Source: Mesotoga prima MesG1.Ag.4.2
GTDB taxonomy: Bacteria; Thermotogota; Thermotogae; Petrotogales; Kosmotogaceae
Assembly (NCBI RefSeq): GCF_000147715.2
Contig: NC_017934.1
Span: 930,001-994,000 of the forward strand
DNA length: 64,000 nucleotides
Reading direction: 5' to 3'
In this document: positions 1-64,000 of the stretch, piece by piece
Numbering within the stretch: position 1 is the first letter of the stretch
Layout of the letters: every line of letters starts with the position of its first letter
The notes under the pieces: model-generated
Database searches by the model: none
Seen by the model: only the letters and a program-made list of their open reading frames with translations
What the model was told of the DNA's origin: nothing
Program-made: the position numbers and the translations under genes

Positions 1-493
1 TCGGCCAGTATAACTGCGCCGGATCGATTCTCAGTTCGTTGTCGAAATTAATGTGCGCATCGATAACTGCAGAAAGAAGATTGTGTGCCAGCGAGATCGC
101 GTGAAAATCGCCAGTAAAGTGAAGGTTAATCTCTTCCATCGGAAGCACTTGAGAATAACCGCCGCCGGCGGCCCCCCCCTTGATTCCCATGATCGGGCCG
201 ACAGACGGCTCCCTAAGAGTAACAAAGGATTTCTTCCCTATCTTGTTCAGGGCCATCGCCAGACCGACAGAAGTGGTCGTCTTCCCTTCGCCGGCGCTTG
301 TGGGGCTTATAGCTGTCACAAGAACCAGTTTTCCGTCTGGTTTGTCCTGCAGCTCATTAAGATACTGGTGTGAGATCTTTGCAATGTGCTTTCCATATCT
401 TCTAATATGTTTGTCAGGGATAGAGACGGATGAGGCGATTTCGTCTATTTCTTTCAATTCTGCCTTCTGTGCTATCTCCAGATCAGTCAGCAT
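1..493 (-). CDS. fhs: Formate--tetrahydrofolate ligase (partial, N-terminal part)
   Basis: ATP-dependent ligation of formate to tetrahydrofolate, giving 10-formyl-THF for one-carbon metabolism in the cytoplasm. The gene runs off the left edge, so only about 164 N-terminal codons are visible. The P-loop region is clear ([20 protein letters not shown]), followed by the conserved [19 protein letters not shown] stretch and the HFTGDFHAI segment typical of Fhs. A run of eight C (plus strand, 172-179) lies in the glycine-rich stretch and keeps frame. The ATG at 493 follows AGGAGG at 6 nt spacing. It lies just downstream of nusB and probably belongs to the same transcript. Confidence 0.93.
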
Positions 494-503
494 GAAAAAC
501 CTC

Positions 504-950
504 CTATAGATGCTTTTTCTCTGTTGATGCGCACTCTCGAGCGATTTTGTCGAGAACGCCATTTACGAATTTGCCGCCCTGTTCCGAACCATACTTCTTT
601 GCGATGTCTATTGATTCGTTCAGTGTAACTTCGATCGGTATGTCCGGCTCATAGATTATCTCGTATGCTCCAAGCCTCAGGACGTTCTTGTCGGTTGAGG
701 CAAGTCTCTCGAAAGTCCAGTTGGTGAGGTGTTTTCTTATTATTTCGTCTATCTCATTGCGATTCTTCAAAATAGTGTCGAAATACTTTCGTGTTCTCAA
801 TTTCATCTCCATCTCCATCGAAAAGAAGCTGAGCTCCTGTTCGAGATAATCCGATGAAGACTCCATATCTTCATTGAAGTCGAATTGATAGATCGCGCTG
901 AAAACAATTTCTCTCATCTTTCGTCTGCTATTGTTTGGACCTGCCTTCAC
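504..950 (-). CDS. nusB: Transcription antitermination factor NusB
   Basis: NusB (148 aa, usual size) binds boxA RNA with S10/NusE and supports antitermination of rRNA operons. The N-terminal [18 protein letters not shown] segment and the C-terminal part with [26 protein letters not shown] and [10 protein letters not shown] are hallmark NusB helices. The start lies 4 nt after the stop of the upstream Asp23-like gene, so the two are probably co-translated. The order Asp23-like then nusB is a common bacterial pairing. Confidence 0.95.
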
Positions 951-954
951 CTCT

Positions 955-1419
955 TCAAACCTCTTTCTCTCTGTCTTCGTCTTCGGTCTCTTCGACCGTT
1001 TCCTCGGACTTACTTTCTTGAAGCTCGGGCTTCACTTCGGAGTTCTCAAACTCCTCTTCCTCTTCAAACATTGCAGGTTTCTGAGCCTCTTCATACACGT
1101 CTTCAATCGTTATGGAAACGTCTTCAACCTTTATCCCGCTGAAGCTCTCCACGTCGTTCTTCAATTTCTCCTGCATCTTCCTGGCATGAGAGGGTATCGA
1201 GACGCCGTACTTAATCTTCGTATTCACGGTTATCTTCACTGTCTTGGTTCCATCGACCTTCTCATCGAGATCGATATCTACGGTCGACTTGGCCTCTTTA
1301 CGCGCTTTTGCTTCCTTAGGATCGAATTTCAAGAATTCTATGTAGGAGTGAATAGCGATATCCCGGATTACAGCCTCCGAGATCTCGATTCTGCCGAGAT
1401 CAGTCTCTTCAAAATCCAT
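955..1419 (-). CDS. Asp23/Gls24 family envelope-stress-like protein
   Basis: About 154 aa. The first ~110 residues match the Asp23/Gls24 (DUF322) fold: GRIEISEAVIRDIAIHSYIE at the N-terminus, a VDIDLDEKVDG..VKITVNTKIKYGVSIP strand region and VEDVSITIEDVYEE near the end. In Firmicutes these proteins sit at the membrane and are linked to envelope stress and to nusB/efp loci; the exact role here is unknown. The last ~40 residues are a highly acidic, low-complexity Glu/Asp tail, probably disordered. I chose the ATG at 1419 because GAAAGGAGGGAG precedes it closely; an upstream in-frame start at 1494 would run into efp. It lies between efp and nusB. Confidence 0.85.
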   Translation of the reverse strand: MDFEETDLGRIEISEAVIRDIAIHSYIEFLKFDPKEAKARKEAKSTVDIDLDEKVDGTKTVKITVNTKIKYGVSIPSHARKMQEKLKNDVESFSGIKVEDVSITIEDVYEEAQKPAMFEEEEEFENSEVKPELQESKSEETVEETEDEDREKEV

Positions 1420-1438
1420 AATTCTCCCTCCTTTCTCC

Positions 1439-1996
1439 CTATGCTCTCTCGATATATTCGCCTGTTCTTGTGTCCACACGAATCCGCTCTCCATTCTCTA
1501 CGAAGAATGGAACCGTTACCTTCAAACCTGTTTCAAGAACGGCAGGCTTGCCGCTTCCCGAAACTGTATCACCTTTATAGGCAGGTGCGGTATCCGTTAC
1601 TTTGAGGACGACAGTGTTTGGAAGTATAACGCCTATAGGTCTATCTTCATGGAACTGAAGGTCCACTTCCTCGTTTTCCTTGATGTAGTCCAGAGCATCT
1701 CCCATCTCATCTACACCAATTGTATACTGCTCGTAGGTCTCAAGGTCCATGAAATGAAAGAGCTCATCCTCCGAGTAAAGATACTGAACATGTCTGAATG
1801 AAAGCGCAGCTTCTTCAACTTTTTCGCTTGCTTGAAACGTGAACTGCCTAACAAGACCAGTTTTCAGATTTTTCATCCTGGTCCTTATTATACCGTCCCC
1901 TCTTCCCATTGAATGTTTGTTAGCTTCTGTTACAATGTAGATCTCTTCTTCAATTATTAGGGGCATTCCCTTTCTAATCTTTCCAACTTCTATCAT
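1439..1996 (-). CDS. efp: Elongation factor P
   Basis: EF-P (185 aa) relieves ribosome stalling at polyproline stretches. The KOW-like N domain and two OB domains are visible, with the family signature near the C-terminus ([19 protein letters not shown] and [12 protein letters not shown]). The tip loop that is post-translationally modified in many bacteria reads [16 protein letters not shown]: an Arg occupies the position of the modified Lys of E. coli, and the usual preceding Pro is Met. The ATG follows GGAGGTGG. No modification enzyme gene (epmA/epmB or earP type) is seen in this window. Confidence 0.96.
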
Positions 1997-2017
1997 CTAG
2001 AAGCCACCTCCGGATCG

Positions 2018-3094
2018 CTAAAGAATCTTCAACTCTCTATCTAGATTAGTCAAAACATCAATTCCATTTTCACGAAAATAACAATCGTCTTCTATTCTAA
2101 CCCCAAATTTTCCGGGAAGATAGATACCCGGCTCAACTGTTATGACTGCTCCGGCAGGAATAGGAGCAGAGTTCTTTGGAGACAGACCTTGACCATCGTG
2201 AGTGTCCATTCCCAGGCTGTGCCCAAGACCGTGTCCAAAGTAATCTCCGTAACCAGCCTCTTCAATTATACTTGCCGCTAACTCATGCAGGTAACTGCCA
2301 ATTACGCCTGCCTTAGCGGCTCTTTTGGCTTCTGTTTGAGCCTTAAGGACTGTCTCGTAAACCTTTATCATTTCATCCGTCGCATTGCCTATACTGTAGG
2401 TTCTTGTTATGTCTGAGTTGTAACCGTCTACCCTTGCACCGTAGTCAATCAAGAGAAACTCTCCCGTTTGAAGTTTTCTCTTGGAAGGTCGCCCATGCAC
2501 TATGGCGCTTCTCGGACCGCTACCTACAATAGTTTCAAAGGCCAGATAACCTCCGCGTTTTCTGATTTCATATTCGAGGGTGGCACAAATCTCTTCTTCC
2601 GTCCTTCCCGGACGAATGAAGTTGAGAGTTTCAGTTAGTGCATCTTCTGCGACTTTGACAGCGGCTTTTATCTTCTCTACTTCATCGGCAGTTTTAACCA
2701 TTCTCATATCTTTGAGAATAGAGTCTGCGGGTTCCAACTCCACTCCAAGGTGAGAGAAAACCCTTTTGTATAGGCCAAAACTAATAGTCTCTTCCTCGAA
2801 TCCGACGTGATTGGCTCCATCGTCGAGTAAAGCGGCCTTAATTATATCCTTAAGCTCGTCTCCGTTTTTGTAAGGAATAAGCTTGAACTTTGATTCCATT
2901 TCAACTTGAGTGAAATACCTGGAGTCGGTCACTATGTACTCACTCTTAGGTGTTATGATCAGAACTGAAAAGGAGCCCGAAAAGCCAGATAGATACCATG
3001 AACTGGAACGGTTGCTAGACTCCATGTTGTACAGCACAAAACCATCAAGATTTCTCTCCTTAAGCTTTTCACGAAATTGCTCAATTCTCGACAT
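2018..3094 (-). CDS. M24 family Xaa-Pro aminopeptidase/dipeptidase
   Basis: A metallopeptidase (358 aa) that removes residues next to proline. It has a creatinase-like N-terminal domain (to about residue 125) and a pita-bread catalytic domain. The metal ligands are recognisable: LLIDYGARVDGYNSDITRT (two Asp), FGHGLGHSLGMDTHD (His), VITVEPGIYLPGKFGVRIED (two Glu). The ATG at 3094 has GGAGGTTGATC upstream; an in-frame start at 3115 lacks a ribosome site. The sequence does not tell aminopeptidase P from prolidase. It sits between mutS and efp, a common M24-efp pairing. Confidence 0.92.
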   Translation of the reverse strand: MSRIEQFREKLKERNLDGFVLYNMESSNRSSSWYLSGFSGSFSVLIITPKSEYIVTDSRYFTQVEMESKFKLIPYKNGDELKDIIKAALLDDGANHVGFEEETISFGLYKRVFSHLGVELEPADSILKDMRMVKTADEVEKIKAAVKVAEDALTETLNFIRPGRTEEEICATLEYEIRKRGGYLAFETIVGSGPRSAIVHGRPSKRKLQTGEFLLIDYGARVDGYNSDITRTYSIGNATDEMIKVYETVLKAQTEAKRAAKAGVIGSYLHELAASIIEEAGYGDYFGHGLGHSLGMDTHDGQGLSPKNSAPIPAGAVITVEPGIYLPGKFGVRIEDDCYFRENGIDVLTNLDRELKIL

Positions 3095-3129
3095 GATCAA
3101 CCTCCGGATTGCCAAATTCTTTGTGTACC

Positions 3130-5592
3130 CTAAAACAAACTGATTTGGTTCCTGTTCATTTTCCCTTTCTTCGATTGTCTGATTTCCCTGAGGTCTTCGG
3201 CGGTTAGCACTCGCACTGCTTTGTCCAATGCCGATTGTTTGGAAATTACCCTTAGAATCTCTTTAGCTCTCGAAAGGACGGTCTCGGGAACACCGGCCAG
3301 CTTCGCCACTTCTATTCCATGAGAACTATTCGCTACACCGTTGATCACCTTATGGAGAAAGATAATTCCCTTTTCCGTCTCAACTATGCGAGCTGTCTTG
3401 TTCTTTATACCAGGATACATGCTAGAGAGTTCAGTCAGTTCTGTGAAATGAGTTGCAAATATCGTGTGGCAACCAATCGCTTCATATATGAATTCTGAAA
3501 CTGCCCATGCGATTGAAATCCCATCAAACGTGCTTGTGCCTCTACCAACTTCATCCAGGATTACTAGGCTATCTTCAGTGGCCTTAGATAGAATTGTTGC
3601 TGTCTCCATCATTTCAACAAGAAAAGTTGATTTGCCGCTGGCAAGTTCGTCTCTGGCGCCAATTCTGGTGAAGACCCTGTCGTAAATCGGTAGCATCGCA
3701 TCTTTTGCCGGTATGAATGAACCCATTTGAGCCATTATTGAAAGCAAGGCTACTTGTCTAATGAAAGTGGACTTACCGCTCATATTTGGCCCAGTTACGA
3801 TGAAGAAGTTCTCGGAGCTATCCATTGATATATCATTCGGAGTGAAATCAGGCACAAACCTCTCAACTATGGGATGTCTAGAATTCGAAATCCTTGCACT
3901 TCCGTCAACGGAAAAGCGCGGCCGGCAGTAATTGTATTTTCTGGCAACAAGGGATAGTGATTGCAGTGCATCGATCTCAGACAGAACTATAGCTGCATCT
4001 TTGAGCCTTTGCAACGAATTCATAAGCTGCGAGCAGACACAAAGAAAAAGTGCTTTCTCAAGAGATTGTATTTTCTCGTTTGCACTTAGTATTTTGTCTT
4101 CGAATTCCTTGAGCTCCGGAGTTATGTATCTCTCTGAATTGACCAACGTTTGCTTTCTGGTGTAGCTTTCAGGGACCTTTCCGGACTGGCTTTTTGGAAC
4201 TTCGAGAAAGTATCCGAAAACCTTGTTGAATTTCACCTTCAACGAAGGGATTCCTGTAGATTTCTTTTCGCTAGTTTCAATTGCCCTAATCTTTTCAACG
4301 GAGTTATCGAGAAGATCACGGAGAGAGTCCAGCTGGGCGTCGAACCCCTTTCGGATAACATTTCCATCTCCTATGGAGGAAGAGGGTTCATCAACAATAC
4401 TGCGCCGCAGCAATTCCAGCTCACTGGGAAAAAGCTCCAATCTTTCGCGTAATCTATCAAATGCTGTTTCGTTAGAAATCAACTCTTTTATGTATGGCAG
4501 AACAGTAAGAGAGGTTCTGAGAGATTGAAGGTCTCTCGGTGTTATTCTATCCGTCGAGAGGCGACTTGTTATCCTTTCGATGTCATAAACACTATGGAAG
4601 TATTCTCTCAGCTCATCGAGAAGGTGACGATCGGAATAAAGGGCATGAACTACGTCTAGCCTTTCATCGATTTTATGCCTGTCAGTCAAGGGCGAAAGCA
4701 GCCACTGCCTCAGCCGTCTTTTTCCCATCCCTGTGGTCGTTTCATCAAGTATTTCGAAAAGAGAACCCTTTCTCTCGAGACGAAAGAGGTTGAGATTTTC
4801 AACAGTAGAAGCGTCTAGCTGCATCGAATCCGTTTTTTTGAGAATTCTTGGGAGTGAAAGATGCTTCAAGGGAGAGAAATTTATCGTTTCAAGGTACTTA
4901 AACAAAGCACCTAGAACCTCAACTTGCTTATCATCAAGTTCGAGATGGTCGATAGAGGCAATCGAATAAAACTCCTTGACATAGTTAATGCCTGAAGATA
5001 ACGCAAAATGCCAATCCTCAATAAGTTCAACCATTGATGATGTAACGCCGGCGATTTCCTTCTTCAGATCTTTCAAGCTTTCTCTTAAGAGAACCTGAGA
5101 AGGTTGGCTCGCCACAATAAAGTCCTTGAGCGAAATTAGGTCCTCTGCTTCGGAAATTATGACTTCACCTGTCGATACGTCGGCCAATACGATTATGAAA
5201 AACTCTCCAGACTTGCCAATAGCGATTATGTAGTTGTTTTCGGCTTCGGGCAGCAGTTCATCTTCGACTATCGTTCCCGGCGTAACTACTCTCGTCACTT
5301 CTCTCTTAACGAGTCCTTTTGCAAGGGCTGGATCCTCTGTTTGTTCACAGATGGCAACTTTATGGCCAGCATCTACGAGCTTTTTCAAATAGCCATTGAT
5401 TGAATGGTAAGGCACTCCCGCCATGGGCACGCCATTTCTCGAAGTAAGAACAATCTGCAGTTCGTTTGAAACAAGTTTTGCATCGTCTAGGAACGTCTCG
5501 TAGAAGTCTCCAAGTCTGAAAAGAACGAGACAGTCTTTGTAGTTGTTCTTGACTTCCAGATATTGCTTCATCATCGGTGTCATTTCCGCCAC
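3130..5592 (-). CDS. mutS: DNA mismatch repair protein MutS
   Basis: MutS (820 aa) recognises mismatches and starts methyl-independent repair. The N-terminal mismatch-binding domain shows LFRLGDFYETFLDDA (the FYE motif is F-Y-E). The C-terminal ATPase has Walker A GPNMSGKSTFIRQVALL, the DELASGKSTF loop, Walker B VILDEVGRGTSTFDG and TIFATHFTEL. The start is ambiguous: GTG at 5592 has GGAGTGA at ideal spacing and I prefer it; an in-frame GTG at 5610 sits immediately after the hairpin that ends clpP. A strong stem-loop separates it from clpP, so mutS may be expressed by read-through. No mutL is visible. Confidence 0.96.
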   Translation of the reverse strand: MAEMTPMMKQYLEVKNNYKDCLVLFRLGDFYETFLDDAKLVSNELQIVLTSRNGVPMAGVPYHSINGYLKKLVDAGHKVAICEQTEDPALAKGLVKREVTRVVTPGTIVEDELLPEAENNYIIAIGKSGEFFIIVLADVSTGEVIISEAEDLISLKDFIVASQPSQVLLRESLKDLKKEIAGVTSSMVELIEDWHFALSSGINYVKEFYSIASIDHLELDDKQVEVLGALFKYLETINFSPLKHLSLPRILKKTDSMQLDASTVENLNLFRLERKGSLFEILDETTTGMGKRRLRQWLLSPLTDRHKIDERLDVVHALYSDRHLLDELREYFHSVYDIERITSRLSTDRITPRDLQSLRTSLTVLPYIKELISNETAFDRLRERLELFPSELELLRRSIVDEPSSSIGDGNVIRKGFDAQLDSLRDLLDNSVEKIRAIETSEKKSTGIPSLKVKFNKVFGYFLEVPKSQSGKVPESYTRKQTLVNSERYITPELKEFEDKILSANEKIQSLEKALFLCVCSQLMNSLQRLKDAAIVLSEIDALQSLSLVARKYNYCRPRFSVDGSARISNSRHPIVERFVPDFTPNDISMDSSENFFIVTGPNMSGKSTFIRQVALLSIMAQMGSFIPAKDAMLPIYDRVFTRIGARDELASGKSTFLVEMMETATILSKATEDSLVILDEVGRGTSTFDGISIAWAVSEFIYEAIGCHTIFATHFTELTELSSMYPGIKNKTARIVETEKGIIFLHKVINGVANSSHGIEVAKLAGVPETVLSRAKEILRVISKQSALDKAVRVLTAEDLREIRQSKKGKMNRNQISLF

Positions 5593-5613
5593 TTCGTTCA
5601 CTCCGGACACATC

Positions 5614-5636
5614 AAAAGCCGGCGCTCAGCGCCGGC
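5614..5636 (-). terminator. Intrinsic terminator after clpP
   Basis: A perfect 8-bp GC-only stem (GCCGGCGC / GCGCCGGC) with a 3-nt loop is followed on the minus strand by TTTT. It lies 15 nt after the clpP stop and just before the mutS start, so it probably ends or attenuates the remA-clpP transcript. Confidence 0.75.
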
Positions 5637-5651
5637 CGGTTGTTTTCTCTC

Positions 5652-6269
5652 TTATTCTTTCGTCTTTACTTTTGCCTTCTGCTCAATTACCTTATCTATC
5701 ATTCCGTATTCTACTGCTTCTGTCGAACTCATGAAGAAATCTCTGTCGGCATCTTTTTCGATTTTCTTGATTGACTGCCCCGTATGCTTGGCAAGAATCT
5801 TATTGAGTTCGTCTCGGAGATAAAGAATCTCCCTTGCTCTTATCTCGATGTCTTTTGCTACACCTTCGGCACCGCCAAAGGGCTGATGAATCATCACCCT
5901 TGAATTTGGCAGTGCAAACCTCTTCCCTTTCGTTCCACCGGCCAGAAGGATCGCACCCATAGAGGCAGCCATCCCGATACAGATTGTCGAAATATCAGGT
6001 TTAATATACTGCATCGTATCATAAATTGCCAGCCCAGAAGTAATAGAACCACCGGGGCTGTTTATGTAGAGATTGATATCCTTCTCAGGGTCCTGGGATT
6101 CCAGGAAGAGCAGCTGAGCAACTACAATATTGGATACTTCATCATCAATCGGCCAGCCAAGAAAGACTATTCTTTCAGAAAGCAGTTTTGTGTAGATATC
6201 AAAAATCCTCTCTCCCCTGCCCCTGTCTTCAACTACGTAAGGGACGAAAGGCGCCATGTTTATGCCCAT
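5652..6269 (-). CDS. clpP: ATP-dependent Clp protease proteolytic subunit ClpP
   Basis: Serine peptidase (205 aa) forming the two-ring tetradecamer that works with Clp ATPases. The catalytic triad is in place with the canonical spacing: Ser103 (GMAASMGA), His128 ([10 protein letters not shown]) and Asp177 (DADRDFFM). The oxyanion-loop [14 protein letters not shown] is intact. The ATG at 6269 has AGGAGG close upstream; the ribosome site overlaps the stop of the preceding RemA-like gene, suggesting translational coupling. No clpX or tig gene lies beside it here. Confidence 0.96.
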
Positions 6270-6277
6270 AATGCCTC

Positions 6278-6517
6278 CTAATTTCTGAAGAGTTTTTCTA
6301 TAATTCTCTTTGGTGGAAGAAAGGAGAAGATGACATGACCACTGTTTGTTATCAGTATGGCCTTTGTTCTCTTACCAAAGGTTAGGTTAACTATCTTTCC
6401 AGTTTCCATACCTAGCTGTTTGAGCCTTCGAACGGCCGAGCTTTCTACAGGGAGCACAGCAAGAATCCTATCCTTTACCACAAAAGACTCGAAACCGACG
6501 TTCACAACACGATCCAC
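6278..6517 (-). CDS. RemA-like DUF370 family protein (extracellular matrix regulator type)
   Basis: 79 aa, the usual DUF370 length. The family pattern [19 protein letters not shown].. then [19 protein letters not shown].. is clear. In Bacillus RemA is a DNA-binding ring-forming regulator of matrix and osmoprotection genes; the target in this lineage is unknown. The GTG at 6517 has AAGGGGG upstream. It shares a short divergent intergenic region with obg that holds a 15-bp palindrome (6543-6557), and it is followed by clpP. Confidence 0.85.
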
Positions 6518-6542
6518 TTCTACTTTCCCCCTTCCAATATCA

Positions 6543-6557
6543 ATGTTATTATAACAT
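6543..6557. promoter_or_regulatory. Palindrome in the divergent remA-like/obg promoter region
   Basis: ATGTTAT-T-ATAACAT is a perfect dyad with a one-base centre. It contains TATAAT-like -10 candidates on both strands (TATAAT on minus, TATAAC on plus). It may be overlapping -10 elements or a regulator site; no -35 was convincing. Confidence 0.4.
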
Positions 6558-6583
6558 AATGGAGATACGGCGGAGGTGTCCCA

Positions 6584-7903
6584 ATGCTAGCTAACGATCA
6601 GGAAAGCCTCGTTGATACGGGGCGGATTTATGTTAAAGCGGGAGATGGCGGTAACGGATCTGTCTCCTTTAGGAGAGAGAAATACATTCCCTATGGTGGT
6701 CCCGACGGTGGAGACGGAGGAAGAGGTGGCCATGTCTTCTTGAGAGCAAGCAATTCAATAAACACACTTTACGGCTTCAAGCACAAGAAGAGATTCCTCG
6801 CACAGAGTGGTGAGAGTGGTCAGGGTTCAAATATGGCCGGGAAGAAGGGGAAAGATCTGGTTATTAGAGTACCGGTAGGGACTATTGCGTATAATGCTGA
6901 TTCTGGAGAGATCATAGCAGATCTTTGCAACCCTGGGCAGACGATCGTGATAGCTAGAGGAGGAAAAGGCGGTAGGGGAAATGCAAGATTTGTCTCTTCG
7001 ACAAATCAGGCCCCTAAAGCTGCTGAAAATGGCGAGCCCGGAGAGGAGCTCTTCGTCAATTTGGAACTTAAAATTCTTGCCGATGTCGCGCTTGTTGGAT
7101 TTCCAAACGTGGGCAAGTCGACTCTCATCTCCACGATTTCCAATGCAAGACCTAAAATTGCCAATTATCATTTCACTACGCTTTCCCCTAATCTTGGTGT
7201 TGTAATGGTGAGCGACTCGCAGGGATATATTGTGGCGGATGTTCCCGGGTTAATTAAAGGAGCTCACGAGGGCATTGGACTTGGGCATACATTCCTTAGG
7301 CACATCGAAAGGTGCAAAACAATCGTTCATCTTCTGGATATCTCAGAGAGTGAAGAAAGAGACTTCATTCAGGATTACATAGATATCCGTTACGAGCTCG
7401 AATTCTATAAGAGGGAGCTTGCTGATAAGCCTGAGATTGTAGTTGCAAACAAATGCGATCTCATTACACAAGCAGAGAGGCAGAAGAGGCTTCAACTATT
7501 CAAAGAAAGCACCGGCAAAGAAATAATTCCTGTTTCTGCCGCTACTCATGAGGGTACTCAGGCTTTGAAAGAAGTGATATGGAGAACGATTGAAGGAGAC
7601 AGTTCATACCTATCGTCAATGAAAGGGGATGAAGATACCCCTCTACCGCAGGTCGAGCCAGTCGTCCTCACGGCACCCTACCCCGAGGATTTCAGAGTGG
7701 AGAAGGACTCTTCTGGAAGGTATGTGGTTCTGGGGCCGGCAGTCGATTTCTACGTGAGAAAGATCAGGGCGTTCAAGTATAGGGATCGTTTTATCATGGA
7801 TAAATTGGAAAAAGGAGGATTGTCTTCAAAACTTAGAGACGCAGGAATCATGGAAGGAGATACTGTCGTAATAGATGATAGAGAGTATGTGTTCAGGGAA
7901 TAG
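6584..7903 (+). CDS. obg: GTPase Obg/CgtA
   Basis: Ribosome-associated GTPase (439 aa) needed for late 50S assembly and stress signalling. The glycine-rich Obg fold spans about residues 8-165 (GDGGNGSVSFRREK, GGDGGRGG). The G domain follows with G1 GFPNVGKST, the switch region DVPGLIKGAHEGIGLGHTFL and NKCD. A C-terminal OCT domain of about 80 residues ends the protein. ATG 6584 follows GGAGGTG at 5 nt. It overlaps nadD, forming an obg-nadD-dusB operon. Confidence 0.96.
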   Translation: MLANDQESLVDTGRIYVKAGDGGNGSVSFRREKYIPYGGPDGGDGGRGGHVFLRASNSINTLYGFKHKKRFLAQSGESGQGSNMAGKKGKDLVIRVPVGTIAYNADSGEIIADLCNPGQTIVIARGGKGGRGNARFVSSTNQAPKAAENGEPGEELFVNLELKILADVALVGFPNVGKSTLISTISNARPKIANYHFTTLSPNLGVVMVSDSQGYIVADVPGLIKGAHEGIGLGHTFLRHIERCKTIVHLLDISESEERDFIQDYIDIRYELEFYKRELADKPEIVVANKCDLITQAERQKRLQLFKESTGKEIIPVSAATHEGTQALKEVIWRTIEGDSSYLSSMKGDEDTPLPQVEPVVLTAPYPEDFRVEKDSSGRYVVLGPAVDFYVRKIRAFKYRDRFIMDKLEKGGLSSKLRDAGIMEGDTVVIDDREYVFRE

Positions 7904-8459
7904 GATTGGGATCTTTGGGGGTTCTTTCGATCCAGTGCACAATGGACACATCATTGTTGCAATACTAGCCATAGAACAGCTGGAGCTTGAAAGGCTGTAT
8001 GTAACTCCTGCTTACATACCTCCTCATAAGGTATCTTCAACGATTGCCCCTTACGAAAAGAGAATGAAGTGGCTTGAAATAGCGTTTGAAGGTGTTGAAT
8101 GCGCCCACGTTTCGGACTACGAAAGAGATCGAGGCGGGGTCTCGTATTCTCTTTTCACAGTTAGGCATTTCTCTAGAGTTCACAACTGCAAACCCTTTCT
8201 AGTTATTGGCGAGGATAGCCTTGCTTCGCTTGACAGCTGGTATGAATACGAATCACTACTTCGCGAAGCAACGATCGCTGTTTACCCCAGAAATTCGATA
8301 GAGGTAGAAACTGCTTTGAAAGCAGAAATAGTTTGGTTAGATGCTCCGCGTTTTGAAATATCATCCACTGAAATCAGGAGAAGACTTTCAGAAGGTAAGT
8401 CTGTTAGGGGAATGGTTCCCGATTCAATACTTGACGAGGTAGAGGACTTCTATGGATAA
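7887..8459 (+). CDS. nadD: Nicotinate-nucleotide adenylyltransferase
   Basis: Converts nicotinate mononucleotide plus ATP to deamido-NAD in NAD synthesis. The nucleotidyltransferase signature GIFGGSFDPVHNGH is at the N-terminus and the ISSTEIRRRLSEG motif is near the C-terminus, as in NadD. Length (~190 aa) is normal. The start overlaps the 3' end of obg; ATG 7887 is the closest to the usual family start, with another ATG at 7875. It overlaps dusB by 8 nt. Confidence 0.94.
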   Translation: MCSGNRIGIFGGSFDPVHNGHIIVAILAIEQLELERLYVTPAYIPPHKVSSTIAPYEKRMKWLEIAFEGVECAHVSDYERDRGGVSYSLFTVRHFSRVHNCKPFLVIGEDSLASLDSWYEYESLLREATIAVYPRNSIEVETALKAEIVWLDAPRFEISSTEIRRRLSEGKSVRGMVPDSILDEVEDFYG

Positions 8460-9390
8460 ACAGATTGGGCTTTCTCCCATGGCCGGTTACACTGATGCCG
8501 TTATGAGAGAGCTTTCAGCTGAATGGGGAGCGGATTTTGTCTTCAGCGAGATGATTAGTGTAGAAGGTGTGCTTAGGGCGTCGGGAAGAACAGAGGAGAT
8601 CGTTCCGGTAACTCCAACGCGAATTCAACTATTCGGCTCGAGCGCTTCTAGAATGGCTAAGGCAGCGATGAGGCTTTCGGAAGTCGCAACCTGGATAGAT
8701 ATAAACGCAGGGTGCCCGGTAAAGAAGGTTACACGAAAAGGCGCCGGAAGCGCCCTATTAAGAACGCCCGAGAAAATTGCGGAAATGATCACCGCTCTAA
8801 AGAACAGCATAGATGTGCCGGTTTCTGTGAAGATAAGATTAGGAAATGACGCTACTGATACTGAAAAGATAATCTATCAGATTATTGAAGCTAAACCTGA
8901 TGCGGTTTTTGTTCATGGCAGAACAGTTTTACAGGGGTACTCTGGAAAAGCTAACTGGGATGAAATTGAAAGAATAACGAAACTGCTTCATTCAGAAGGC
9001 ATACTATCTTTTGGATCGGGTGATATGTTTAATCCTGAGGCAATTGCTTACGCTTTGGAAAACTATTTCATCGATGGTGTACTAGTTGCCAGAGGGGCGA
9101 TTGGTAGCCCCTGGATCTTCAAACAGGCGAAAGACCTCATCAAGTTTGGTTCATATGAGGAGCTTGCTCCTCACGAAAGACTTGCTCTCTTTCTTAGACA
9201 CTTCAGAAGACTTTCCGAGGCGGTGGGTGAAGACCAGGCAGTTAGAGATCTCCGGAAATCTTTTGCGGGTTACACGAGAAACATCAGGCATGCCGCGAGT
9301 CTTAGAACCGAATACATGAAGTGTAACTCTTTTTGCGAAGTAAAGAAGCTATTCGAAGATCTCATTCCAGATTACAAGACTTCGGTATAA
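8452..9390 (+). CDS. dusB: tRNA-dihydrouridine synthase (Dus family)
   Basis: FMN enzyme (312 aa) that reduces uridines in the D-loop of tRNA. The N-terminal LSPMAGYTDAVMRELS, the catalytic-Cys motif INAGCPVKKVTRKGAGSALL, FVHGRTVLQGYSGKANW and the phosphate-binding GSGDMFNP and VLVARGAIGSPWIF all fit DusB/Dus. It is the last gene of the obg-nadD-dusB run. Assignment to the DusB rather than another Dus subgroup is less certain than the family. Confidence 0.92.
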   Translation: MDKQIGLSPMAGYTDAVMRELSAEWGADFVFSEMISVEGVLRASGRTEEIVPVTPTRIQLFGSSASRMAKAAMRLSEVATWIDINAGCPVKKVTRKGAGSALLRTPEKIAEMITALKNSIDVPVSVKIRLGNDATDTEKIIYQIIEAKPDAVFVHGRTVLQGYSGKANWDEIERITKLLHSEGILSFGSGDMFNPEAIAYALENYFIDGVLVARGAIGSPWIFKQAKDLIKFGSYEELAPHERLALFLRHFRRLSEAVGEDQAVRDLRKSFAGYTRNIRHAASLRTEYMKCNSFCEVKKLFEDLIPDYKTSV

Positions 9391-9846
9391 CGAACCCTTG
9401 CTGAAGAAGCGCGAATACGAACTACATTTCTGAGCCCTCTATACTCTTTTGCTCTCCCCGCAACTTAGTCAAAGAGATGGATAGAGCTACATGTCCTAGA
9501 TATTTCAGGCTTATCTTCAGAAGAAGTAACCAAGGGCACTTACTTACCATCTCATGCATAGCCACTTGCTTGAAAAGGCCAAATTCAGGCGACCGCTATG
9601 TATCGCAGTCAGCGGGAACCTTGGTTGTGAAAAGTCATCGAGGAAGCACATCGATATAAAGGGCTGCTTGGGGGTTACCATGTCGTTTTATACTTTATGA
9701 TGGTTTCCTAGAGAAAAGTTATTCGAATGACCGGTGTTCCAAGAATACTTATGGATTTGAAATTTCACCATTGTTATCACCCGGTGGTTTCTTGGATCAT
9801 CCTATAGATCAGGCTGCGAAAGCAGCATATGGTTCATATCTAAAAA
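9391..9846. other. Intergenic region without a supported gene
   Basis: About 456 bp between the convergent dusB and livF genes. The longest open frame (plus, 60 codons near 9477-9659) has no ribosome site and no recognisable motif. No strong hairpin with a U-tract was found for either neighbour. Confidence 0.6.
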
Positions 9847-10551
9847 CTATCCTCCAAGGTACGATTTTTTCACCAGGTCGTCGCTAAGCAAGTCTTCTCC
9901 TTTTCCCTGAAGAACTATTCGCCCTGTTTCAAGTACATAAGCATAGTCGGCCAGTTTCAACGCAGCGAGAGCATTCTGCTCTATCAATAGAATCGTCTTA
10001 CCCTCCTCATGAACCTTTCGTATAACCCTGAACACTTCACCCACAATTACTGGAGCAAGTCCTAATGATGGTTCGTCGAGCATAAGAAGATCAGGTCTAG
10101 ACATTAGTGCTCTGCCTATTGCAAGCATCTGCTGCTCTCCACCTGAGAGAGTTCCGCCCTTTTGGTCTTTTCTCTCTCTCAATCTTGGAAACAGGGTATT
10201 AACCCAGTCAAGATCCTTCTCGATTTCTTCTGAGTCTCTTCTCAGGAATGCCCCTAGCATAAGATTTTCAGTTACTGTAAGGTTAGGAAAGATCCTTCTT
10301 CCCTCAGGAACCAGAGTCATCCCGGCTTTCACGATATCATTTGTTGACTTGTTTGTGATGTTCTTCGATTTGAAAAGTATCTCTCCATCCTTCACTTTTT
10401 TAAGACCACATACGCTTCTAAGAGTTGTCGATTTTCCGGCTCCATTTGCTCCAATAAGTGCAACTATCTTTCCTTCTTCAACGTTGAAGGAGATTCCCTT
10501 CAGAGCATGTATACCACCATAAAAGACATTCAATTTTTCCACCTTAAGCAT
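9847..10551 (-). CDS. livF: Branched-chain amino-acid ABC transporter ATP-binding protein LivF
   Basis: Cytoplasmic ATPase (~234 aa) of a LivFGHMK importer. Walker A GANGAGKST, Q-loop, signature LSGGEQQMLAIGRAL, Walker B LLMLDEPSLGLAP and the H-loop region (LLIEQNALAALKLADYAYVLETG) are intact; the LIEQN form is typical of LivF. The start ATG 10551 has GGGTGA at 5 nt and overlaps the end of livG by 8 nt. Last gene of the minus-strand livKHMGF operon. Confidence 0.95.
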   Translation of the reverse strand: MLKVEKLNVFYGGIHALKGISFNVEEGKIVALIGANGAGKSTTLRSVCGLKKVKDGEILFKSKNITNKSTNDIVKAGMTLVPEGRRIFPNLTVTENLMLGAFLRRDSEEIEKDLDWVNTLFPRLRERKDQKGGTLSGGEQQMLAIGRALMSRPDLLMLDEPSLGLAPVIVGEVFRVIRKVHEEGKTILLIEQNALAALKLADYAYVLETGRIVLQGKGEDLLSDDLVKKSYLGG

Positions 10552-11317
10552 ACAAATCACCCGTTCCAAGGTAGGCAGTTATTACATCGGGATTGTTCTG
10601 AATCTCCTCTGGAAGACCCTCTGCAATTGTAACACCGTGATCTAGAACAATGATGCGCTCGCATATCGTCATAACCAAACTCATGTCGTGTTCAATCAGC
10701 AGTATCGTCAGCTGAAACTCCTTCCTAATTTTAAGGATCAGTGCCCCCAGAGCAAGTGTCTCTTCTGGGTTCATCCCTGCAGCAGGCTCGTCCAGCAACA
10801 ACACTTTTGGTTGAGTTGCCAGAGCTCTTGCAATCTCGAGTTTTCTCTGCAGCCCGTAAGGAAGCGATCCAGCCTGATCTCTCTCATACTTCTCCAGACC
10901 AAGTGTCTTAAGCAAGGATCTAGCCTTTTCGCGCATTGCCAGTTCTTCTCTCATATATCCCGGGAATCCGAAGACCGCGGAGAAAACCGAGGATCTCAGT
11001 CGCAAGTGGCAAGCCGTAAGAACATTTTCCAAGACTGTTAGCTCTCCGAAAAGCCGTATGTTTTGAAATGTTCTTACAATACCCGCTGCGGCGATTCTGT
11101 CTGTCTTCAAACCCGTTATGTCTTTGCCTTCAAAAAGGATTTTTCCTTCGCTTAGATAATACGTATTCGTAATAAGATTGAACACAGTTGTTTTTCCTGC
11201 TCCATTAGGCCCTATGAGTCCTACCAGCTCTCCTTCTTGAAGATCAAGATTGAAATCCGAAACTGCAGTAAGTCCGCCGAATCTCTTAGTTACTTGCTCA
11301 AGTTTAAGCAGACTCAT
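10544..11317 (-). CDS. livG: Branched-chain amino-acid ABC transporter ATP-binding protein LivG
   Basis: Second ATPase (~257 aa) of the Liv importer. Walker A GPNGAGKTTVFNLITN, signature LPYGLQRKLEIARAL (the LivG form of the motif), Walker B VLLLDEPAAGMNP and H-loop LIEHDM are present. ATG 11317 is preferred because AAGGGGAGG lies 7 nt upstream; in-frame ATGs at 11323 and 11374 are worse. It overlaps the livM stop. Confidence 0.95.
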   Translation of the reverse strand: MSLLKLEQVTKRFGGLTAVSDFNLDLQEGELVGLIGPNGAGKTTVFNLITNTYYLSEGKILFEGKDITGLKTDRIAAAGIVRTFQNIRLFGELTVLENVLTACHLRLRSSVFSAVFGFPGYMREELAMREKARSLLKTLGLEKYERDQAGSLPYGLQRKLEIARALATQPKVLLLDEPAAGMNPEETLALGALILKIRKEFQLTILLIEHDMSLVMTICERIIVLDHGVTIAEGLPEEIQNNPDVITAYLGTGDLYA

Positions 11318-12350
11318 TTGCATTCCTCCCCTTAGATCTGAAAATCCATGTCCATGAGAACTCTTTGTGACCAAAAAGGCCTCTCCTGAAGAAGATCACT
11401 GTAATAACGAGGATAAGCGCAAAGATTAGCATCCTCATGCCGGGGATACCGGGTATAGTGAAACCAAAGATCGTCATAGGCGATTCCACGAACCTGAGCA
11501 GTTCCATCAAGAAGGCAACCGAAATGCCCATAACGACACTTCCAGTTATGCTTCCGAGTCCTCCAAGAAGGACAATCATGACAATTTGAAAGGTTAAAGC
11601 GATGTTGAATGAATTCGGATCGATTGTCATGAGTAGACTACCAAGCAGGCCACCACCAATGCCGGCGAAGAAGGCTCCTATTACAAATGCCAGGGTTTTG
11701 TGTTTGAAAAGATTGACTCCCATAGCTTCAGCCGCAACTTCGTCCTCTCTTATTGACTTCAACGCACGTCCATAGCTGCTGTCTACTAGTTTCTTTATGA
11801 AGAAGACGGTGAACAATGCCCAGCCCCAGCTCCAGTAGAGGTTTGTATATGTGGGAAGTCCTTTCAATCCAAGAGGCCCATTGGTGATACTTTGAAGGTT
11901 GTTGAGTATCACGCGAATTATCTCCGCGAATCCGTAAGTTACTATAGCGAGATAGTCTCCCCCTACCCGAAGACAAGGGGCTCCGACAGCAAACCCCGCA
12001 ATTGCAGCAACAGTACCCCCTATGAGTAACGCGAAGAAGAAGGGAATCTCTATTTCGCTTAGTGGCCATATTATGGGTTGAATAAAAAAATTCATCGCTT
12101 TGAGAGAAGGAGACATGTACAGCAAAGCCGATGCGTATGCACCAAGCGCCATAAAACCAGCGTGACCTAAAGAAAACTGACCAGTGAAACCGTTTATCAG
12201 ATTGAGACTGACTCCAAGTATAACGTAGATGGCAGCAACATTCAGAATTCTCTTGATAAATGCGTCAATATAATTCTCGGCTAGCCAGAGCAACAAGATG
12301 AAAACAAGAAGTTCAATAATGGTTATGACCAACTTCAGTTTGCGATCCAT
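11304..12350 (-). CDS. livM: Branched-chain amino-acid ABC transporter permease LivM
   Basis: Inner-membrane permease (~348 aa, about nine hydrophobic segments). Family motifs: LNLINGFTGQFSLGHAGFMALGAYASALL, LRVGGDYLAIVTYGFAEIIRVILNN and the cytoplasmic loop GRALKSIREDEVAAEAMGVN that contacts the ATPase. ATG 12350 follows AGGTGA at 5 nt and lies just after the livH stop. Confidence 0.94.
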   Translation of the reverse strand: MDRKLKLVITIIELLVFILLLWLAENYIDAFIKRILNVAAIYVILGVSLNLINGFTGQFSLGHAGFMALGAYASALLYMSPSLKAMNFFIQPIIWPLSEIEIPFFFALLIGGTVAAIAGFAVGAPCLRVGGDYLAIVTYGFAEIIRVILNNLQSITNGPLGLKGLPTYTNLYWSWGWALFTVFFIKKLVDSSYGRALKSIREDEVAAEAMGVNLFKHKTLAFVIGAFFAGIGGGLLGSLLMTIDPNSFNIALTFQIVMIVLLGGLGSITGSVVMGISVAFLMELLRFVESPMTIFGFTIPGIPGMRMLIFALILVITVIFFRRGLFGHKEFSWTWIFRSKGRNANESA

Positions 12351-12355
12351 TACAC

Positions 12356-13243
12356 TCACCTACTTGTCTTCTCGCCGAATAGACCTGTTGGCTTTACTAG
12401 AAGAATCACGACTAGAAGAACGAAGATTAATGCGTCTCTATAACCCGCGGCCTCAGGGAAAAAAGCGACCAGCATGATCGTAACCATACCAAGCATGAAT
12501 CCACCGACCAGAGCTCCCACAATACTTCCAATCCCTCCGATTATAGCCGCAGTAAAGGCTCTCCAGCCAGGGAAAACTCCCATGAAAGGCCATATTTGTG
12601 GATATCTGAGCGCCCAGAGAATTGCACTTAGCGCTGCGAGTGCTGAGCCTATAGCAAATGTGAATGCAATAGTCCTGTTAACGTTTATTCCCATCAGTTT
12701 TGCCGTATCGAAGTCGACAGAAAGGGCGCGCATCGCCAATCCCATTTTCGTGCGCTTAACCAGAAAGGTGAGCAAAAGGAGTACGACTATTGAAACCACA
12801 ATAGTGGTTATTGTTATCGCCTGAATTCTGACCCCTCCTACGACAAATGTCCTGGTCAGCGATGGGGGTACATAAAATGATTTCTGCCTTCCACCGAAAA
12901 CAACCGTCGCTATGTTCTGGAGAAGGAAGGACATGCCAATTGCTGCACAGAGCGAAGAAATTCTTGGCGCGTCTCTCAGAGGTCTATATGCAACACGCTC
13001 GATACCAACTCCAAGTAATATAGTTACTACGATTCCGAACAAAACTGCTAGCCACCATGGCATCATAAAGAGAGTGAATCCGTAGTAGACAAAGAAAGTA
13101 GCCATCATAAAGACATCGCCATGAGCAAAGTTCACAAGTTTGACTACTCCGTAGACGAGAGTATAGCCTATTGCAATCAGCCCGAATATGAAACCCAACG
13201 AAATTCCGTTAACAAGGTGCTGCAAAAAAACGCTAGAGCTCAT
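12356..13243 (-). CDS. livH: Branched-chain amino-acid ABC transporter permease LivH
   Basis: Inner-membrane permease (295 aa) partner of LivM. The N-terminal QHLVNGISLGFIFGLIAIGYTLVYGVVKLVNFAHGD is the LivH signature; MGLAMRALSVDFDTAKLMGINV is the ATPase-contact loop. ATG 13243 has AAGGTGG upstream. A strong stem-loop separates it from livK. Confidence 0.94.
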   Translation of the reverse strand: MSSSVFLQHLVNGISLGFIFGLIAIGYTLVYGVVKLVNFAHGDVFMMATFFVYYGFTLFMMPWWLAVLFGIVVTILLGVGIERVAYRPLRDAPRISSLCAAIGMSFLLQNIATVVFGGRQKSFYVPPSLTRTFVVGGVRIQAITITTIVVSIVVLLLLTFLVKRTKMGLAMRALSVDFDTAKLMGINVNRTIAFTFAIGSALAALSAILWALRYPQIWPFMGVFPGWRAFTAAIIGGIGSIVGALVGGFMLGMVTIMLVAFFPEAAGYRDALIFVLLVVILLVKPTGLFGEKTSR

Positions 13244-13281
13244 CCTGCCACCACCTTCATCTTAGCTATCGTTCTTAATAA

Positions 13282-13305
13282 GGACGCAGGCGTTGGCCTG
13301 CGTCC
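13282..13305 (-). terminator. Intercistronic stem-loop between livK and livH
   Basis: Perfect 10-bp stem (GGACGCAGGC / GCCTGCGTCC) with a 4-nt loop, followed on the minus strand by TTATTAAG rather than a full U-tract. This is the usual place for a partial terminator or an mRNA 3'-end stabiliser that makes the binding protein more abundant than the permeases. Confidence 0.6.
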
Positions 13306-13344
13306 GGCACCTAAGATTCTGCGGATAGATGCCCTTTGTCTTAT

Positions 13345-14472
13345 TTATTCGGCAGGTTTCACAACACTTACAAACTTGAAAACTCCGTTCTCCACTTTTC
13401 TGACAATCGCATCCTTAATGGCATCTCCGTTTTCGTCAATTGTTATGTATCCTGTAACCCCTTCGAAAGCTACGGTTTCACTCAAAGCGTTCTTAATGTC
13501 CTCAGGAACGGCTGAGCCAGCCCTTTTAATCGCGTCTACAGCCAGCATAAACGCATCGTACCCCAATGCCGAAAATGCGCTCGGTTCGACGCCATACTTT
13601 GCCTTGAATGCCTCTATGAATTCCGCTGCTTTCGGAGTTGGGGCTACCGACACATCGAAGTGAGTGCTGAAGTAGCTGCCTTCAACGGCGGCACCACCGA
13701 CCTGCAAAAACTCAGGAACTTCCCATGTATCTCCGCCAAGGAACTGAGATTCAATTCCAAGTTCGCGTGCTTGCTTAATGATTAATGCTGCCTCTCCATA
13801 CGAAGCAGCAGGGATGAATATTACATCGGGATTCTTTCCCTGAGCATATGCAAGCTGAGCGGTGAAGTCTTGGTCCCCCGTCTGATAAGAAATGACACCG
13901 CTTATCGACTTGTTATCCCCGGTAAGTGCCTTGAATGAATTCTGGAAGTAATGTGAAAGACCTACCGAATAGTCTGAAGCGATATCTTGAATAATCACGG
14001 CTGTCTTTGCTCCGAGCTCATTAACAGCGAATTTAGCCATCACGCTTCCCTGGAATGGGTCGATGAAGCAAACTCTAAAAGCATAGGGTTTTCCCAATGT
14101 AACCAGCGGGTTGGTAGGCGAGCATCCGATCATCGGTACTCCTGCAGCATTTGCAACTTCACTGCCAGGTATGGCTACAGCACTTCCATAGCTGCCGATT
14201 ATTACCGATGCTTTGTTGAATTGGATCAATCTGGAGACGGCGTTTGAAGCTTCCACCTTTTCACTCTTGTTGTCGACGAGAACCAACTCAATCGGTCGGC
14301 CAAGAACCTCTGTCACTTGTTCAGCTGCGAGATTAATACCTTCCATGGTAAGCTGACCACCGGCCGCGTAGGGCCCGGTCATTGGTTCAAAGACTCCAAT
14401 AACGATCGGTTCAACTGCAAACAGTATAAATCCCATTAGCAGAACAGAAGCTAGAACCAGAATCCTTTTCAC
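13345..14472 (-). CDS. livK: Branched-chain amino-acid ABC transporter substrate-binding protein
   Basis: Periplasmic binding protein (~375 aa, Peripla_BP_6 type). It has a signal peptide (about residues 1-19, KRILVLASVLLMGFILFA) and the family start PIVIGVFEPMTGPYAAGGQ. Later segments such as QDIASDYSVGLSHYFQNSFKA and FLGGDTWEVPEFLQVGG fit the fold. GTG 14472 is chosen because GGAGGTGA lies 5 nt upstream. First gene of the liv operon; ligand specificity (Leu/Ile/Val or related) is inferred. Confidence 0.92.
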   Translation of the reverse strand: MKRILVLASVLLMGFILFAVEPIVIGVFEPMTGPYAAGGQLTMEGINLAAEQVTEVLGRPIELVLVDNKSEKVEASNAVSRLIQFNKASVIIGSYGSAVAIPGSEVANAAGVPMIGCSPTNPLVTLGKPYAFRVCFIDPFQGSVMAKFAVNELGAKTAVIIQDIASDYSVGLSHYFQNSFKALTGDNKSISGVISYQTGDQDFTAQLAYAQGKNPDVIFIPAASYGEAALIIKQARELGIESQFLGGDTWEVPEFLQVGGAAVEGSYFSTHFDVSVAPTPKAAEFIEAFKAKYGVEPSAFSALGYDAFMLAVDAIKRAGSAVPEDIKNALSETVAFEGVTGYITIDENGDAIKDAIVRKVENGVFKFVSVVKPAE

Positions 14473-15189
14473 TTCCCTCACCTCCACAATTGTGATTATT
14501 CACAACCGAAGTGACCTCAGAATGAGCAAAAATACTCGGAGCACAGCTTTGACTTTACCGAAAGCACCGAGACAACTGTGCAGAATGAGAACATCAAACG
14601 GGTGAAAATCATAACTGCAGCACTGGACTTCATCAACAACTGAGACCCAATAACCGCTCAGGAACGCGAAAAGTCTTGTGGTACTCATTAAGATTGAAAG
14701 ACAACAAAACAACGCATTACTCAAAATGATAATACCATGTGAAACAACAACAACCTCTTCTCAAAAAACGCCTTCATGAGGAGATTAGAGCAAAGAAAGC
14801 TGATAATCGCTTTCTATCTATCTGGAGACCAAAGACGGGCGGTCAAAGATCACTAACGTTTTTGCTATTGATCGAGTAAGATGGAGAGTTGAGAGAGTGT
14901 GTTTAGTAACTTCTTTTGCAGATTGTTGACATATGATGTCAAGGGGTTTCGACAGGAGTTTGTTTGAAAACTCATCTGTTTTCAAAATCGTCCGTGACTC
15001 GTCAGATCATTTCAATGGGAAGTGTTTCTTGTAGGACCTAGCCGTTCAGTACGCTATAAGAAGTATCAATCAATTCAAGAGCCGCCATCAACAACATTTG
15101 TCCATAAACAGGTGGCTGTCTGTTTTATGAAACAATACGATCAACTTACAATTACAATGTGGAGTCATAAATGAAAGGAGGGAATTTGA
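14473..15189. other. Intergenic region between the livK and tdh operons
   Basis: About 717 bp with divergent genes on either side. Short open frames (for example minus 14500-14724) have no ribosome site or recognisable motif. A possible tdh promoter is TTTATG (15124-15129), 17 nt, TACAAT (15147-15152). An AAACAG/CTGTTT dyad lies near 15108-15126. No riboswitch was recognised. Confidence 0.5.
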
Positions 15190-16236
15190 TTGGAATCAGA
15201 AACTATGATTGCAATAGTTAAGGAAAGACCCGCGCCGGGATTGACTCTAAAAAGAGTTCCTGTTCCAAGGGAGCTCGGTCCTCATGATGTACTGGTGAAA
15301 GTGAAGAGAGCGTCGATATGTGGCACAGATGTTCACATCTATAACTGGGATGCGTGGTCACAGGAGAGGATTCGTCCACCTCAGATTGATGGCCACGAAT
15401 TCACTGGCGAGGTTGTAAGCATCGGTGGAGATGTTTCCTCCGTTAAAGTGGGAGATTCAGTTGTATCCGAAACACACATACCGTGCCAGAAGTGCCTTCA
15501 GTGTAGAACCGGTAAGATGCACATTTGTAAGAATATGCAAATTCTCGGAGTTCACAGAGACGGAGTGTTTGCAGAGTATGTGAGAGTTCCCGAAGTTGTC
15601 TTGTGGAAGGTTGACCCTTCTATACCTCTGGAATATGCTTCGATTATGGAGCCTTTTGGAAATGCAATTCATACGGCACTTGTAACGGATCTTACAGGAA
15701 AGAATGTGTTGATCACCGGTGCTGGGCCGATTGGTGTGATGGCAGTTGCGGTAGCAAAGGTATCTGGCGCCGCTCAGGTGATTGTGTCTGAGATAAAGGA
15801 ATTCAGAAAGGAACTCGCAAGGAAGATGGGCGCCGATGTAATAATCGATCCAACTAAAGAAGATCTAACAAAGAAGGTCAAGGCAATGACAGAAGATAAT
15901 GGGGCCGATGTTCTGTTGGAAATGTCGGGAAACACTACTGCCTTTAAGCAAGGTTTGGATAGTCTTACCAATGGAGCTGTCGTCTCTCTTCTAGGGGTCT
16001 TTCCCGGTGAACTTTCATTCGACATAAACGGTTTGTTTACCTTCAAGGGACTGACAATGTACGGGATTACAGGAAGAAAGATGTTCGAGACCTGGCAAGT
16101 GGCCACTCAGCTTCTAAAGAACAAGAGGATTGATCTTTCTCCAGTTGTTACGCACGTCCTTCCTGCGGAGAAATTCGAAGAGGGTTTTGATGTCATGATT
16201 AGAGGAGTTTCCGGAAAAGTCATTCTCGAATTTTGA
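15190..16236 (+). CDS. tdh: L-threonine 3-dehydrogenase
   Basis: Zinc- and NAD-dependent oxidation of threonine to 2-amino-3-ketobutyrate. Catalytic-zinc Cys in ASICGTDVHIYNWD, structural-zinc cluster CQKCLQCRTGKMHIC, Rossmann motif GAGPIGVMAVAVAK and the conserved WDAWSQERI match Tdh (348 aa). TTG 15190 has AAAGGAGGG at good spacing; ATG 15205 is an alternative. The next gene, kbl, gives glycine and acetyl-CoA from its product. Confidence 0.95.
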   Translation: MESETMIAIVKERPAPGLTLKRVPVPRELGPHDVLVKVKRASICGTDVHIYNWDAWSQERIRPPQIDGHEFTGEVVSIGGDVSSVKVGDSVVSETHIPCQKCLQCRTGKMHICKNMQILGVHRDGVFAEYVRVPEVVLWKVDPSIPLEYASIMEPFGNAIHTALVTDLTGKNVLITGAGPIGVMAVAVAKVSGAAQVIVSEIKEFRKELARKMGADVIIDPTKEDLTKKVKAMTEDNGADVLLEMSGNTTAFKQGLDSLTNGAVVSLLGVFPGELSFDINGLFTFKGLTMYGITGRKMFETWQVATQLLKNKRIDLSPVVTHVLPAEKFEEGFDVMIRGVSGKVILEF

Positions 16237-16259
16237 TCTGACATTTCGGAGGTGTTTTG

Positions 16260-17444
16260 ATGTTTGATTTTGATGTTCTTAAAAAGGAAATGGAGGAACT
16301 TGAAGAAAAGGGTTTGCTCGTAAAAATAAGAACGCTTGAATCGCCTCAGGGGGCATGGTTGAACATTGAAGGCAAGAAGGTGCTAAACATGTGCTCTAAT
16401 AACTATCTAGGTCTTTGCTTTGATGAAGAGCTTAAAGAAGCTGCTATAGACGGAATAAGAAAGTGGGGAGTTGGACCGGGTGCAGTTAGGTCTATTGCCG
16501 GGACACTTGAATTACACAATGAGCTTGAGACTGAACTTGCCAGATTCAAAAAAGTTGAATCAACTCTAGTCGTTCAGTCGGGCTTCAATGCAAACCAGTC
16601 CGTCATTCCTCCGATCGTTTCTGAAGAGGATGCGATTCTCTCCGATGAACTCAACCATGCAAGCATTATTGACGGAGTCAGGCTGACAAAAGCGATGAGA
16701 TATGTCTGGAAGCACAAGGATGTGGATGATCTTGAGGCTCAGCTTCAGAAGGCTGAAACCGATGGAGCAAGGAGAAAACTGGTGATAACCGATGGTGTTT
16801 TCTCTATGGACGGTGATCTTGCGCCGCTTCCACAGATTGTTGAAAAGACTAACAAGTACGGAGCAATTCTAATGGTTGACGATGCCCACGGCGAAGGAGT
16901 TCTTGGAAGTCATGGAAGAGGAATTGTCGATCATTATGGTTTGCACGGAAGTGTAGACATTGAAGTTGGAACACTTTCCAAAGCCTTCGGAATAGTTGGA
17001 GGATTTGTCGCTGGGAAGAGAGTTCTCATTGACTATCTCAAGCAAAAGGCCCGTCCATTTCTCTTCAGTTCATCACTTTCACCGGCCGAAACGGCAGCGG
17101 CGATAGCCGCGGTAAGGAAGCTCTCCTCTTCCGATGAACTGGTTAAGACCCTCTGGAGCAACTCCGATTACTTTAAAGAGCAACTGAAGGCACTTGGCTT
17201 TGATACTGGCCACTCGGAGACCCCGATTACTCCTGTGATGCTCTATGATGCAAAGCTTTCTGCGGCTTTTTCAAAGAGACTCTTTGAAGAGGGGATTTTC
17301 GCAAGCTCAATTGGATTTCCGACCGTTCCCAAGGGAAAGGCCAGAATAAGAGTTATGATAAGCGCTTCTCACTCGAGGAAGGATCTGGACTTTGCGGTCT
17401 CCAAGTTCGAACTGATCGGTAAGGAACTTGGCGTTATAAAGTAA
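16260..17444 (+). CDS. kbl: Glycine C-acetyltransferase (2-amino-3-ketobutyrate CoA ligase)
   Basis: PLP enzyme (394 aa) cleaving 2-amino-3-ketobutyrate with CoA to glycine and acetyl-CoA. The alpha-oxoamine synthase features are clear: [33 protein letters not shown] and the PLP-lysine motif [11 protein letters not shown] 16260 has GGAGGTG upstream. Co-transcribed with tdh and closed by the terminator at 17485. Confidence 0.95.
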
Positions 17445-17484
17445 AAACACGGCTTTAACTTCAATTGAATATAATCTTGTTGTT

Positions 17485-17509
17485 GCAGCGGCAATGGCCG
17501 CTGCTTTTT
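17485..17509 (+). terminator. Rho-independent terminator after kbl
   Basis: Perfect 8-bp stem GCAGCGGC / GCCGCTGC, 4-nt loop, then TTTTT. It also shows that the downstream exchanger gene starts after this point (17525) and not at the in-frame TTG at 17465. Confidence 0.85.
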
Positions 17510-17524
17510 GTGGAGGTGAAGCGC

Positions 17525-18481
17525 TTGTTAGTTTCGTTGCTGATGCTGGCCGCTGGATTTGCTTTGCTAATAAAGGGTGCCGATTATTTGATTGAGGGTT
17601 CCGTCGCTATAGCTAAAAACCTGGGAATCTCGGAATTGCTCATAGGACTTACGATAGTAGCTATTGGGACTTCGGCGCCTGAGCTCGCAGTGAGTGTGCA
17701 AGCAGCTTTCAAAGGTTCTGACATTGCTCTGGGAAACGTGTTGGGATCAAATATCGCGAACATTGGTCTTATCCTGGGAATTACAGCCATTCTAACGCCC
17801 CTGGGAGTGAACAAAACTACTATGAGTTATGAAATCCCCTTCGTCATAATAATCACTATCGCCAGCAGCGCTTTGATTCTAGGAAACAATGGGCTTCATC
17901 GAAGCGATGGCATTGTGTTGATTACTTTCTTCTTGATATACATGATGTATGTTTTTACCATGGCGAAGAGAGACAGGAGCATTACAGACATTGTGGAGGT
18001 GGAGGGAAAGAGAGATGTCGAGATTCTCGAAAAGAGTCCTGTGCTTGCCTGGGTAGCCACAATCGGAGGGACCGCAGCCGTCATTCTCGGAGGAAATTTC
18101 GTGGTCGACGGAGGTTCTTCGATTGCACAGATATTCGGCGTGAGCGACATGCTTATAGGGACAACTATTGTCGCGATCGGAACTTCTCTTCCGGAGTTAG
18201 TGACCACAATTTCGGCAGGAAGAAAAAATCGCAGCGATCTTGCCATAGGCAACGTGGTAGGGTCGAACATCTTCAATCTACTCCTGGTTCTAGGGATTTC
18301 GGCCACCATCTCGCCTATCACGGCACAGAGATCGCTTGCCGCGGAAATAATCTTTGCATCGCTTCTCGCGATAGTTCTGCCCTTACTTCTCCTTAGAAAG
18401 AAGAAGTTGGATAGGCCAAGGGGGGCTCTACTTCTGATAATCTACGCCTCCTTCTTAGTTTCAAGCATATTTAGAGGTTAA
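17525..18481 (+). CDS. Na+/Ca2+ exchanger (YrbG/CaxA-type)
   Basis: Ten-segment membrane antiporter (~318 aa) of the calcium/sodium exchanger family. Two inverted alpha repeats carry the ion-binding GTSAPE (about residues 48-53) and GTSLPE (about 219-224) motifs, each followed by a GNV.GSNI segment. TTG 17525 has GGAGGTGA 5 nt upstream. The kbl terminator ends 15 nt before the start, so the promoter is probably embedded or expression is by read-through. The transported ion pair is inferred from the family. Confidence 0.9.
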   Translation: MLVSLLMLAAGFALLIKGADYLIEGSVAIAKNLGISELLIGLTIVAIGTSAPELAVSVQAAFKGSDIALGNVLGSNIANIGLILGITAILTPLGVNKTTMSYEIPFVIIITIASSALILGNNGLHRSDGIVLITFFLIYMMYVFTMAKRDRSITDIVEVEGKRDVEILEKSPVLAWVATIGGTAAVILGGNFVVDGGSSIAQIFGVSDMLIGTTIVAIGTSLPELVTTISAGRKNRSDLAIGNVVGSNIFNLLLVLGISATISPITAQRSLAAEIIFASLLAIVLPLLLLRKKKLDRPRGALLLIIYASFLVSSIFRG

Positions 18482-18596
18482 AAATTCTGGCTCAATAGAA
18501 TCAAAGCAATTTTCTGTTTGTGAACTGATCTAAAGATGTCTTTTTGCAGACTGGCGGATGTTGAGAACAGAGACTTTCTGAATGCCTGCGTTCAAC

Positions 18597-19129
18597 CTAG
18601 AGAAGATAGTGAAACTCGAGACGGACCTTGTGTCTTTCGATAACTGTGTTCGAATAACAGGCCGTATCGAGTCAAGCTAGTTAAAATCCGTAATTAAGGG
18701 ACAAAGAGATTGCGGGATAGTTGGAGCTCTGTGTTTCAACAACGAGACGTCTCACTATAGCATTAGTTGTATAATTTCTTGCTGTACCCATTAGCTTACT
18801 TCCTAATCCCCTTCTTTGGTACTTCTCCCAGACTAGAATATCCCAAACCCGAAAAGAGTCATTCCATTCCCTTTCAGCAAGGACCAGACCCATTTTATTC
18901 TCGAATGCTCCCCATGCTACAGGTTTCTGCTCGACCGGTTCTAACAAGATATATTCTGTATCTTTACTTAACTGAACAGGAGATTCTTTTAGAGGTACTT
19001 CGATGTATAGCAATCATCTTTCCGTATCATTCTAAGATCGCAGAATTTATCGCATGTATAGGAGTATCTGACTTTTCTGTCCAAAAGCGATTCTTTACTG
19101 AGCTCGATTATTTCCATCTTCTTCACCAT
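18597..19129 (-). pseudogene. Decayed GNAT-family acetyltransferase
   Basis: A GNAT gene can be pieced together on the minus strand but is broken. The first segment (from ATG 19129, reading MVKKMEIIELSKES and then VRYSYTCDKFCDLRMIRKDD) shifts frame near 18990-19015. The central part is open (18681-19013) and carries the acetyl-CoA site VWEKYQRRGLGSKLMGTARN and ETQSSNYPAISLSLNYGF. Two in-frame stops (TAA, TGA) follow, after which the same frame continues with LDTACYSNTVIERHKVRLEF to a final TAG at 18597. Weak ribosome site. At least three lesions argue for true decay. Confidence 0.75.
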
Positions 19130-19209
19130 GCGCAACACCGGGTGTTCTCACTGAAATAGCAGAACTTGAAGCTCAGGTTTAATGGATCTATCATCAAGAA
19201 GTTTACTGA

Positions 19210-19953
19210 TCAGTAAGGGAAGACCTTGCGCCCGTCTTTGGGCAAAGGCGGATCACTCATCGTGACGCCAGCAATCTTCGCGAAGTTCATTATTAGTTTC
19301 CAGCCAGGAGGGTTGCTCAGAAATCGCCCCTGTGTTTCCGGGTGAAACTGAACCCCATAAATTGGTTTGTCTTTATGCTTCATCATTTGTAACGGGGTAA
19401 CATTTCCTTTTGCAAGGATTTCGAATTCCTCTGGTAAAGACGCCACCGCATAGGAATGGTTCTCCCAAACAAGAAGTCCATCCTCGAATCCGTCAAATAT
19501 CTCGTCCTGTTTTACAAAGGTTATTTCATGCCAACGTCGCTCCTCACTGTAATACAAAACGGAACCAAATACTCTCGAAATTATCTGATGTCCAAGACAT
19601 ATTCCCAGAATGGGGACTTCTCCTCTAAGGATTATCTCTCCACCCTGGTAAATTCTGTTGTTCCAGTCTATGTAGTTTCGCATCGAATCGCCGCCTGCAA
19701 TTATTACTGCGGAGTACAGATTTTCATCTTGCGGGAGTTCATCATTGAAAATATTGTAAATCCTGTATTCTATGCCCTGTTCAGCCAGTGAACGTTCAAT
19801 GGGTGAGAGCTTTGTTTCGTACGCCGGGTCATTCAGGAAGAGAGCAACAGGTCCACAGTTTTCAGAAGCAGAAACAAAACTTGCCGGGAAGCAAATTGCT
19901 AGTAGAAACATGATTGCCGCGCCAACCTTCTGAATTACCGTTTTTTCTTTCAT
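19210..19953 (-). CDS. Exported class I glutamine amidotransferase-like protein
   Basis: About 247 aa with a Sec-type signal peptide (MKEKTVIQK then a hydrophobic stretch, cleavage near SASENC, possibly at a Cys). The rest is a class I amidotransferase fold: nucleophile Cys119 in GICLGHQ and the His-Glu pair in GVQFHPETQG. A free-standing GATase domain in the periplasm is unusual, since these normally feed ammonia to a synthase or hydrolyse gamma-glutamyl compounds. Peptidase activity on gamma-glutamyl compounds is one possibility. ATG 19953 follows GAGGTG. The tRNA-Leu promoter overlaps its 5' end on the other strand. Confidence 0.8.
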   Translation of the reverse strand: MKEKTVIQKVGAAIMFLLAICFPASFVSASENCGPVALFLNDPAYETKLSPIERSLAEQGIEYRIYNIFNDELPQDENLYSAVIIAGGDSMRNYIDWNNRIYQGGEIILRGEVPILGICLGHQIISRVFGSVLYYSEERRWHEITFVKQDEIFDGFEDGLLVWENHSYAVASLPEEFEILAKGNVTPLQMMKHKDKPIYGVQFHPETQGRFLSNPPGWKLIMNFAKIAGVTMSDPPLPKDGRKVFPY

Positions 19954-19959
19954 TGACTC

Positions 19960-19988
19960 TTGACACCTCATACAGCGAATGATAAACT
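19960..19988 (+). promoter_or_regulatory. Promoter of tRNA-Leu
   Basis: TTGACA (19960-19965), 17-nt spacer, TAAACT (19983-19988), with the tRNA starting 14 nt after the -10. The element overlaps the region upstream of the divergent amidotransferase-like gene. Confidence 0.75.
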
Positions 19989-20002
19989 ACTATTTGTGCG
20001 AT

Positions 20003-20090
20003 GCCGGGGTGGTGAAATTGGCAGACACGCATGATTCAGGTTCATGTGGGCATACCGCCTGTGCGGGTTCAAGTCCCGCCCCCGGCACCA
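20003..20090 (+). tRNA. tRNA-Leu (anticodon CAG)
   Basis: Class II cloverleaf with encoded CCA. Acceptor GCCGGGG pairs with CCCCGGC; the anticodon stem CATGA/TCATG encloses loop TTCAGGT, giving anticodon CAG; a long variable arm follows; the T-arm is GCGGG TTCAAGT CCCGC. It reads leucine CUG codons. Confidence 0.97.
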
Positions 20091-20101
20091 TATTTTCTCA
20101 G

Positions 20102-20126
20102 AGAGGATGCAATATTTCCTCTTTTT
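20102..20126 (+). terminator. Probable terminator after tRNA-Leu
   Basis: AGAGGA / TCCTCT stem (6 bp) with a 9-nt AT-rich loop, followed by TTTT, 12 nt after the tRNA CCA end. The stem is short. Confidence 0.5.
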
Positions 20127-20215
20127 CATTCTTATATTGAACTCAAACTTTTTGCCTTCTGTATTTCTTAAAGTCTGTGACTACTCTTCTATCTTATTTT
20201 AGTTTTTTTGGATTC

Positions 20216-21700
20216 TCACAATCCTGCTCTCCTGAAGAGAAGCTTTCGAACTTCCATAAACTCGTTCCCAAAATACCTGTCATTTATGTGATCGGGAACG
20301 ATTCTTCTGATATCTTCAAACAGCTCCTCAACAGCAATACTTGATTTTTTTGGATGCCTGAACGACAGCGCTCTAAAAGCAAGAAGTGCCTCAATAGAAA
20401 TCATTGTCGCGAGATTGTCAACTATCATCCAGAGCTTGCGTGCTCCCCATGCACCCATACTTACATGATCTTCCTGAAAACCAGAAGTCGGAATAGAGTC
20501 GGCGGAAGCGGGATGTGCAAGTGTCTTGTTTTCCGAGGCAAGTGCCGCTGCGGTATACTGCCACAGCATGTAACCGGAATTCAGTCCCTCGTCACCATTT
20601 GTCAGGAAGGCGGGCAGATCGTTAAGCTTTGGATTTACAAGTCTGTCTACTCGTCTCTCTATCATGTTACCCATATCGGTGAGTGCAATCGACAGAAAGT
20701 CCATTGCAAGAGCTATTGGCTCACCATGGAAGTTACCTCCGGATATAACATCGCCATTCTCAAAGATGAGCGGATTATCAGTCGCTGAATTGATCTCTAT
20801 TTCCAGGACCGATTTGACATAGTCTAACGTATCCTTGACCGCGCCGTAGACCTGCGGAATGGTTCTGAGCGTGTAAGCGTCTTGAACACGGTCGCAGTCC
20901 AAATGGGAGGTTCTAATCTCGCTTCCTTCTAGCAAACTTTTCATTCTTCCGGCGACGTAGCCCTGCCCTCTATGTGGTCGAGCACTATGAACCCTTTCGT
21001 CGAAGGGAGACGTACTGCCCATAAGGGCATCAACCGACATTGCCGAAACGAGAATTGCCTGTTCAAAAAGCCTTGAAGCAATATATGTTGAGCAGCCGCC
21101 TATTCCTGCCATAAAAGCGGTGCCGTTAAGGAGACTTAGCCCCTCTTTAGATTTCAAAATAATAGGTTCAAGATTTCTACTCTTAAGAGCTTGAAGAGAA
21201 GGAACAACACTTCCTTCGAGAGTACAATATCCTTCTCCAATAAGTGACATGGCAACATGTGCCAATGGTGCAAGATCTCCGCTGGCTCCGACCGATCCTT
21301 TTGAAGGTACGACAGGAACAATGTCTTCATTGAGAAGGTCGAGAATTCTTTGTACCAAGCATTTTCTAACTCCTGAAAAGCCTTTCAAAAGAGAATTTGC
21401 TCTAACCAACATTATTGCTCTTACTAGTTCTTGACGAAGGGGTTCTCCCACACCGGCCGCATGAGAAAGAACGATATTCTTCTGGAGAGCATCTAGATCT
21501 TTAGAAGAAATTCGGTGATCTGCAAGAACCCCGAATCCCGTATTAACCCCATAGATCGTTTTTTCCTTGCTGATGAGCTCTAGGGATCTTCGTCTTTCGT
21601 CTAGAAGCCGCGCAGCGCTTTCTTCAATACTGCAGAATTCCTTCTTGAAGGCCACTTCAAAGATATCCGACAGTGTAAGATGTTGTCCGTCAATCAGCAC
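20216..21700 (-). CDS. hutH: Histidine ammonia-lyase
   Basis: Deaminates L-histidine to trans-urocanate and ammonia (494 aa). The MIO cofactor triad Ala139-Ser140-Gly141 is in GSVGASGDLAPLAHVA, the active-site Tyr50 in YGVNTGFGVLA, and LSHAAGVGEP carries the Ser-His pair typical of histidine rather than tyrosine/phenylalanine lyases. SATDNPLIF and HPASADSIPTSGFQEDHVSMG are conserved. GTG 21700 has GGAGGTG upstream. It is the last gene of an amino-acid ABC importer operon, and no urocanase (hutU), hutI or hutG is in the window. Confidence 0.92.
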   Translation of the reverse strand: MLIDGQHLTLSDIFEVAFKKEFCSIEESAARLLDERRRSLELISKEKTIYGVNTGFGVLADHRISSKDLDALQKNIVLSHAAGVGEPLRQELVRAIMLVRANSLLKGFSGVRKCLVQRILDLLNEDIVPVVPSKGSVGASGDLAPLAHVAMSLIGEGYCTLEGSVVPSLQALKSRNLEPIILKSKEGLSLLNGTAFMAGIGGCSTYIASRLFEQAILVSAMSVDALMGSTSPFDERVHSARPHRGQGYVAGRMKSLLEGSEIRTSHLDCDRVQDAYTLRTIPQVYGAVKDTLDYVKSVLEIEINSATDNPLIFENGDVISGGNFHGEPIALAMDFLSIALTDMGNMIERRVDRLVNPKLNDLPAFLTNGDEGLNSGYMLWQYTAAALASENKTLAHPASADSIPTSGFQEDHVSMGAWGARKLWMIVDNLATMISIEALLAFRALSFRHPKKSSIAVEELFEDIRRIVPDHINDRYFGNEFMEVRKLLFRRAGL

Positions 21701-21765
21701 TGACCCACCTCCAGAATCGTTTGATTGTTTTCAAACAGATTTCAGTCATTATCAGCATTTCTTAA

Positions 21766-22437
21766 TTATCTTACCCATTCTAGTCCGGGTATCTCAACCT
21801 TCTTTTCGAGTATGCTGAATATTTTAGTGAAGAAGAGAACCACAACTAGATAGATCACAGCAACGACGAGATACACTTCGAAAAACTGAAAGTTTCGTGA
21901 GGCAATAAACTTTGCCTGAGCCATTAGTTCCGGTGCGCCAACAATATAAGCAAGAGAAGTATACTTCAAGAGGTATATGAACTCATTTGTCCATGCTGGA
22001 ATTACTCTTCTGAACGCCTGGGGCATAATGATCTGCAGAATCGCCTGCCATTTTGTCATTCCGAGAGATCTGGCCGCCTTCATCTGGTTACCTGAAATGG
22101 ACTGAATAGATCCTCTCAAATACTCCGCCTGATAACAACCGCTGTTGATGGCAAAACCAATGATTGCGGCCGCGAACGGGGAGAGATTCATTCCGAGAGG
22201 TGGAAGCCCATAATACAGAATGAACAACTGTACGAGAAGTGGTGTACCTCTTATTATTTCAATAATTGCGGTCGCAACACCATGGAAGAGTTTGTTTCCA
22301 TAAACTCTTGCTATTGCGAGGATGACTCCAATAATAAATCCGATTACCACTGCAATCAAAGTCATTTCGAGAGTAACCCCAAGGCCTTCCAGAAATTTGG
22401 GCCAGTAGTTAACGACAATTTTCCAGATCCTATCCAC
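21766..22437 (-). CDS. Polar amino-acid ABC transporter permease (second)
   Basis: Inner-membrane HisM/HisQ-type permease (~223 aa). It shows GLGVTLEMTLIAVVIGFIIGVILAIARVYG, REGION IIRGTPLLVQLFILYYGLPP and the EAA-like ATPase loop [26 protein letters not shown] 22437 lies 1 nt after the ATPase stop with GGGAG 8 nt upstream, so translation is coupled. It pairs with the permease at 23191-23838. Confidence 0.92.
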   Translation of the reverse strand: MDRIWKIVVNYWPKFLEGLGVTLEMTLIAVVIGFIIGVILAIARVYGNKLFHGVATAIIEIIRGTPLLVQLFILYYGLPPLGMNLSPFAAAIIGFAINSGCYQAEYLRGSIQSISGNQMKAARSLGMTKWQAILQIIMPQAFRRVIPAWTNEFIYLLKYTSLAYIVGAPELMAQAKFIASRNFQFFEVYLVVAVIYLVVVLFFTKIFSILEKKVEIPGLEWVR

Positions 22438-22438
22438 T

Positions 22439-23194
22439 TCATTCACTCCCGTAAAGCTCACTGAGCTTGAAGAGGAATTCCTTCGTTCGAGGATTCTTTG
22501 GATTCTTGAACATTTCTTCAGGGGAACTCTGTTCAACAATATGACCGTGTTCCATAAAGATGATCTCATCAGATACAGTTCTTGCAAACCCCATTTCATG
22601 AGTCACAACAAGCATTGTCATGCCACTTTCAGCCAGGTTCTTCATCACTGACAGTACTTCTCCAATCAGTTCTGGATCTAAAGCCGATGTGGGTTCATCA
22701 AAAAGAATGATTTTTGGGCTCATTGCTAACGCACGAGCGATTCCGACCCTTTGCTTCTGACCACCTGATAGCTGAGCGGGATACATATTCGCTTCTCTCT
22801 CCAGCCCAACTCTTGTAAGCTCTTTCATTGCAATCTCTTTTGCGAAATCCTTCTCGATTTTCTTCACCTTGGTGAGGCCTACCATGACGTTTTTTAGAGC
22901 CGTAAGATGGTTGAAAAGCCCGAAATCCTGGAAGACAAAGCCTATCTCCTGACGAATCTTGTTTATATTTTTAGCAGATGTAACCTCTTCCTCTTCGAGC
23001 CAGATCTGGCCACTGTCGGGAGTAACAAGCATATTTATACAGGAAAGAAGCGTACTCTTGCCGGTTCCACTAGGACCGATAATTACTTTAGTCTCTCCCT
23101 CCTTCATGTCAAAGGATACGCCTTTCAAGACTTCTTTGTCACCGAAGGCCTTCTTGAGATTCTCGACTCTTAGTACGACTCTTTCCTTACTCAT
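22439..23194 (-). CDS. Polar amino-acid ABC transporter ATP-binding protein
   Basis: GlnQ/HisP-type ATPase (251 aa). Walker [18 protein letters not shown], signature [17 protein letters not shown], Walker [21 protein letters not shown] and H-loop VTHEMGFAR are all intact. The first codons overlap the stop of the upstream permease. The HutH gene at the operon end suggests histidine as cargo; this is inference. Confidence 0.94.
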
Positions 23195-23838
23195 CTTACC
23201 GTCTCCTTTACATCGAATCCAGGAATTGCAAGTCGTTTTTCAACGCTTCCCAGAGTCTTGTTGATAGCGATTGTTACTATGAAATACATTACTGCAACCG
23301 TGAGGTAGATCAGCATAGGCTCATATTTGGTGGCGATTATGTATCCTCCCTGGCGGAGAAGCTCAGTTACTCCAAGTGCGTACGCAAGTGAAGAATCCTT
23401 CAGTACGATAGTGAATTCGTTTGTCCATGGTGGAAGGGCTATTCTTATTGCCTGAGGAAGAACAATATTGATGAAACCTTTTAGATTAGTCATTCCCAGA
23501 GATCTTGCAGCTCTCATTTGAGCCGAACTGACCGAGTTTATTGCTCCCCTGAAAATCTGAGACTGATATGCCGAGGATCTGAAACCTAACCCAATTATCA
23601 CCGCAGCGAAGGGGGAGAATCTTATTCCGATCTTTGGAAATCCATAGAATATTAGAAAGAGAATTACCAGTTCCGGAATACTTCTGAGGATTTTTTCATA
23701 GCCTGCAATGAGGGCTTTGATCCACTTGTTTCCGTAGACCTGGCCAAAAGAAATGGGGAGGGCCAGAACCAGGCCCAACCCCAAAGTTAAGAAAGTGATT
23801 TGAAGTGTCACCCACATTCCTGAGAGGAGTGCGGGCAT
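23191..23838 (-). CDS. Polar amino-acid ABC transporter permease (first)
   Basis: HisQ/GlnP-type permease. It has [52 protein letters not shown] and the EAA loop [23 protein letters not shown]. The annotated ATG 23838 (215 aa) lacks a ribosome site and trims the usual N-terminal lead. The frame is open upstream to 23880 but contains no ATG, GTG or TTG, only ATC/ATA/ATT codons after a GGGCGGGGG tract. A non-canonical start near 23871-23868 is possible. Confidence 0.88.
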
Positions 23839-23887
23839 AGAATCTGCAATGAGTGCGAGTTTATCTATGATTACCCCCGCCCTTCAC

Positions 23888-24610
23888 TTAGAAGTGCTTG
23901 AGATTCAGTTCGTTCAATCTACCGGACTCTTCGAGTCGAGCAATACCCTCATTTATCAAATTCAAAAGGTCTTTGTTAGACTTGTTTACCGCAATCCCAT
24001 AGTCTTCGTATGTCTTGATGACCCCAACGATCTTCACCGGTCTGACCTTTGCAAAACTCTCTGCTACTGGCGCGTCGAGAACAATGGCATCGATGTTCTT
24101 GTTTACAAGATCTGTCATGGCAAGAACATAAGTGTCGTATCTCTTAAAATCACCGGTAAGAATCTTGGTTTTGACTAGATTGTCTTCAACCCAGAGATCA
24201 CCGGTCGTGCCCGTCTGGACACCGATGTTATGTTTCCCAAACAGAACTGTCACAGTCAATTCGCTGTCATCCCTTACAACAACACTCTGATCAGCTGTCC
24301 AGTATGGTTTCGAGAATGACACTACTTCTTCTCTTTCTGGTGTAATCGTCATTCCTGAAATAACTATGTCGATATTTCCGGAAGCTAGAGCAGCGATTAG
24401 CGAATCAAAACTCATATCTCTGATTTCAATTTCGAAATCCATTTCTTCAGCGATAGCTTTGATCAGATCGATGTCGAATCCCACAAATTCACCATTCTCT
24501 ACGTACTCAAATGGTGGAAAGTCAGCGCTTGTTCCAACCACGTACTTTGCTCCAAATCCGAACCCAGTCGAAACCAGTAGAGCTAGTAACACTAGTAAAG
24601 CCTTTTTCAT
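23888..24610 (-). CDS. Polar amino-acid ABC transporter substrate-binding protein
   Basis: Family 3 periplasmic binding protein (~240 aa) with signal peptide (MKKALLVLLALLVSTGFGFG). Ligand-binding landmarks: YVVGTSADFPPFEYVENGEFVGFDIDLI, FDSLIAALASGNIDIVISGMTITPERE and VQTGTTGDLWVED. ATG 24610 has AGGAGGGG upstream. First gene of the importer-hutH operon; a histidine or related ligand is likely from context only. Confidence 0.93.
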   Translation of the reverse strand: MKKALLVLLALLVSTGFGFGAKYVVGTSADFPPFEYVENGEFVGFDIDLIKAIAEEMDFEIEIRDMSFDSLIAALASGNIDIVISGMTITPEREEVVSFSKPYWTADQSVVVRDDSELTVTVLFGKHNIGVQTGTTGDLWVEDNLVKTKILTGDFKRYDTYVLAMTDLVNKNIDAIVLDAPVAESFAKVRPVKIVGVIKTYEDYGIAVNKSNKDLLNLINEGIARLEESGRLNELNLKHF

Positions 24611-24883
24611 GATACCCCTCCTTATGCTCAAAGATGAAGTGATTGTATATCAACATGCTTTCATTAGAACGAACTGTGCGTGCAGCTTTCGAAAAGAATC
24701 AAGAAAGGTTTGGCAACAATGAGTTACAGTGTAGCCATGACCTCTCTTCTTTGATTCGAAAAATGAAATGAAAAAGCTGTCCAAGTTGCCAGTCCGGTGT
24801 TCAAGATATACACCTTCTTGAGTTATGACTACTCATAGACATTATACCCTTTAGAAACACTTGAGCCAAAAACAACTGTTAAC

Positions 24884-25957
24884 ATGGTGATGGTGATGGA
24901 GATGAAAATCGGTATTGCATTGAGTGGCGGTGTCGACAGTGCCGTAGCGGCCGCTCGATTGATTAGACAGGGAAACGACGTAATTGGTTATCACATGATA
25001 GTTCTTGAGGGCAACCCGCTAGCAAATGCGGCTGCCGATGATGCAAAAGCCGTTGCCGACCATCTCGGTATAGAGCTGAAGATTGTAGATTTGCGCGAGG
25101 AGTTTAGAAGGATACTCAATTACTTCACCACTTCTTACATGAGTGGGGAGACGCCAAATCCTTGCGTCGTATGCAACGATTCGATAAAATTCGGATTGCT
25201 ACTCGAGCGTATGTTCTCTTTCGGAGAGGAGAAGATAGCCACAGGCCATTACGCAAGACTTGTCTCCCTGGATGAAAATGTTTTTTTGGCAAGAGCACTT
25301 GACAGAGCGAAGGATCAGTCGTATTTCCTTTCGAGAATCGGGAAGCACAAATTGCACGACATTCTCTTTCCTCTGGGTGAAATGACGAAGGAAGAAGTCA
25401 GGCAAGAGGCTTCGGGGATTGATCTTCCCGTCCACTCGAAGAAAGACTCTCAGGAGATCTGTTTCATTCCCGACGGAGACTACAGAAGCTTTCTGAAGTC
25501 GCGGGGGATAGAGGGTAATCCGGGACCTATAACGGATGAAAGCGGAATTCTATTGGGAAGACATACCGGACTTTCGGGATACACCATCGGGCAACGTAAG
25601 GGAATAGGTTTTTCTGGGAGAGATCGCTACTATGTAAAGAGGCTTGATTTGAAGAACAACAAACTCATTCTCGCCCAAAGGCAGAGTTTAATGTCAGAAG
25701 CCTTGGTTGCTAAAGATCCTAACTGGTATATAGACCCTGGAGAAGAATTCGATTGCCTCTGCAAAATAAGGAGCTCCATGAAACCTGTTTCTGCCAAAGT
25801 GACCATCGTAAGTGGTGAGAAAATTAGAGTAGATTTTCAAGAGAAAGTGTGGGCGGTTACTCCTGGACAACTTGCCGTCTTCTATATCGACGATCTGGTA
25901 GTAGGAAGCGCGTTCATTGAGGAAAACTGTATTCTTGAAAGTGAAGGGAACACGTGA
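24884..25957 (+). CDS. mnmA: tRNA-specific 2-thiouridylase MnmA
   Basis: ATP-dependent thiolation of U34 in tRNA-Glu/Gln/Lys (about 357 aa). PP-loop IALSGGVDSAVAAARL, first catalytic Cys in TPNPCVVCNDSIKF, ATGHYARL, AKDQSYFLSRI, second Cys in KKDSQEICFIPDGDYRSFL, and GYTIGQRKGIGFSG all match MnmA. Four in-frame ATGs (24884, 24890, 24896, 24902) compete; the last gives the usual MKIGIALSGG start. tRNA-Pro lies right after, with its promoter inside the mnmA 3' end. Confidence 0.93.
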   Translation: MVMVMEMKIGIALSGGVDSAVAAARLIRQGNDVIGYHMIVLEGNPLANAAADDAKAVADHLGIELKIVDLREEFRRILNYFTTSYMSGETPNPCVVCNDSIKFGLLLERMFSFGEEKIATGHYARLVSLDENVFLARALDRAKDQSYFLSRIGKHKLHDILFPLGEMTKEEVRQEASGIDLPVHSKKDSQEICFIPDGDYRSFLKSRGIEGNPGPITDESGILLGRHTGLSGYTIGQRKGIGFSGRDRYYVKRLDLKNNKLILAQRQSLMSEALVAKDPNWYIDPGEEFDCLCKIRSSMKPVSAKVTIVSGEKIRVDFQEKVWAVTPGQLAVFYIDDLVVGSAFIEENCILESEGNT

Positions 25958-25963
25958 TAGAAT
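25935..25963 (+). promoter_or_regulatory. Promoter of tRNA-Pro
   Basis: TTGAAA (25935-25940), 17-nt spacer, TAGAAT (25958-25963), 8 nt before the tRNA. The -35 lies inside the mnmA coding end. Confidence 0.75.
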
Positions 25964-25971
25964 TTTGCAGA

Positions 25972-26047
25972 CAGGAAGTAGTTCAGTTGGAAGAACGCTG
26001 GTTTCGGGAACCAGAGGTCCGGGGTTCGAGTCCCCGCTTCCTGACCA
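25972..26047 (+). tRNA. tRNA-Pro (anticodon CGG)
   Basis: Class I cloverleaf with encoded CCA. Acceptor CAGGAAG/CTTCCTG, D-arm GTTC..GAAC, anticodon stem CTGGT/ACCAG with loop TTCGGGA (anticodon CGG), T-arm CGGGG TTCGAGT CCCCG. Confidence 0.97.
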
Positions 26048-26050
26048 GAG

Positions 26051-26076
26051 CAGGCCCAGTGGGGTCTGTTTTTTTT
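26051..26076 (+). terminator. Rho-independent terminator after tRNA-Pro
   Basis: CAGGCCC / GGGTCTG stem (7 bp, one G-U) with a 4-nt loop followed by eight T. It closes the mnmA/tRNA-Pro transcript. Confidence 0.88.
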
Positions 26077-26130
26077 GGCCCAGGAAAATCACCTGACTCT
26101 CCAGATGATCGTTTGTTTGAGTTGATCTGC

Positions 26131-26136
26131 TAGAAT
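26131..26136 (+). promoter_or_regulatory. Extended -10 element upstream of the VWA protein gene
   Basis: TAGAAT preceded by TGC (an extended -10, TGn). No good -35 was seen. It lies 64 nt before the ATG at 26200. Confidence 0.4.
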
Positions 26137-26199
26137 TTGCTCACAGAGATTTGTTCTCTTTGTCTTCTCCTCTGATCGATCGATCTGGAGGTGGATCTT

Positions 26200-28116
26200 A
26201 TGAAAAGGATAGGCTTCCTATTTTTATTATTCTCACTTTTTCTGATCACAACTGTTTATTCGAAAACGCTTGAACTGAAAAGCTGGCAAATATGGGATTT
26301 CAGCTACAACGGCATTCATGGGGTTTGCTGCGCCGTCAGCGTCAAGAACGGAGAGATCCCCGTCACGGGACTCTCATTTGAAGACTTCACCATAACCGAG
26401 ACTCTCGTAGACGAGTACGGGAATGTCTTGTCAAAGGCCGAAATTGCTCCGGAGCAGAGAGAAGACCAGTTTGGTGGCATTGGATTCTGGGAAAGATCAG
26501 TATCTTCCTCGAAAATCGATCTGGTCTTTCTCATAGATAAGACTGGCTCAATGGCGGATCAAATCGAGTCGATCAAGTCAGAACTGAAGGAATTCGTGAA
26601 TCGACTCGAAGCTGATGCATGTGACTTCAGGGTGGCGGTTCTGCTATTTGAAGCAGCGTTGCTGGAAGAGCCCGGAAGAAAACCGCCGGACCATCCATTT
26701 TATGGAGCTATGGAAATGGACGAACTTCTCCTCGCTATCGAGGAAATCGAAACGGCAGGCGAATGGCATATAAACACCTGGAGTTATGATGCAATCCTCT
26801 TCAGCAGTCAGCTTGAATTCCGTGAAGACTCCAGAGCAGTTTTAGTAGTCATTACAGACACTCTTCCGGAGACCGTTCACGGACCATTCTGGTACTTTTC
26901 CGGAGGCAGTGTTGCAACGAAAAGAGCCGTGGAAATCGCGCTGGAAGAAAGGGGCATTGAGCTGGAATACTTCCAGCCCGAGGAGTCTGAACTGGCGCAC
27001 ATGGAGAATTATAACAGGCTCATAAACCCCGCATTGAGCGAGTCGAATTTTGACCATCTGGCAGGAGCCGTTTCTCTCGGCTGGCCATTCAAACAGGATC
27101 TCATCAAAGTCGATGCGCTGCCCGTTTCTGAATCGATTTATTACCTCTCCTGGAATTCTGGTCTTGATGAGATTACAGATTACTATCGGAAAGAAGGTTT
27201 CAAAGTTGAAGTGGACGTAAAATGTGGTGATGAGCATGTCTCTTTATCGTATTCGCCATTTTTCGATGAAGAAGGCTATCTTCAGAGTTCAGAGGACTAC
27301 CACCTTCCCGTTCTCGATGAAGAGGGTAATCAGTTGCCCGACAAAGCCGTAGAAATGGGTTTGCTGAGAGAGTTGGGTGACCTGAAAGCATTCAGCGGGA
27401 ACTATGCTACGAAAGATGGAGTTCTGCAGTTGCGGTCGGTTGATCCGGGGGATTACCTATACAGACTCTATGCATATGGAAGAAGTTCTTACAGCTATTC
27501 CACACTTCGGCTAAAAGGTACAGGGAAAATTTCATTCGTTCAGGGAGAAGTGATACCGGATTTTGTTGTTGCCCGTACGGGCGATGCATTTCTCGAGTCG
27601 GTTAAGATCAGAGGCCTCATGGATGAATTTGTAAGCAACAAGATCGCCGTGAATGAATCTAAAGAGTTTGCAGAAAAGTCGTTGAAATGGATAGATGCGG
27701 TCGCTTCTGACGGACTGAACCTAAGGGAAATGGAAGCCCTTAAGAGAGTTTACGTTTCAGTTGGGGCGTTTTTAAATGGAATGGCTTACGCAGCAATAGA
27801 ATCCGAACGGGTAGAGAGTGATCTGCTGCAGATGGTGCGTGATACGAGGAGCATGACGCGAAAGGCAGGGCATCGATTACAGGGTATGGGGTCTCGTGAA
27901 GAGAACCGGCAATCAATTCAGGTTTCAATGCAACTGAGGAAGTTATCCCGGCATGACTTTTTGAAACTCCCTCACTTTGTCATCCCGAACTCGTTTCGGG
28001 ATCCGGGTTTGATCCTCTCTGAGGACGGTGGACCGCTGACGGACAACGTAGCCTTCAGCAGCGATCAGCGGGTCTTCGTTCTTAAGCGTGCAGCTGCTCT
28101 TAGAAGGGGATGCTGA
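26200..28116 (+). CDS. Exported von Willebrand factor A domain protein (5' part of a probably split gene)
   Basis: About 638 codons. A signal peptide (MKRIGFLFLLFSLFLITTVYS) is followed by a beta-rich lead and a VWA domain from about residue 105: KIDLVFLIDKTGSMADQIESI holds a MIDAS-type DxTGS at about 113-117, with VLVVITDTLPE further on. Target and role are unknown. The last ~65 codons look unlike protein; they include the VIPNSFRDPG peptide encoded by a palindromic repeat (27982-28002) and basic low-quality sequence up to the stop at 28116. A different frame then continues as a helical region from about 28052. GGAGGTGG precedes ATG 26200. Confidence 0.8.
   Translation: MKRIGFLFLLFSLFLITTVYSKTLELKSWQIWDFSYNGIHGVCCAVSVKNGEIPVTGLSFEDFTITETLVDEYGNVLSKAEIAPEQREDQFGGIGFWERSVSSSKIDLVFLIDKTGSMADQIESIKSELKEFVNRLEADACDFRVAVLLFEAALLEEPGRKPPDHPFYGAMEMDELLLAIEEIETAGEWHINTWSYDAILFSSQLEFREDSRAVLVVITDTLPETVHGPFWYFSGGSVATKRAVEIALEERGIELEYFQPEESELAHMENYNRLINPALSESNFDHLAGAVSLGWPFKQDLIKVDALPVSESIYYLSWNSGLDEITDYYRKEGFKVEVDVKCGDEHVSLSYSPFFDEEGYLQSSEDYHLPVLDEEGNQLPDKAVEMGLLRELGDLKAFSGNYATKDGVLQLRSVDPGDYLYRLYAYGRSSYSYSTLRLKGTGKISFVQGEVIPDFVVARTGDAFLESVKIRGLMDEFVSNKIAVNESKEFAEKSLKWIDAVASDGLNLREMEALKRVYVSVGAFLNGMAYAAIESERVESDLLQMVRDTRSMTRKAGHRLQGMGSREENRQSIQVSMQLRKLSRHDFLKLPHFVIPNSFRDPGLILSEDGGPLTDNVAFSSDQRVFVLKRAAALRRGC
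27982..28002. repeat. Palindromic repeat-like element (ATCCCGAA ... TTCGGGAT)
   Basis: Perfect 8-bp arms around a 5-nt loop, encoding VIPNSFRDPG when translated. This peptide is a familiar sign of short interspersed palindromic elements in bacterial genomes. Only one copy was found in the window. It sits where the VWA reading frame degrades. Confidence 0.6.
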
Positions 28117-28933
28117 AACAAGTTCAGATGCAGAGGAAGTGGCCGCAATGATATCTTCTGCAAAGAACATAATACTCTCCACCGCTTCGATTATCGCCGA
28201 CATTATCTCGGGTAACTGGAGCGGCGTGGCACAGCAGATATCAATCGAAGCACTGCTGGATGAGTTCGTAGATTATGTGAAAAACGACCTGCTCGACGAT
28301 GTGCTTGAGGCCGTGAAAGATAAGCTCAGGGCATACCTTTCCGATCCTTCAAAGGCCGAGGAGCTTCTGAGTCTAGTAAAGGGTGACATGCTCGGATGGG
28401 TAAAAGACGGCGAAGACTCGGATGAAGGAAGCGTCAGGGATGAAATCCGGCAGGTAGTCTATACCGACCTCACTTACCGCAATTTCACAAAACCGGTAAT
28501 AAGAGAGCTTGAGGAGTCTCTGTCGGGGGCGGCTCGCCTGGCTTCGCTGTCAATTTCAGATCTCGATCTCTACGCTGCGAGCTGGAGTATGAACAGGGAT
28601 TTCGCAAGCATGAGAAGTGAAGTGATGGGGCCTCTGCAAGACTGGTCGTTCGAGGTTCTCGGAGAGCATGAGAGAATCGACAACTGGGAAACGATCCTCG
28701 AGATCTTCGAAGAGACGGTTCCTCTGATTGTGGAGCTTCTGAGGCTCATGGAGTACAAAAACCCCGTTCTCGGCGATATTGCAGAGGAGGTGTCGAAGCT
28801 CTCTTATGTGCTGGATGCCGTAGGTCTCCTTACTCTGGCATATGAAGTGTCATTGAAAGCCGATCAGCTCACAACGATGGCAGGAAAGCTTGATAGAGTC
28901 AACGACTATCTCTTTCTCGAGGCCGGTTACTAG
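28088..28933 (+). CDS. Helical domain, probable 3' part of the split VWA gene
   Basis: An open frame of about 281 codons, shifted relative to the VWA gene and overlapping its end by 29 nt. It has no signal peptide, no ribosome site before the nominal GTG, and reads as alpha-helical, acidic sequence (for example DEFVDYVKNDLLDDVLEAV, ELEESLSGAARLASLSISD). The frame is open from about 28052. I read it as the C-terminal half of the upstream VWA protein, detached by a frameshift near the palindromic repeat. No known domain was recognised. It overlaps the convergent acetyltransferase gene by 4 nt. Confidence 0.65.
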   Translation: MQLLLEGDAETSSDAEEVAAMISSAKNIILSTASIIADIISGNWSGVAQQISIEALLDEFVDYVKNDLLDDVLEAVKDKLRAYLSDPSKAEELLSLVKGDMLGWVKDGEDSDEGSVRDEIRQVVYTDLTYRNFTKPVIRELEESLSGAARLASLSISDLDLYAASWSMNRDFASMRSEVMGPLQDWSFEVLGEHERIDNWETILEIFEETVPLIVELLRLMEYKNPVLGDIAEEVSKLSYVLDAVGLLTLAYEVSLKADQLTTMAGKLDRVNDYLFLEAGY

Positions 28934-29391
28934 AGGTCTCTCATCAGTATCTTTTCATCATCGTCCCACTCCCCAGTATCGACGAAGCCCAGCTTCAGGT
29001 AGAAGTGGAGCGGGGAAGGATCATTGACTATGCAAGAGGTGAAGAGCTTCTCGTAACCCTGGGCCTTGAGATACTCAATCAACAAGAGGATAGCGTCTCT
29101 TCCATATCCCATCTTCTGATACTTGCCGCCGATCATGAAGCGCCACATGGAGGCGTGCTTAACATCTTTCATTCTCGGATCGGGTGTGAAGTCCAGCATA
29201 ATGAAGCCCACCATGTCATCTCCTGCATAGATTGCACGGAACCAGGCATTCTTTGCAAAGTGGGCTTGAGCGATCGAAACTGCATTTGAGGCCACGGCTC
29301 TTTCCTGTCCTTTGAGTAAGGTACCACTCAAACGGATAGCGTCGAGTACCGTCTCCTCTGTTATCTCTTCGAATCTAACTATATGTTCCAT
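28930..29391 (-). CDS. GNAT family N-acetyltransferase (spermine/spermidine-type)
   Basis: 153 aa. The acetyl-CoA site is GGKYQKMGYGRDAILLLIEYLKAQG; SCIVNDPSPLHFYLKLGFVDTGEWDDDEKIL is the C-terminal beta-alpha-beta typical of diamine/spermidine acetyltransferases (PaiA/Blt-like). Substrate is not certain. ATG 29391 has AGGAGGAG upstream. Transcribed toward the VWA gene. Confidence 0.85.
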   Translation of the reverse strand: MEHIVRFEEITEETVLDAIRLSGTLLKGQERAVASNAVSIAQAHFAKNAWFRAIYAGDDMVGFIMLDFTPDPRMKDVKHASMWRFMIGGKYQKMGYGRDAILLLIEYLKAQGYEKLFTSCIVNDPSPLHFYLKLGFVDTGEWDDDEKILMRDL

Positions 29392-29902
29392 GACTCCTCC
29401 TGATTTCTAGCGATATATTTCGCTCTAGTCGAAACAAAGACCAAATATTGGAGCCGCGCCGAAAACATTCTTGGCAGGTTGGCCTTTCCGAAAACACTCT
29501 TCCTTGCTGCATTATATCATTGAGCTGCAATCAAGCCACATCATGCCCCTGCACAAATTGTTTTCTCTCAGCAGCTGCTTTTGGGTTCCACTTCTTGTAT
29601 CCCTGAACATTTAGAAGGAACATCCGGCCACATTCACAGAGCGCTTCGTAACTGGGTTAGCGCTGCAGACATCCTCCAGTGGTTTATGCAGGCTTCCGGT
29701 CTTTCTAATCGTTTCATCCTCACATGAAAAGTATTTAGTCGGCTCAATAATCCTGGCAGATCTCGATCCGTTTTTCATTGCTTCGAACCGGGGTGATTCA
29801 GATCTCTGCGGGTAACGGTTCGCTTATAGTAGAATTATCGGATGGTATACTTCTTATTATCGGATTGAGCGGGAAGTTGCTAACCAAATGCTGAGGTGAG
29901 AG
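29392..29902. other. Intergenic region with a possible small gene remnant
   Basis: 511 bp between divergent genes. Most is unremarkable. On the minus strand, 29531-29778 can be read as two protein-like pieces in different frames (see the separate entry). A TATAGT/TAGAAT stretch near 29826-29836 could be the -10 for the MFS gene. Confidence 0.5.
29531..29778 (-). pseudogene. Possible remnant of a small Cys-containing protein gene
   Basis: From ATG 29778 one frame reads MKNGSRSARIIEPTKYFSC and on through a KPLEDVCSANP segment. A second frame continues with YEALCECGRMFLLN and then YKKWNPKAAAERKQFV to a stop at 29531. The two join plausibly with one frameshift near 29640-29660. No ribosome site and no family recognised; it may be chance. 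Confidence 0.25.
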
Positions 29903-31120
29903 TTGGAGAGCGATAGAGGACATTATTTTGGGTTTATCTGGCACGCTTCGTTTCTTGCACTGACAATGGCCTTTGTTGAGGTGAACACGGTCCTTCCATC
30001 GATGATCCTGGCGGCAGGAGGAGGGAGCTTTGCAATAGGCCTCGTTACCGCAATTTCGACGGGGATTCCTCTTCTGGCTCAATTGACATTCGCTGGATAC
30101 CTTATGTCGAAACGGATGAAGAAACCGTATTTGCTTCTCGGCATCTATTTGAGAGTCGGCGCCCTCTTCTCCATAGGCTTTCTCTTGCTTTCGCCTGTCG
30201 GAGGCACCGCTCTTCTCGTACTCCTTTTTTCCGTAATCTCCGTCTTTTCCTTTGGAGGAGTCTTTGCGGGAATCAGTTACACTCATCTGCTCGGTCAGTC
30301 AATATTGAAGCAGGATAGACGCGGTTTCATGTCGTACAGACAGATTGCCGGGAGCGCTTTGTCACTTCTCGGAGGCTTTGTCGCAAAGTACATAGTTGGA
30401 AACGTGAGTTATCCGGTCAACTATTCGCTGATGTTCTTCATTGGAGGGAGTTCGCTGTTCGTTGCTTCGCTTTGATTCGCGGGAGTACGGGAGAGGGAGG
30501 TTCAAGGAAGTGAAATTCCCGGCTTCAGGAAGATCATGAAGAGCATTCCAAAAACACTGAAGAACGATGCGAACCTGCTTAACTACATCGTCTTCAACAA
30601 CGTGACAGGCTTCGGATTGGTCTTGATCCCGTTTTATGTTCTCCTGGCGAAGGACAGCTTCGGGTTGAACGGAAGGGATGTGGGCAGTTTTCTCCTGTTT
30701 CAGATGATAGGTATGCTTGGAGCCGGGGTTCTATGGAATCGCTTTCTTAAGAGGAGAGGTTTGAAAAGACTGCTTATAACCTGCGCAACGATTGGCAGCT
30801 TTATTCCACTAATTGCATATCTTCTATCTGCCTCTTCTCCTGACTTCTATCTTATAGTCTTTTTCCTTTCAGGTATAACCCTGAGCGCACGAAAGATCGG
30901 ATTTGAGTGGCTTCTTATAGAAATCTCCAACGATACGAACAGACCTTTGTATACAGGTGTATCGGGCGCGCTCAGTCTTGTGACCGCTCTTCTTCCTCTG
31001 ATTCTGGGTAGTGTGCTGCGACTTCTGGGCTTTCCGGTCGTTCTGGTTATCTCCAGCATCGCGATCGCCTCGGGAGTGTATTTCATAAGGAAGATCGACA
31101 TCACCGATGACCTGGGATGA
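29903..31120 (+). pseudogene. MFS transporter interrupted by an in-frame TGA
   Basis: A 12-segment MFS permease of about 405 codons in one frame. The first half (TTG 29903 to 30472) holds six hydrophobic segments, and the second half (open to 31120) six more. A single TGA at 30473-30475 lies between SSLFVASL and FAGVREREV, at the start of the central loop, and the frame continues unchanged. One base change (for example GGA to TGA) would explain it. The rest looks well preserved, so the lesion is recent or a sequencing error. TTG 29903 follows GAGGTGA. Substrate unknown. Confidence 0.8.
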
Positions 31121-31513
31121 GGTAACCGCTGCTTTGCGCGGCTCAAATCCTCGTTAGAGCGCTTCTCAATGACTGGCCTTTCACCTTAGCAGAACTTCAA
31201 TTTTCTTGCTGTCCAGGAGCTTAGAGATTACAAAATGAGAAGAATCAGAAGAAAAACTATCGAGGCAGGGTTGTGTTGGCTGCCCTATTTTGCGCTAGGG
31301 AAGCTCGGTTAAACCATTTTGAAGAGCATCGACTCGCTTCACCTTTTTGGCCAAATGTTAGAATTGTAGATGAGATACAATTGAATTTGAAAGTGAAGCT
31401 GGTTCTGCTTTGTCTTCGCGAAGGTCTGAGAGATTGAGCTGAGGCCAACCGAGATATCGCTTGAGAATGCTTCCGATCTCGGGCGGCAGATTCAGAAAGC
31501 AAGGAGTTGAAAA
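31121..31513. other. Intergenic region, nothing recognised
   Basis: 393 bp between the interrupted MFS gene and the GNAT gene. No tRNA, strong hairpin or promoter was found. Confidence 0.5.
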
Positions 31514-31951
31514 ATGATTAAGGAAGTCGAGTTCGATAATCTTCCCGGAAGGTTCATAGAGATTTTTTCTGGTTGTCTGGGAAGACCGGAGCAGTCCGAC
31601 GAAGTATTGAAGATGTATCAGGCTCCGGAGAGAAGGCTCTTTGTGATGAGACAGGGAGGAAGCATAGTTGCTGTAGCCGGTTTGAAGCTCCATGAGCTTG
31701 AAGAGCCCGAGCTTCTGCATCTTGCCGTCAGGAAAGACAAGCGAAGGAGCGGCTTCGGCAGCACACTGATAAAGACAATGATAAATTCCTTCATGATAGA
31801 TACTCTTGCAGTGTGGACAGATGAAGATGCCGTCGGTTTTTATGAGAAGATAGGGTTCATCGTTGTGAACGAAGTCCAGACTCAGAACGGTTTGGTTCGC
31901 TACAAACTCCGATTTTCTCGCGCAAAATCCCGTGGGAGGTTAGAAACGTGA
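31514..31951 (+). CDS. GNAT family N-acetyltransferase
   Basis: 145 aa. The acetyl-CoA loop is VRKDKRRSGFGSTLIKTMIN and the C-terminal motif AVGFYEKIGFIVVNE. Substrate unknown. ATG 31514 follows AAGGAG at 7 nt. The stop overlaps the start of the 2-hydroxyacid dehydrogenase gene by 4 nt (GTGA), so the two are probably coupled. Confidence 0.85.
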   Translation: MIKEVEFDNLPGRFIEIFSGCLGRPEQSDEVLKMYQAPERRLFVMRQGGSIVAVAGLKLHELEEPELLHLAVRKDKRRSGFGSTLIKTMINSFMIDTLAVWTDEDAVGFYEKIGFIVVNEVQTQNGLVRYKLRFSRAKSRGRLET

Positions 31952-32925
31952 AGATCTTATTCCTGAATAGACTTGACAGATACTGGGAAGGAAAGGTTGA
32001 AGAGCTTGCAAGAGCATTTCCCGAACACTCTTTCATCTCGTACTCCAGCGACAGCGATCCGAAAGCCCATATTTCCGATGCCGAGGTAATAGTAAAGGGA
32101 AATCTTTCGCAAGCCGACCTCGATAAGGCCAGAAATCTCAGAATGGTAGTCGTTCCCTGGACCGGTGTTGATGGTCTTCCACTTGAACGGTTAAGAGAAC
32201 GTGGCGTCATCGTTTCAAACACCCATGAGAATGCCGAGGTCGTTGCCGAAAGGGCCGTAGCTCTAGCCTTAGCTGTTACGGGAAGAGTTGTCGAACTTCA
32301 TAACGATCTTGCGCAGGGGGTATGGTTGGGTCGGCCATCCAATAAGGAGGCGACCTGGTATTCCATCATCGGGAAGCGGTGCTCTGTTCTCGGCCTGGGC
32401 AAGATCGGGCAGGCGATAGCAAAACTGATCAGCGGCTTTGAATGTGAAATAACGGGATTCAAAAGAACCTCCGGCGGCGAGTTTCCTTACGTGAAGAGAG
32501 TGACAGACGATATTCACGATGCCGTTCGGGCCGGTGATCTCGTCTTCGTTGCTCTTCCGCTGACGAAAAAGACAGCGGGGATCATCGGTTCCGATCTGCT
32601 AAGTCAGATGAAGGGCAAATATCTGGTAAATGTGAGCAGGGGAAGAGTAATCGAGGAGCAGGCGCTGTACGATGCTCTGAAAAGCGGAACTCTCGCCGGC
32701 GCGGCAATAGATGTCTGGTACGAGTATCCCTCGAGTGATCGGCCTGCAACACTTCCATCGAGATATCCAATTCATAGGTTTTCCAATGTAGTCATGTCAC
32801 CGCACGTCGGAAGCTGGTCGGTAGAAAGTATGCACTCAATGGTGAATGGCGCCTTGAAAAACATTGAGAGTTTTCTTCTTAAGGGAAGGCCGGAGGAAGA
32901 GATCGATCTTGACGAACTGTACTAG
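31948..32925 (+). CDS. D-isomer-specific 2-hydroxyacid dehydrogenase family protein
   Basis: NAD(P)-dependent oxidoreductase (325 aa). Rossmann motif VLGLGKIGQAIA, catalytic Arg in VNVSRGRVIEEQALYDAL, and the active-site His in VVMSPHVGSWS are in place. VSNTHENAEVVAERAVALAL is the usual first-domain hinge. Substrate (glyoxylate, hydroxypyruvate, phosphoglycerate or another 2-ketoacid) cannot be told. GTG 31948 follows GGGAGG. Confidence 0.9.
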   Translation: MKILFLNRLDRYWEGKVEELARAFPEHSFISYSSDSDPKAHISDAEVIVKGNLSQADLDKARNLRMVVVPWTGVDGLPLERLRERGVIVSNTHENAEVVAERAVALALAVTGRVVELHNDLAQGVWLGRPSNKEATWYSIIGKRCSVLGLGKIGQAIAKLISGFECEITGFKRTSGGEFPYVKRVTDDIHDAVRAGDLVFVALPLTKKTAGIIGSDLLSQMKGKYLVNVSRGRVIEEQALYDALKSGTLAGAAIDVWYEYPSSDRPATLPSRYPIHRFSNVVMSPHVGSWSVESMHSMVNGALKNIESFLLKGRPEEEIDLDELY

Positions 32926-32992
32926 CCGGCTGTAGAGGGAAAGTCGCTATCTCTTCGCCAGTGCATGTTTCGGTTGAAGAGATGTCCTGTGT

Positions 32993-32998
32993 TAAAAT
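32993..32998 (+). promoter_or_regulatory. Extended -10 upstream of the HD-GYP gene
   Basis: TAAAAT preceded by TGT (extended -10), about 38 nt before ATG 33036. No clear -35. Confidence 0.35.
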
Positions 32999-33035
32999 CT
33001 GGATGAGAAAGCTTTTCGATGAGGGGTGTCCATAA

Positions 33036-35414
33036 ATGCCTTTGATGAGAGGTCCCAGCTCTAGACTTTCCAAAAGACTGACTGGCTTTGCTGCCGGTCT
33101 GTCGGGCTTTGCTGTCGTCGTTATTTCCGTCGTTCTAATCCTTCTTCTGGGGGTTCTGCTTTCATTTGCCGAGATAGCCAGGGGGAGAAGGGAATTTTCG
33201 GACAGGCTTTTGAGACAGGGTAGATTTGTCCAGAGCGGTCTCAATTTGGACGAACTCTCGAGGCTTTCAGGGAGTATAGATGATCTAGACAAGCCCGAAT
33301 ACTGGAGACTGAAGAGCCAACTGGAGCAGGAATATGCGCTATTTCCGGAATACCGCTTCATCTACCTGATGGGACAGAAGGAAAACGGAGAGTTGTTCTT
33401 CTTCATTGATTCCGAGCCATACGGTTCAGATGATGAATCTCTTCCAGGGGACATTTACGTCGATGCAACCGAGTACGATCTCGAGGTCTTTCGGGAGAAG
33501 AAGGCGAAAGTGCTGCCAGTAATTACTGACAGCTGGGGAACATTGGTATCGGTGATGGTTCCCGTTATTGATGAGAATTCGGGAAGACTGCTTGCCGTGC
33601 TCGGAATAGACGTTGAAGCCAATGACTTCTGGAAAACCGTTCTATCGTATGCGATCAAACCGGCCGTCTTCTCTCTGGTTCTGGTGCTGATGGCGATACT
33701 TTCGGGATTCTTCATCATCCGTAGAGGCAAGCTGTCACAAGAGAAGAAGGGAAAGAGAGTTCAAAGGTACCTTGAGGCGATCGTCTTTGCCGCATTTGGA
33801 CTCGCTGCCACCGTCATGGTCTCATCTCTAGTTCGTGACAGGCAAGAGGCGGCGCGGAACGATGCCTTCGCCGATCTGGCCGCAACTCATGTAACGTCGC
33901 TTTCAAGGGCGATGAAGAATACTAGAGACTTTCAGGTCGAGGCTCTTGCCAGGTTCTTTGAGTCAAGCAGCTTTGTCAGCAGGCAGGAGTTCCGGAACTA
34001 CGTAGGTTCGCTCTCGAAAAGCAACGAACTGATTTCATGGTTCTGGATTGAGAGTGTTTCATCGGGCGGGATAGAGTCGTTCGAAGAAGGCATCAGAAGG
34101 GAAGGCTTTCCGGACTTCTTCGTCTGGGAAGCGGGTAATTCTGGCGCAAAGGAAAGAGTTCCTTATCGCGAGTCATATTATCCGATACAGTACATTGAGC
34201 CTCTAGAGAGCAACAGAAATCTGCTTGGACTGGACCTGGGATCTCTCGGGTCGGCCCACGAAGTTATTGAAGAGGCAGCTGGTTCAAAGCTGATGTGGGC
34301 AAGCGACCCTGTCGTGATTCCGACGGACGAAGAGAAGGACCTCCACTTCATTGTCTTCAAACCGATTCTGGCGGAGAGCGCGCAAGGTCATGCAGGGTTC
34401 GTAGGGGCTATCTTTCATTCGCACGCATTTCACAGTGCCGTTCCGATTCTCCCCAGTGACGGAGATCCAACCGTTATACTTGGGCTTTACCAGATCGGCT
34501 CGGGCGGGAACCCGGTACTGCTGTTTTCTTCGGCGCAGGAATCGGATTCTCATGTACATGAGAATGCAGAGACATCCATATGGCACTATCCGGAAAATCG
34601 GAATATCATTGCCGTCCCGGTAATGTTGTTCGGGCGGCTCTTTGTGATTCTCGCCCATCCGGGGCCGGACTTTGGCATAGTCTATCCCACAAACAACTGG
34701 ATCTTCATTCTTGCGATCGGACTGACCGTAACTCTGTCGCTTGCGATTCTGATCGGGTCACTGGGTAACCGGAGTTTCCATCTCGAAAGAGAAGTCGGAA
34801 AACGGACCGAAGAGCTAAGAGAGAGTCTGGAGATTGTTTCAAAGACGATGGAGGCATCGGTGAATGTACTCGCTTCGGCCGTAGATCTCAGGGATCCTTA
34901 TACCTCCGGTCATCAAAGGAGAGTGGCAGAGCTTTCAGTTGCAATAGGAAGAAAGCTGGGATTCGAAGAGAACAGTCTTACGGGACTTAGACTTTCGGCT
35001 ATGATTCATGATGTGGGAAAGATACAGGTGCCCGCGGAGATACTCAACACACCAAGAAAGCTGACCAATCTTGAGTTCGATTTGATCAAGCTTCACCCGA
35101 CTGCGGGGCGAGAGCTTTTCAAAGATATCGAATTTCCCTGGCCAGTGGCCGACGCAATCTATCAGCATCACGAGAGACTTGACGGAAGCGGATACCCGGA
35201 AGGCATCTCCGGAGATCAAATAATACTGGAGGCCAGAATAATCGCAGTTGCCGATGTGGTTGAAGCGATCTCCTCCCACAGACCTTACAGACCTTCGCTT
35301 GGTCTTCAGTCGGCCCTCGATGAAATTCGAAGCGGTAAAGGGAAGCTCTTTGATCCCGAAGTTGTGGATGCATGTCTGGAGGTGTTCGATGAGGGCTTCT
35401 CCTTCTCAGATTGA
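33036..35414 (+). CDS. Membrane HD-GYP phosphodiesterase with two extracytoplasmic sensor domains
   Basis: 792 aa. Order: TM1 (about 20-45), Cache-like sensor (about 55-200), TM2 (about 210-230), TM3 (about 248-265), a CHASE-like sensor (about 275-560, with QVEALARFFESSSFVSRQEFRNYV and ISWFWIESV), TM4 (about 568-588), a short linker, then an HD-GYP domain. The catalytic metal motif is MIHDVGKIQVPAEIL and the GYP signature HHERLDGSGYPEG is intact, so c-di-GMP hydrolysis is expected. No GGDEF domain or other c-di-GMP gene is nearby. ATG 33036 follows GAGGGG. It precedes the envelope-glycan-like locus. Confidence 0.92.
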   Translation: MPLMRGPSSRLSKRLTGFAAGLSGFAVVVISVVLILLLGVLLSFAEIARGRREFSDRLLRQGRFVQSGLNLDELSRLSGSIDDLDKPEYWRLKSQLEQEYALFPEYRFIYLMGQKENGELFFFIDSEPYGSDDESLPGDIYVDATEYDLEVFREKKAKVLPVITDSWGTLVSVMVPVIDENSGRLLAVLGIDVEANDFWKTVLSYAIKPAVFSLVLVLMAILSGFFIIRRGKLSQEKKGKRVQRYLEAIVFAAFGLAATVMVSSLVRDRQEAARNDAFADLAATHVTSLSRAMKNTRDFQVEALARFFESSSFVSRQEFRNYVGSLSKSNELISWFWIESVSSGGIESFEEGIRREGFPDFFVWEAGNSGAKERVPYRESYYPIQYIEPLESNRNLLGLDLGSLGSAHEVIEEAAGSKLMWASDPVVIPTDEEKDLHFIVFKPILAESAQGHAGFVGAIFHSHAFHSAVPILPSDGDPTVILGLYQIGSGGNPVLLFSSAQESDSHVHENAETSIWHYPENRNIIAVPVMLFGRLFVILAHPGPDFGIVYPTNNWIFILAIGLTVTLSLAILIGSLGNRSFHLEREVGKRTEELRESLEIVSKTMEASVNVLASAVDLRDPYTSGHQRRVAELSVAIGRKLGFEENSLTGLRLSAMIHDVGKIQVPAEILNTPRKLTNLEFDLIKLHPTAGRELFKDIEFPWPVADAIYQHHERLDGSGYPEGISGDQIILEARIIAVADVVEAISSHRPYRPSLGLQSALDEIRSGKGKLFDPEVVDACLEVFDEGFSFSD

Positions 35415-35534
35415 TTCTTAACAAGAGCGGCGTTTTCGGTATTGTATCCCGTTATGTTAATATATGAGGGCTTGATGTAGTCTGCAGAGGATTCAACTGG
35501 AAAAGGAATCGCGGATTTCTTGTGGGAGATGTTA

Positions 35535-36345
35535 ATGATCAATTTTGCTATGGTTTTGAGGCTCATAAGAATACGTCACTGGCTGAAGAATCTCTTTGTC
35601 TTCGCTCCGCTGATTTTTTCGTCTAACCTTACTGACTTAACCTCTCTTCTGAGAGCTTTTCTGATCTTCATAGCCTTCTGTCTCATTTCGAGCAGTGTCT
35701 ATGTTTTTAACGACATTAGAGACCGCGAGAGCGATAGTCATCCTGGCGACACTTGCCGTCCTGGTTACTCTCTTTCTTCCCTATCTGGCACTGGTTTTTC
35801 TGTTGCTGTATGTTGTCGAGAATGTCTTCTACACATTGAAAGGCAAAGACATGGTCTTGATAGACGCCTTCTGCATTTCTGCCGGTTTTGTGATAAGAGT
35901 AATGGCCGGGGCGTATGCGATTGAGACAAGCCCGACGGGCTGGATAGTCGTTACGACGTTTTTCCTCTCTCTCTTCCTGGGTTTCGGAAAGAGGAGAAAC
36001 GAACTGCTTACCCTGAAGGAAGAGAGCAACAACCATCGGAAAGTACTCACATTGTATGACCACAAATATCTTGACTATCTCATGATCGCAACCGCATCTA
36101 TCTCGATAATCTCATACACGCTTTACTGTCTCGATCCGCAGGTGATAGAGAAATTCAGCACTGATAAGCTGGTTTACACTGTGCCCTTTGTAACTTATGG
36201 AGTCTTCAGGTATCTTCTTCTCCTTTTCAGAAACGGCGAAGGCGATCCAACAGAAGTTGTGACCAGAGACAGAGGAATAGCGCTAACCGTCTTATTGTGG
36301 ATTGTGTCTGTAATGCTTTTGATTTACTTTCCAATCTGGATGTGA
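35535..36345 (+). pseudogene. UbiA-type prenyltransferase (DPPR-synthase-like) with an internal deletion
   Basis: The N-terminal frame reads IRIRHWLKNLFVFAPLIFS to VYVFNDIRDRE (about 35535-35729). The native sequence then resumes in another frame with ARAIVILATLAVLVTLFL and continues through VLIDAFCISAGFVIRVMAGA, FLGFGKRRNEL and the last membrane segments to 36345. The region that should hold the rest of the first Asp-rich motif and the following RPIA-type loop (about 25 codons) is missing. Homologues join a pentose phosphate to polyprenyl phosphate. ATG 35535 has GGGAG upstream. Without the motif the product should be inactive. Confidence 0.8.
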
Positions 36346-36358
36346 AGAGGGAACAGTT

Positions 36359-36730
36359 GTGAATATAACCGAAGGTATAGTACTTCTAGTAGCAATAGTA
36401 TTCAATGCCGGGGCAAACATCCTGCTGAAACACGGAATGCAGAACGCGCCTGACATCAACAGTGTCGGACTCAAAGGGATGCTAGTCAATTCAATCACAA
36501 ACATCAGCGTTTGGCTGGGGCTTCTCTCATTCGGGGTAGCCTTTATCTTCTACAGCGTAGTTCTTACGAGGATGAAACTGGGAGTGGCATATCCCATAAT
36601 GACGAGTGCCGGATTTGCAATAGTGACCGTGGTCGCAGTATTCCTCTTTGATGAAAGGCTCAGCGTGATGAAGATAGTGGGCATAGCCGTAATCGCCCTC
36701 GGCATATGGCTGGTAGCGATGGCCAAATAA
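36359..36730 (+). CDS. Small four-TM transporter (SMR/DMT-like, EmrE/ArnE type)
   Basis: 123 aa with four hydrophobic segments. IVFNAGANILLKHGMQNAP at TM1, LTRMKLGVAYPIMTSAGFAIVTVVAVFLFDERLSVMKIVGIAVIALGIWLV in the second half match SMR/DMT half-size transporters. In envelope loci such proteins can flip lipid-linked sugars (ArnE/F type), which fits the UbiA-like neighbour. Multidrug efflux is the alternative. GTG 36359 follows AGAGGGAAC. Confidence 0.82.
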   Translation: MNITEGIVLLVAIVFNAGANILLKHGMQNAPDINSVGLKGMLVNSITNISVWLGLLSFGVAFIFYSVVLTRMKLGVAYPIMTSAGFAIVTVVAVFLFDERLSVMKIVGIAVIALGIWLVAMAK

Positions 36731-36743
36731 TGGAGGCACTAAA

Positions 36744-37826
36744 ATGAAAAAAACGAAAGTCGCAGTTATAAAGACGAGTCCGGAAAGAGTTCTCGATGAC
36801 TATAGAAGGCTTGCAAAACTTGCCGGAATGAAAGAGGCCATGGACGGAAGCGCCACGACAATCTTGAAAGACAACATATCATGGCACCTTCCGATGCCCG
36901 GCGCAAACAGCACGCCCTGGCAGCTGGAAGGTGCCGTACTGGCTCTGAAAGAAGAAGGCTTCGGCGAAATAGTGGCTGTGGAGAACAAAACCGTGGTCAC
37001 GAGACCGAAGTACGGAGAGAAGCAGAACAAGTATGATATCATCTACGAAAAGTACGGTATCCCAATCCTTTACAACTTCGAACCGGAAAATATGTCATGG
37101 GTAGAATATACGCCCAAGAGCAAACTGAGAATACTTCCGAAGATATACCCTGAAGGACTGAGACTGCCCGACTACTTCTTCGGGAAAAATATCGTTCAGC
37201 TTCCGACGATGAAGTGCCACATCTATACGACGACCACGGGTGCGATGAAAAATGCGTTTGGTGGCCTGCTCAACGTTAAGAGGCATTACACCCACTCATG
37301 GATACACGAGACACTGGTTGACTTGCTGAAGATACAGAAGGAGATACACTCCGGTCTGTTCGCTTTCATGGACGGCACGACAGCAGGGAATGGGCCGGGA
37401 CCGAGGACAGTGATTCCCGTGAAAACAGACTACATACTTGCCAGCGAAGATCAGGTCGCAATAGATGCCGTCGCAGCGAAAATGATGGGCTTCAATCCGA
37501 TGGATCTGAAATACATAAGGCTGGCCGATGAAGAGGAGCTCGGAAATGGAAGGCCCGAGAACATAGAACTTGTCGGAGATGACATTTCCGGTGTCGACTT
37601 GAAATTCCATGTTGGAGACAACTTTGCGAGCAGAGTCGGAGATCTTCTCTGGTTCAGTCCCTTGAAGGTCTTTCAGAAACTCTTCTTCCACACTCCGCTT
37701 GTAAAAATCTTCGTGGCCGCTTCAGACACCTATCATGATAAATACTGGTGGAAGAAGCACGGCGTTCAGATTTTCGAGGAGTGGAAGAAAGAGAGCCCCT
37801 GGGGCCGTTTGTGGGAGAGCTATTGA
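36744..37826 (+). CDS. DUF362 domain-containing protein
   Basis: 360 aa, no signal peptide, no membrane segment. It starts TKVAVIKTSPERVLDDYRRL; the DUF362 core is visible as PTMKCHIYTTTTGAMKNAFGGL, MDGTTAGNGPGPRTVIPVKTDYILASEDQVAIDAVAAKMMGF. Function of the family is not established; some members carry ferredoxin domains, this one does not. ATG 36744 has GGAGGCACTAAA upstream. It is in the middle of the envelope locus. Confidence 0.88.
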   Translation: MKKTKVAVIKTSPERVLDDYRRLAKLAGMKEAMDGSATTILKDNISWHLPMPGANSTPWQLEGAVLALKEEGFGEIVAVENKTVVTRPKYGEKQNKYDIIYEKYGIPILYNFEPENMSWVEYTPKSKLRILPKIYPEGLRLPDYFFGKNIVQLPTMKCHIYTTTTGAMKNAFGGLLNVKRHYTHSWIHETLVDLLKIQKEIHSGLFAFMDGTTAGNGPGPRTVIPVKTDYILASEDQVAIDAVAAKMMGFNPMDLKYIRLADEEELGNGRPENIELVGDDISGVDLKFHVGDNFASRVGDLLWFSPLKVFQKLFFHTPLVKIFVAASDTYHDKYWWKKHGVQIFEEWKKESPWGRLWESY

Positions 37827-37869
37827 TAGACAATTCTCTTTGGGAATGAAAACTTGGGTGGGGGGAATC

Positions 37870-39183
37870 ATGGCCGATCATCACTTGAAATTTGCGCTGA
37901 GTGCTAGGACAAGACGCGCCGCAGTGGTCTTTCTGTTTGTCTTTGTTCTGTCATACGTCTTCACCTCTGTCAGTGTCTGGACGACAGACAGCAGATTCAT
38001 AACGGTGTCTAGATTCATTAGAGTTTACGGTCACGAGAATTTGATCAGAGGCACGGGATATGCCCCGGAGCAATATCGCTTCGGTGGATTCTACCTTGTT
38101 GAAAACTTCTTCAAGTACATTCCTTTGAAATGGTATGACGTATATAATACCACTCTCTCCGATCTGCTCATTAGCGAAGAGACCTGGACAGAAGAGATGC
38201 AGAAAACCGTTGACAAATTCTTCCCCCAGGACGACAGGGAAGAGATGATTGGTGAAGTTCAGAGGGTTATTGATAAGACTTTAGAATCATTCTTCCCGGG
38301 CAACGCCCTTGTTCAGAATCTACTGCGGGGTATGATTGACGGTCTGCATTGGCAGGGCTACTTGACGAATATCGAAGAGACCCTGCTTACTCTTGGAGAG
38401 ATGATACCGGAAAATATCAGGAACCATCTGCTCGAGGACAGCGAAGAGACAAGACTCGTGAACGGATACTTCACATCGAGATTCTTCCTCTTCATGATTC
38501 TTCTGACGATTATCTACTTTCTGTGCAGAGAGTTCCTGAACACTGTGCAGTCGCTGTTTGGAGTCGTTCTCTTCGCCGCTCTAGTTCCAATCGCCCTTCA
38601 AGATTTCCTTCAGGCCGAGACAGTCCTTTCATTAGTGCTGTTTTCTTCAATGCTCTTGCTAACGAAGAGGGACGGAAGCAGACTTGTTTTATTGCTCGTG
38701 ACGATTCTCTGCTGCACGGCAAGAACGGATCACGCTCTGTTTGGCGCGTTGATTTACGGTCTGATGCACGGAATCGAATCACTTAGGAGAAGGCAATGGT
38801 TTGGGGCGCTCTTCTCTGCGCTGCTCTTGATAATTCCTGTGGCCGCGACGGCTTTAATCAGTGTTTTTCTCTTTCCTGAAGCCGAGTACTATGTCGATCT
38901 CATTCAGTTAGAGTTCAATATTACTCATTTATGGAGCTGGATCTTCCCTTCGATTCTTCTACTGTTGCCGATTGTCTTTTTCTCCCAAATCAAGCATGTC
39001 GAATTCTACAGAAAGACTTGGCCGTGGATTCCTTTCTTCGTAGCGGCAAACTTTATCGTTGGAAAGACGGCCGAAGTGAGATTGTTCCTTCCCCTAGTCA
39101 TTTACTCCATTCCTCTTGTCATAGGAGGCATGAAAAGGTCTCTTGAAGGAGAGGAGGATTTGACGGACAGCAGGGAGGTTTGA
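37870..39183 (+). CDS. Polytopic membrane protein, GT-C-like (paralogue 1)
   Basis: About 437 aa. One TM (about 18-38), then a long extracytoplasmic loop of ~150 residues starting VWTTDSRFITVSRFIR and APEQYRFGGFYLVENFF, then about eight TMs, ending with NFIVGKTAEVRLFLPLVIY. The layout (acidic residue right after TM1, and a late R/AEVR.FLP motif) resembles GT-C glycosyltransferases that use lipid-linked sugars. The loop insert rich in Glu/Asp is unusual. ATG 37870 follows GGTGGGGGG; no clear homologue by name. It is paralogous to the gene at 39338. Confidence 0.72.
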   Translation: MADHHLKFALSARTRRAAVVFLFVFVLSYVFTSVSVWTTDSRFITVSRFIRVYGHENLIRGTGYAPEQYRFGGFYLVENFFKYIPLKWYDVYNTTLSDLLISEETWTEEMQKTVDKFFPQDDREEMIGEVQRVIDKTLESFFPGNALVQNLLRGMIDGLHWQGYLTNIEETLLTLGEMIPENIRNHLLEDSEETRLVNGYFTSRFFLFMILLTIIYFLCREFLNTVQSLFGVVLFAALVPIALQDFLQAETVLSLVLFSSMLLLTKRDGSRLVLLLVTILCCTARTDHALFGALIYGLMHGIESLRRRQWFGALFSALLLIIPVAATALISVFLFPEAEYYVDLIQLEFNITHLWSWIFPSILLLLPIVFFSQIKHVEFYRKTWPWIPFFVAANFIVGKTAEVRLFLPLVIYSIPLVIGGMKRSLEGEEDLTDSREV

Positions 39184-39337
39184 GGTAAAAGTCGGTTTTC
39201 GGCCTAATATGTTTCACAAGCTTTGCAGTAGGCAACGAAGATGAAAGATCAAGACTCTGTGATTTGAGAGATCCAATGGTATTATCTCTACAATCGGGTA
39301 CGAATGGCAGTCATCTGAAGAAATCCGGAGGTGAACC

Positions 39338-40627
39338 GTGGAAGAAAAGTACAGCATTGGGCGAGGGGTTCTTCTCCTTATCATTTTTGCCTTGCTTTCC
39401 TACATATTTACATCGATGACTGTGTGGACGACGGATGGAAAGTATCTCTTCGTATCCAGATATCTAAGAATCAATCAGCATAATCGTGTAATATCCGGAG
39501 AGAACTTCGCGCCCGATCAATACAGATTTGGCAGTTACTACCTTGTGGAAAATCTCTTCAAATTCCTTCCCATCGAGTGGCTCGATGAAAACAGCGAAGA
39601 GCTTTCGAGGATGTTGTTGTCAAGCGACTACTGGACAGAAGATAAGAAGGGCATGATAGACTCATACTTCCCGGTGGCCGAAAGAGAGAAACTTGTTTCG
39701 GACAGTGAAAAGGTTATCGAAGAGCTTGTCGATTCCGTAACCGGCAAGAACATTCTTCTGAACAACGCGCTCAAGGCGTTTGCGAGCAGTCTAAACTGGC
39801 AGGTGTACTTGACGGACCCTGCAACGACCGCTCTCCTTATAGGCGAAAGGTTGCCCGAAGACATCAAAAGGGCCGTGGAACTATCGAGTGATGAGAACCG
39901 GATTCTGAACGGCCATATCACGGCAAGATTCTTCTTCAATATTTTGACGCTCATACTCCTGTACGGCTTTTGCAGAGTCTTCTCGTCGCCTTCCGAATCA
40001 CTGCTGTCGACCGTGGCCTTTCAGGCCATAATGCCCCTTACGACCATGTATTTCGGCTGGGAGACTTTTCATGCTGCGGCTCTCTTTATCGGTGGGCTGC
40101 TGTTGATAGCCAAAAGGGGCAGATTCTATCTCCTTTGCCTGTTGATGGCACTTGGATCGCTTTTCAGACCGGATCATATGATATTTCTCTCTCTCATCTA
40201 TCTACTGTTCAATTTGGAGAGAGGCCTGTCCTGGCAGAAAAGAGCGTTCATTCTGTCAAAGAGTCTAATTGCCGGCGCAATACCAGCGGTGCTGACTTTC
40301 GTCGTCAGTCGTTTTATATTCCCGGATGCGGAGTACTCGGTGGACTTGATTCAGTTCAGATACAATATGACCTATATCTGGTCATGGATTTACCCGATGA
40401 TCTTTGCTTCGATTCCGCTGCTGTTTCTTAGAGAAGTGAAGCGCTGTGGCTTTTTCAGGAAGACATGGTTCTGGGTCATTCCGTTCATTGCCATGAATTT
40501 TCTCATCGCAAGGACTGCTGAAGTCAGATTGTTCACCCCGGTCATCGCTTTCTTGGCGCCGCTCATAGGGATCGGGCTGCAAAGGTTTTTTCCCGGCAGA
40601 TCCATGGAGAACACGGCGATTGAATAA
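39338..40627 (+). CDS. Polytopic membrane protein, GT-C-like (paralogue 2)
   Basis: 429 aa, same plan as the preceding paralogue. TM1, then VWTTDGKYLFVSRYLRINQ, FAPDQYRFGSYYLVENLFKF, a ~100-residue acidic insert (TEDKKGMIDSYFPVAEREKL..), about eight TMs, and NFLIARTAEVRLFTPVIAF near the end. The conserved positions between the two copies (TTD, APxQYRFG, YLVENxFK, TAEVRLFxP) mark the probable active or structural residues. GTG 39338 follows GGAGGTGAACC. A TATTAT element with TGG (39280-39285) could be its own promoter. Confidence 0.72.
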   Translation: MEEKYSIGRGVLLLIIFALLSYIFTSMTVWTTDGKYLFVSRYLRINQHNRVISGENFAPDQYRFGSYYLVENLFKFLPIEWLDENSEELSRMLLSSDYWTEDKKGMIDSYFPVAEREKLVSDSEKVIEELVDSVTGKNILLNNALKAFASSLNWQVYLTDPATTALLIGERLPEDIKRAVELSSDENRILNGHITARFFFNILTLILLYGFCRVFSSPSESLLSTVAFQAIMPLTTMYFGWETFHAAALFIGGLLLIAKRGRFYLLCLLMALGSLFRPDHMIFLSLIYLLFNLERGLSWQKRAFILSKSLIAGAIPAVLTFVVSRFIFPDAEYSVDLIQFRYNMTYIWSWIYPMIFASIPLLFLREVKRCGFFRKTWFWVIPFIAMNFLIARTAEVRLFTPVIAFLAPLIGIGLQRFFPGRSMENTAIE

Positions 40628-40755
40628 TCTAGGGACTCCCTGTCGAGTCCGATTATCGCGGCGTATTCTATACGACTCATTTTAGGCGGAACTGCAAGTT
40701 TTGTTTCAATCGCCTTTCGATAGAGGAATTCGGGCCCACTTATGGGATAATCTCG

Positions 40756-40761
40756 TATAAT
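40756..40761 (+). promoter_or_regulatory. TATAAT -10 element upstream of the outer-membrane-type protein
   Basis: Consensus TATAAT 22 nt before ATG 40783. No convincing -35 at 17 nt. Confidence 0.35.
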
Positions 40762-40782
40762 CGATGGAGGAGGATGCTCTAT

Positions 40783-42171
40783 ATGAAACGACTTCTACTG
40801 CTGTTCGTGATTGTTATTTCAGTTGCTTTGTGCGCAAAGACCGGGCTTTTTTTGAGCATTTATCCGGTTCTCTCCCTGAACAACTACACAGTTCACGATA
40901 GAGATTATCAACCTGGCTTCGATGACTTGCGCACTTACTTTTCTTATCCGGCATTTGCATCGGCCGGCGTGGAATTTTCCGGAAGCAGTTATCGGGCATT
41001 GTTCAGGCTCGACTTCAGGCAGGACATTACCTCTTTTCTTCGAGGCAGGAGCTGGTCGAACTTTCCGATAAGGCACAACGCTTATACTCTCTACATAGAT
41101 ACAGATCTTCCCAGGGTCGGTTTTGCCGAGTTTGAAAATGATTTCTTGAGGATTTCTGCCGGTAAGCGAAGACTTCACTTCGGTCCCGCTACATACAATT
41201 TCGTGCTATCGGAGACCGTGCCCTATTTTGAACATCTGTGGCTCGATCTTGGCGCGGAGGTTTTATCCGGTAAGTACTTCTACAGCTTTTTCGTCATATC
41301 TTCTGACCGATCAATCTTCGATAGCCCGAGAACTCTCATCGGCCACAGCATCGGTTATGAGGGCAGTTCCACAAGAGTCGGTTTCGTCGAGACGAATCTC
41401 ATCAGCAATACGTTTCCCGACCTGAGAGACATGAGTCCCTTCATGGTCTTTCACAACAACTACGCAAAGAACTCCAACGTCAACGCCGGCCTGTTCGTCG
41501 AATCGAGGATAGGAATTCTGGAGCTGTACGGCATGCTTTATGCCGATGATATTTTGATCCCCGGTGATAGAACGGAAAACCCAACTTCGTTGGGATGGTA
41601 TCTTGGAGGGGAAGCGGCTTTAATTGATGGAAATAGTTACGTGGGACCAGTATTGTGGGACGAACAGTTCGGTCTCAGGGAGAAGACTCTTTTCAAAGAA
41701 TCGGGGGGTTTGAAGCTGAAGTACGAGCACTATCACAGCACCCCGTATCTCTATAATAGAGAGTTTGAGGAAGGAAAGTACATAAACCCGATCCGCTTCA
41801 ACGCAGACGACATAGAGGGGGGCGCGTACCTTGTAATAAACGGCTTCTACGGGTTTCCGTACGGTCCCGATATCTCACTTGACCTTCTAGCCCTTTCTTA
41901 TGAAACACGTAGGATTTTCACGGAATTGCGTATTGAATACATAAGGCAGGGTTCCTACAGGATAGAAGATTTCTACGGTGAACCGTTTGAATTTGACTGG
42001 TACAGACTCGCACAACCGATCACCGGAAAAGCGAGGCTCTCTCTGAACTTCCATTACAGCCCTGATGAAAAGCAGGAGGTCACCCTCTCTGCTTCTATGG
42101 CATTGGGCGGAAAATCGGAATTCAGTCTAAAAATAGGTTACGGGAGACTCTTCAACTTCCTGGAGTTCTGA
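40783..42171 (+). CDS. Outer-membrane beta-barrel, capsule-assembly (Wzi)-like protein
   Basis: About 462 aa with a signal peptide (MKRLLLLFVIVISVALCAK). The mature part is rich in alternating aromatic/polar strands and ends in Phe (FNFLEF), as outer-membrane barrels do. ISAGKRRLHFGPATYNFVLSETVPYFEHLWLDLG resembles the conserved segment of Wzi-type barrels, which anchor surface polysaccharide. In Thermotogota this would sit in the toga. ATG 40783 is preferred over 40774, where the GGAGG would be too close. Last plus-strand gene of the envelope locus. Confidence 0.7.
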   Translation: MKRLLLLFVIVISVALCAKTGLFLSIYPVLSLNNYTVHDRDYQPGFDDLRTYFSYPAFASAGVEFSGSSYRALFRLDFRQDITSFLRGRSWSNFPIRHNAYTLYIDTDLPRVGFAEFENDFLRISAGKRRLHFGPATYNFVLSETVPYFEHLWLDLGAEVLSGKYFYSFFVISSDRSIFDSPRTLIGHSIGYEGSSTRVGFVETNLISNTFPDLRDMSPFMVFHNNYAKNSNVNAGLFVESRIGILELYGMLYADDILIPGDRTENPTSLGWYLGGEAALIDGNSYVGPVLWDEQFGLREKTLFKESGGLKLKYEHYHSTPYLYNREFEEGKYINPIRFNADDIEGGAYLVINGFYGFPYGPDISLDLLALSYETRRIFTELRIEYIRQGSYRIEDFYGEPFEFDWYRLAQPITGKARLSLNFHYSPDEKQEVTLSASMALGGKSEFSLKIGYGRLFNFLEF

Positions 42172-42189
42172 GCCTCTTGCTTGTAAAGT

Positions 42190-43008
42190 CTATTTTTCGA
42201 ACGAAGCCATCGAGAATTTCTCGTTGCCTTTGTTTAACCAGCGCGCTTCAAATATCTTCAGATCTTCTTCCAGGGATAACCTGAAACTCTCTTCGCAGGA
42301 TCCGAAGAAGTCGATAGGACTCACAGAAATAAATCCTCTATCTATACTCACATAGTCAAGATCTTCCTCGTGAGAATCGTAGAGGATTTCCTTCTTCATC
42401 CAGAATTCTTCTTCGCCCCATTCATTGACTTTCTTCTCAAACCAGCGCCTCTTAAGCAAACCGCCGGGTCTCGTACAGTTTATGCCTTTAATCCTGTTTC
42501 GAGGAACTGCCGGAACGTTAACATTTAGAACTGTATGCTTTGGAAGCTTTTTCCAGTCGTACTCCCTCACGAAGTTTTCCGAAAAATCAACCGCTGCGAG
42601 AAAATCTGGATTCTCTTCACTGGCAATCGATACCGCCATCGCCGGAATCCCATGAATTCTTGCTTCAAGCGCCGCCGAGAGAGTACCCGAGTACCTAACA
42701 TCCACTCCTAGATTCTGACCGTAATTTATCCCACTCACTACCAGGTCGAAATTCCCTAGGCCCTTGATTACCGAAGCTGCGACTACACAGTCTGCAGGAG
42801 TCCCACTTGTGCAGAAGGAGGAGACATTTTCCACCGTGCTTCTTTCCCTTATTTTCACCGGAGTTAACCAAGTTATTGAATGACTTACCCCGCTTCGGTT
42901 ACTTTCTGGAGCGATTATTGTGACCTCATGAGCAGCTGAAAGCTTTTTTGCAAGCGATCTTATTCCTGTTGATTCTATTCCATCATCATTAGTCAATAGT
43001 ATTCTCAA
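42190..43008 (-). CDS. surE: 5'/3'-nucleotidase SurE
   Basis: Metal-dependent nucleoside monophosphate phosphatase (272 aa). N-terminal ILLTNDDGIESTGI with the metal-binding Asp pair, APESNRSGVSHSIT, GTPADCV and VVSGINYGQNLGVDVRYSGTLSAALEA are diagnostic. TTG 43008 follows GGTGGTGAATTC. It lies downstream of the permease gene in reverse order and may be separately transcribed. Confidence 0.94.
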   Translation of the reverse strand: MRILLTNDDGIESTGIRSLAKKLSAAHEVTIIAPESNRSGVSHSITWLTPVKIRERSTVENVSSFCTSGTPADCVVAASVIKGLGNFDLVVSGINYGQNLGVDVRYSGTLSAALEARIHGIPAMAVSIASEENPDFLAAVDFSENFVREYDWKKLPKHTVLNVNVPAVPRNRIKGINCTRPGGLLKRRWFEKKVNEWGEEEFWMKKEILYDSHEEDLDYVSIDRGFISVSPIDFFGSCEESFRLSLEEDLKIFEARWLNKGNEKFSMASFEK

Positions 43009-43077
43009 AAGAATTCACCACCACTGATATTTTATCGTAAATTTCGACTTCTTTCTAAGCCTAATTGTGGCAAGTGT

Positions 43078-45111
43078 TCAGTCATACTCTATTCCTTGAT
43101 CACGGAGATTCGAGCTGTAGATTAGCCTCAGAGAACTTCGAAAGAAAATCAGCAGAGGTACTACCCCAATTACCGATGCAGCACCAAAGAGATTCCACGA
43201 AGTGTAGTAGCTTCTCACTTCTCCCACATAGCTGAATATTCTAAGAGAGAAAGGCATCAGCTCCTGGCTGTTAAGAAGAATCAAGGGCGTGCTAAATGAA
43301 CTGAACGACGAAACCATTACGTACACCAGAAGACCTCCGATTACAGGCAATGAAAGCGGGATTAAGATTTTCACCAGGTAGCCAGTTCCAGATAATCCTT
43401 CCAACAGGGACACTTCTCGGAGCTCTCTCGGAACCGAGGAAAAGAATTCAGCAAGAAGGATTATCGTAAGGGGAAGGGACTGAATGCAAACAACTATCCC
43501 AATCCCAAAGAGACTGTCAGTTAGACGGAGCTTATCGAATACGAAATACATCGGAAGCAGAGTATGCATTCCAGTGTAGAGACTGCCAAATAGAATTATT
43601 GAAGCCAAACCTTTCACAAGCATAGACTTTCTCTGTGAGAAAAGGTATGAGAAGGGTATACCTGCCATTAGCAGGATTAAGGAGGCCCAGAAGGCGATAA
43701 TAATTGTATTAAGAATATTCGACATAAGTCCGTCGGAAATGACTCTGCCAAAATTTGCAAGAGTCATTTCACTAAGTGAAGGCATTATGTCTGAATCAGC
43801 GGCAAAAGAAAGCACAAGAATATAAATGACTACCAAGGCCGTCGGTATTAGGCACAATACCATCAGTGTTCTCTTCAGCCAGCCCGGGATAGTGAAATCG
43901 ATAATCGGGAACCTGTATCTTAGTGAGAACAAAATTAGCGGTACGCTTAATAGGGTAGCGGGAACTATTCCACTTACTCCCCTCTGTACTACTCCCAATA
44001 TGGTTATTAGAACTTCATATATCAAAAGTGTCCCTACGAGGAGTCTGAAAGTCTTCCTGAATCGTGGGATAATTAGGGGAAGAATTGAGTATCCTAAAAT
44101 TACGGGGAGCAGAAGCAAATTCAAGCCTGTGAAAAGCCCAAGAAATACATGGGCTGCACTGCTCAGAAATAGTACATGCCTGTGCCTTTTCGGAACATCC
44201 CCTCTTGAAAAGAGGGCACCCAGTATCCAGATTAGCGAAAAACCCCCAACAAACACCGCGTAGGCTGAAAGAAGCCCATAATCTTTAACGGAGCTAAACT
44301 TCCTGAACAAAGCAATACCAAGAAAAGTTGTCGAGCCGGTTAAGGTATTCGGAGTGAACCCCTCCGGCAAAAGAGGACCGTTACCAGTCATGAGAAAGAC
44401 AGATGTGAATTCCTTCATTGATCTCGCAAGCTGAAAAAAGAAATAAGGAATAAGCAGAAATCGTATCTCTCCGAAAAGAATGCTAGAGGTATAAATATCG
44501 CCCGTTCCGTCGATCTTCATTACGTCATCAAGTTCTTTAGAGACTCTTCCCAACATTCCGAGAATTATCATTGTAGACAGAGGTAATGAAAGCCAAATGC
44601 TTACGAAAAGAGAGGATGTAAATGCTTGAAAGGCGTTGAGAGTTATGTCGATTTCCGTCCCAAGGACAATGTTAAATAACGAATACCCTCCATATCCTTG
44701 GACAAGAGCCCTCCAACCCGAGACTGTAATGAATGAAGGTATGAACCAGCCGACTCCAAGAAGAATAAGACTGGCCTTACTTAACTTAGTTGCCTTTCTA
44801 AGTCTCAATGCAATTAAGAATGACAGCAAGATCTCAATCGATGTCTTGAGAGTAGACCACAATGCGGTAAGTCTTAGAGAGAGCTTGAAACCAGAGTCTC
44901 CAAGTACCTCTTCGAAGTTCTTCAGACCAGAAAAAACAGGAGCCTGTTGAAAGACCCCGTATTCTGTGAAAGAAATGTAAATTGCCCAGAGTATAGGCAC
45001 AATGGTAGCTACTCCCAGTATTAAAGTCACTGGCAAAACCATGGACCACTTATTTCTTAGTAAAAGAGAGAGCAGACACAGTGCAAAGAAGATCGGCAAA
45101 ACTACCGACAT
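43078..45111 (-). CDS. Fused MalF-MalG-type ABC transporter permease
   Basis: 677 aa: two permease modules in one chain. The N half (to about 330) has YISFTEYGVFQQAPVFSGLKNFEEVL and an ATPase-contact loop ELDDVMKIDGTGDIYTSSIL..LIP. A middle part of about 100 residues adds several TMs. The C half (about 410-677) has NFGRVISDGLMSNILNTIIIAFWAS and a second loop REVSLLEGLSGTGYLVKILIPLSLP. Fusion of the two carbohydrate-type permeases is uncommon. It starts 2 nt from the binding-protein stop and is the last gene of the purine-type operon. The likely ATPase is divergent at 59170. Confidence 0.88.
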   Translation of the reverse strand: MSVVLPIFFALCLLSLLLRNKWSMVLPVTLILGVATIVPILWAIYISFTEYGVFQQAPVFSGLKNFEEVLGDSGFKLSLRLTALWSTLKTSIEILLSFLIALRLRKATKLSKASLILLGVGWFIPSFITVSGWRALVQGYGGYSLFNIVLGTEIDITLNAFQAFTSSLFVSIWLSLPLSTMIILGMLGRVSKELDDVMKIDGTGDIYTSSILFGEIRFLLIPYFFFQLARSMKEFTSVFLMTGNGPLLPEGFTPNTLTGSTTFLGIALFRKFSSVKDYGLLSAYAVFVGGFSLIWILGALFSRGDVPKRHRHVLFLSSAAHVFLGLFTGLNLLLLPVILGYSILPLIIPRFRKTFRLLVGTLLIYEVLITILGVVQRGVSGIVPATLLSVPLILFSLRYRFPIIDFTIPGWLKRTLMVLCLIPTALVVIYILVLSFAADSDIMPSLSEMTLANFGRVISDGLMSNILNTIIIAFWASLILLMAGIPFSYLFSQRKSMLVKGLASIILFGSLYTGMHTLLPMYFVFDKLRLTDSLFGIGIVVCIQSLPLTIILLAEFFSSVPRELREVSLLEGLSGTGYLVKILIPLSLPVIGGLLVYVMVSSFSSFSTPLILLNSQELMPFSLRIFSYVGEVRSYYTSWNLFGAASVIGVVPLLIFFRSSLRLIYSSNLRDQGIEYD

Positions 45112-45112
45112 A

Positions 45113-46216
45113 CTATCTTATAGAGTCAATGTAAGACTGCGCACCAGAAAGAGCCTGGTCAACAGTCATTGCTCCGCTATATATTGCTTGCAATGCGGGT
45201 TCTAGAGCCTCAAACAAAAGAGACTGATATCCCGGGAGATTCGGCATGAACTTACCTTGGTTAACTACCGATTCCAGCTCTTGAGGAGAGTCGGAACCGA
45301 ATAGTGGATACTTGTCGTACTCTACAAAGAAGTCATGACTATGCTCGTTCAGAAAGCCAATAAAACTCATGCACTGCTCACAGGTATCACTATTGAATAG
45401 TGCAAAACCCTTAGAGTCAATGATACCTCTTACTTCTACGCCTTCAATATTGGGAAAGGGTAACATCACGAAGTCGGGACCTTTTTCCCTGAATTTGGAG
45501 GCCATGTAGCTTCCCTGAAGCATTATACCTATCTTACCCTGAGCAAAGAGCTTGTTCATTGCGGCTCTCTCCAGTCTCGAAATCACTCCATTGTCGAAGT
45601 ACTCCTTAATTTTAGATACTATTTCTCTACTTCCGGAGGCTCCGATATTTAGTTCGTACAGTTCCTCTTGAGACATGAGAGCAGAGACATAAGGGAACAT
45701 TACGTAAGGAGATGTGAAATCAAATGCTATTGGGTAATCAACAACTCCAGTAAGGCTCTCCTTTATAGCTTCGAATTGATCAAAATCAAGTTTCTCTCCC
45801 AAAACGATACCAGCTTCTTCAAAAGCATTGAGATTGACAAAGGCGACCTGACAATCCGCGTAAAAGGGAACGGCGGTAATTTCGCCGTTCCATACGTAGG
45901 CGTTCAGAAATTTCTGAGAGTAGCCAGTAAGACTGGCAAGATTGAGACTTAGACTGCGTCCAGATGCAGCGACATCTCCCACATAAGTATCTTTTATCAT
46001 AGCAGCATCGGGAAGGTACCCTGTCTTCAGGTTTATGTTCAGTTTTTCTTCAATCTTTGGGAAGTAAACAATCTCAACATCAATCCCTGTCTCTTCTTTG
46101 AATGCGGCGGCGGCATCCCTGTAGAATTTCTCCCCTTCCCAGCTAACCCAGAAGGTTATGCCAAACACTGCAGAGCATACTAAAATGACAAGGACAGATA
46201 GAAACAATCTCTTCAT
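45113..46216 (-). CDS. Extracellular solute-binding protein, family 1
   Basis: 367 aa with signal peptide (MKRLFLSVLVILVCSAVFG). The mature N-terminus TFWVSWEGEKFYRDAAAAFKEETGIDVEIVYFP is the family 1 pattern; AMNKLFAQGKIGIMLQGSYMASKFREKGPDFVMLPFPNIEG is the usual hinge region. Its ribosome site (GGAGGTATGAA) lies inside the last codons of the molybdenum subunit and the ATG overlaps that stop, so it is translated with the catabolic operon. The ligand is unknown; context suggests a purine-derived or ureide compound. Confidence 0.9.
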   Translation of the reverse strand: MKRLFLSVLVILVCSAVFGITFWVSWEGEKFYRDAAAAFKEETGIDVEIVYFPKIEEKLNINLKTGYLPDAAMIKDTYVGDVAASGRSLSLNLASLTGYSQKFLNAYVWNGEITAVPFYADCQVAFVNLNAFEEAGIVLGEKLDFDQFEAIKESLTGVVDYPIAFDFTSPYVMFPYVSALMSQEELYELNIGASGSREIVSKIKEYFDNGVISRLERAAMNKLFAQGKIGIMLQGSYMASKFREKGPDFVMLPFPNIEGVEVRGIIDSKGFALFNSDTCEQCMSFIGFLNEHSHDFFVEYDKYPLFGSDSPQELESVVNQGKFMPNLPGYQSLLFEALEPALQAIYSGAMTVDQALSGAQSYIDSIR

Positions 46217-46217
46217 T

Positions 46218-48530
46218 TCATACCTCCATGTTTAAAATTTCGAATAGAACTCGTTCGCTCTTGAATGGAGCATGTCTTAGGCGAATTCCTGTAGCATCGA
46301 ATATCGCGTTCGCTATAGCAGGAATCGGTGTGTCGATTCCTATCTCCCCTATGCTTTTTGCCCCGAAGGGACCTGTAGGTTCATAGCTGTCGACAAGTCT
46401 GCAAGTAAGCTTTCCGTAGTCCATCCGGGAAGGGACTTTATAAGTGAAGAAATCGTTGGTAAGCATCCTTCCGTTCTTTCCGTAAATGATATCTTCGAAG
46501 AGGGCCCAACCAATTCCTTGCATAGAGGCGCCTTCAAGCTGTCCAATCGCTTGTATGGGATTTAGAGCTACTCCGCAATCTGCATATGACACAAAATTCA
46601 ATAGTGTAATTTTCCCGGTATCGGTGTCAACTTCAACCTCCGCAAAACTCGCTGCAAATGGCGGAGGGGATTCTTCGCCCACGAAGGAAGCCGACTCGGA
46701 GATCTGTTGTTGATTGAAAGTATACATGTGCACAGTGCAGAGTTCAGACAGCGATACAGAGGGACCGTCCTTACAAGTAATTATCCCCGACTGGAGCGAC
46801 AGTTCCGACACACTTCTTTCCAGATATTTACCTGCAAGTTCAAAGAGTCTGTCCTTGACTTTTTCGGCGGCTAGCCTAACTGCGTTTCCCGATACATAAG
46901 TAGTACTGGAAGCGTACGCCCCCACATCGAACGGGGTGATATCTGTATCGGATGAATACACGATGACTCTTTCCAGCGGAACCGTGAGAACCTCAGCTGC
47001 AATCTGTGCAAGAATCGTATCACTTCCTGTCCCAAGATCGGTTGCCCCGACGAGAAGGTTGAATGAGCCGTCTTCGTTCATCTTTATTGTGGCCGCACCC
47101 ATATCTACTTTTGGTATTCCCGAACCCTGCATTGCGAGGGCACAACCAACTCCTCGAACTTTACTTCCATTTCTGATCTTCTTCCCTCTCTTACTCTCCC
47201 AGCCTATTTCGTTCTTTCCAAGATCGATGCATTCTTGAAGTTTGCAGCTTTTTATAGTTTGAGGGACGCCTTCTCTTCCTTCTCCCATTATCTCGAAAAT
47301 CGGAGATGTTTCCCCTTCTCTTATTGAGTTTACTTCTTTGAGTTTAAGAGGATCCATCTTGATCTCGTAAGCAAGCTCATCAATGGCACAATCGAGCGGG
47401 AAAAGGCCCTGCGGTGCTCCATATCCTCTGTACGCTCCGGCCGGAGGAAGGTTCGTATAAACTATGTCTCCGCCAAAATGAACGGCTTCCACTTTGTTGT
47501 AAAGTGGCAGGGTCTTCGAACCGGAAACCATAAAAGTTGTGAGAGAATGTTCCCCGTAAGCCCCTGTATTTGACATCCCATTCAGGGATATTGCCTTTAT
47601 CTTTCCATCCTTCATCGCTCCCACGGTGACATCGAAGCTCATTTCATGACGGATATTTGTCGCCATAGAAACTTCTTCTCGTGTGTAAGTGATTCTTGCA
47701 GGTTTACCTGTCCTGAGAGTTACGAATGCTGCGTATGGCTCGACTATCACAGACTGTTTTCCACCAAAGCCACCACCTATTCTCGGTTTGATCACGCGAA
47801 TGTCGGCAATTGGTTTATTCAATATATGAGAGAGGATTCTCCTGCAATGAAAGGGTACTTGAGTTGAAGTGATTACTATGAGCCTCCCGACGGAGTCCAA
47901 ATATGTAAGCGCGTTGTGTGGTTCAAGCGCTGCGTGAAGCTGTGTGTCGATATGATAAGTCCTCTCGATCACAACATCACAAGTCTTGAGCGTTTCTTCG
48001 ACATCTCCGAGATCCATTTCATAATGCGCCGCAATGTTTCTGGATTTGTCGTAGACTCCAGCGCATTCGCTTTCATCGTGAATGATCGGCGCCCCCTCTT
48101 TTGTAGCTTCTTTCATTTCTAAGACGGCATCGAGGATTTCATACTCAACTTTGATATTTCTCAGTGCGTCTTTTGCTGCTTTCTCAGTCTTCGCAGCTAC
48201 GATTGCCACTGGATCACCTACGTATCTAACCTTTCTATCCAGGAGAAAGGTGTCGTACGGTGACGGTTCGGGATAGCCCTGACCGGCCCTTGTATATGGT
48301 ATCCTCTCGACATCACTGAAAGTGAAGATATCCACAACATCGTTAATTAACTTTGCTTGCTCCGTTTCAATATTTTTTACTAAAGCGTGGGCATGAGGCG
48401 AGCGAAGTAACTTGACGACTAGAGCGTCTGGCATGTCGTAGTCTGGAGTGTATACCGGTTTACCTCTGACTATTGCAAGACCATCCACCTTCCTTTTTGG
48501 TTTTCCTACGGTCACGAAGGAATCAGTCAT
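46218..48530 (-). CDS. Xanthine-dehydrogenase-family molybdenum-binding subunit
   Basis: Molybdenum hydroxylase large subunit (~770 aa). Motifs: SPHAHALVKNI at the N domain, HAALEPHNALTYL, the cofactor loop RIGGGFGGKQ, GAYRGYGAPQG (Arg of the xanthine-type site), GATDLGTGSDTILAQIAAEVL, and the catalytic Glu in FGAKSIGEIGIDTP. Hydroxylates a purine or related heterocycle with electrons passed to the 2Fe-2S and FAD subunits. ATG 48530 follows AGAGGTGA and overlaps the 2Fe-2S gene stop. It resembles XdhD/XdhA of the E. coli region. Confidence 0.92.
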   Translation of the reverse strand: MTDSFVTVGKPKRKVDGLAIVRGKPVYTPDYDMPDALVVKLLRSPHAHALVKNIETEQAKLINDVVDIFTFSDVERIPYTRAGQGYPEPSPYDTFLLDRKVRYVGDPVAIVAAKTEKAAKDALRNIKVEYEILDAVLEMKEATKEGAPIIHDESECAGVYDKSRNIAAHYEMDLGDVEETLKTCDVVIERTYHIDTQLHAALEPHNALTYLDSVGRLIVITSTQVPFHCRRILSHILNKPIADIRVIKPRIGGGFGGKQSVIVEPYAAFVTLRTGKPARITYTREEVSMATNIRHEMSFDVTVGAMKDGKIKAISLNGMSNTGAYGEHSLTTFMVSGSKTLPLYNKVEAVHFGGDIVYTNLPPAGAYRGYGAPQGLFPLDCAIDELAYEIKMDPLKLKEVNSIREGETSPIFEIMGEGREGVPQTIKSCKLQECIDLGKNEIGWESKRGKKIRNGSKVRGVGCALAMQGSGIPKVDMGAATIKMNEDGSFNLLVGATDLGTGSDTILAQIAAEVLTVPLERVIVYSSDTDITPFDVGAYASSTTYVSGNAVRLAAEKVKDRLFELAGKYLERSVSELSLQSGIITCKDGPSVSLSELCTVHMYTFNQQQISESASFVGEESPPPFAASFAEVEVDTDTGKITLLNFVSYADCGVALNPIQAIGQLEGASMQGIGWALFEDIIYGKNGRMLTNDFFTYKVPSRMDYGKLTCRLVDSYEPTGPFGAKSIGEIGIDTPIPAIANAIFDATGIRLRHAPFKSERVLFEILNMEV

Positions 48531-48996
48531 CCAGTTCACCTCTCATCACTTTTGCTGCCTTCTTGATTGCTCTGTTCTGCGGTTCGTAGCCAGTACATCT
48601 ACAAATATTGCCATTTAGCGCGAGTTTTATCTCTTCGTCAGAGGGATCGCTATTCTCTCTTAGCAGAGCTTCTCCTGCCATTATTAGTCCAGGGATACAG
48701 TATCCACATTGGGCACCCCCTTCTTCGAGAATAGCTTCTTGAATTGGGTGAAGCTTTTCTCCATCTGCCATTCCTTCGACAGTCTCGATGTTTTGACCGT
48801 CAACCGAGGCTGCAAAAGTAGAACAAGAGAGTATTGGTTTGCCGTTCAAGAGAACTGTGCAAGTGCCGCAACTTGCCGAATTACAGCTTCTTCTGACACT
48901 TTTGTAGCCGATTCTTCTCAGTACATCGAGCAGGTATTCTCCTGGATCGATATCGATATCATGAAGTTTCCCGTTAACTGTAAGAGCTATTTTCAT
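48523..48996 (-). CDS. 2Fe-2S subunit of molybdenum hydroxylase (first)
   Basis: 157 aa XdhC/CoxS-type. N-terminal ferredoxin cluster CNSASCGTCTVLLNGKPILSC and the alpha-helical second cluster CGYCIPGLIMAGEALL..NGNICRCTGY are complete. Start overlaps the FAD-subunit stop (ATGA); it precedes the Mo subunit. Together with the FAD gene at 48993 it forms a complete three-gene hydroxylase. Confidence 0.94.
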   Translation of the reverse strand: MKIALTVNGKLHDIDIDPGEYLLDVLRRIGYKSVRRSCNSASCGTCTVLLNGKPILSCSTFAASVDGQNIETVEGMADGEKLHPIQEAILEEGGAQCGYCIPGLIMAGEALLRENSDPSDEEIKLALNGNICRCTGYEPQNRAIKKAAKVMRGELDD

Positions 48997-49829
48997 GTGA
49001 TCATCTCCTTAACCTTTTCAGCAGCTCTCTGGGCAAGGACGGACGCGAGATGTTTTCTATACTCGAAAGAAGCGGTCATGTTAGATCCTCCAGAGAAGCT
49101 TTCGTAAACGAGGCTTCTAACTATCGCAGGCATTACATCGTTTATCTCCAGGTCTGTCATTGCCGCTTCGACGCTCTCGAATCTCGCTGGATACTGAGGT
49201 CTCGATCCACATACGACCCTGGCACCCTTTATTCGGTTACGTTCGGGAATAATCGAGAGACCAACATTTACGGTTGCAATGTCGAAAGTAGTCTTAGAGA
49301 ACTTTTCGAAGGCCGAAACCCAGCCGTCTCTCTTCAACATTACATGGGTAATTAGAGGCTTTTCTCCTGTAGGTAAAGAAAAATAGTCGGATACTAACAT
49401 CCTCTGATATCCGTCTACCCCATAGATCATAAGACTAGAACCCGTTGTTAGAAGGCAGGTGCTCACATCCGACCATCCAAGTTTTGGAGCGACCGAGCCA
49501 CCTATTGTTGCCATGTTCCTGATCTGCCAGGAACCCACTAATGAGAAGGCGTCGTAGAAGAAGTCATCGAATTCCTTCCTGATAACTGGGTCCTTTCTAA
49601 AGGATTCAATAGTCGTAGTTGCTCCGACAACTATTTCACCCTCCGTAACTGAAATTGTGTCAAGTCTAAGAAACTTCAAGTCGATTATCTTTTCAATTCT
49701 TGAGGACTCCATAAGTGCTACAATTGTCCCTCCAGACAAGAAAATCGAATGATCTCTGTCATTCTGCATAAGTTCGTAAGCCTCTTCGACTGTCTTAGGT
49801 CTGAAGTACTCGTTTACATTAGACAGCAT
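48993..49829 (-). CDS. FAD-binding subunit of molybdenum hydroxylase (YgfM-like)
   Basis: 278 aa CoxM/YgfM-type. It has YFRPKTVEEAYELMQNDRDHSIFLSGGTIVALM (FAD loop), QIRNMATIGGSVAPKLGWSD (second FAD motif), and a C-terminal CO-dehydrogenase flavoprotein domain. The ASPAGD form of the second FAD motif is replaced by APKLGWSD, as in YgfM-like proteins. ATG 49829 overlaps the upstream FAD gene by about 11 nt. Confidence 0.9.
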   Translation of the reverse strand: MLSNVNEYFRPKTVEEAYELMQNDRDHSIFLSGGTIVALMESSRIEKIIDLKFLRLDTISVTEGEIVVGATTTIESFRKDPVIRKEFDDFFYDAFSLVGSWQIRNMATIGGSVAPKLGWSDVSTCLLTTGSSLMIYGVDGYQRMLVSDYFSLPTGEKPLITHVMLKRDGWVSAFEKFSKTTFDIATVNVGLSIIPERNRIKGARVVCGSRPQYPARFESVEAAMTDLEINDVMPAIVRSLVYESFSGGSNMTASFEYRKHLASVLAQRAAEKVKEMIT

Positions 49830-50658
49830 TGTACCCCTTCTTTCTCCAGACTTTTAGAGTTCTATGAATCAGATTCCTTACTACAGTGGTCCGATACCAG
49901 GCGGTCGCTCTAACATCATCAATGGGTGTCACACATTTCATAGCTAGTTCGACAAACCGCTCTTCGTCAAATGACCCGTTCTTTGCAGAGTAGTATTCAC
50001 AAGCCTCGATCGGTACGACAACGGTCGGCGCAACAGATCCAAAGGCAAGCCTAATTTCCGACTCAGAAGTCAACGATCCAACGGAAGCGACCGAAATGGC
50101 CATAGAATTCCTCTGACCAACCTTGTAGAACTGCGGGAAGAGAGCGTCAGTCTTCTCAAATGTTATTGACTTTACGAATTCTCCTCTTGAAAGAGTTGTC
50201 TCCCCAGGACCCTTTATGAAGTCCACCACTCTTTCATACCTCTCACCATTTGCGCTTCCTATTGACAGACTGGCGTTCGTGAGAACCATCGCAACTATCG
50301 AATCCCCGGCGGGGGAGGCATTAACAATGTTTCCAGCAAGAGTGGCGCGGTTTCTAATCTGTGGACTCCCTATTTGTCTTAAGGCCATCTGTACGATTCT
50401 TCCGTGTCGGTCGATTATTTCGCTCTTCAAGAGTTCGGAAATCGTTACCCTGCAGCCAACTCTTATCTTGTCGCCGAGATCCTCAATTGTGTCAAGGCCC
50501 TTTAGATGTTTAAGGCTAACTACAATCTTAGGAATCACTCTCTTCAACCTTATCTTTACGATAAGGTCGGTGCCGCCTGAGAGAATGTGACTTCTTTCCT
50601 TCGAAAGAAGAGAAACTAGCTCCTCTTCACTGGTTGGCATTAGAACGTTGAATGACAC
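49819..50658 (-). CDS. FAD-binding subunit of molybdenum hydroxylase (XdhB-like)
   Basis: ~279 aa. FAD motifs SHILSGGTDLIVKIRLKR and QIRNRATLAGNIVNASPAGDSI are canonical; the C-terminal domain continues to the stop. GTG 50658 is chosen because GGAGGTGAGG lies just upstream; a longer frame begins at 50703. It is next to a second FAD gene, so the operon has two flavin subunits but one Mo subunit. Confidence 0.91.
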   Translation of the reverse strand: MSFNVLMPTSEEELVSLLSKERSHILSGGTDLIVKIRLKRVIPKIVVSLKHLKGLDTIEDLGDKIRVGCRVTISELLKSEIIDRHGRIVQMALRQIGSPQIRNRATLAGNIVNASPAGDSIVAMVLTNASLSIGSANGERYERVVDFIKGPGETTLSRGEFVKSITFEKTDALFPQFYKVGQRNSMAISVASVGSLTSESEIRLAFGSVAPTVVVPIEACEYYSAKNGSFDEERFVELAMKCVTPIDDVRATAWYRTTVVRNLIHRTLKVWRKKGYNAV

Positions 50659-50721
50659 TAACCTCACCTCCGGATTTCTCGAGCAAAATGATGCTTTTAG
50701 CAAAATCTCAAGAACACCTCA

Positions 50722-51294
50722 TCAGATTTGCAGTCTATCTTCTGGCGAATCTATATCGAATACATTACGCTCACTGCCTTCTATTTCACGGATTTTCGCC
50801 TGTCCATTCTTAACAAGTTGAAAAGCACCCCTATCTCCAGTGATTTTCAAGAGCTCGGGAAATAGTTTCTTTGCTATGAATGTCGGGAAACCCTTTCTTC
50901 CGTCATACACAAAGGAGACCATCTCATCTTCAGGGAGAAGTGACTCCAGAAGAAACTCGACATCTTCTCCGCTAACCAAAGGCATATCGGCAAGCATGAG
51001 TACAATTCCAGTGCGCTCTTCAGCACATTCGCAAAGTCCTCTAACTATGCTGGTCGAAATTCCCTTTCTGTAATCATCATTTATCAATATTTTGAAGCTT
51101 CCCGTATCGAATCTATTGAGTTCGAAGCCAGGCTTAATAATTAGAAACTTGTTAAGAACACCAACATTCTTCAGATTATCGAGAGACCATTGCAGAAGAG
51201 GCTTTCCCCTAAAATTAGAACAGAGCTTCTCATCTCCAAAGCGACTGGATTCCCCTGCCGCCAGAAGAATTAGCGAAACAGAATTACTTTCCAT
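50722..51294 (-). CDS. MocA-like molybdenum cofactor cytidylyltransferase
   Basis: ~190 aa NTP-transferase. Signature LILLAAGESSRFGDEKLCSNFRGKPLLQW, LMLADMPLVSGEDVEFLL, GRKGFPTFIAKKLFPELL and RGAFQLV. MocA attaches CMP to molybdopterin, forming the MCD cofactor used by xanthine-dehydrogenase-family enzymes, which fits its place among the subunits (compare E. coli ygfJ/mocA). ATG 51294 overlaps the 2Fe-2S gene stop. Confidence 0.88.
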   Translation of the reverse strand: MESNSVSLILLAAGESSRFGDEKLCSNFRGKPLLQWSLDNLKNVGVLNKFLIIKPGFELNRFDTGSFKILINDDYRKGISTSIVRGLCECAEERTGIVLMLADMPLVSGEDVEFLLESLLPEDEMVSFVYDGRKGFPTFIAKKLFPELLKITGDRGAFQLVKNGQAKIREIEGSERNVFDIDSPEDRLQI

Positions 51295-51760
51295 TAGTTT
51301 TCCTGAGGTTTTCTGCGGCGGTCTTAATTGCCTGGACAATCTTGTAGTAACCTGTGCATCTACAAAGGTTGCCTTCGATTGCCTCCATTATCTCTTCATC
51401 GCTTGGCGAATCGTTTCTATCAAGAAGGGCCTTTGCCGACATTATCATGCCTGGAGTACAGAACCCGCATTGGACAGCTCCTTCGTCTACAAAAGCCTTC
51501 TGAATGGTGTCTAGTTCCCCATCCTTTGAGAGACCTTCAATTGTGGTTACCTCTGAACCATCGATTTCGGGAAGAAGAACGAGACAGGAATTGACTGCCT
51601 TCCCGTCGATGATTACGGTACAGGCGCCGCACTCCCCTTCGCCACAGCCTTCTTTTGTTCCAGTTAGGCCCAGTTCATCACGCAAGAAGTCCAGTAGTCT
51701 CATATCTTCGACTACATCCATTGATAACCGTTCATTGTTTAGTGTGAAGCTGATCTTCAT
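51284..51760 (-). CDS. 2Fe-2S subunit of molybdenum hydroxylase (second)
   Basis: 158 aa XdhC-type. CGEGECGACTVIIDGKAVNSC and CGFCTPGMIMSAKALL..EGNLCRCTGYYKIVQAI complete both cluster sites. It has a different sequence from the first 2Fe-2S subunit. With the XdhB-like FAD subunit it would make a second electron-transfer pair without its own Mo subunit in the window. ATG 51760 has GAGGAGG; it overlaps the upstream PLP gene. Confidence 0.93.
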   Translation of the reverse strand: MKISFTLNNERLSMDVVEDMRLLDFLRDELGLTGTKEGCGEGECGACTVIIDGKAVNSCLVLLPEIDGSEVTTIEGLSKDGELDTIQKAFVDEGAVQCGFCTPGMIMSAKALLDRNDSPSDEEIMEAIEGNLCRCTGYYKIVQAIKTAAENLRKTNGK

Positions 51761-52988
51761 TTAGAGCCTCCTCAATTGCATCTTTTACCGGTGACAAAGT
51801 CTCGACCTTTGGAAGCACATATGAAACGCTCTTAAGGTCCTTCAAACCATTTCCAGTTACCACGATGACAACACTATTTCTTTCGTTCACAATACTCAAT
51901 CTTCTGGCCTTCTTGAAGCCTGCAAATGCCGTAGCGCCTGCCGGTTCGGCGAACACACCGGTTTCTCTGGCAAGTTCAATTATACTCCCGAGAATCTCAC
52001 CGTCCGAAACGGAAAGAAACAAACCATTATGCTTCTGTGTGTACCTGCAAGCCTTAAAAACGTCTCTTGGCTTTCCCACACTGATGCTGTCCGCAACCGT
52101 TCTTGCCTCGATATCTACTGGCTCAAATGGGTATCCTCTTTCATAAGCTCTCATTATTGCGTTTGAACCTTCTGCCTGAACTCCTACTATGGTTGGAATT
52201 TTAGAGATCACACCGAGCTTCATCAAATCTTCAAACCCTTTGTAGAAACTTGACAAGACAGTACCATCACCTGCCGAAACAAAAACAAAATCCGGTAGTC
52301 TGTCTTTCGTCTTGAATGCGATTTCCATTGCACAAGTCTTCTTCCCCTCAAGAAGGTATGGATTTATTGCGCTATTTCTACAGTACCAACCCTTTGACAT
52401 ACCGATTTCCATCGACAAATCGAATACCCGGTCGTAGCTCGCATTTATTGCCAGGATTTTTGATCCATACACCTGTAGCTGAGTAATCTTGGCGGCAGGA
52501 GCTGTAGCGGGGACGAAGATCACGCTCTTCAGTCCACTAACAGCTGCAAATCCCGAAAGCGAGCTGGCTGCATTTCCCGTTGAAGCGCAGAAAACGGTAT
52601 CGAAAGACTTTTCTTTCGCCTTTAAGACTGCAACACCGCTTGCTCTATCTTTAAATGAAGCAGTCGGATTCCTGCCGTCGTCTTTAAGGAGTAACTCCGA
52701 TACTTTGTATTTTTCTTCCAAAAAATGGTTTCTATATAGAGGAGTATTGCCTACGAAGAGCCTTGGAGTATCGGTACAATTCTCAAATGGCAAAAGAAAA
52801 TCAAATGCCCAAATACCCCTGTTGTTGAGATCGACCGAAGAAGATTCGTATTTTTCTCTCACTTGATCAAAGTCGTAAACGACTTCCAGGGTTCCTCTAC
52901 GCTCGCCGCAAACTGGACAATAGTATTCCTCTTCCTCTTCTGAAAACTCCTTTCCGCATGTTATACATTTGAGAAGAAACTTGCTCAA
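51732..52988 (-). CDS. Threonine-synthase-like PLP-dependent enzyme
   Basis: ~418 aa fold type II PLP protein. An N-terminal zinc ribbon CITCGKEF..YYCPVCGERRG is followed by the PLP-Lys motif NPTASFKDRASGVAVL, CASTGNAASSLSGFAAV, VSAGDGTVLSSFYKGF and C-terminal VVIVVTGNGLKDL, all of the threonine synthase type. In E. coli this position holds ygeX (diaminopropionate ammonia-lyase), also fold type II. It may carry out an equivalent ammonia-lyase step or be a recruited threonine synthase. TTG 52988 overlaps the preceding stop codon (TTGA) and has GGAGGTG upstream. Confidence 0.86.
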   Translation of the reverse strand: MSKFLLKCITCGKEFSEEEEEYYCPVCGERRGTLEVVYDFDQVREKYESSSVDLNNRGIWAFDFLLPFENCTDTPRLFVGNTPLYRNHFLEEKYKVSELLLKDDGRNPTASFKDRASGVAVLKAKEKSFDTVFCASTGNAASSLSGFAAVSGLKSVIFVPATAPAAKITQLQVYGSKILAINASYDRVFDLSMEIGMSKGWYCRNSAINPYLLEGKKTCAMEIAFKTKDRLPDFVFVSAGDGTVLSSFYKGFEDLMKLGVISKIPTIVGVQAEGSNAIMRAYERGYPFEPVDIEARTVADSISVGKPRDVFKACRYTQKHNGLFLSVSDGEILGSIIELARETGVFAEPAGATAFAGFKKARRLSIVNERNSVVIVVTGNGLKDLKSVSYVLPKVETLSPVKDAIEEALNEDQLHTKQ

Positions 52989-54064
52989 ACCAGGACACCT
53001 CCGATTGCAGCAACTGGGCAAATGGATTCACAAAGTCCGCAACCAAAGCATTCCGCTGAATCTACCTCCACTTTTTCCTGAAGACTGAGTGCAAAATACG
53101 GGCAGACCTCCACGCAAAGACCGCATCTAGTGCACTTATCATGATCAATTACAGGATTTCTTACGGTAAAGGACTCTTTCTGGTCCTTTGCAGAGCCAAC
53201 TGCTTCTTCAACGCTTTTAAAACCTCTCTTTTCCAGAGCCGAGGGAAGCGATTCGAGAATTCTCTTGAATATCCCCTTTCCCCTTATCAGGGCTCCCGAC
53301 AACATTTGAACTGCAGAAGCCCCGGCGCATAAGAAGTCTACGACATCGTCTGCGCTGACAATCCCGCCTACTCCAATTATAGGGAGAGTACAACCTTCAC
53401 GAATTCTTCTCACCGATGAGAGGGATAGCCGCCTTATTACCGGTCCGCTAATCCAACCGAAACCGTCCCTGCTTCCTAAATAAGAACGATTTACTCTCCG
53501 GTCCATGGGGTAAACCGGACCCAGTGAATTGATAGCGACGATTCCGTCACCACCTGATTCCTGAACAACTCTCGCCATCTCCGCTGGATCGGGAACGGAA
53601 GGATCGAATTTCAGAAAGACAGGCTTTTCAGTTCCCGCTTTTACTGCAGAGATAAGCTCTCTGATAAGCGACGGATCATCGGCAACATAATGAGTTGACA
53701 ACTCAAAAGCATCTGCGAATTTGGCGAATCGTGGGACCAACTTTCTTAAGTCCTCTGGTGAATAGCCTAGGCTAACGATTAAAGGAAGCGCTGATTCCTT
53801 CCTGTAATCTGGAAGAAATTCATTAAGCCATTTTTCAGGTGAGAATTCACTCCAAAGCTCTGTGTTTATTACGAAGTCCCTTTCTGCGATAATGCATGGT
53901 CTGGGAACCTTGGCTGCAACCGTTGATATTGTTTTTGTTACCATTGCACCTACTCCCATTGCCTCTATTGCGCGCATTTTTCTCTGGTCGCCGGTTAGTG
54001 GCCCGGAAGCGGGCATAAGGGGATTCTCTAGATGAATCCCGGCTATCTCAGTAGCGAGTTTCAC
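52985..54064 (-). CDS. Dihydroorotate-dehydrogenase-like Fe-S oxidoreductase (PreA/YgfK-like)
   Basis: 359 aa. An FMN-binding TIM barrel of the dihydroorotate/dihydropyrimidine dehydrogenase type: IHLENPLMPASGPLTGD, TKTISTVAAKVPRP, VAINSLGPVYPMDRR, GVGGIVSADDVVDFLCAGASAVQM. The C-terminus has two 4Fe-4S clusters: CTRCGLCVEVCP and CFGCGLCESICP. The barrel probably reduces or oxidises a ring or hydantoin intermediate; in E. coli this role is assigned to ygfK-type genes but the domain layout differs. GTG 54064 follows GAGGAGGTG. Confidence 0.9.
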   Translation of the reverse strand: MKLATEIAGIHLENPLMPASGPLTGDQRKMRAIEAMGVGAMVTKTISTVAAKVPRPCIIAERDFVINTELWSEFSPEKWLNEFLPDYRKESALPLIVSLGYSPEDLRKLVPRFAKFADAFELSTHYVADDPSLIRELISAVKAGTEKPVFLKFDPSVPDPAEMARVVQESGGDGIVAINSLGPVYPMDRRVNRSYLGSRDGFGWISGPVIRRLSLSSVRRIREGCTLPIIGVGGIVSADDVVDFLCAGASAVQMLSGALIRGKGIFKRILESLPSALEKRGFKSVEEAVGSAKDQKESFTVRNPVIDHDKCTRCGLCVEVCPYFALSLQEKVEVDSAECFGCGLCESICPVAAIGGVLV

Positions 54065-54075
54065 CAGGCACCTCC

Positions 54076-55374
54076 TCAGAACCTTTTTTCAAAAGCTTTG
54101 TAAAGCTTTCTAGCCTCTTTGTATATATCATCTTCATTAACTCTTGTGGGTCTTCCTTCCGCCAGCACTCGTTCACCACCTACGAAAGCGTCGCTGACCG
54201 CAATGTTTTCGCATATACCAAAAAAGAAATGGTCGACGAAGTTCTCAGCCGTGATTTCAGTCGGGCTCTTATAATCTAGAAGAATGAAGTCTGCGCTGCT
54301 CCCTTCCCTGATTGTACCGAGATTTACACCAAAGGTCCTTGTTGCCAGATCGTAGTTTGAGCCAAAAAGCGAACGGCCGATATCACCTGAAGAACTAACT
54401 TTCGGATCACGGTAAATGTAATGAGGGCAAAGGATCAGGAACCGAACATCGTGACACAGGTTGAACCCGTACCCGTCATTTCCCAGAAGTATTCTTATGC
54501 CTTCATTAGCAAAGTTTCTCCATTCTGGAAAGCCAACGCCATTGTTCACGTTGGATTGACAGTTTACGACGATGTATCCTCTTGAATCTTTGACAAGAGT
54601 CCTTTCGGAAGGTGTAGTGTGGATGCAGTGAGCGTAGATCGAATTTTCGGTCATAAGTCCTGCCCTGCGAAATCTTTCCAGAACTCTCGAGTCATGAACA
54701 CTAACTGTGTATTCCTGATCTTCAGGTCCCTCCGCGACATGGACATGTATGGGAATCTTTCCTGCTATCTCTCTTGAAGCAAGGGAAAGCGTTTCATTAG
54801 ATAAAGTGAAGGAGGCATGGAGTCCGAATATGCCCTTTCTGTATGCCGAGCTTTCGCTGCTAAAATCCAAATTCTCCCTTATCCCTTTATCGCGCCGCTC
54901 CGTTCCGTCTCTGTCCGAAACCTCGTAAGCTCCACAGTATCTTAGGCCAACGGAATTCACGGAAGAAGCGATACCTCGAAGAGAACCCTCTATTGCATTT
55001 GGAGAGGAATTATGGTCAAAGAGAGATGTAACTCCGCTCTTAAGAGATTCTGTGGCAGCCACATAGGCGGAGATCTTGAGATCTTCTACTGTCATTGCTC
55101 TATCCAGTCTCCACCACAGTTGCTCAAGTAATTTCGTGAAAGACGAAGGGTTGAATGGAGCTACTTTTAACCCTCTTGCGAACGTTGAATATATGTGAGT
55201 ATGGGCATTAACTAGAGATGGCATGAGCAACTTACCTTCGAAATAGAAGTTTTCGCCGTCATACGCGCTTTCTCCGGCTGCTACCTTGACTATCTTTCCA
55301 TTTTCTACCCTTACGAATCCCTTTGGAATATAATCTCCATCATTTGTATAAATCGAAACGTTGTTTATTTGCAT
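54076..55374 (-). CDS. ssnA: SsnA-type amidohydrolase
   Basis: Metal-dependent hydrolase (432 aa). Metal site VNAHTHIYSTFARGL, HVHVAEGPEDQEYT, YAHCIHTTPSE and LLGNDGYGFN (Asp) are in place; the C-terminal beta-sandwich part follows. SsnA of E. coli lies in the ygfK-ssnA-ygfM-xdhD region. Likely a deaminase or ring-opening hydrolase acting on a purine-derived intermediate. It overlaps the hyuA stop region by 10 nt. Confidence 0.88.
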   Translation of the reverse strand: MQINNVSIYTNDGDYIPKGFVRVENGKIVKVAAGESAYDGENFYFEGKLLMPSLVNAHTHIYSTFARGLKVAPFNPSSFTKLLEQLWWRLDRAMTVEDLKISAYVAATESLKSGVTSLFDHNSSPNAIEGSLRGIASSVNSVGLRYCGAYEVSDRDGTERRDKGIRENLDFSSESSAYRKGIFGLHASFTLSNETLSLASREIAGKIPIHVHVAEGPEDQEYTVSVHDSRVLERFRRAGLMTENSIYAHCIHTTPSERTLVKDSRGYIVVNCQSNVNNGVGFPEWRNFANEGIRILLGNDGYGFNLCHDVRFLILCPHYIYRDPKVSSSGDIGRSLFGSNYDLATRTFGVNLGTIREGSSADFILLDYKSPTEITAENFVDHFFFGICENIAVSDAFVGGERVLAEGRPTRVNEDDIYKEARKLYKAFEKRF

Positions 55375-56747
55375 GTGCCTTTCTCCCAGTAAATGTTCTC
55401 TCTTTCAATGAAGCGTCCCGAGGCTTTCGGTAAAAGGATGTCACCGTTCTTAAAGGCCAGTTTCCCTCTGTGAATTACGGTTTCTACGGAACCTCTAAGT
55501 TTTATACCCTCAAACAATGAGTGGTCTGACCGTGTGTACCGTGACCTCGATACAGTGCTTTGCACATCTCTATCGACAATGGCGATATTAGCAATGCTTC
55601 CTGGAGCAAGAACTCCCCTCTTTGGAAAGAGGCCGAAAATTCTCGCTGGATTTGTCGAAAGAAGTGAGGAAACCCTTTTGAGATCACCATCGAGGATCGT
55701 GTTGATGGTTGCGAAGGAAATACCCAGCGAGCCAGTACCGTTAGGTATCGTGGGGTAATCGTCTCGATTTTCCCATTTTTCCCTGTTGAGGAACGGGCAA
55801 TGGTCTGTTCCAATAGAAGATATCTCTCCTTTACGAAGCGCAGATTGAAGAAGAGCGCGCTCTTGATCTGTCCTCGGTGGCGGGCAGTATGTGTTCAGGT
55901 ATCCTTGGTCGGTTTTTAGTGGATCATTATTTAGTAGTAGGTACTGCGGACAGGTTTCAAGTTTTGTGAACCTTCTCCAGTCGAGGCCAAGGGAAGAAAG
56001 AGCTTCAACTGTTTTTCCGCTTGAAACATGAACGATATAAAGCTGTCCTTCTTCTTCCAGAGAGATAAGCGAAAGCATTGCGACTTCGGAAAGCTCACTA
56101 ATAGTCGGCCTAAGAGATGAGATATCTCTGTAGGTTGGCCTGGAGAATTCTTTTTCCCTTTCTCTTATTATCTCATCGTTCTCCGAATGGGCCATCAAAA
56201 CGAATCCAAGCTTTCTTGAGAGTGAAAGCAGACTGTAAATCATCCCATCGTTCGAACGCCTACCGGAAGAGCTATACGTAGTGAAGACCTTTATCGAGGG
56301 CATCTTGGCGGCTATTGACGATCTAGCGATTTCTTCCGCGGAGAAGCTCGGATTGCCAGCCAAGGTTACGTGAAATGAGTAATCTACTCTGCTGTCCTTA
56401 GCTGCTGTCATTCTATCTCTCTTAGCAGCTTCTAATTGCGCAAGATCGGAGATTGGATCGAGAAAGTCGATAAGCGTCGTTACTCCACCACTCAGAGCAA
56501 GAGACGATCCAGATTCAAAGTTATCGGCAGAAGTGTATCTTCCTAGAGCCAGGCCTAGATGCACATGGGGATCTATGAACCCGGGAAGCAGGAAGAGACC
56601 AGAGCAGTCGATACTCTCCTTTGCCGGCAACTTCTCTTTAATCGAGGAAATCACTCTTATTTCCTCACCCTCAACGTAAACGTTTGCAGGAAAGAGTCCA
56701 TTCTCCGTGCATACCGTTCCATTTTCGAGGGCAAGGTCATAAGTCAC
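55365..56747 (-). CDS. hyuA: Dihydropyrimidinase/hydantoinase-type cyclic amidohydrolase
   Basis: 460 aa. The urease-superfamily site is complete: GFIDPHVHLGLAL, carboxylated Lys in PSIKVFTTYSSSG, LMAHSENDEII, YIVHVSSGKTVEAL and SIGTDHCPFLN (Asp). Opens cyclic imide or hydantoin rings; allantoinase-like activity is the alternative. GTG 56747 overlaps the ygeW stop (GTGA). The track fits E. coli hyuA (ygeZ). Confidence 0.91.
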   Translation of the reverse strand: MTYDLALENGTVCTENGLFPANVYVEGEEIRVISSIKEKLPAKESIDCSGLFLLPGFIDPHVHLGLALGRYTSADNFESGSSLALSGGVTTLIDFLDPISDLAQLEAAKRDRMTAAKDSRVDYSFHVTLAGNPSFSAEEIARSSIAAKMPSIKVFTTYSSSGRRSNDGMIYSLLSLSRKLGFVLMAHSENDEIIREREKEFSRPTYRDISSLRPTISELSEVAMLSLISLEEEGQLYIVHVSSGKTVEALSSLGLDWRRFTKLETCPQYLLLNNDPLKTDQGYLNTYCPPPRTDQERALLQSALRKGEISSIGTDHCPFLNREKWENRDDYPTIPNGTGSLGISFATINTILDGDLKRVSSLLSTNPARIFGLFPKRGVLAPGSIANIAIVDRDVQSTVSRSRYTRSDHSLFEGIKLRGSVETVIHRGKLAFKNGDILLPKASGRFIERENIYWEKGTCK

Positions 56748-57733
56748 GATCTTCCACCCATTGTAAGAGCCATGATAGCTTTGGCCGTATGCAATCTGTT
56801 TTCTGCTTCGTCTATGACAACTGACTGTGGGCCGTCTATTACTTCATCCACTACTTCTCTGCCTCTGTCGGCGGGGAGTGCATGCATGTAAATGGCCCTC
56901 TTGTTTGCCAGCTTCATTCTCTCTGGAGTGCATATCCAATCTTTGTTTCTTCTCACTTCCGTCATTATTTCCTGGGGATCGTCTGAAACATAGAACCCTC
57001 CCCATGATTTCGGAATCACAATATCAGCATCTCTGAAGGCTTCATCCATATCGTGAAGTATCTCCAGCCTGGCACCGCTTCCTTCTGCATTCTTCTTCGC
57101 CAGGTCAACGATATCCGGCATTAAGTCAAACCCTTCGGGATATGCCAGTTTGACGTCCATTCCGTATCTTGTAAAAAGAAGAATCTGTGACTGGGGAACG
57201 GAAAGAGGCTTCAAATGGCTTTCAGCATAAGCCCATGTGATGGCAACTTTCAGTCCGCTAAGATTTGCTCCGAATCTCTCGCGCATTGTCATTATGTCAG
57301 CCATGACCTGCATCGGGTGATAGATGTCATCCTGGAGATTCAGGATGGGTACATCTGCATTTTCTGCAAGAGATCGAAGGTAGGAATTCCCGACTTTGAA
57401 CTTGCAATGTCTTACTGCTATCGCGTGACCGTATCTTGAAAGGATCATCGCGGTATCCCTCGGAACCTCTCCATGTGCCGTCTGCATTGTCGATGGATCT
57501 AGATAATGCGCGTGACCGCCAAGCTGTGTAATTCCCGCTTCCATCGAATTTCGAGTTCGCGTAGATTGATCGAAGAACATCAAAAACACGGTTTTGTAAG
57601 GAAGCAAAGGTGTGGGGTCATTTGTTGCAAACCTTCTTTTGAGATCAGAAGATAAATCTAGCATAAGGTCGATTTCAGTTCTGTCGAAATCTTGTGTGGT
57701 AATGAAGTCTTTGCCTCTCAAAATGCTACTCAT
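56744..57733 (-). CDS. ygeW: YgeW-type carbamoyltransferase
   Basis: 329 aa aspartate/ornithine carbamoyltransferase family. Carbamoyl-phosphate site FFDQSTRTRNSMEAG and the HPMQVMADI motif are present; RHC, the MHALPADRGREVVDEV loop and LHTAKAIMALTMGG end fit the YgeW subgroup rather than ordinary ArgF (HCLP). It may run in the phosphorolytic direction to yield carbamoyl phosphate and hence ATP. ATG 57733 has TAGGAGG. Confidence 0.9.
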   Translation of the reverse strand: MSSILRGKDFITTQDFDRTEIDLMLDLSSDLKRRFATNDPTPLLPYKTVFLMFFDQSTRTRNSMEAGITQLGGHAHYLDPSTMQTAHGEVPRDTAMILSRYGHAIAVRHCKFKVGNSYLRSLAENADVPILNLQDDIYHPMQVMADIMTMRERFGANLSGLKVAITWAYAESHLKPLSVPQSQILLFTRYGMDVKLAYPEGFDLMPDIVDLAKKNAEGSGARLEILHDMDEAFRDADIVIPKSWGGFYVSDDPQEIMTEVRRNKDWICTPERMKLANKRAIYMHALPADRGREVVDEVIDGPQSVVIDEAENRLHTAKAIMALTMGGRS

Positions 57734-57749
57734 TATGTTACCTCCTAAT

Positions 57750-58940
57750 CTACTGAGAGAGTCTTAATGGAAGAAGAGCATACATGGCCGCCGCTTTAAC
57801 TAGATGATCCACAGGGCACTGATCGTCCGGGCTGTGAGCGAAAATCTCATTTGCAGGACCGAATCCGACTGTCGGAATTGCAAAGACACCGGCCGTTGCG
57901 ATTCCATTTGTGGAGAAAGTCCATTTATCGACAAAGGGCTCTTCTCCAAAGACCTCCTTGTAAGTATTTACTGTCTTCTGAACAATTTCACTACTTTCAT
58001 CCATTACCCATGTCGGAAAGTACTTCTCGACTGGATAGACAAGTCCAGTGTACGAAGGTCTTTCGTAGAAAAGCTCCAAAATCTCCGCCTCTTCGCCTGA
58101 AATTCTTATAGCGTCTTTGAGTTCCTCTATAACCGTCTCTTTGGTTTCGCCTGCTGTTAGTCTCCTGTCAATCTGTATGGTGCATTCGTCGGCAACGGCG
58201 TTTTGAGATGGAGACTTGAAGAAGATCTGAGTCACTGCTATCGTTCCCTTTCCGAGGAAGGGGTCGTCTTTTAACCTTTCATTCAAAACCTCGATTTGCT
58301 GAATGATTCGGCTCATTCTATAAATAGCATTGATTCCTCGTTCAGGAGCGCTGGCGTGACACGAGAGACCTGAAGTTCTAATTTGAAGTTCCATTCTTCC
58401 TCTGTGACCTCTATAAATGTTCAGATTTGTCGGTTCTGTAATGACGACATAATCCGGTATTATACCGTCTTCCTTGATTATGTATCTCCAGCACAGACCG
58501 TCGCAATCCTCTTCCATTACCGTCCCTGTAACGTAAAGGGTGAAGTCTCCCAGAAGACCCTCTTCTTTCATTATCCTGGCTCCATAGACCATTGCTGCCA
58601 TTCCGGCTTTCTGATCTGAAGCTCCCCTTCCGTAGATTACTCCGTCAGAGACCACTCCGCCGAAGGGATCTACTTTCCAGAGTTTCTCGTTTCCAACTTC
58701 GACGGTATCTATGTGGGCGTCCATTGCAATCACATTCTTGCCGGATCCTATTCTGCCAAGAATATTCCCCAGTCCATCTATCCTGACTTCATCGAATCCA
58801 ACTTTCTCCATCTCTTTTTGAATTCTCTGGACCACTTCTCTTTCGCCGGCGGAGAAGCTCTTGATACTAACAAGATCTCTAAGAAATTCGGTAAGTTCCT
58901 CGCGGTATGATTCAGCCTTGGTAAGAAGATCTCTCGACAC
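57750..58940 (-). CDS. ygeY: YgeY-type M20 family peptidase/deacylase
   Basis: ~396 aa M20 metallopeptidase. Metal ligands AMDAHIDTVEVG, YGRGASDQKAGMAAM, TGTVMEEDCDG and VITEPTN are intact, with a dimerisation lid domain in between (CHASAPERGINAIYRMSRI). Acts on an N-acyl or ureido intermediate. First gene of the operon; GTG 58940 has GGGAGTGA 5 nt upstream. Promoter TATAAT lies at 58973-58978 on the minus strand. Confidence 0.9.
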   Translation of the reverse strand: MSRDLLTKAESYREELTEFLRDLVSIKSFSAGEREVVQRIQKEMEKVGFDEVRIDGLGNILGRIGSGKNVIAMDAHIDTVEVGNEKLWKVDPFGGVVSDGVIYGRGASDQKAGMAAMVYGARIMKEEGLLGDFTLYVTGTVMEEDCDGLCWRYIIKEDGIIPDYVVITEPTNLNIYRGHRGRMELQIRTSGLSCHASAPERGINAIYRMSRIIQQIEVLNERLKDDPFLGKGTIAVTQIFFKSPSQNAVADECTIQIDRRLTAGETKETVIEELKDAIRISGEEAEILELFYERPSYTGLVYPVEKYFPTWVMDESSEIVQKTVNTYKEVFGEEPFVDKWTFSTNGIATAGVFAIPTVGFGPANEIFAHSPDDQCPVDHLVKAAAMYALLPLRLSQ

Positions 58941-58972
58941 TTTTGTCACTCCCATGCATTAGTATTTTCTTC

Positions 58973-58978
58973 ATTATA
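58973..58978 (-). promoter_or_regulatory. -10 element for the ygeY operon
   Basis: TATAAT on the minus strand, 33 nt from GTG 58940, with a weak TTTCTT at 17 nt spacing. It is in the divergent region shared with the ABC ATPase gene. Confidence 0.45.
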
Positions 58979-59113
58979 ACTTCTTGCATATTGTAAAGAA
59001 AAGCAACATAAGAACCGGCTAACGCTCTAGTAATAGTATAGCTCTACTAACGTTGGTTCTCAAACAGATCATTTCGATGGAATTGGGCAGACTCTTGAGA
59101 GGGGAGTTCATGG

Positions 59114-59146
59114 GTGGCGAACTTTGCCACATACAATAGATATAAT
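59114..59146 (+). promoter_or_regulatory. Inverted repeat and -10 element upstream of the divergent ATPase
   Basis: GTGGC-(7 nt)-GCCAC inverted repeat (59114-59118 and 59126-59130) ends 11 nt before TATAAT (59141-59146). The repeat covers the expected -35 region, as an operator would. The -35 itself is poor, consistent with an activated or repressed promoter. Confidence 0.4.
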
Positions 59147-59169
59147 TATCATTAGAGGGAGGTGATTAG

Positions 59170-60093
59170 ATGAAAACTCTCGAAGTGAGAGATCTCAGTA
59201 GCAGAATCGGAAATTTCGATCTCGGCCCTATCGACCTCTCTGTGGAAAAAGGAGAGATTGTTGGTCTAATAGGACCTTCCGGCTGCGGCAAAACGCTATT
59301 GTTAAGGACTATTGCCGGACTACAAGAGCCGCTCTCTGGAAGTGTAACAATTAATGAGGACGATGTGACCTTTCTGGAACCGCATCTAAGGGGACTCGCA
59401 TTTGTGTTTCAGGATAACGCCTTGTTTCCTCATATGGATACTCACGATAACATTGCATTTCCTCTCTCGGTGATGAAGGACAGGGAGGCCGATGCCAAGG
59501 TCAGTAAAAGGGCAGGAGAGCTTGATGGCCTGTCTGACTACCTTGACCGCTGGCCTAAGGAACTTCCGGCAGGAATGAAGAAGCTCACAGCATTTGCGAG
59601 AGAAACGGTGAAGAAATTCAATTTAATAATGCTGGATGAACCATTCGAGAGACTCGACAAGAAGATCAGAATAGAGATGAGATCGATAATCAAGAGAATG
59701 CTGATGGCGTTGGGAGAGTCCGTTCTCATAGTGCTGAACGACCCGGAAGATGCAATGGCCATAGCGGATAGAGTCTTTATTATGGATAGCGGAGTCGTAT
59801 TGAGACAAGGTTCTCCGACTGAGATCTATGATGAACCGAATTCTCTCTTTGTCATGGAGCTCTTCTCTGCTATGGGAATAAACAGAGTTGGTGGGAGAGC
59901 ATTCAGACCTCAGGACGTCGAACTTGACGATCAGGGCGAGGAGTTCAATCCAGAGCATTGCGGACCCTACGATTCGAAGCGAATCATCTGCAACGGGAAG
60001 TTAGGAGGAGAAGACGTCACGTTAATGCTGCCAATTGAGTGCAGGGACATGGACTCGATCTTTATTAGAATCACCAGGTTTTTCGATCTGTAA
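59170..60093 (+). CDS. MalK-like ABC ATPase with degenerate signature and H-loop
   Basis: 307 aa ABC ATPase of the carbohydrate/iron type with a C-terminal TOBE-like extension (from about 235). Walker A GPSGCGKTLLLRT, Q-loop VFQDNALFPHMDTHDN and Walker B LIMLDEPFERLD are normal. The signature that should read LSGGQ is LPAGM (KELPAGMKKLTAFARE), and the H-loop His is Asn (IVLNDPEDAMAIADR). It lies divergent from the ygeY operon and is the only ATPase that could serve the orphan binding protein and fused permease. GGAGGTGATTAG precedes ATG 59170. Confidence 0.88.
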   Translation: MKTLEVRDLSSRIGNFDLGPIDLSVEKGEIVGLIGPSGCGKTLLLRTIAGLQEPLSGSVTINEDDVTFLEPHLRGLAFVFQDNALFPHMDTHDNIAFPLSVMKDREADAKVSKRAGELDGLSDYLDRWPKELPAGMKKLTAFARETVKKFNLIMLDEPFERLDKKIRIEMRSIIKRMLMALGESVLIVLNDPEDAMAIADRVFIMDSGVVLRQGSPTEIYDEPNSLFVMELFSAMGINRVGGRAFRPQDVELDDQGEEFNPEHCGPYDSKRIICNGKLGGEDVTLMLPIECRDMDSIFIRITRFFDL

Positions 60094-60195
60094 TCTACCG
60101 TCGCGTCTTTGCCTTTGTTAAGTGAGGTTTGAGCTAATTATCGGCAAAATGATGTATAATTAGTAATGGTGATGTGTAAAACGTTTTTATGAGAG

Positions 60196-60220
60196 GCCTT
60201 TCTCAACGAGAAAGGCTTTT
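60196..60220 (+). terminator. Terminator between the convergent ATPase and glycerophosphodiesterase genes
   Basis: Perfect 9-bp stem GCCTTTCTC / GAGAAAGGC, 3-nt loop, then TTTT. The U-tract is on the plus strand, but the stem lies between convergent genes and may serve both. Confidence 0.7.
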
Positions 60221-61147
60221 CTATCGGTTCGAAACCAGCTCAATAAGCCTATCAGGATAGTCGGTAATGATTCCGTCAACGCCGAGATCTATCAATCTTT
60301 CCATCTCCTGGAGATCATTGACGGTCCACGGAATAATCTTCAAACCGGATTGATGAGCGCTCTCCACCCAGCCGTCGGTCATCAACGAGTAACTGGGTGA
60401 AATTACGCTGCATCCTATACTGGCCAGCATTCTTCCGATGTCGAATCCAAAGTTCCTCAATCTAAGCCCTGCAGTCCAGATTGACTTGTCCAGATTGGTT
60501 TTCGACACAAGAGCGGCAGTTTGAACTGAGGGTTCAAGTTCCTTCGAAATCTTGAGTGCCTCCCAGTTGAAGGACTGTATTGTCGCTAGCTCCTCAAAGC
60601 CTTTTTCCAAAAGTATTTCCAGGACTTTGTGAACATGTTCTTTCAGGTCGATTGTGTCTGAAGGCCTATCGGGAAAATGTTTGATCTCAATGTTTACCCT
60701 AACGGATTCTCCGTGTGAATCGTTATATTCATCAACCAGGGAAAGCACTTCTTCCAGTGATGGAACGCGCTGGCCGTCCAGCTGGGTCTGCTCGGGCCAG
60801 TCTTCCGGTTCGCTAAGCCTTCCAATGTCGAACTCTCTAAGCACCTCGTAAGTGAGGTCCTTTATGAGTATTTTTTCTCGTATGAATTGCCCGTCTTTCC
60901 TTGTCCGCTGTGGATTGAGATAGGCTTCATGATTGATCACGACGACACCGTCCTTGGTGACTACCGTGTCAAGCTCTATGGTGTCAACACCCAGTTTTAG
61001 AGCGTGCGTGAAGGCGGCGATAGTATTCTCGGGCATGAGACCCCTGCAGCCGCGGTGCCCCTGCACATCAAACTCTGCCGTCGCGGAAAGTGCCGTTGAA
61101 ATAGAAAGAAGAACGATAATTGCCGTGAATTTCAAGATAACTCTCAT
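60221..61147 (-). CDS. Exported glycerophosphodiester phosphodiesterase
   Basis: ~308 aa with signal peptide (MRVILKFTAIIVLLSISTALS). GDPD core: QGHRGCRGLMPENTIAAF (catalytic His), DTIELDTVVTKDGVVVINHE (Glu, Asp and second His), VNIEIKHFPDRP, IIPWTVNDLQEMERLIDLGVDGIITDYPDRLI. Hydrolyses deacylated phospholipids to glycerol-3-phosphate and alcohol in the periplasm. ATG 61147 has GGAGTG upstream. Confidence 0.92.
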   Translation of the reverse strand: MRVILKFTAIIVLLSISTALSATAEFDVQGHRGCRGLMPENTIAAFTHALKLGVDTIELDTVVTKDGVVVINHEAYLNPQRTRKDGQFIREKILIKDLTYEVLREFDIGRLSEPEDWPEQTQLDGQRVPSLEEVLSLVDEYNDSHGESVRVNIEIKHFPDRPSDTIDLKEHVHKVLEILLEKGFEELATIQSFNWEALKISKELEPSVQTAALVSKTNLDKSIWTAGLRLRNFGFDIGRMLASIGCSVISPSYSLMTDGWVESAHQSGLKIIPWTVNDLQEMERLIDLGVDGIITDYPDRLIELVSNR

Positions 61148-61185
61148 AATCACACTCCATTCAGTCTTTTTGAATTGCAGGTTGT

Positions 61186-61191
61186 ATAATT
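61186..61191 (+). promoter_or_regulatory. -10 element for the MFS transporter gene
   Basis: TATAAT 28 nt before TTG 61220; no strong -35. Confidence 0.35.
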
Positions 61192-61219
61192 TCCACTAGT
61201 TGCGCGGAGGTAGATAGCG

Positions 61220-62350
61220 TTGAATCTGAGTATTCTCTTCTTTGAAGCTCTAATTTATGCGAGCCTGGCGACTAAGAATCTGCTTAGTCAGTATTTCGAT
61301 ATCTCGGGTTTTTCCTCGACAGAAATCGGGATACTGATGGCGGTCCTACCGGTCGTCTCGCTAGTTTCCAGTCCTCTGTGGTTCAAAATCAGCTCTGGAC
61401 TGGGTCAGAACAGAATCTATTATATCGTATCTCTCTCTTCAGCCGTATGCATCTGGCCGATCTTTGCAGCCAGTGATTTCCTGACGTCCCTGCTCTTCAT
61501 GATCCTCTTCTCTCTTTTCTTTTCGGCAGTCGTTCCACTCGGTGATTCGATAATAATGACGAGTATCAAGAAGACCGGAGGCCGTTTTGATCGCGTGAGG
61601 CTTTTCGGCACGATAGGGTTTGCAGCTACATCTCTGTTGCTGAGCACTGTCGTCGGAATCAGTTTCTTCTGGTTATTTGCGGCCACATCCGTGGTTCTGG
61701 CCTTCTCACCGATATTTCTCAAGAAAAAGTCGGACGCATCGAGAACAGAAGCCACTGAAAGCTCTGCCGGTGCAGGTTCCCTTCTTCAGTTTTCTATGAT
61801 GACTATCGGAATGTTCTTTGGTATTACGTTGAACTCCTTCCATAATTCCTTCATTGCGGTCTTCACAAGGCAGAACGGGATGGACCCTTCGGTCGTTGGA
61901 ATTGTCTTCGCAATTACCGCTCTTTCTGAGATTCCCTTCCTGCTGGTCGCCGACAGGATAATCGAAAGAATTGGCAGTATGAAGATCCTGCTATTCGGTA
62001 TGGCGGTAATTGGAGTCAGGATGATCCTCGTCTCCTTCGCGACGAACGTTTACGCGCTCTATTTGGTGGAGTCGTTGCACGGTTTGACGTATATTCTAAT
62101 GTATTACTCGCTTTTTCACTTCATCCATTACGGGCTTTCTGGCAGGCAGCAAATTTTCGCTCAAAGTGTCTTCTGGATTGTAAGGTCGGGACTGACCTTC
62201 ATCGTAGGATCAATAGGAGGGGGAATAATTATCGACGCATTCTCAGTCTTCTTTGCCTTCAGGTTCTTTGGATATGTCGGGCTCTTATCAGCAATCATTA
62301 TGACGATCGTTTACTTATCGTTTCGAAGATCACGATCTAATTCTGGATGA
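61220..62350 (+). CDS. MFS transporter (MFS_1-like / LacY-type)
   Basis: 376 aa with about 12 TMs. The pattern LLSQYFDISGFSSTEIGILMAVLPVVSLVSSPLWFKIS, VVPLGDSIIMTSIKK..GGRFDRVRLFGTIGFA and the second half FTRQNGMDPSVVGIVFAITALSEIPFL match the MFS_1-like family (PF12832 type), which includes nucleoside/oligosaccharide proton symporters. Substrate unknown. TTG 61220 follows GGAGGTAG. Confidence 0.88.
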   Translation: MNLSILFFEALIYASLATKNLLSQYFDISGFSSTEIGILMAVLPVVSLVSSPLWFKISSGLGQNRIYYIVSLSSAVCIWPIFAASDFLTSLLFMILFSLFFSAVVPLGDSIIMTSIKKTGGRFDRVRLFGTIGFAATSLLLSTVVGISFFWLFAATSVVLAFSPIFLKKKSDASRTEATESSAGAGSLLQFSMMTIGMFFGITLNSFHNSFIAVFTRQNGMDPSVVGIVFAITALSEIPFLLVADRIIERIGSMKILLFGMAVIGVRMILVSFATNVYALYLVESLHGLTYILMYYSLFHFIHYGLSGRQQIFAQSVFWIVRSGLTFIVGSIGGGIIIDAFSVFFAFRFFGYVGLLSAIIMTIVYLSFRRSRSNSG

Positions 62351-62632
62351 AGCTTCTGGGTCCGGGTATTTTGGACTTTCTCTCAGAACAGCGATTCATT
62401 GCTTCTAATGACAGATGGAAACAATCTCCAGATTGAATAACGGGTCAGTCTTTCGAAGGAATTCGTGAGTGATCCTATCTTTTCAAAGAACGAGAGAGAA
62501 GCGATATCCTGGGTCTGGCGAGCGATATCCGATTCTGTTGGCTTCTCAGGGAGCTTCTTGAGCGGGAGCACTCGGTGTTATAATTACTGCGGTATTCTGC
62601 CGTTTTCAATTTCTGAAAAGGGAGGGTTCTGT
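62351..62632. promoter_or_regulatory. Promoter region of the sugar binding protein, with direct repeats
   Basis: 282 bp. TATAAT at 62579-62584 is preceded by TGT (extended -10) and by TTGAGC at 62558-62563 (15-nt spacing). AGCGATATCC occurs twice, at 62500-62509 and 62521-62530, exactly 21 bp apart. Each copy contains a GATATC palindrome, so they look like a tandem regulator site. Confidence 0.55.
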
Positions 62633-63928
62633 ATGAAAAAGCTTCTTGTACTGGTTCTTCTGTGTTTGTCTGTCTTTGCTTTTGGAAAGACCACTATCAA
62701 TTTCTGGCACGCTATGAGCGGTAGCAGGTTGGGTGCAGTCGATGCGATTATCGAAGGTTTCAATGCCGAAAATCCCGGCATTGAGGTAATTGCTCAGTTC
62801 ACTGGCTCGTATGCCGAGACTCTTACCAAGGCTATAGCTTCATATCGAGCGGGAGATCAGCCTCACATCGTTCAGGTTTACGAGGTCGGTCTTCAGACCA
62901 TGTTGGACAGTAACGCTATCAAACCGGTCTTTGAGCTTTCCGGTCCCGATTTTGATTGGGGAGACGTGATTGGCCCTATCCTCGATTATTACACAGTAGG
63001 CGACCAGCTCTATTCAATGCCTTTCAACTCTTCAAGCGCAATTCTCTATTACAACAAGGATATTTTCAGAGCAGCCGGACTCGATCCCAACAAGCCCCCT
63101 TCGACTTTTGATGAACTCTACGAAATGGGAAGAACAATCGTAGAATCGGGAGCCGCACAGGGCGGAATTTCCTTTGGTTGGCCGGCTTGGGTCTTTGAGC
63201 AGACACATTCGGTTCATGGCCAGTTCTACGCGAACAATGAAAACGGCAGAGTCGGCAAGGCAACGGAGGTTTATTTCAACGATGCTTTTGGTGTCAAGGT
63301 CCTTGCGGAATGGATAAAGTGGGCTCAGGCGAAAGTCTTCATGTACGGTGGCAGGGAGTACGATGCCAACCAGGCCTTCCTGACCAAGCAGGTTGCCATG
63401 TTGATTCAGTCGACATCGTCGGTAAGTTCTATCGAGTCGAAGGCCGATTTCGAAATGGGAACAACCTTCCTGCCGGTTATGCCAGGCTATCCAAAGGGAA
63501 ACTCTGTCATTGGCGGAGCGACCCTGTGGGTAATGAAGGGCCATACAGACGAAGAGTATGAGGCGATCTGGAAATTCTTCCAGTACCTTATGAAGACTGA
63601 AGTTACTGCCGAGTGGCATAAGTCGACGGGCTACTTCCCAGCAACCAATAGCGCAGTCAAGAAACTCATGGATGAAGGTTGGTTTGCCGAAAATCCAAAT
63701 CACCTTACGGCCTTCCTGCAGATTCTTTCGGGAACGAGAGTTCCCGAAGCACAGGGAGTAAGGCTAGGGAATTTCGTTGCAATAAGGGATATTGTCGACG
63801 GTGCTATCGAAAACGCAATTCAGTACACGGGAAGTGATTACGAGGGAGAGGCAAAGAGAATCCTCGATGACGCGGCAGAAAAAACGAACACTACTCTTGA
63901 AGAATACACATTGATCTACGGCAAGTAA
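62633..63928 (+). CDS. Extracellular solute-binding protein, family 1 (sugar ABC transporter)
   Basis: ~431 aa with signal peptide (MKKLLVLVLLCLSVFAFG). TTINFWHAMSGSRLGAVDAIIEGFNAENPGIEVIAQFTGSYAETL and SMPFNSSSAILYYNKDIFRAAGLDPNKPPSTFDEL are the UgpB/MalE-like family patterns; VIGGATLWVMKGHTDEEYEAIWKFFQYLM near the end is typical of glycerol-3-phosphate or sugar binders. The adjacent glycerophosphodiesterase suggests glycerol-3-phosphate as a possible ligand. ATG 62633 has GGGAGGG. Permease genes probably follow beyond the window. Confidence 0.92.
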   Translation: MKKLLVLVLLCLSVFAFGKTTINFWHAMSGSRLGAVDAIIEGFNAENPGIEVIAQFTGSYAETLTKAIASYRAGDQPHIVQVYEVGLQTMLDSNAIKPVFELSGPDFDWGDVIGPILDYYTVGDQLYSMPFNSSSAILYYNKDIFRAAGLDPNKPPSTFDELYEMGRTIVESGAAQGGISFGWPAWVFEQTHSVHGQFYANNENGRVGKATEVYFNDAFGVKVLAEWIKWAQAKVFMYGGREYDANQAFLTKQVAMLIQSTSSVSSIESKADFEMGTTFLPVMPGYPKGNSVIGGATLWVMKGHTDEEYEAIWKFFQYLMKTEVTAEWHKSTGYFPATNSAVKKLMDEGWFAENPNHLTAFLQILSGTRVPEAQGVRLGNFVAIRDIVDGAIENAIQYTGSDYEGEAKRILDDAAEKTNTTLEEYTLIYGK

Positions 63929-63938
63929 TTTTCTTCTG

Positions 63939-63978
63939 GATCCCCTGACAGAGATGTCAGGGGATCTTTAGTATTTTT
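63939..63978 (+). terminator. Stem-loop after the sugar binding protein
   Basis: 12-bp perfect stem GATCCCCTGACA / TGTCAGGGGATC with loop GAGA, then TTTAGTATTTTT. Position after a binding-protein gene suggests a partial terminator before the permease genes. Confidence 0.7.
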
Positions 63979-64000
63979 CGGACGGTGATAAAGCATGCAT

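Follow-up and report, generated by a model that had tools for sequence, protein, structure and literature searches.

A fused MalF-MalG-type ABC permease paired with a MalE-like binding protein and, in the family of Mesotoga prima, with a purine-type operon

Among described ABC importers, those closest to the system considered here are MalFGK2-E and SugABC-LpqY, with which it shares two permease kinds recognizable in both sequence and fold, a MalE-like binding protein, and EAA-type contact helices. Unlike either of them, it has a single permease chain with four extra helices, its operon includes no MalK gene, and its context is a purine operon. ThiP is a single-chain permease. FbpB of the ferric importer FbpBC (PDB 9j4r) likewise carries two permease modules in one chain, although this chain comprises 490 residues in the structure versus 677 in the fused permease. 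In sequence, the fused permease was not closest to FbpB or ThiP: a profile of the fused family (alignment A1, described below) scored SugB at 1.2e-35 and MalF at 4.6e-27, and matched FbpB only weakly, at 1.4e-5. Since FbpB is already a single-chain permease, the fused permease adds a variant to a known architecture. Among the papers listed by literature searches for fused MalF-MalG proteins and fused ABC permeases, no title or abstract opening mentions such a fusion. As for purines, the passages on transporters, permeases, and ABC systems in the report on the reductive uric acid cluster (Li et al. 2025, PMC12507026) name UacT for bacterial urate uptake and no ABC importer, and the word stem Thermotog is absent from its main text.

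We analyzed a stretch of 64,000 nucleotides of M. prima MesG1.Ag.4.2 (NC_017934.1, positions 930,001 to 994,000), referred to as the window; genomes and loci used for comparison carry G and L labels, respectively, and "own" genus and family are those of the window genome. The gene at 43078..45111 on the minus strand encodes 677 amino acids in a frame that is open throughout, the plus strand there being full of stops. Two BPD_transp_1 stretches were found in this chain by Pfam, i.e., the two modules of a CUT1 permease, and all six NCBIfam models that matched it with an E value of ≤1e-3 were of CUT1 type. The N-half (residues 21-302, 44206..45051, minus strand) matched MalF (residues 59-288), GlcT (residues 24-207), and UgpA, whereas the C-half (residues 410-677, 43081..43884, minus strand) matched GlcU (residues 416-657), MalG (residues 463-663), and UgpE. 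Each module has an EAA-type ATPase-contact loop in both sequence and model, and the corresponding contact helices lie at residues 192-201 (44509..44538) and 562-570 (43402..43428) of the minus-strand gene. The residues of the N-half loop depart from the usual EAA, but Gly202 is kept in all 29 aligned fused sequences, as is Glu566 of the C-half loop. Relatives with as little as about 26% identity still had an open frame throughout, so the fused frame is not a chance one, and dN/dS values of 0.06-0.11 in both halves, where measurable, indicate purifying selection. An earlier note, made from the letters of the sequence, had described this gene as a MalF-MalG fusion in one 677-residue chain, with two ATPase-contact loops and an extra membrane region of about 100 residues. 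Family matches, tree, and structure agree with it on the fusion, both loops were found, and the extra region, a gap in two-gene MalF/MalG pairs, came to about 105 residues. Thus, the product of 43078-45111 is a MalF-MalG fusion, real and conserved.

The first structural model of the fused permease, predicted from six fused rows, was poor (pLDDT 57). Alignment A6, in which five fused and six two-gene MalF/MalG loci were entered as aligned rows, gave a better one (pLDDT 77.2, pTM 0.79). In this model, one helix precedes the N-half, which has six core helices and the contact helix at 192-201; four extra helices follow, and then the C-half with six core helices and the contact helix at 562-570. 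Both contact helices are short and lie between the fourth and fifth core helices. By VIA-align, the best match of the whole chain was FbpB (9j4r_A; Z 23.4, 471 aligned residues, rmsd 3.9, model residues 33-667), while the N-half was matched to SugA (7cad_A; Z 18.6, rmsd 2.7, 274 aligned, model residues 14-303) and the C-half to MalG (2r6g_G; Z 20.8, rmsd 4.5, 265 aligned, model residues 405-677). Foldseek agreed, placing the N-half on SugA (7cad_A, TMt 0.85) and the C-half on SugB (8hps_B, TMt 0.76). Because both halves match complete permease folds, the model holds two such folds and not a single one, which would have spoken against the fusion. The shared fold shows no substrate.

The extra membrane region separating the two halves (residues 303-409, 43885..44205, minus strand) is delimited by the gap in two-gene relatives, by the model, and by conservation. 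Residues from about 310 to 410 are absent from six aligned two-gene MalF/MalG pairs, which marks the region, of about 105 residues, as real, and its four helices are predicted at 308-328, 332-347, 353-381, and 384-396. Its mean pairwise identity over 29 sequences was 0.30, compared with 0.45 and 0.41 in the N- and C-halves, but single positions are strongly kept: Tyr341 and an acidic residue at 366 (Asp/Glu) in 29/29, Gly378 in 28/29, and Phe355 in 26/29. For dN/dS, two pairs were usable and gave 0.17 (window and L009) and 0.09 (L010 and L013), synonymous sites being saturated in the other three pairs. That a tyrosine and an acidic residue are conserved within helices predicted to lie in the membrane hints that this region does more than join the halves. 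Its length varies, as four shorter fused relatives have 44 to 95 residues between reference positions 300 and 412, where the reference has 112.

Some separate MalG proteins also carry membrane extensions. In Poseidoniales and some marine bacteria (L102, L109, L119, L124, L139, and L164), a long MalG carries an N-terminal hydrophobic extension of three to four segments, and in L102 a frame of 890 codons additionally appears to join a binding protein to MalF. In profile comparisons, the MalG cores of the long proteins and the fused permease aligned at 1e-40, and the match between their extension and the extra region was not significant (E value of 0.084).

A match to the fused permease at an E value of ≤1e-30 was found in 42 of 103 Thermotogota genomes. 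Both halves lie in one frame in 40 of the 42, the matches in G018 and G003 being contig-end fragments; those with both halves in a single frame include G083, G007, and G001, the last cut by the contig start. These frames are mostly 640-695 residues long, and the more distant ones are 543-616. The earlier note had asked whether homologues share the fusion, and across the Thermotogota relatives they do. The own genome has one full-length fused copy among 31 matches. Several own-genus genomes have a second, distant fused copy; the two that we read (L091:8135-10066 and L092:8841-10781; 643 and 646 residues) have no counterpart in the own genome. These copies, one of which (L091) is followed by a protein matching the GanS model, indicate that fused permeases are not confined to the purine operon. 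A wider contig scan found at least 184 relatives, of which 80 loci were kept and 63 read. Among the matches listed, both halves shared a single frame in L095-L099 from Thermotogota and in L100 from a DHVE2 archaeon, and we took the remaining loci of the 63 for separate genes or fragments. No relative of the fused permease was confirmed in the viral contigs searched.

Alignment A1 (29 sequences) contains the window protein and 28 of 37 loci, leaving aside the fragmentary L024 and the loci L001-L008 of the own genome. For the tree, we used 13 N-halves, 13 C-halves, 12 MalF chains, and 12 MalG chains over 260 columns; FbpB, ThiP, and L100 are outside this set. N-halves plus MalF were split from C-halves plus MalG with a support of 1.0, and both N-halves (0.993) and C-halves (0.976) were monophyletic, with similar branching in the two. 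Each sampled half thus forms one clade beside separate MalF or MalG chains, which points to a probable single fusion of two paralogues. Another origin, in which one module was duplicated internally, is ruled out, since the N-half groups with MalF and the C-half with MalG. The fusion would most simply be placed once and early in Thermotogota, as judged from the sequences.

The DHVE2 protein (JALWEL010000201.1, L100:9494-12364) resembles the window permease in having MalF-type and MalG-type modules with several hydrophobic segments between them. It differs in its length of 956 amino acids, in an extra N-terminal domain, and in having directly downstream a MalK-like gene with canonical LSGGQ and switch histidine, of which the window operon has none. 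It is possibly an independent fusion.

The gene of a MalE-like solute-binding protein (45113..46216, minus strand) ends 1 bp before the start codon of the permease. Its product matched Pfam SBP_bac_8, the MalE model of NCBIfam, and Thermotoga maritima MalE1 (5e-15), and thus falls into the SBP_bac_1/SBP_bac_8 kind that goes with CUT1 importers. A binding-protein gene adjoins the permease gene on its upstream side in 28 of 29 loci, the exception (L033) having fewer than 600 bases on that side. It lies downstream in the two own-genus second copies and in G083, and in G006 (L222) another frame stands between the two genes. The constant companion of the fused permease is therefore its binding protein, not the degenerate ATPase discussed below.

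Directly upstream of the binding protein, again with a 1-bp gap, lies the gene of a xanthine dehydrogenase XdhA-like subunit (46218..48539, minus strand). The rest of a purine/urate-type operon follows on the same strand (48523..58955), its listed frames being spaced by -56 to +18 bp. It encodes XdhC-like and XdhB-like proteins (two each), a MocA-like protein, a threonine-synthase-like PLP enzyme, a PreA/UacX-like reductase of the dihydroorotate-dehydrogenase type with a ferredoxin domain, SsnA-like and hydantoinase/HyuA-like proteins, a YgeW-like carbamoyltransferase, and YgeY. Downstream of the permease, after a gap of 69 bp, is the gene of a SurE 5'/3'-nucleotidase (42190..43008, minus strand), so that the whole operon runs from YgeY (58955) to SurE (42190) and comprises 15 genes, whose listed frames are spaced by -56 to +69 bp. 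SurE occupies this place in 8 of 10 own-genus genomes, including that of the window, and in no other of the 29 loci. Xanthine dehydrogenase subunits of the FAD type and of the 2Fe-2S type are each encoded twice within 48523-51760 (minus strand), but the operon has only one molybdenum subunit gene.

By family, these genes match the reductive urate cluster as it is laid out in the main text of PMC12507026, whose members XdhD/XdhA, UacX-type (PF01180), SsnA, HyuA, YgeW, YgeY, and the PF00291 enzyme have counterparts here. Named individually, the counterparts in the window are those of SsnA, XdhA/D, UacX or YgfK, HyuA, YgeW or UacY, YgeY, and YgeX. YgeY scored above its NCBIfam cut-off (596 versus 321 bits), whereas SsnA (381 versus 444 bits), YgeW (231 versus 453 bits), and HyuA scored below theirs, and the model matched by the PF00291 enzyme was that of threonine synthase and not that of diaminopropionate lyase.

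On this basis, we lean toward the view that the system is a MalE-FG-type ABC importer with a fused permease that has been turned to purine-type substrates and is likely driven by a shared MalK-like ATPase. The fused permease is the membrane part of a type I importer of MalFGK2 (CUT1) type, with MalF-type and MalG-type chains joined via a four-helix membrane insert; as sequence, tree, and model show, the two sides of the translocation path and a pair of unequal ATPase-contact helices come from one chain. With its even number of helices, the insert would allow the MalG-type half to keep its normal start on the inside, if the predicted in/out topology holds. The MalE-like protein, to judge from the gene pairing, would capture the substrate and dock on the fused chain. 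In the own family, the pair may serve the purine/urate degradation operon, and the operon and neighboring genes make a purine-type substrate most likely, for instance urate, xanthine, or a nucleoside. ATP would probably be hydrolyzed by a MalK-like ATPase that several importers share and whose gene lies elsewhere, and not by a dedicated pair of 59170-60093 products. The purine operon has no ATPase gene, and canonical MalK-like genes lie elsewhere in the own genome, among them those at genome positions 872505, 1991879, and 2791114; a MalK-kind gene directly beside the fused permease was recognized in none of the loci with flanks read, except for archaeal L100.

If the substrate is a purine, the system would bring in urate or xanthine by an ABC route, whereas PMC12507026 names only the UacT permease, and would widen the range of cargo for MalE-like systems. 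In any case, many families within a single phylum have kept this fusion of unequal MalFG-type chains and, with it, a conserved membrane insert. A bolder reading adds that an importer re-purposed for urate or another purine, spread through Thermotogota and apparently undescribed in the papers listed by our searches, uses the insert, with its invariant tyrosine and acidic residue, in gating, coupling, or regulation; this combination we regard as unlikely. Among the papers listed by literature searches on purines, Mesotoga, and Kosmotoga, none concerned purine import in these genera.

The best-surviving alternative, to which we assign a lesser but real likelihood, is that the fused permease is an importer of carbohydrates or glycosides that merely sits in a purine operon. 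Every sequence family matched by the permease (GlcU, MalF, MalG, GlcT, UgpA, UgpE, and SugB) concerns sugars or glycerol phosphate, and the binding protein is MalE-like. Moreover, the fused permease occurs away from recognized purine genes: in wider flanks of four f7 genomes (G008, G010, G012, and G013), whose frames were judged by their first 60 residues, no purine gene was recognized, nor was one found next to the two own-genus second copies, of which that in L091 lies by the GanS match. Against this alternative, XdhA precedes the binding protein directly in all 17 own-family genomes, spread over five genera (the count comprises the window, G025, and 15 loci with flanking genes). A purine neighbor was also found independently in a genus of another family (g9), where an adenine deaminase gene (597 bits, cut-off 472) lies directly downstream of the pair in all three genomes examined (G038, G039, and G043). 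In a third family, G003 has a YgeY homologue, 65% identical to that of the window, on the same strand 1.6 kb downstream (L229:756-1934). Furthermore, no glycosidase gene was recognized in the own-family or g9 neighborhood, as judged without a carbohydrate-enzyme library.

Two arguments considered in this connection were dropped. One was that the own family has no other purine transporter: Xan_ur_permease (PF00860) is present in 15 of its 17 genomes, so another purine route exists, while PF02133 is found in none of the 17, and both are missing from G019 (99% complete, one contig) and G030 (78% complete). The other concerned the binding pocket. Two tryptophans of T. maritima MalE1, which we take to be pocket residues, are replaced by tyrosines in the window protein, but a change from tryptophan to tyrosine is also compatible with a sugar and does not serve as proof of a purine.

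The ATPase gene nearest to the operon raises the question of the motor. It lies at 59170..60093 on the plus strand, divergent from the purine operon and 214 bp away, and encodes a degenerate MalK/UgpC-like protein with an LPAGM signature and an asparagine at the position of the switch histidine. The protein belongs to a distinct family, set off by a score gap (members at ≥277 bits, other ATPases at ≤253 bits), in which Walker A and B are intact, the signature is mostly LP[AED]G[MIL], and Asn or Ser replaces the switch histidine; of the members read, only that of G004, with LSEGH, departs from the LP type in its signature. Apart from 59170-60093, family loci are L038-L067, and a homodimer of such a protein would give two non-canonical ATP sites.

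That a homodimer of 59170-60093 is the dedicated motor, with the asymmetric single-chain permease compensating for the damaged ATP sites, is a proposal that we consider improbable, although several observations speak for it. Besides its divergent position in the window, the ATPase gene lies beside the permease operon in G023, G026, G027, G028, and G029, i.e., in 6 of 10 own-genus genomes with the window included, the two being on different contigs in the other four. Permease and ATPase occur together in 16 of 17 own-family genomes. In two genomes (G023 and G026), the ATPase stays by the purine operon while a UgpB-like gene is elsewhere, and most stretches read around the ATPase outside the own genus have no UgpB-like gene nearby: none was found in those of G004, G008, G010, G014, G015, G032, G033, and G034, or of G046, G048 (where one lies about 9 kb off), G100, G101, and G102, and the one near the ATPase in G019 is a match of only 25%.

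Against a dedicated motor stand, first, the distances within the own family, as over 1 Mb separates the ATPase gene from that of the permease in single-contig G019 and G021, which belong to other genera. Second, the ATPase keeps company of another kind, which in some relatives is that of Ugp-like genes for glycerol-3-phosphate. In the window, it is followed by a GDPD gene and the gene of a UgpB-like binding protein (62465..63928, plus strand; mature part taken from 62630), which was assigned by the UgpB model (E value of 2e-92; 310 bits, below the cut-off of 411), and permease-like frames follow beyond the window end. UgpB-like and GDPD genes also follow the ATPase in G035 and G036, in the former with two permease-like frames between, as judged from sequence, and a UgpB-like gene lies within 6 kb of it in G020 and G021. 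On the same contig and a few kilobases from the ATPase, the UgpB-like gene was found in the window, G024, G027, G028, G029, and G031.

Third, the genome counts do not follow the idea, put forward in the earlier note, that homologues of the fused permease might always co-occur with the degenerate ATPase. The 103 Thermotogota genomes include 42 with the fused permease, 36 with the degenerate ATPase (in G003 on score alone, and in G026, where the gene is masked, from other matches and motifs), and 23 with both. Over all genomes, 19 had the permease only, 13 had the ATPase only, and 48 had neither, which gives a Fisher p value of 0.0007 with kinship ignored, and this value is carried by the own family. 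Outside it, both occurred in 7 genomes, the permease only in 18, the ATPase only in 13, and neither in 48 (Fisher p = 0.58, kinship likewise ignored). Of the 25 genomes with the fused permease outside the own family, 18 thus lack the ATPase. Strict co-occurrence is ruled out by these counts. The ATPase is thus probably not a dedicated partner of the fused permease, and we tentatively assign it, as a possibly shared component, to a Ugp-like importer.

Finally, that the product is a binding-protein-dependent sensor or scaffold that performs no transport is very improbable, for although the operon has no dedicated ATPase gene and the N-half contact loop departs from EAA, both contact helices are kept, the two halves are under purifying selection, and the model shows complete permease folds.

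With the purine-type importer as the preferred reading, two systems lying side by side in the window can be told apart, namely, an importer that probably takes up purines and a Ugp-like system whose ATPase is degenerate. Farther along, no Pfam match at 1e-4 was obtained for the product of 39338-40627 (plus strand), which nevertheless resembles that of the neighboring gene at 37735-39183 on the same strand, both being multi-helix membrane proteins.
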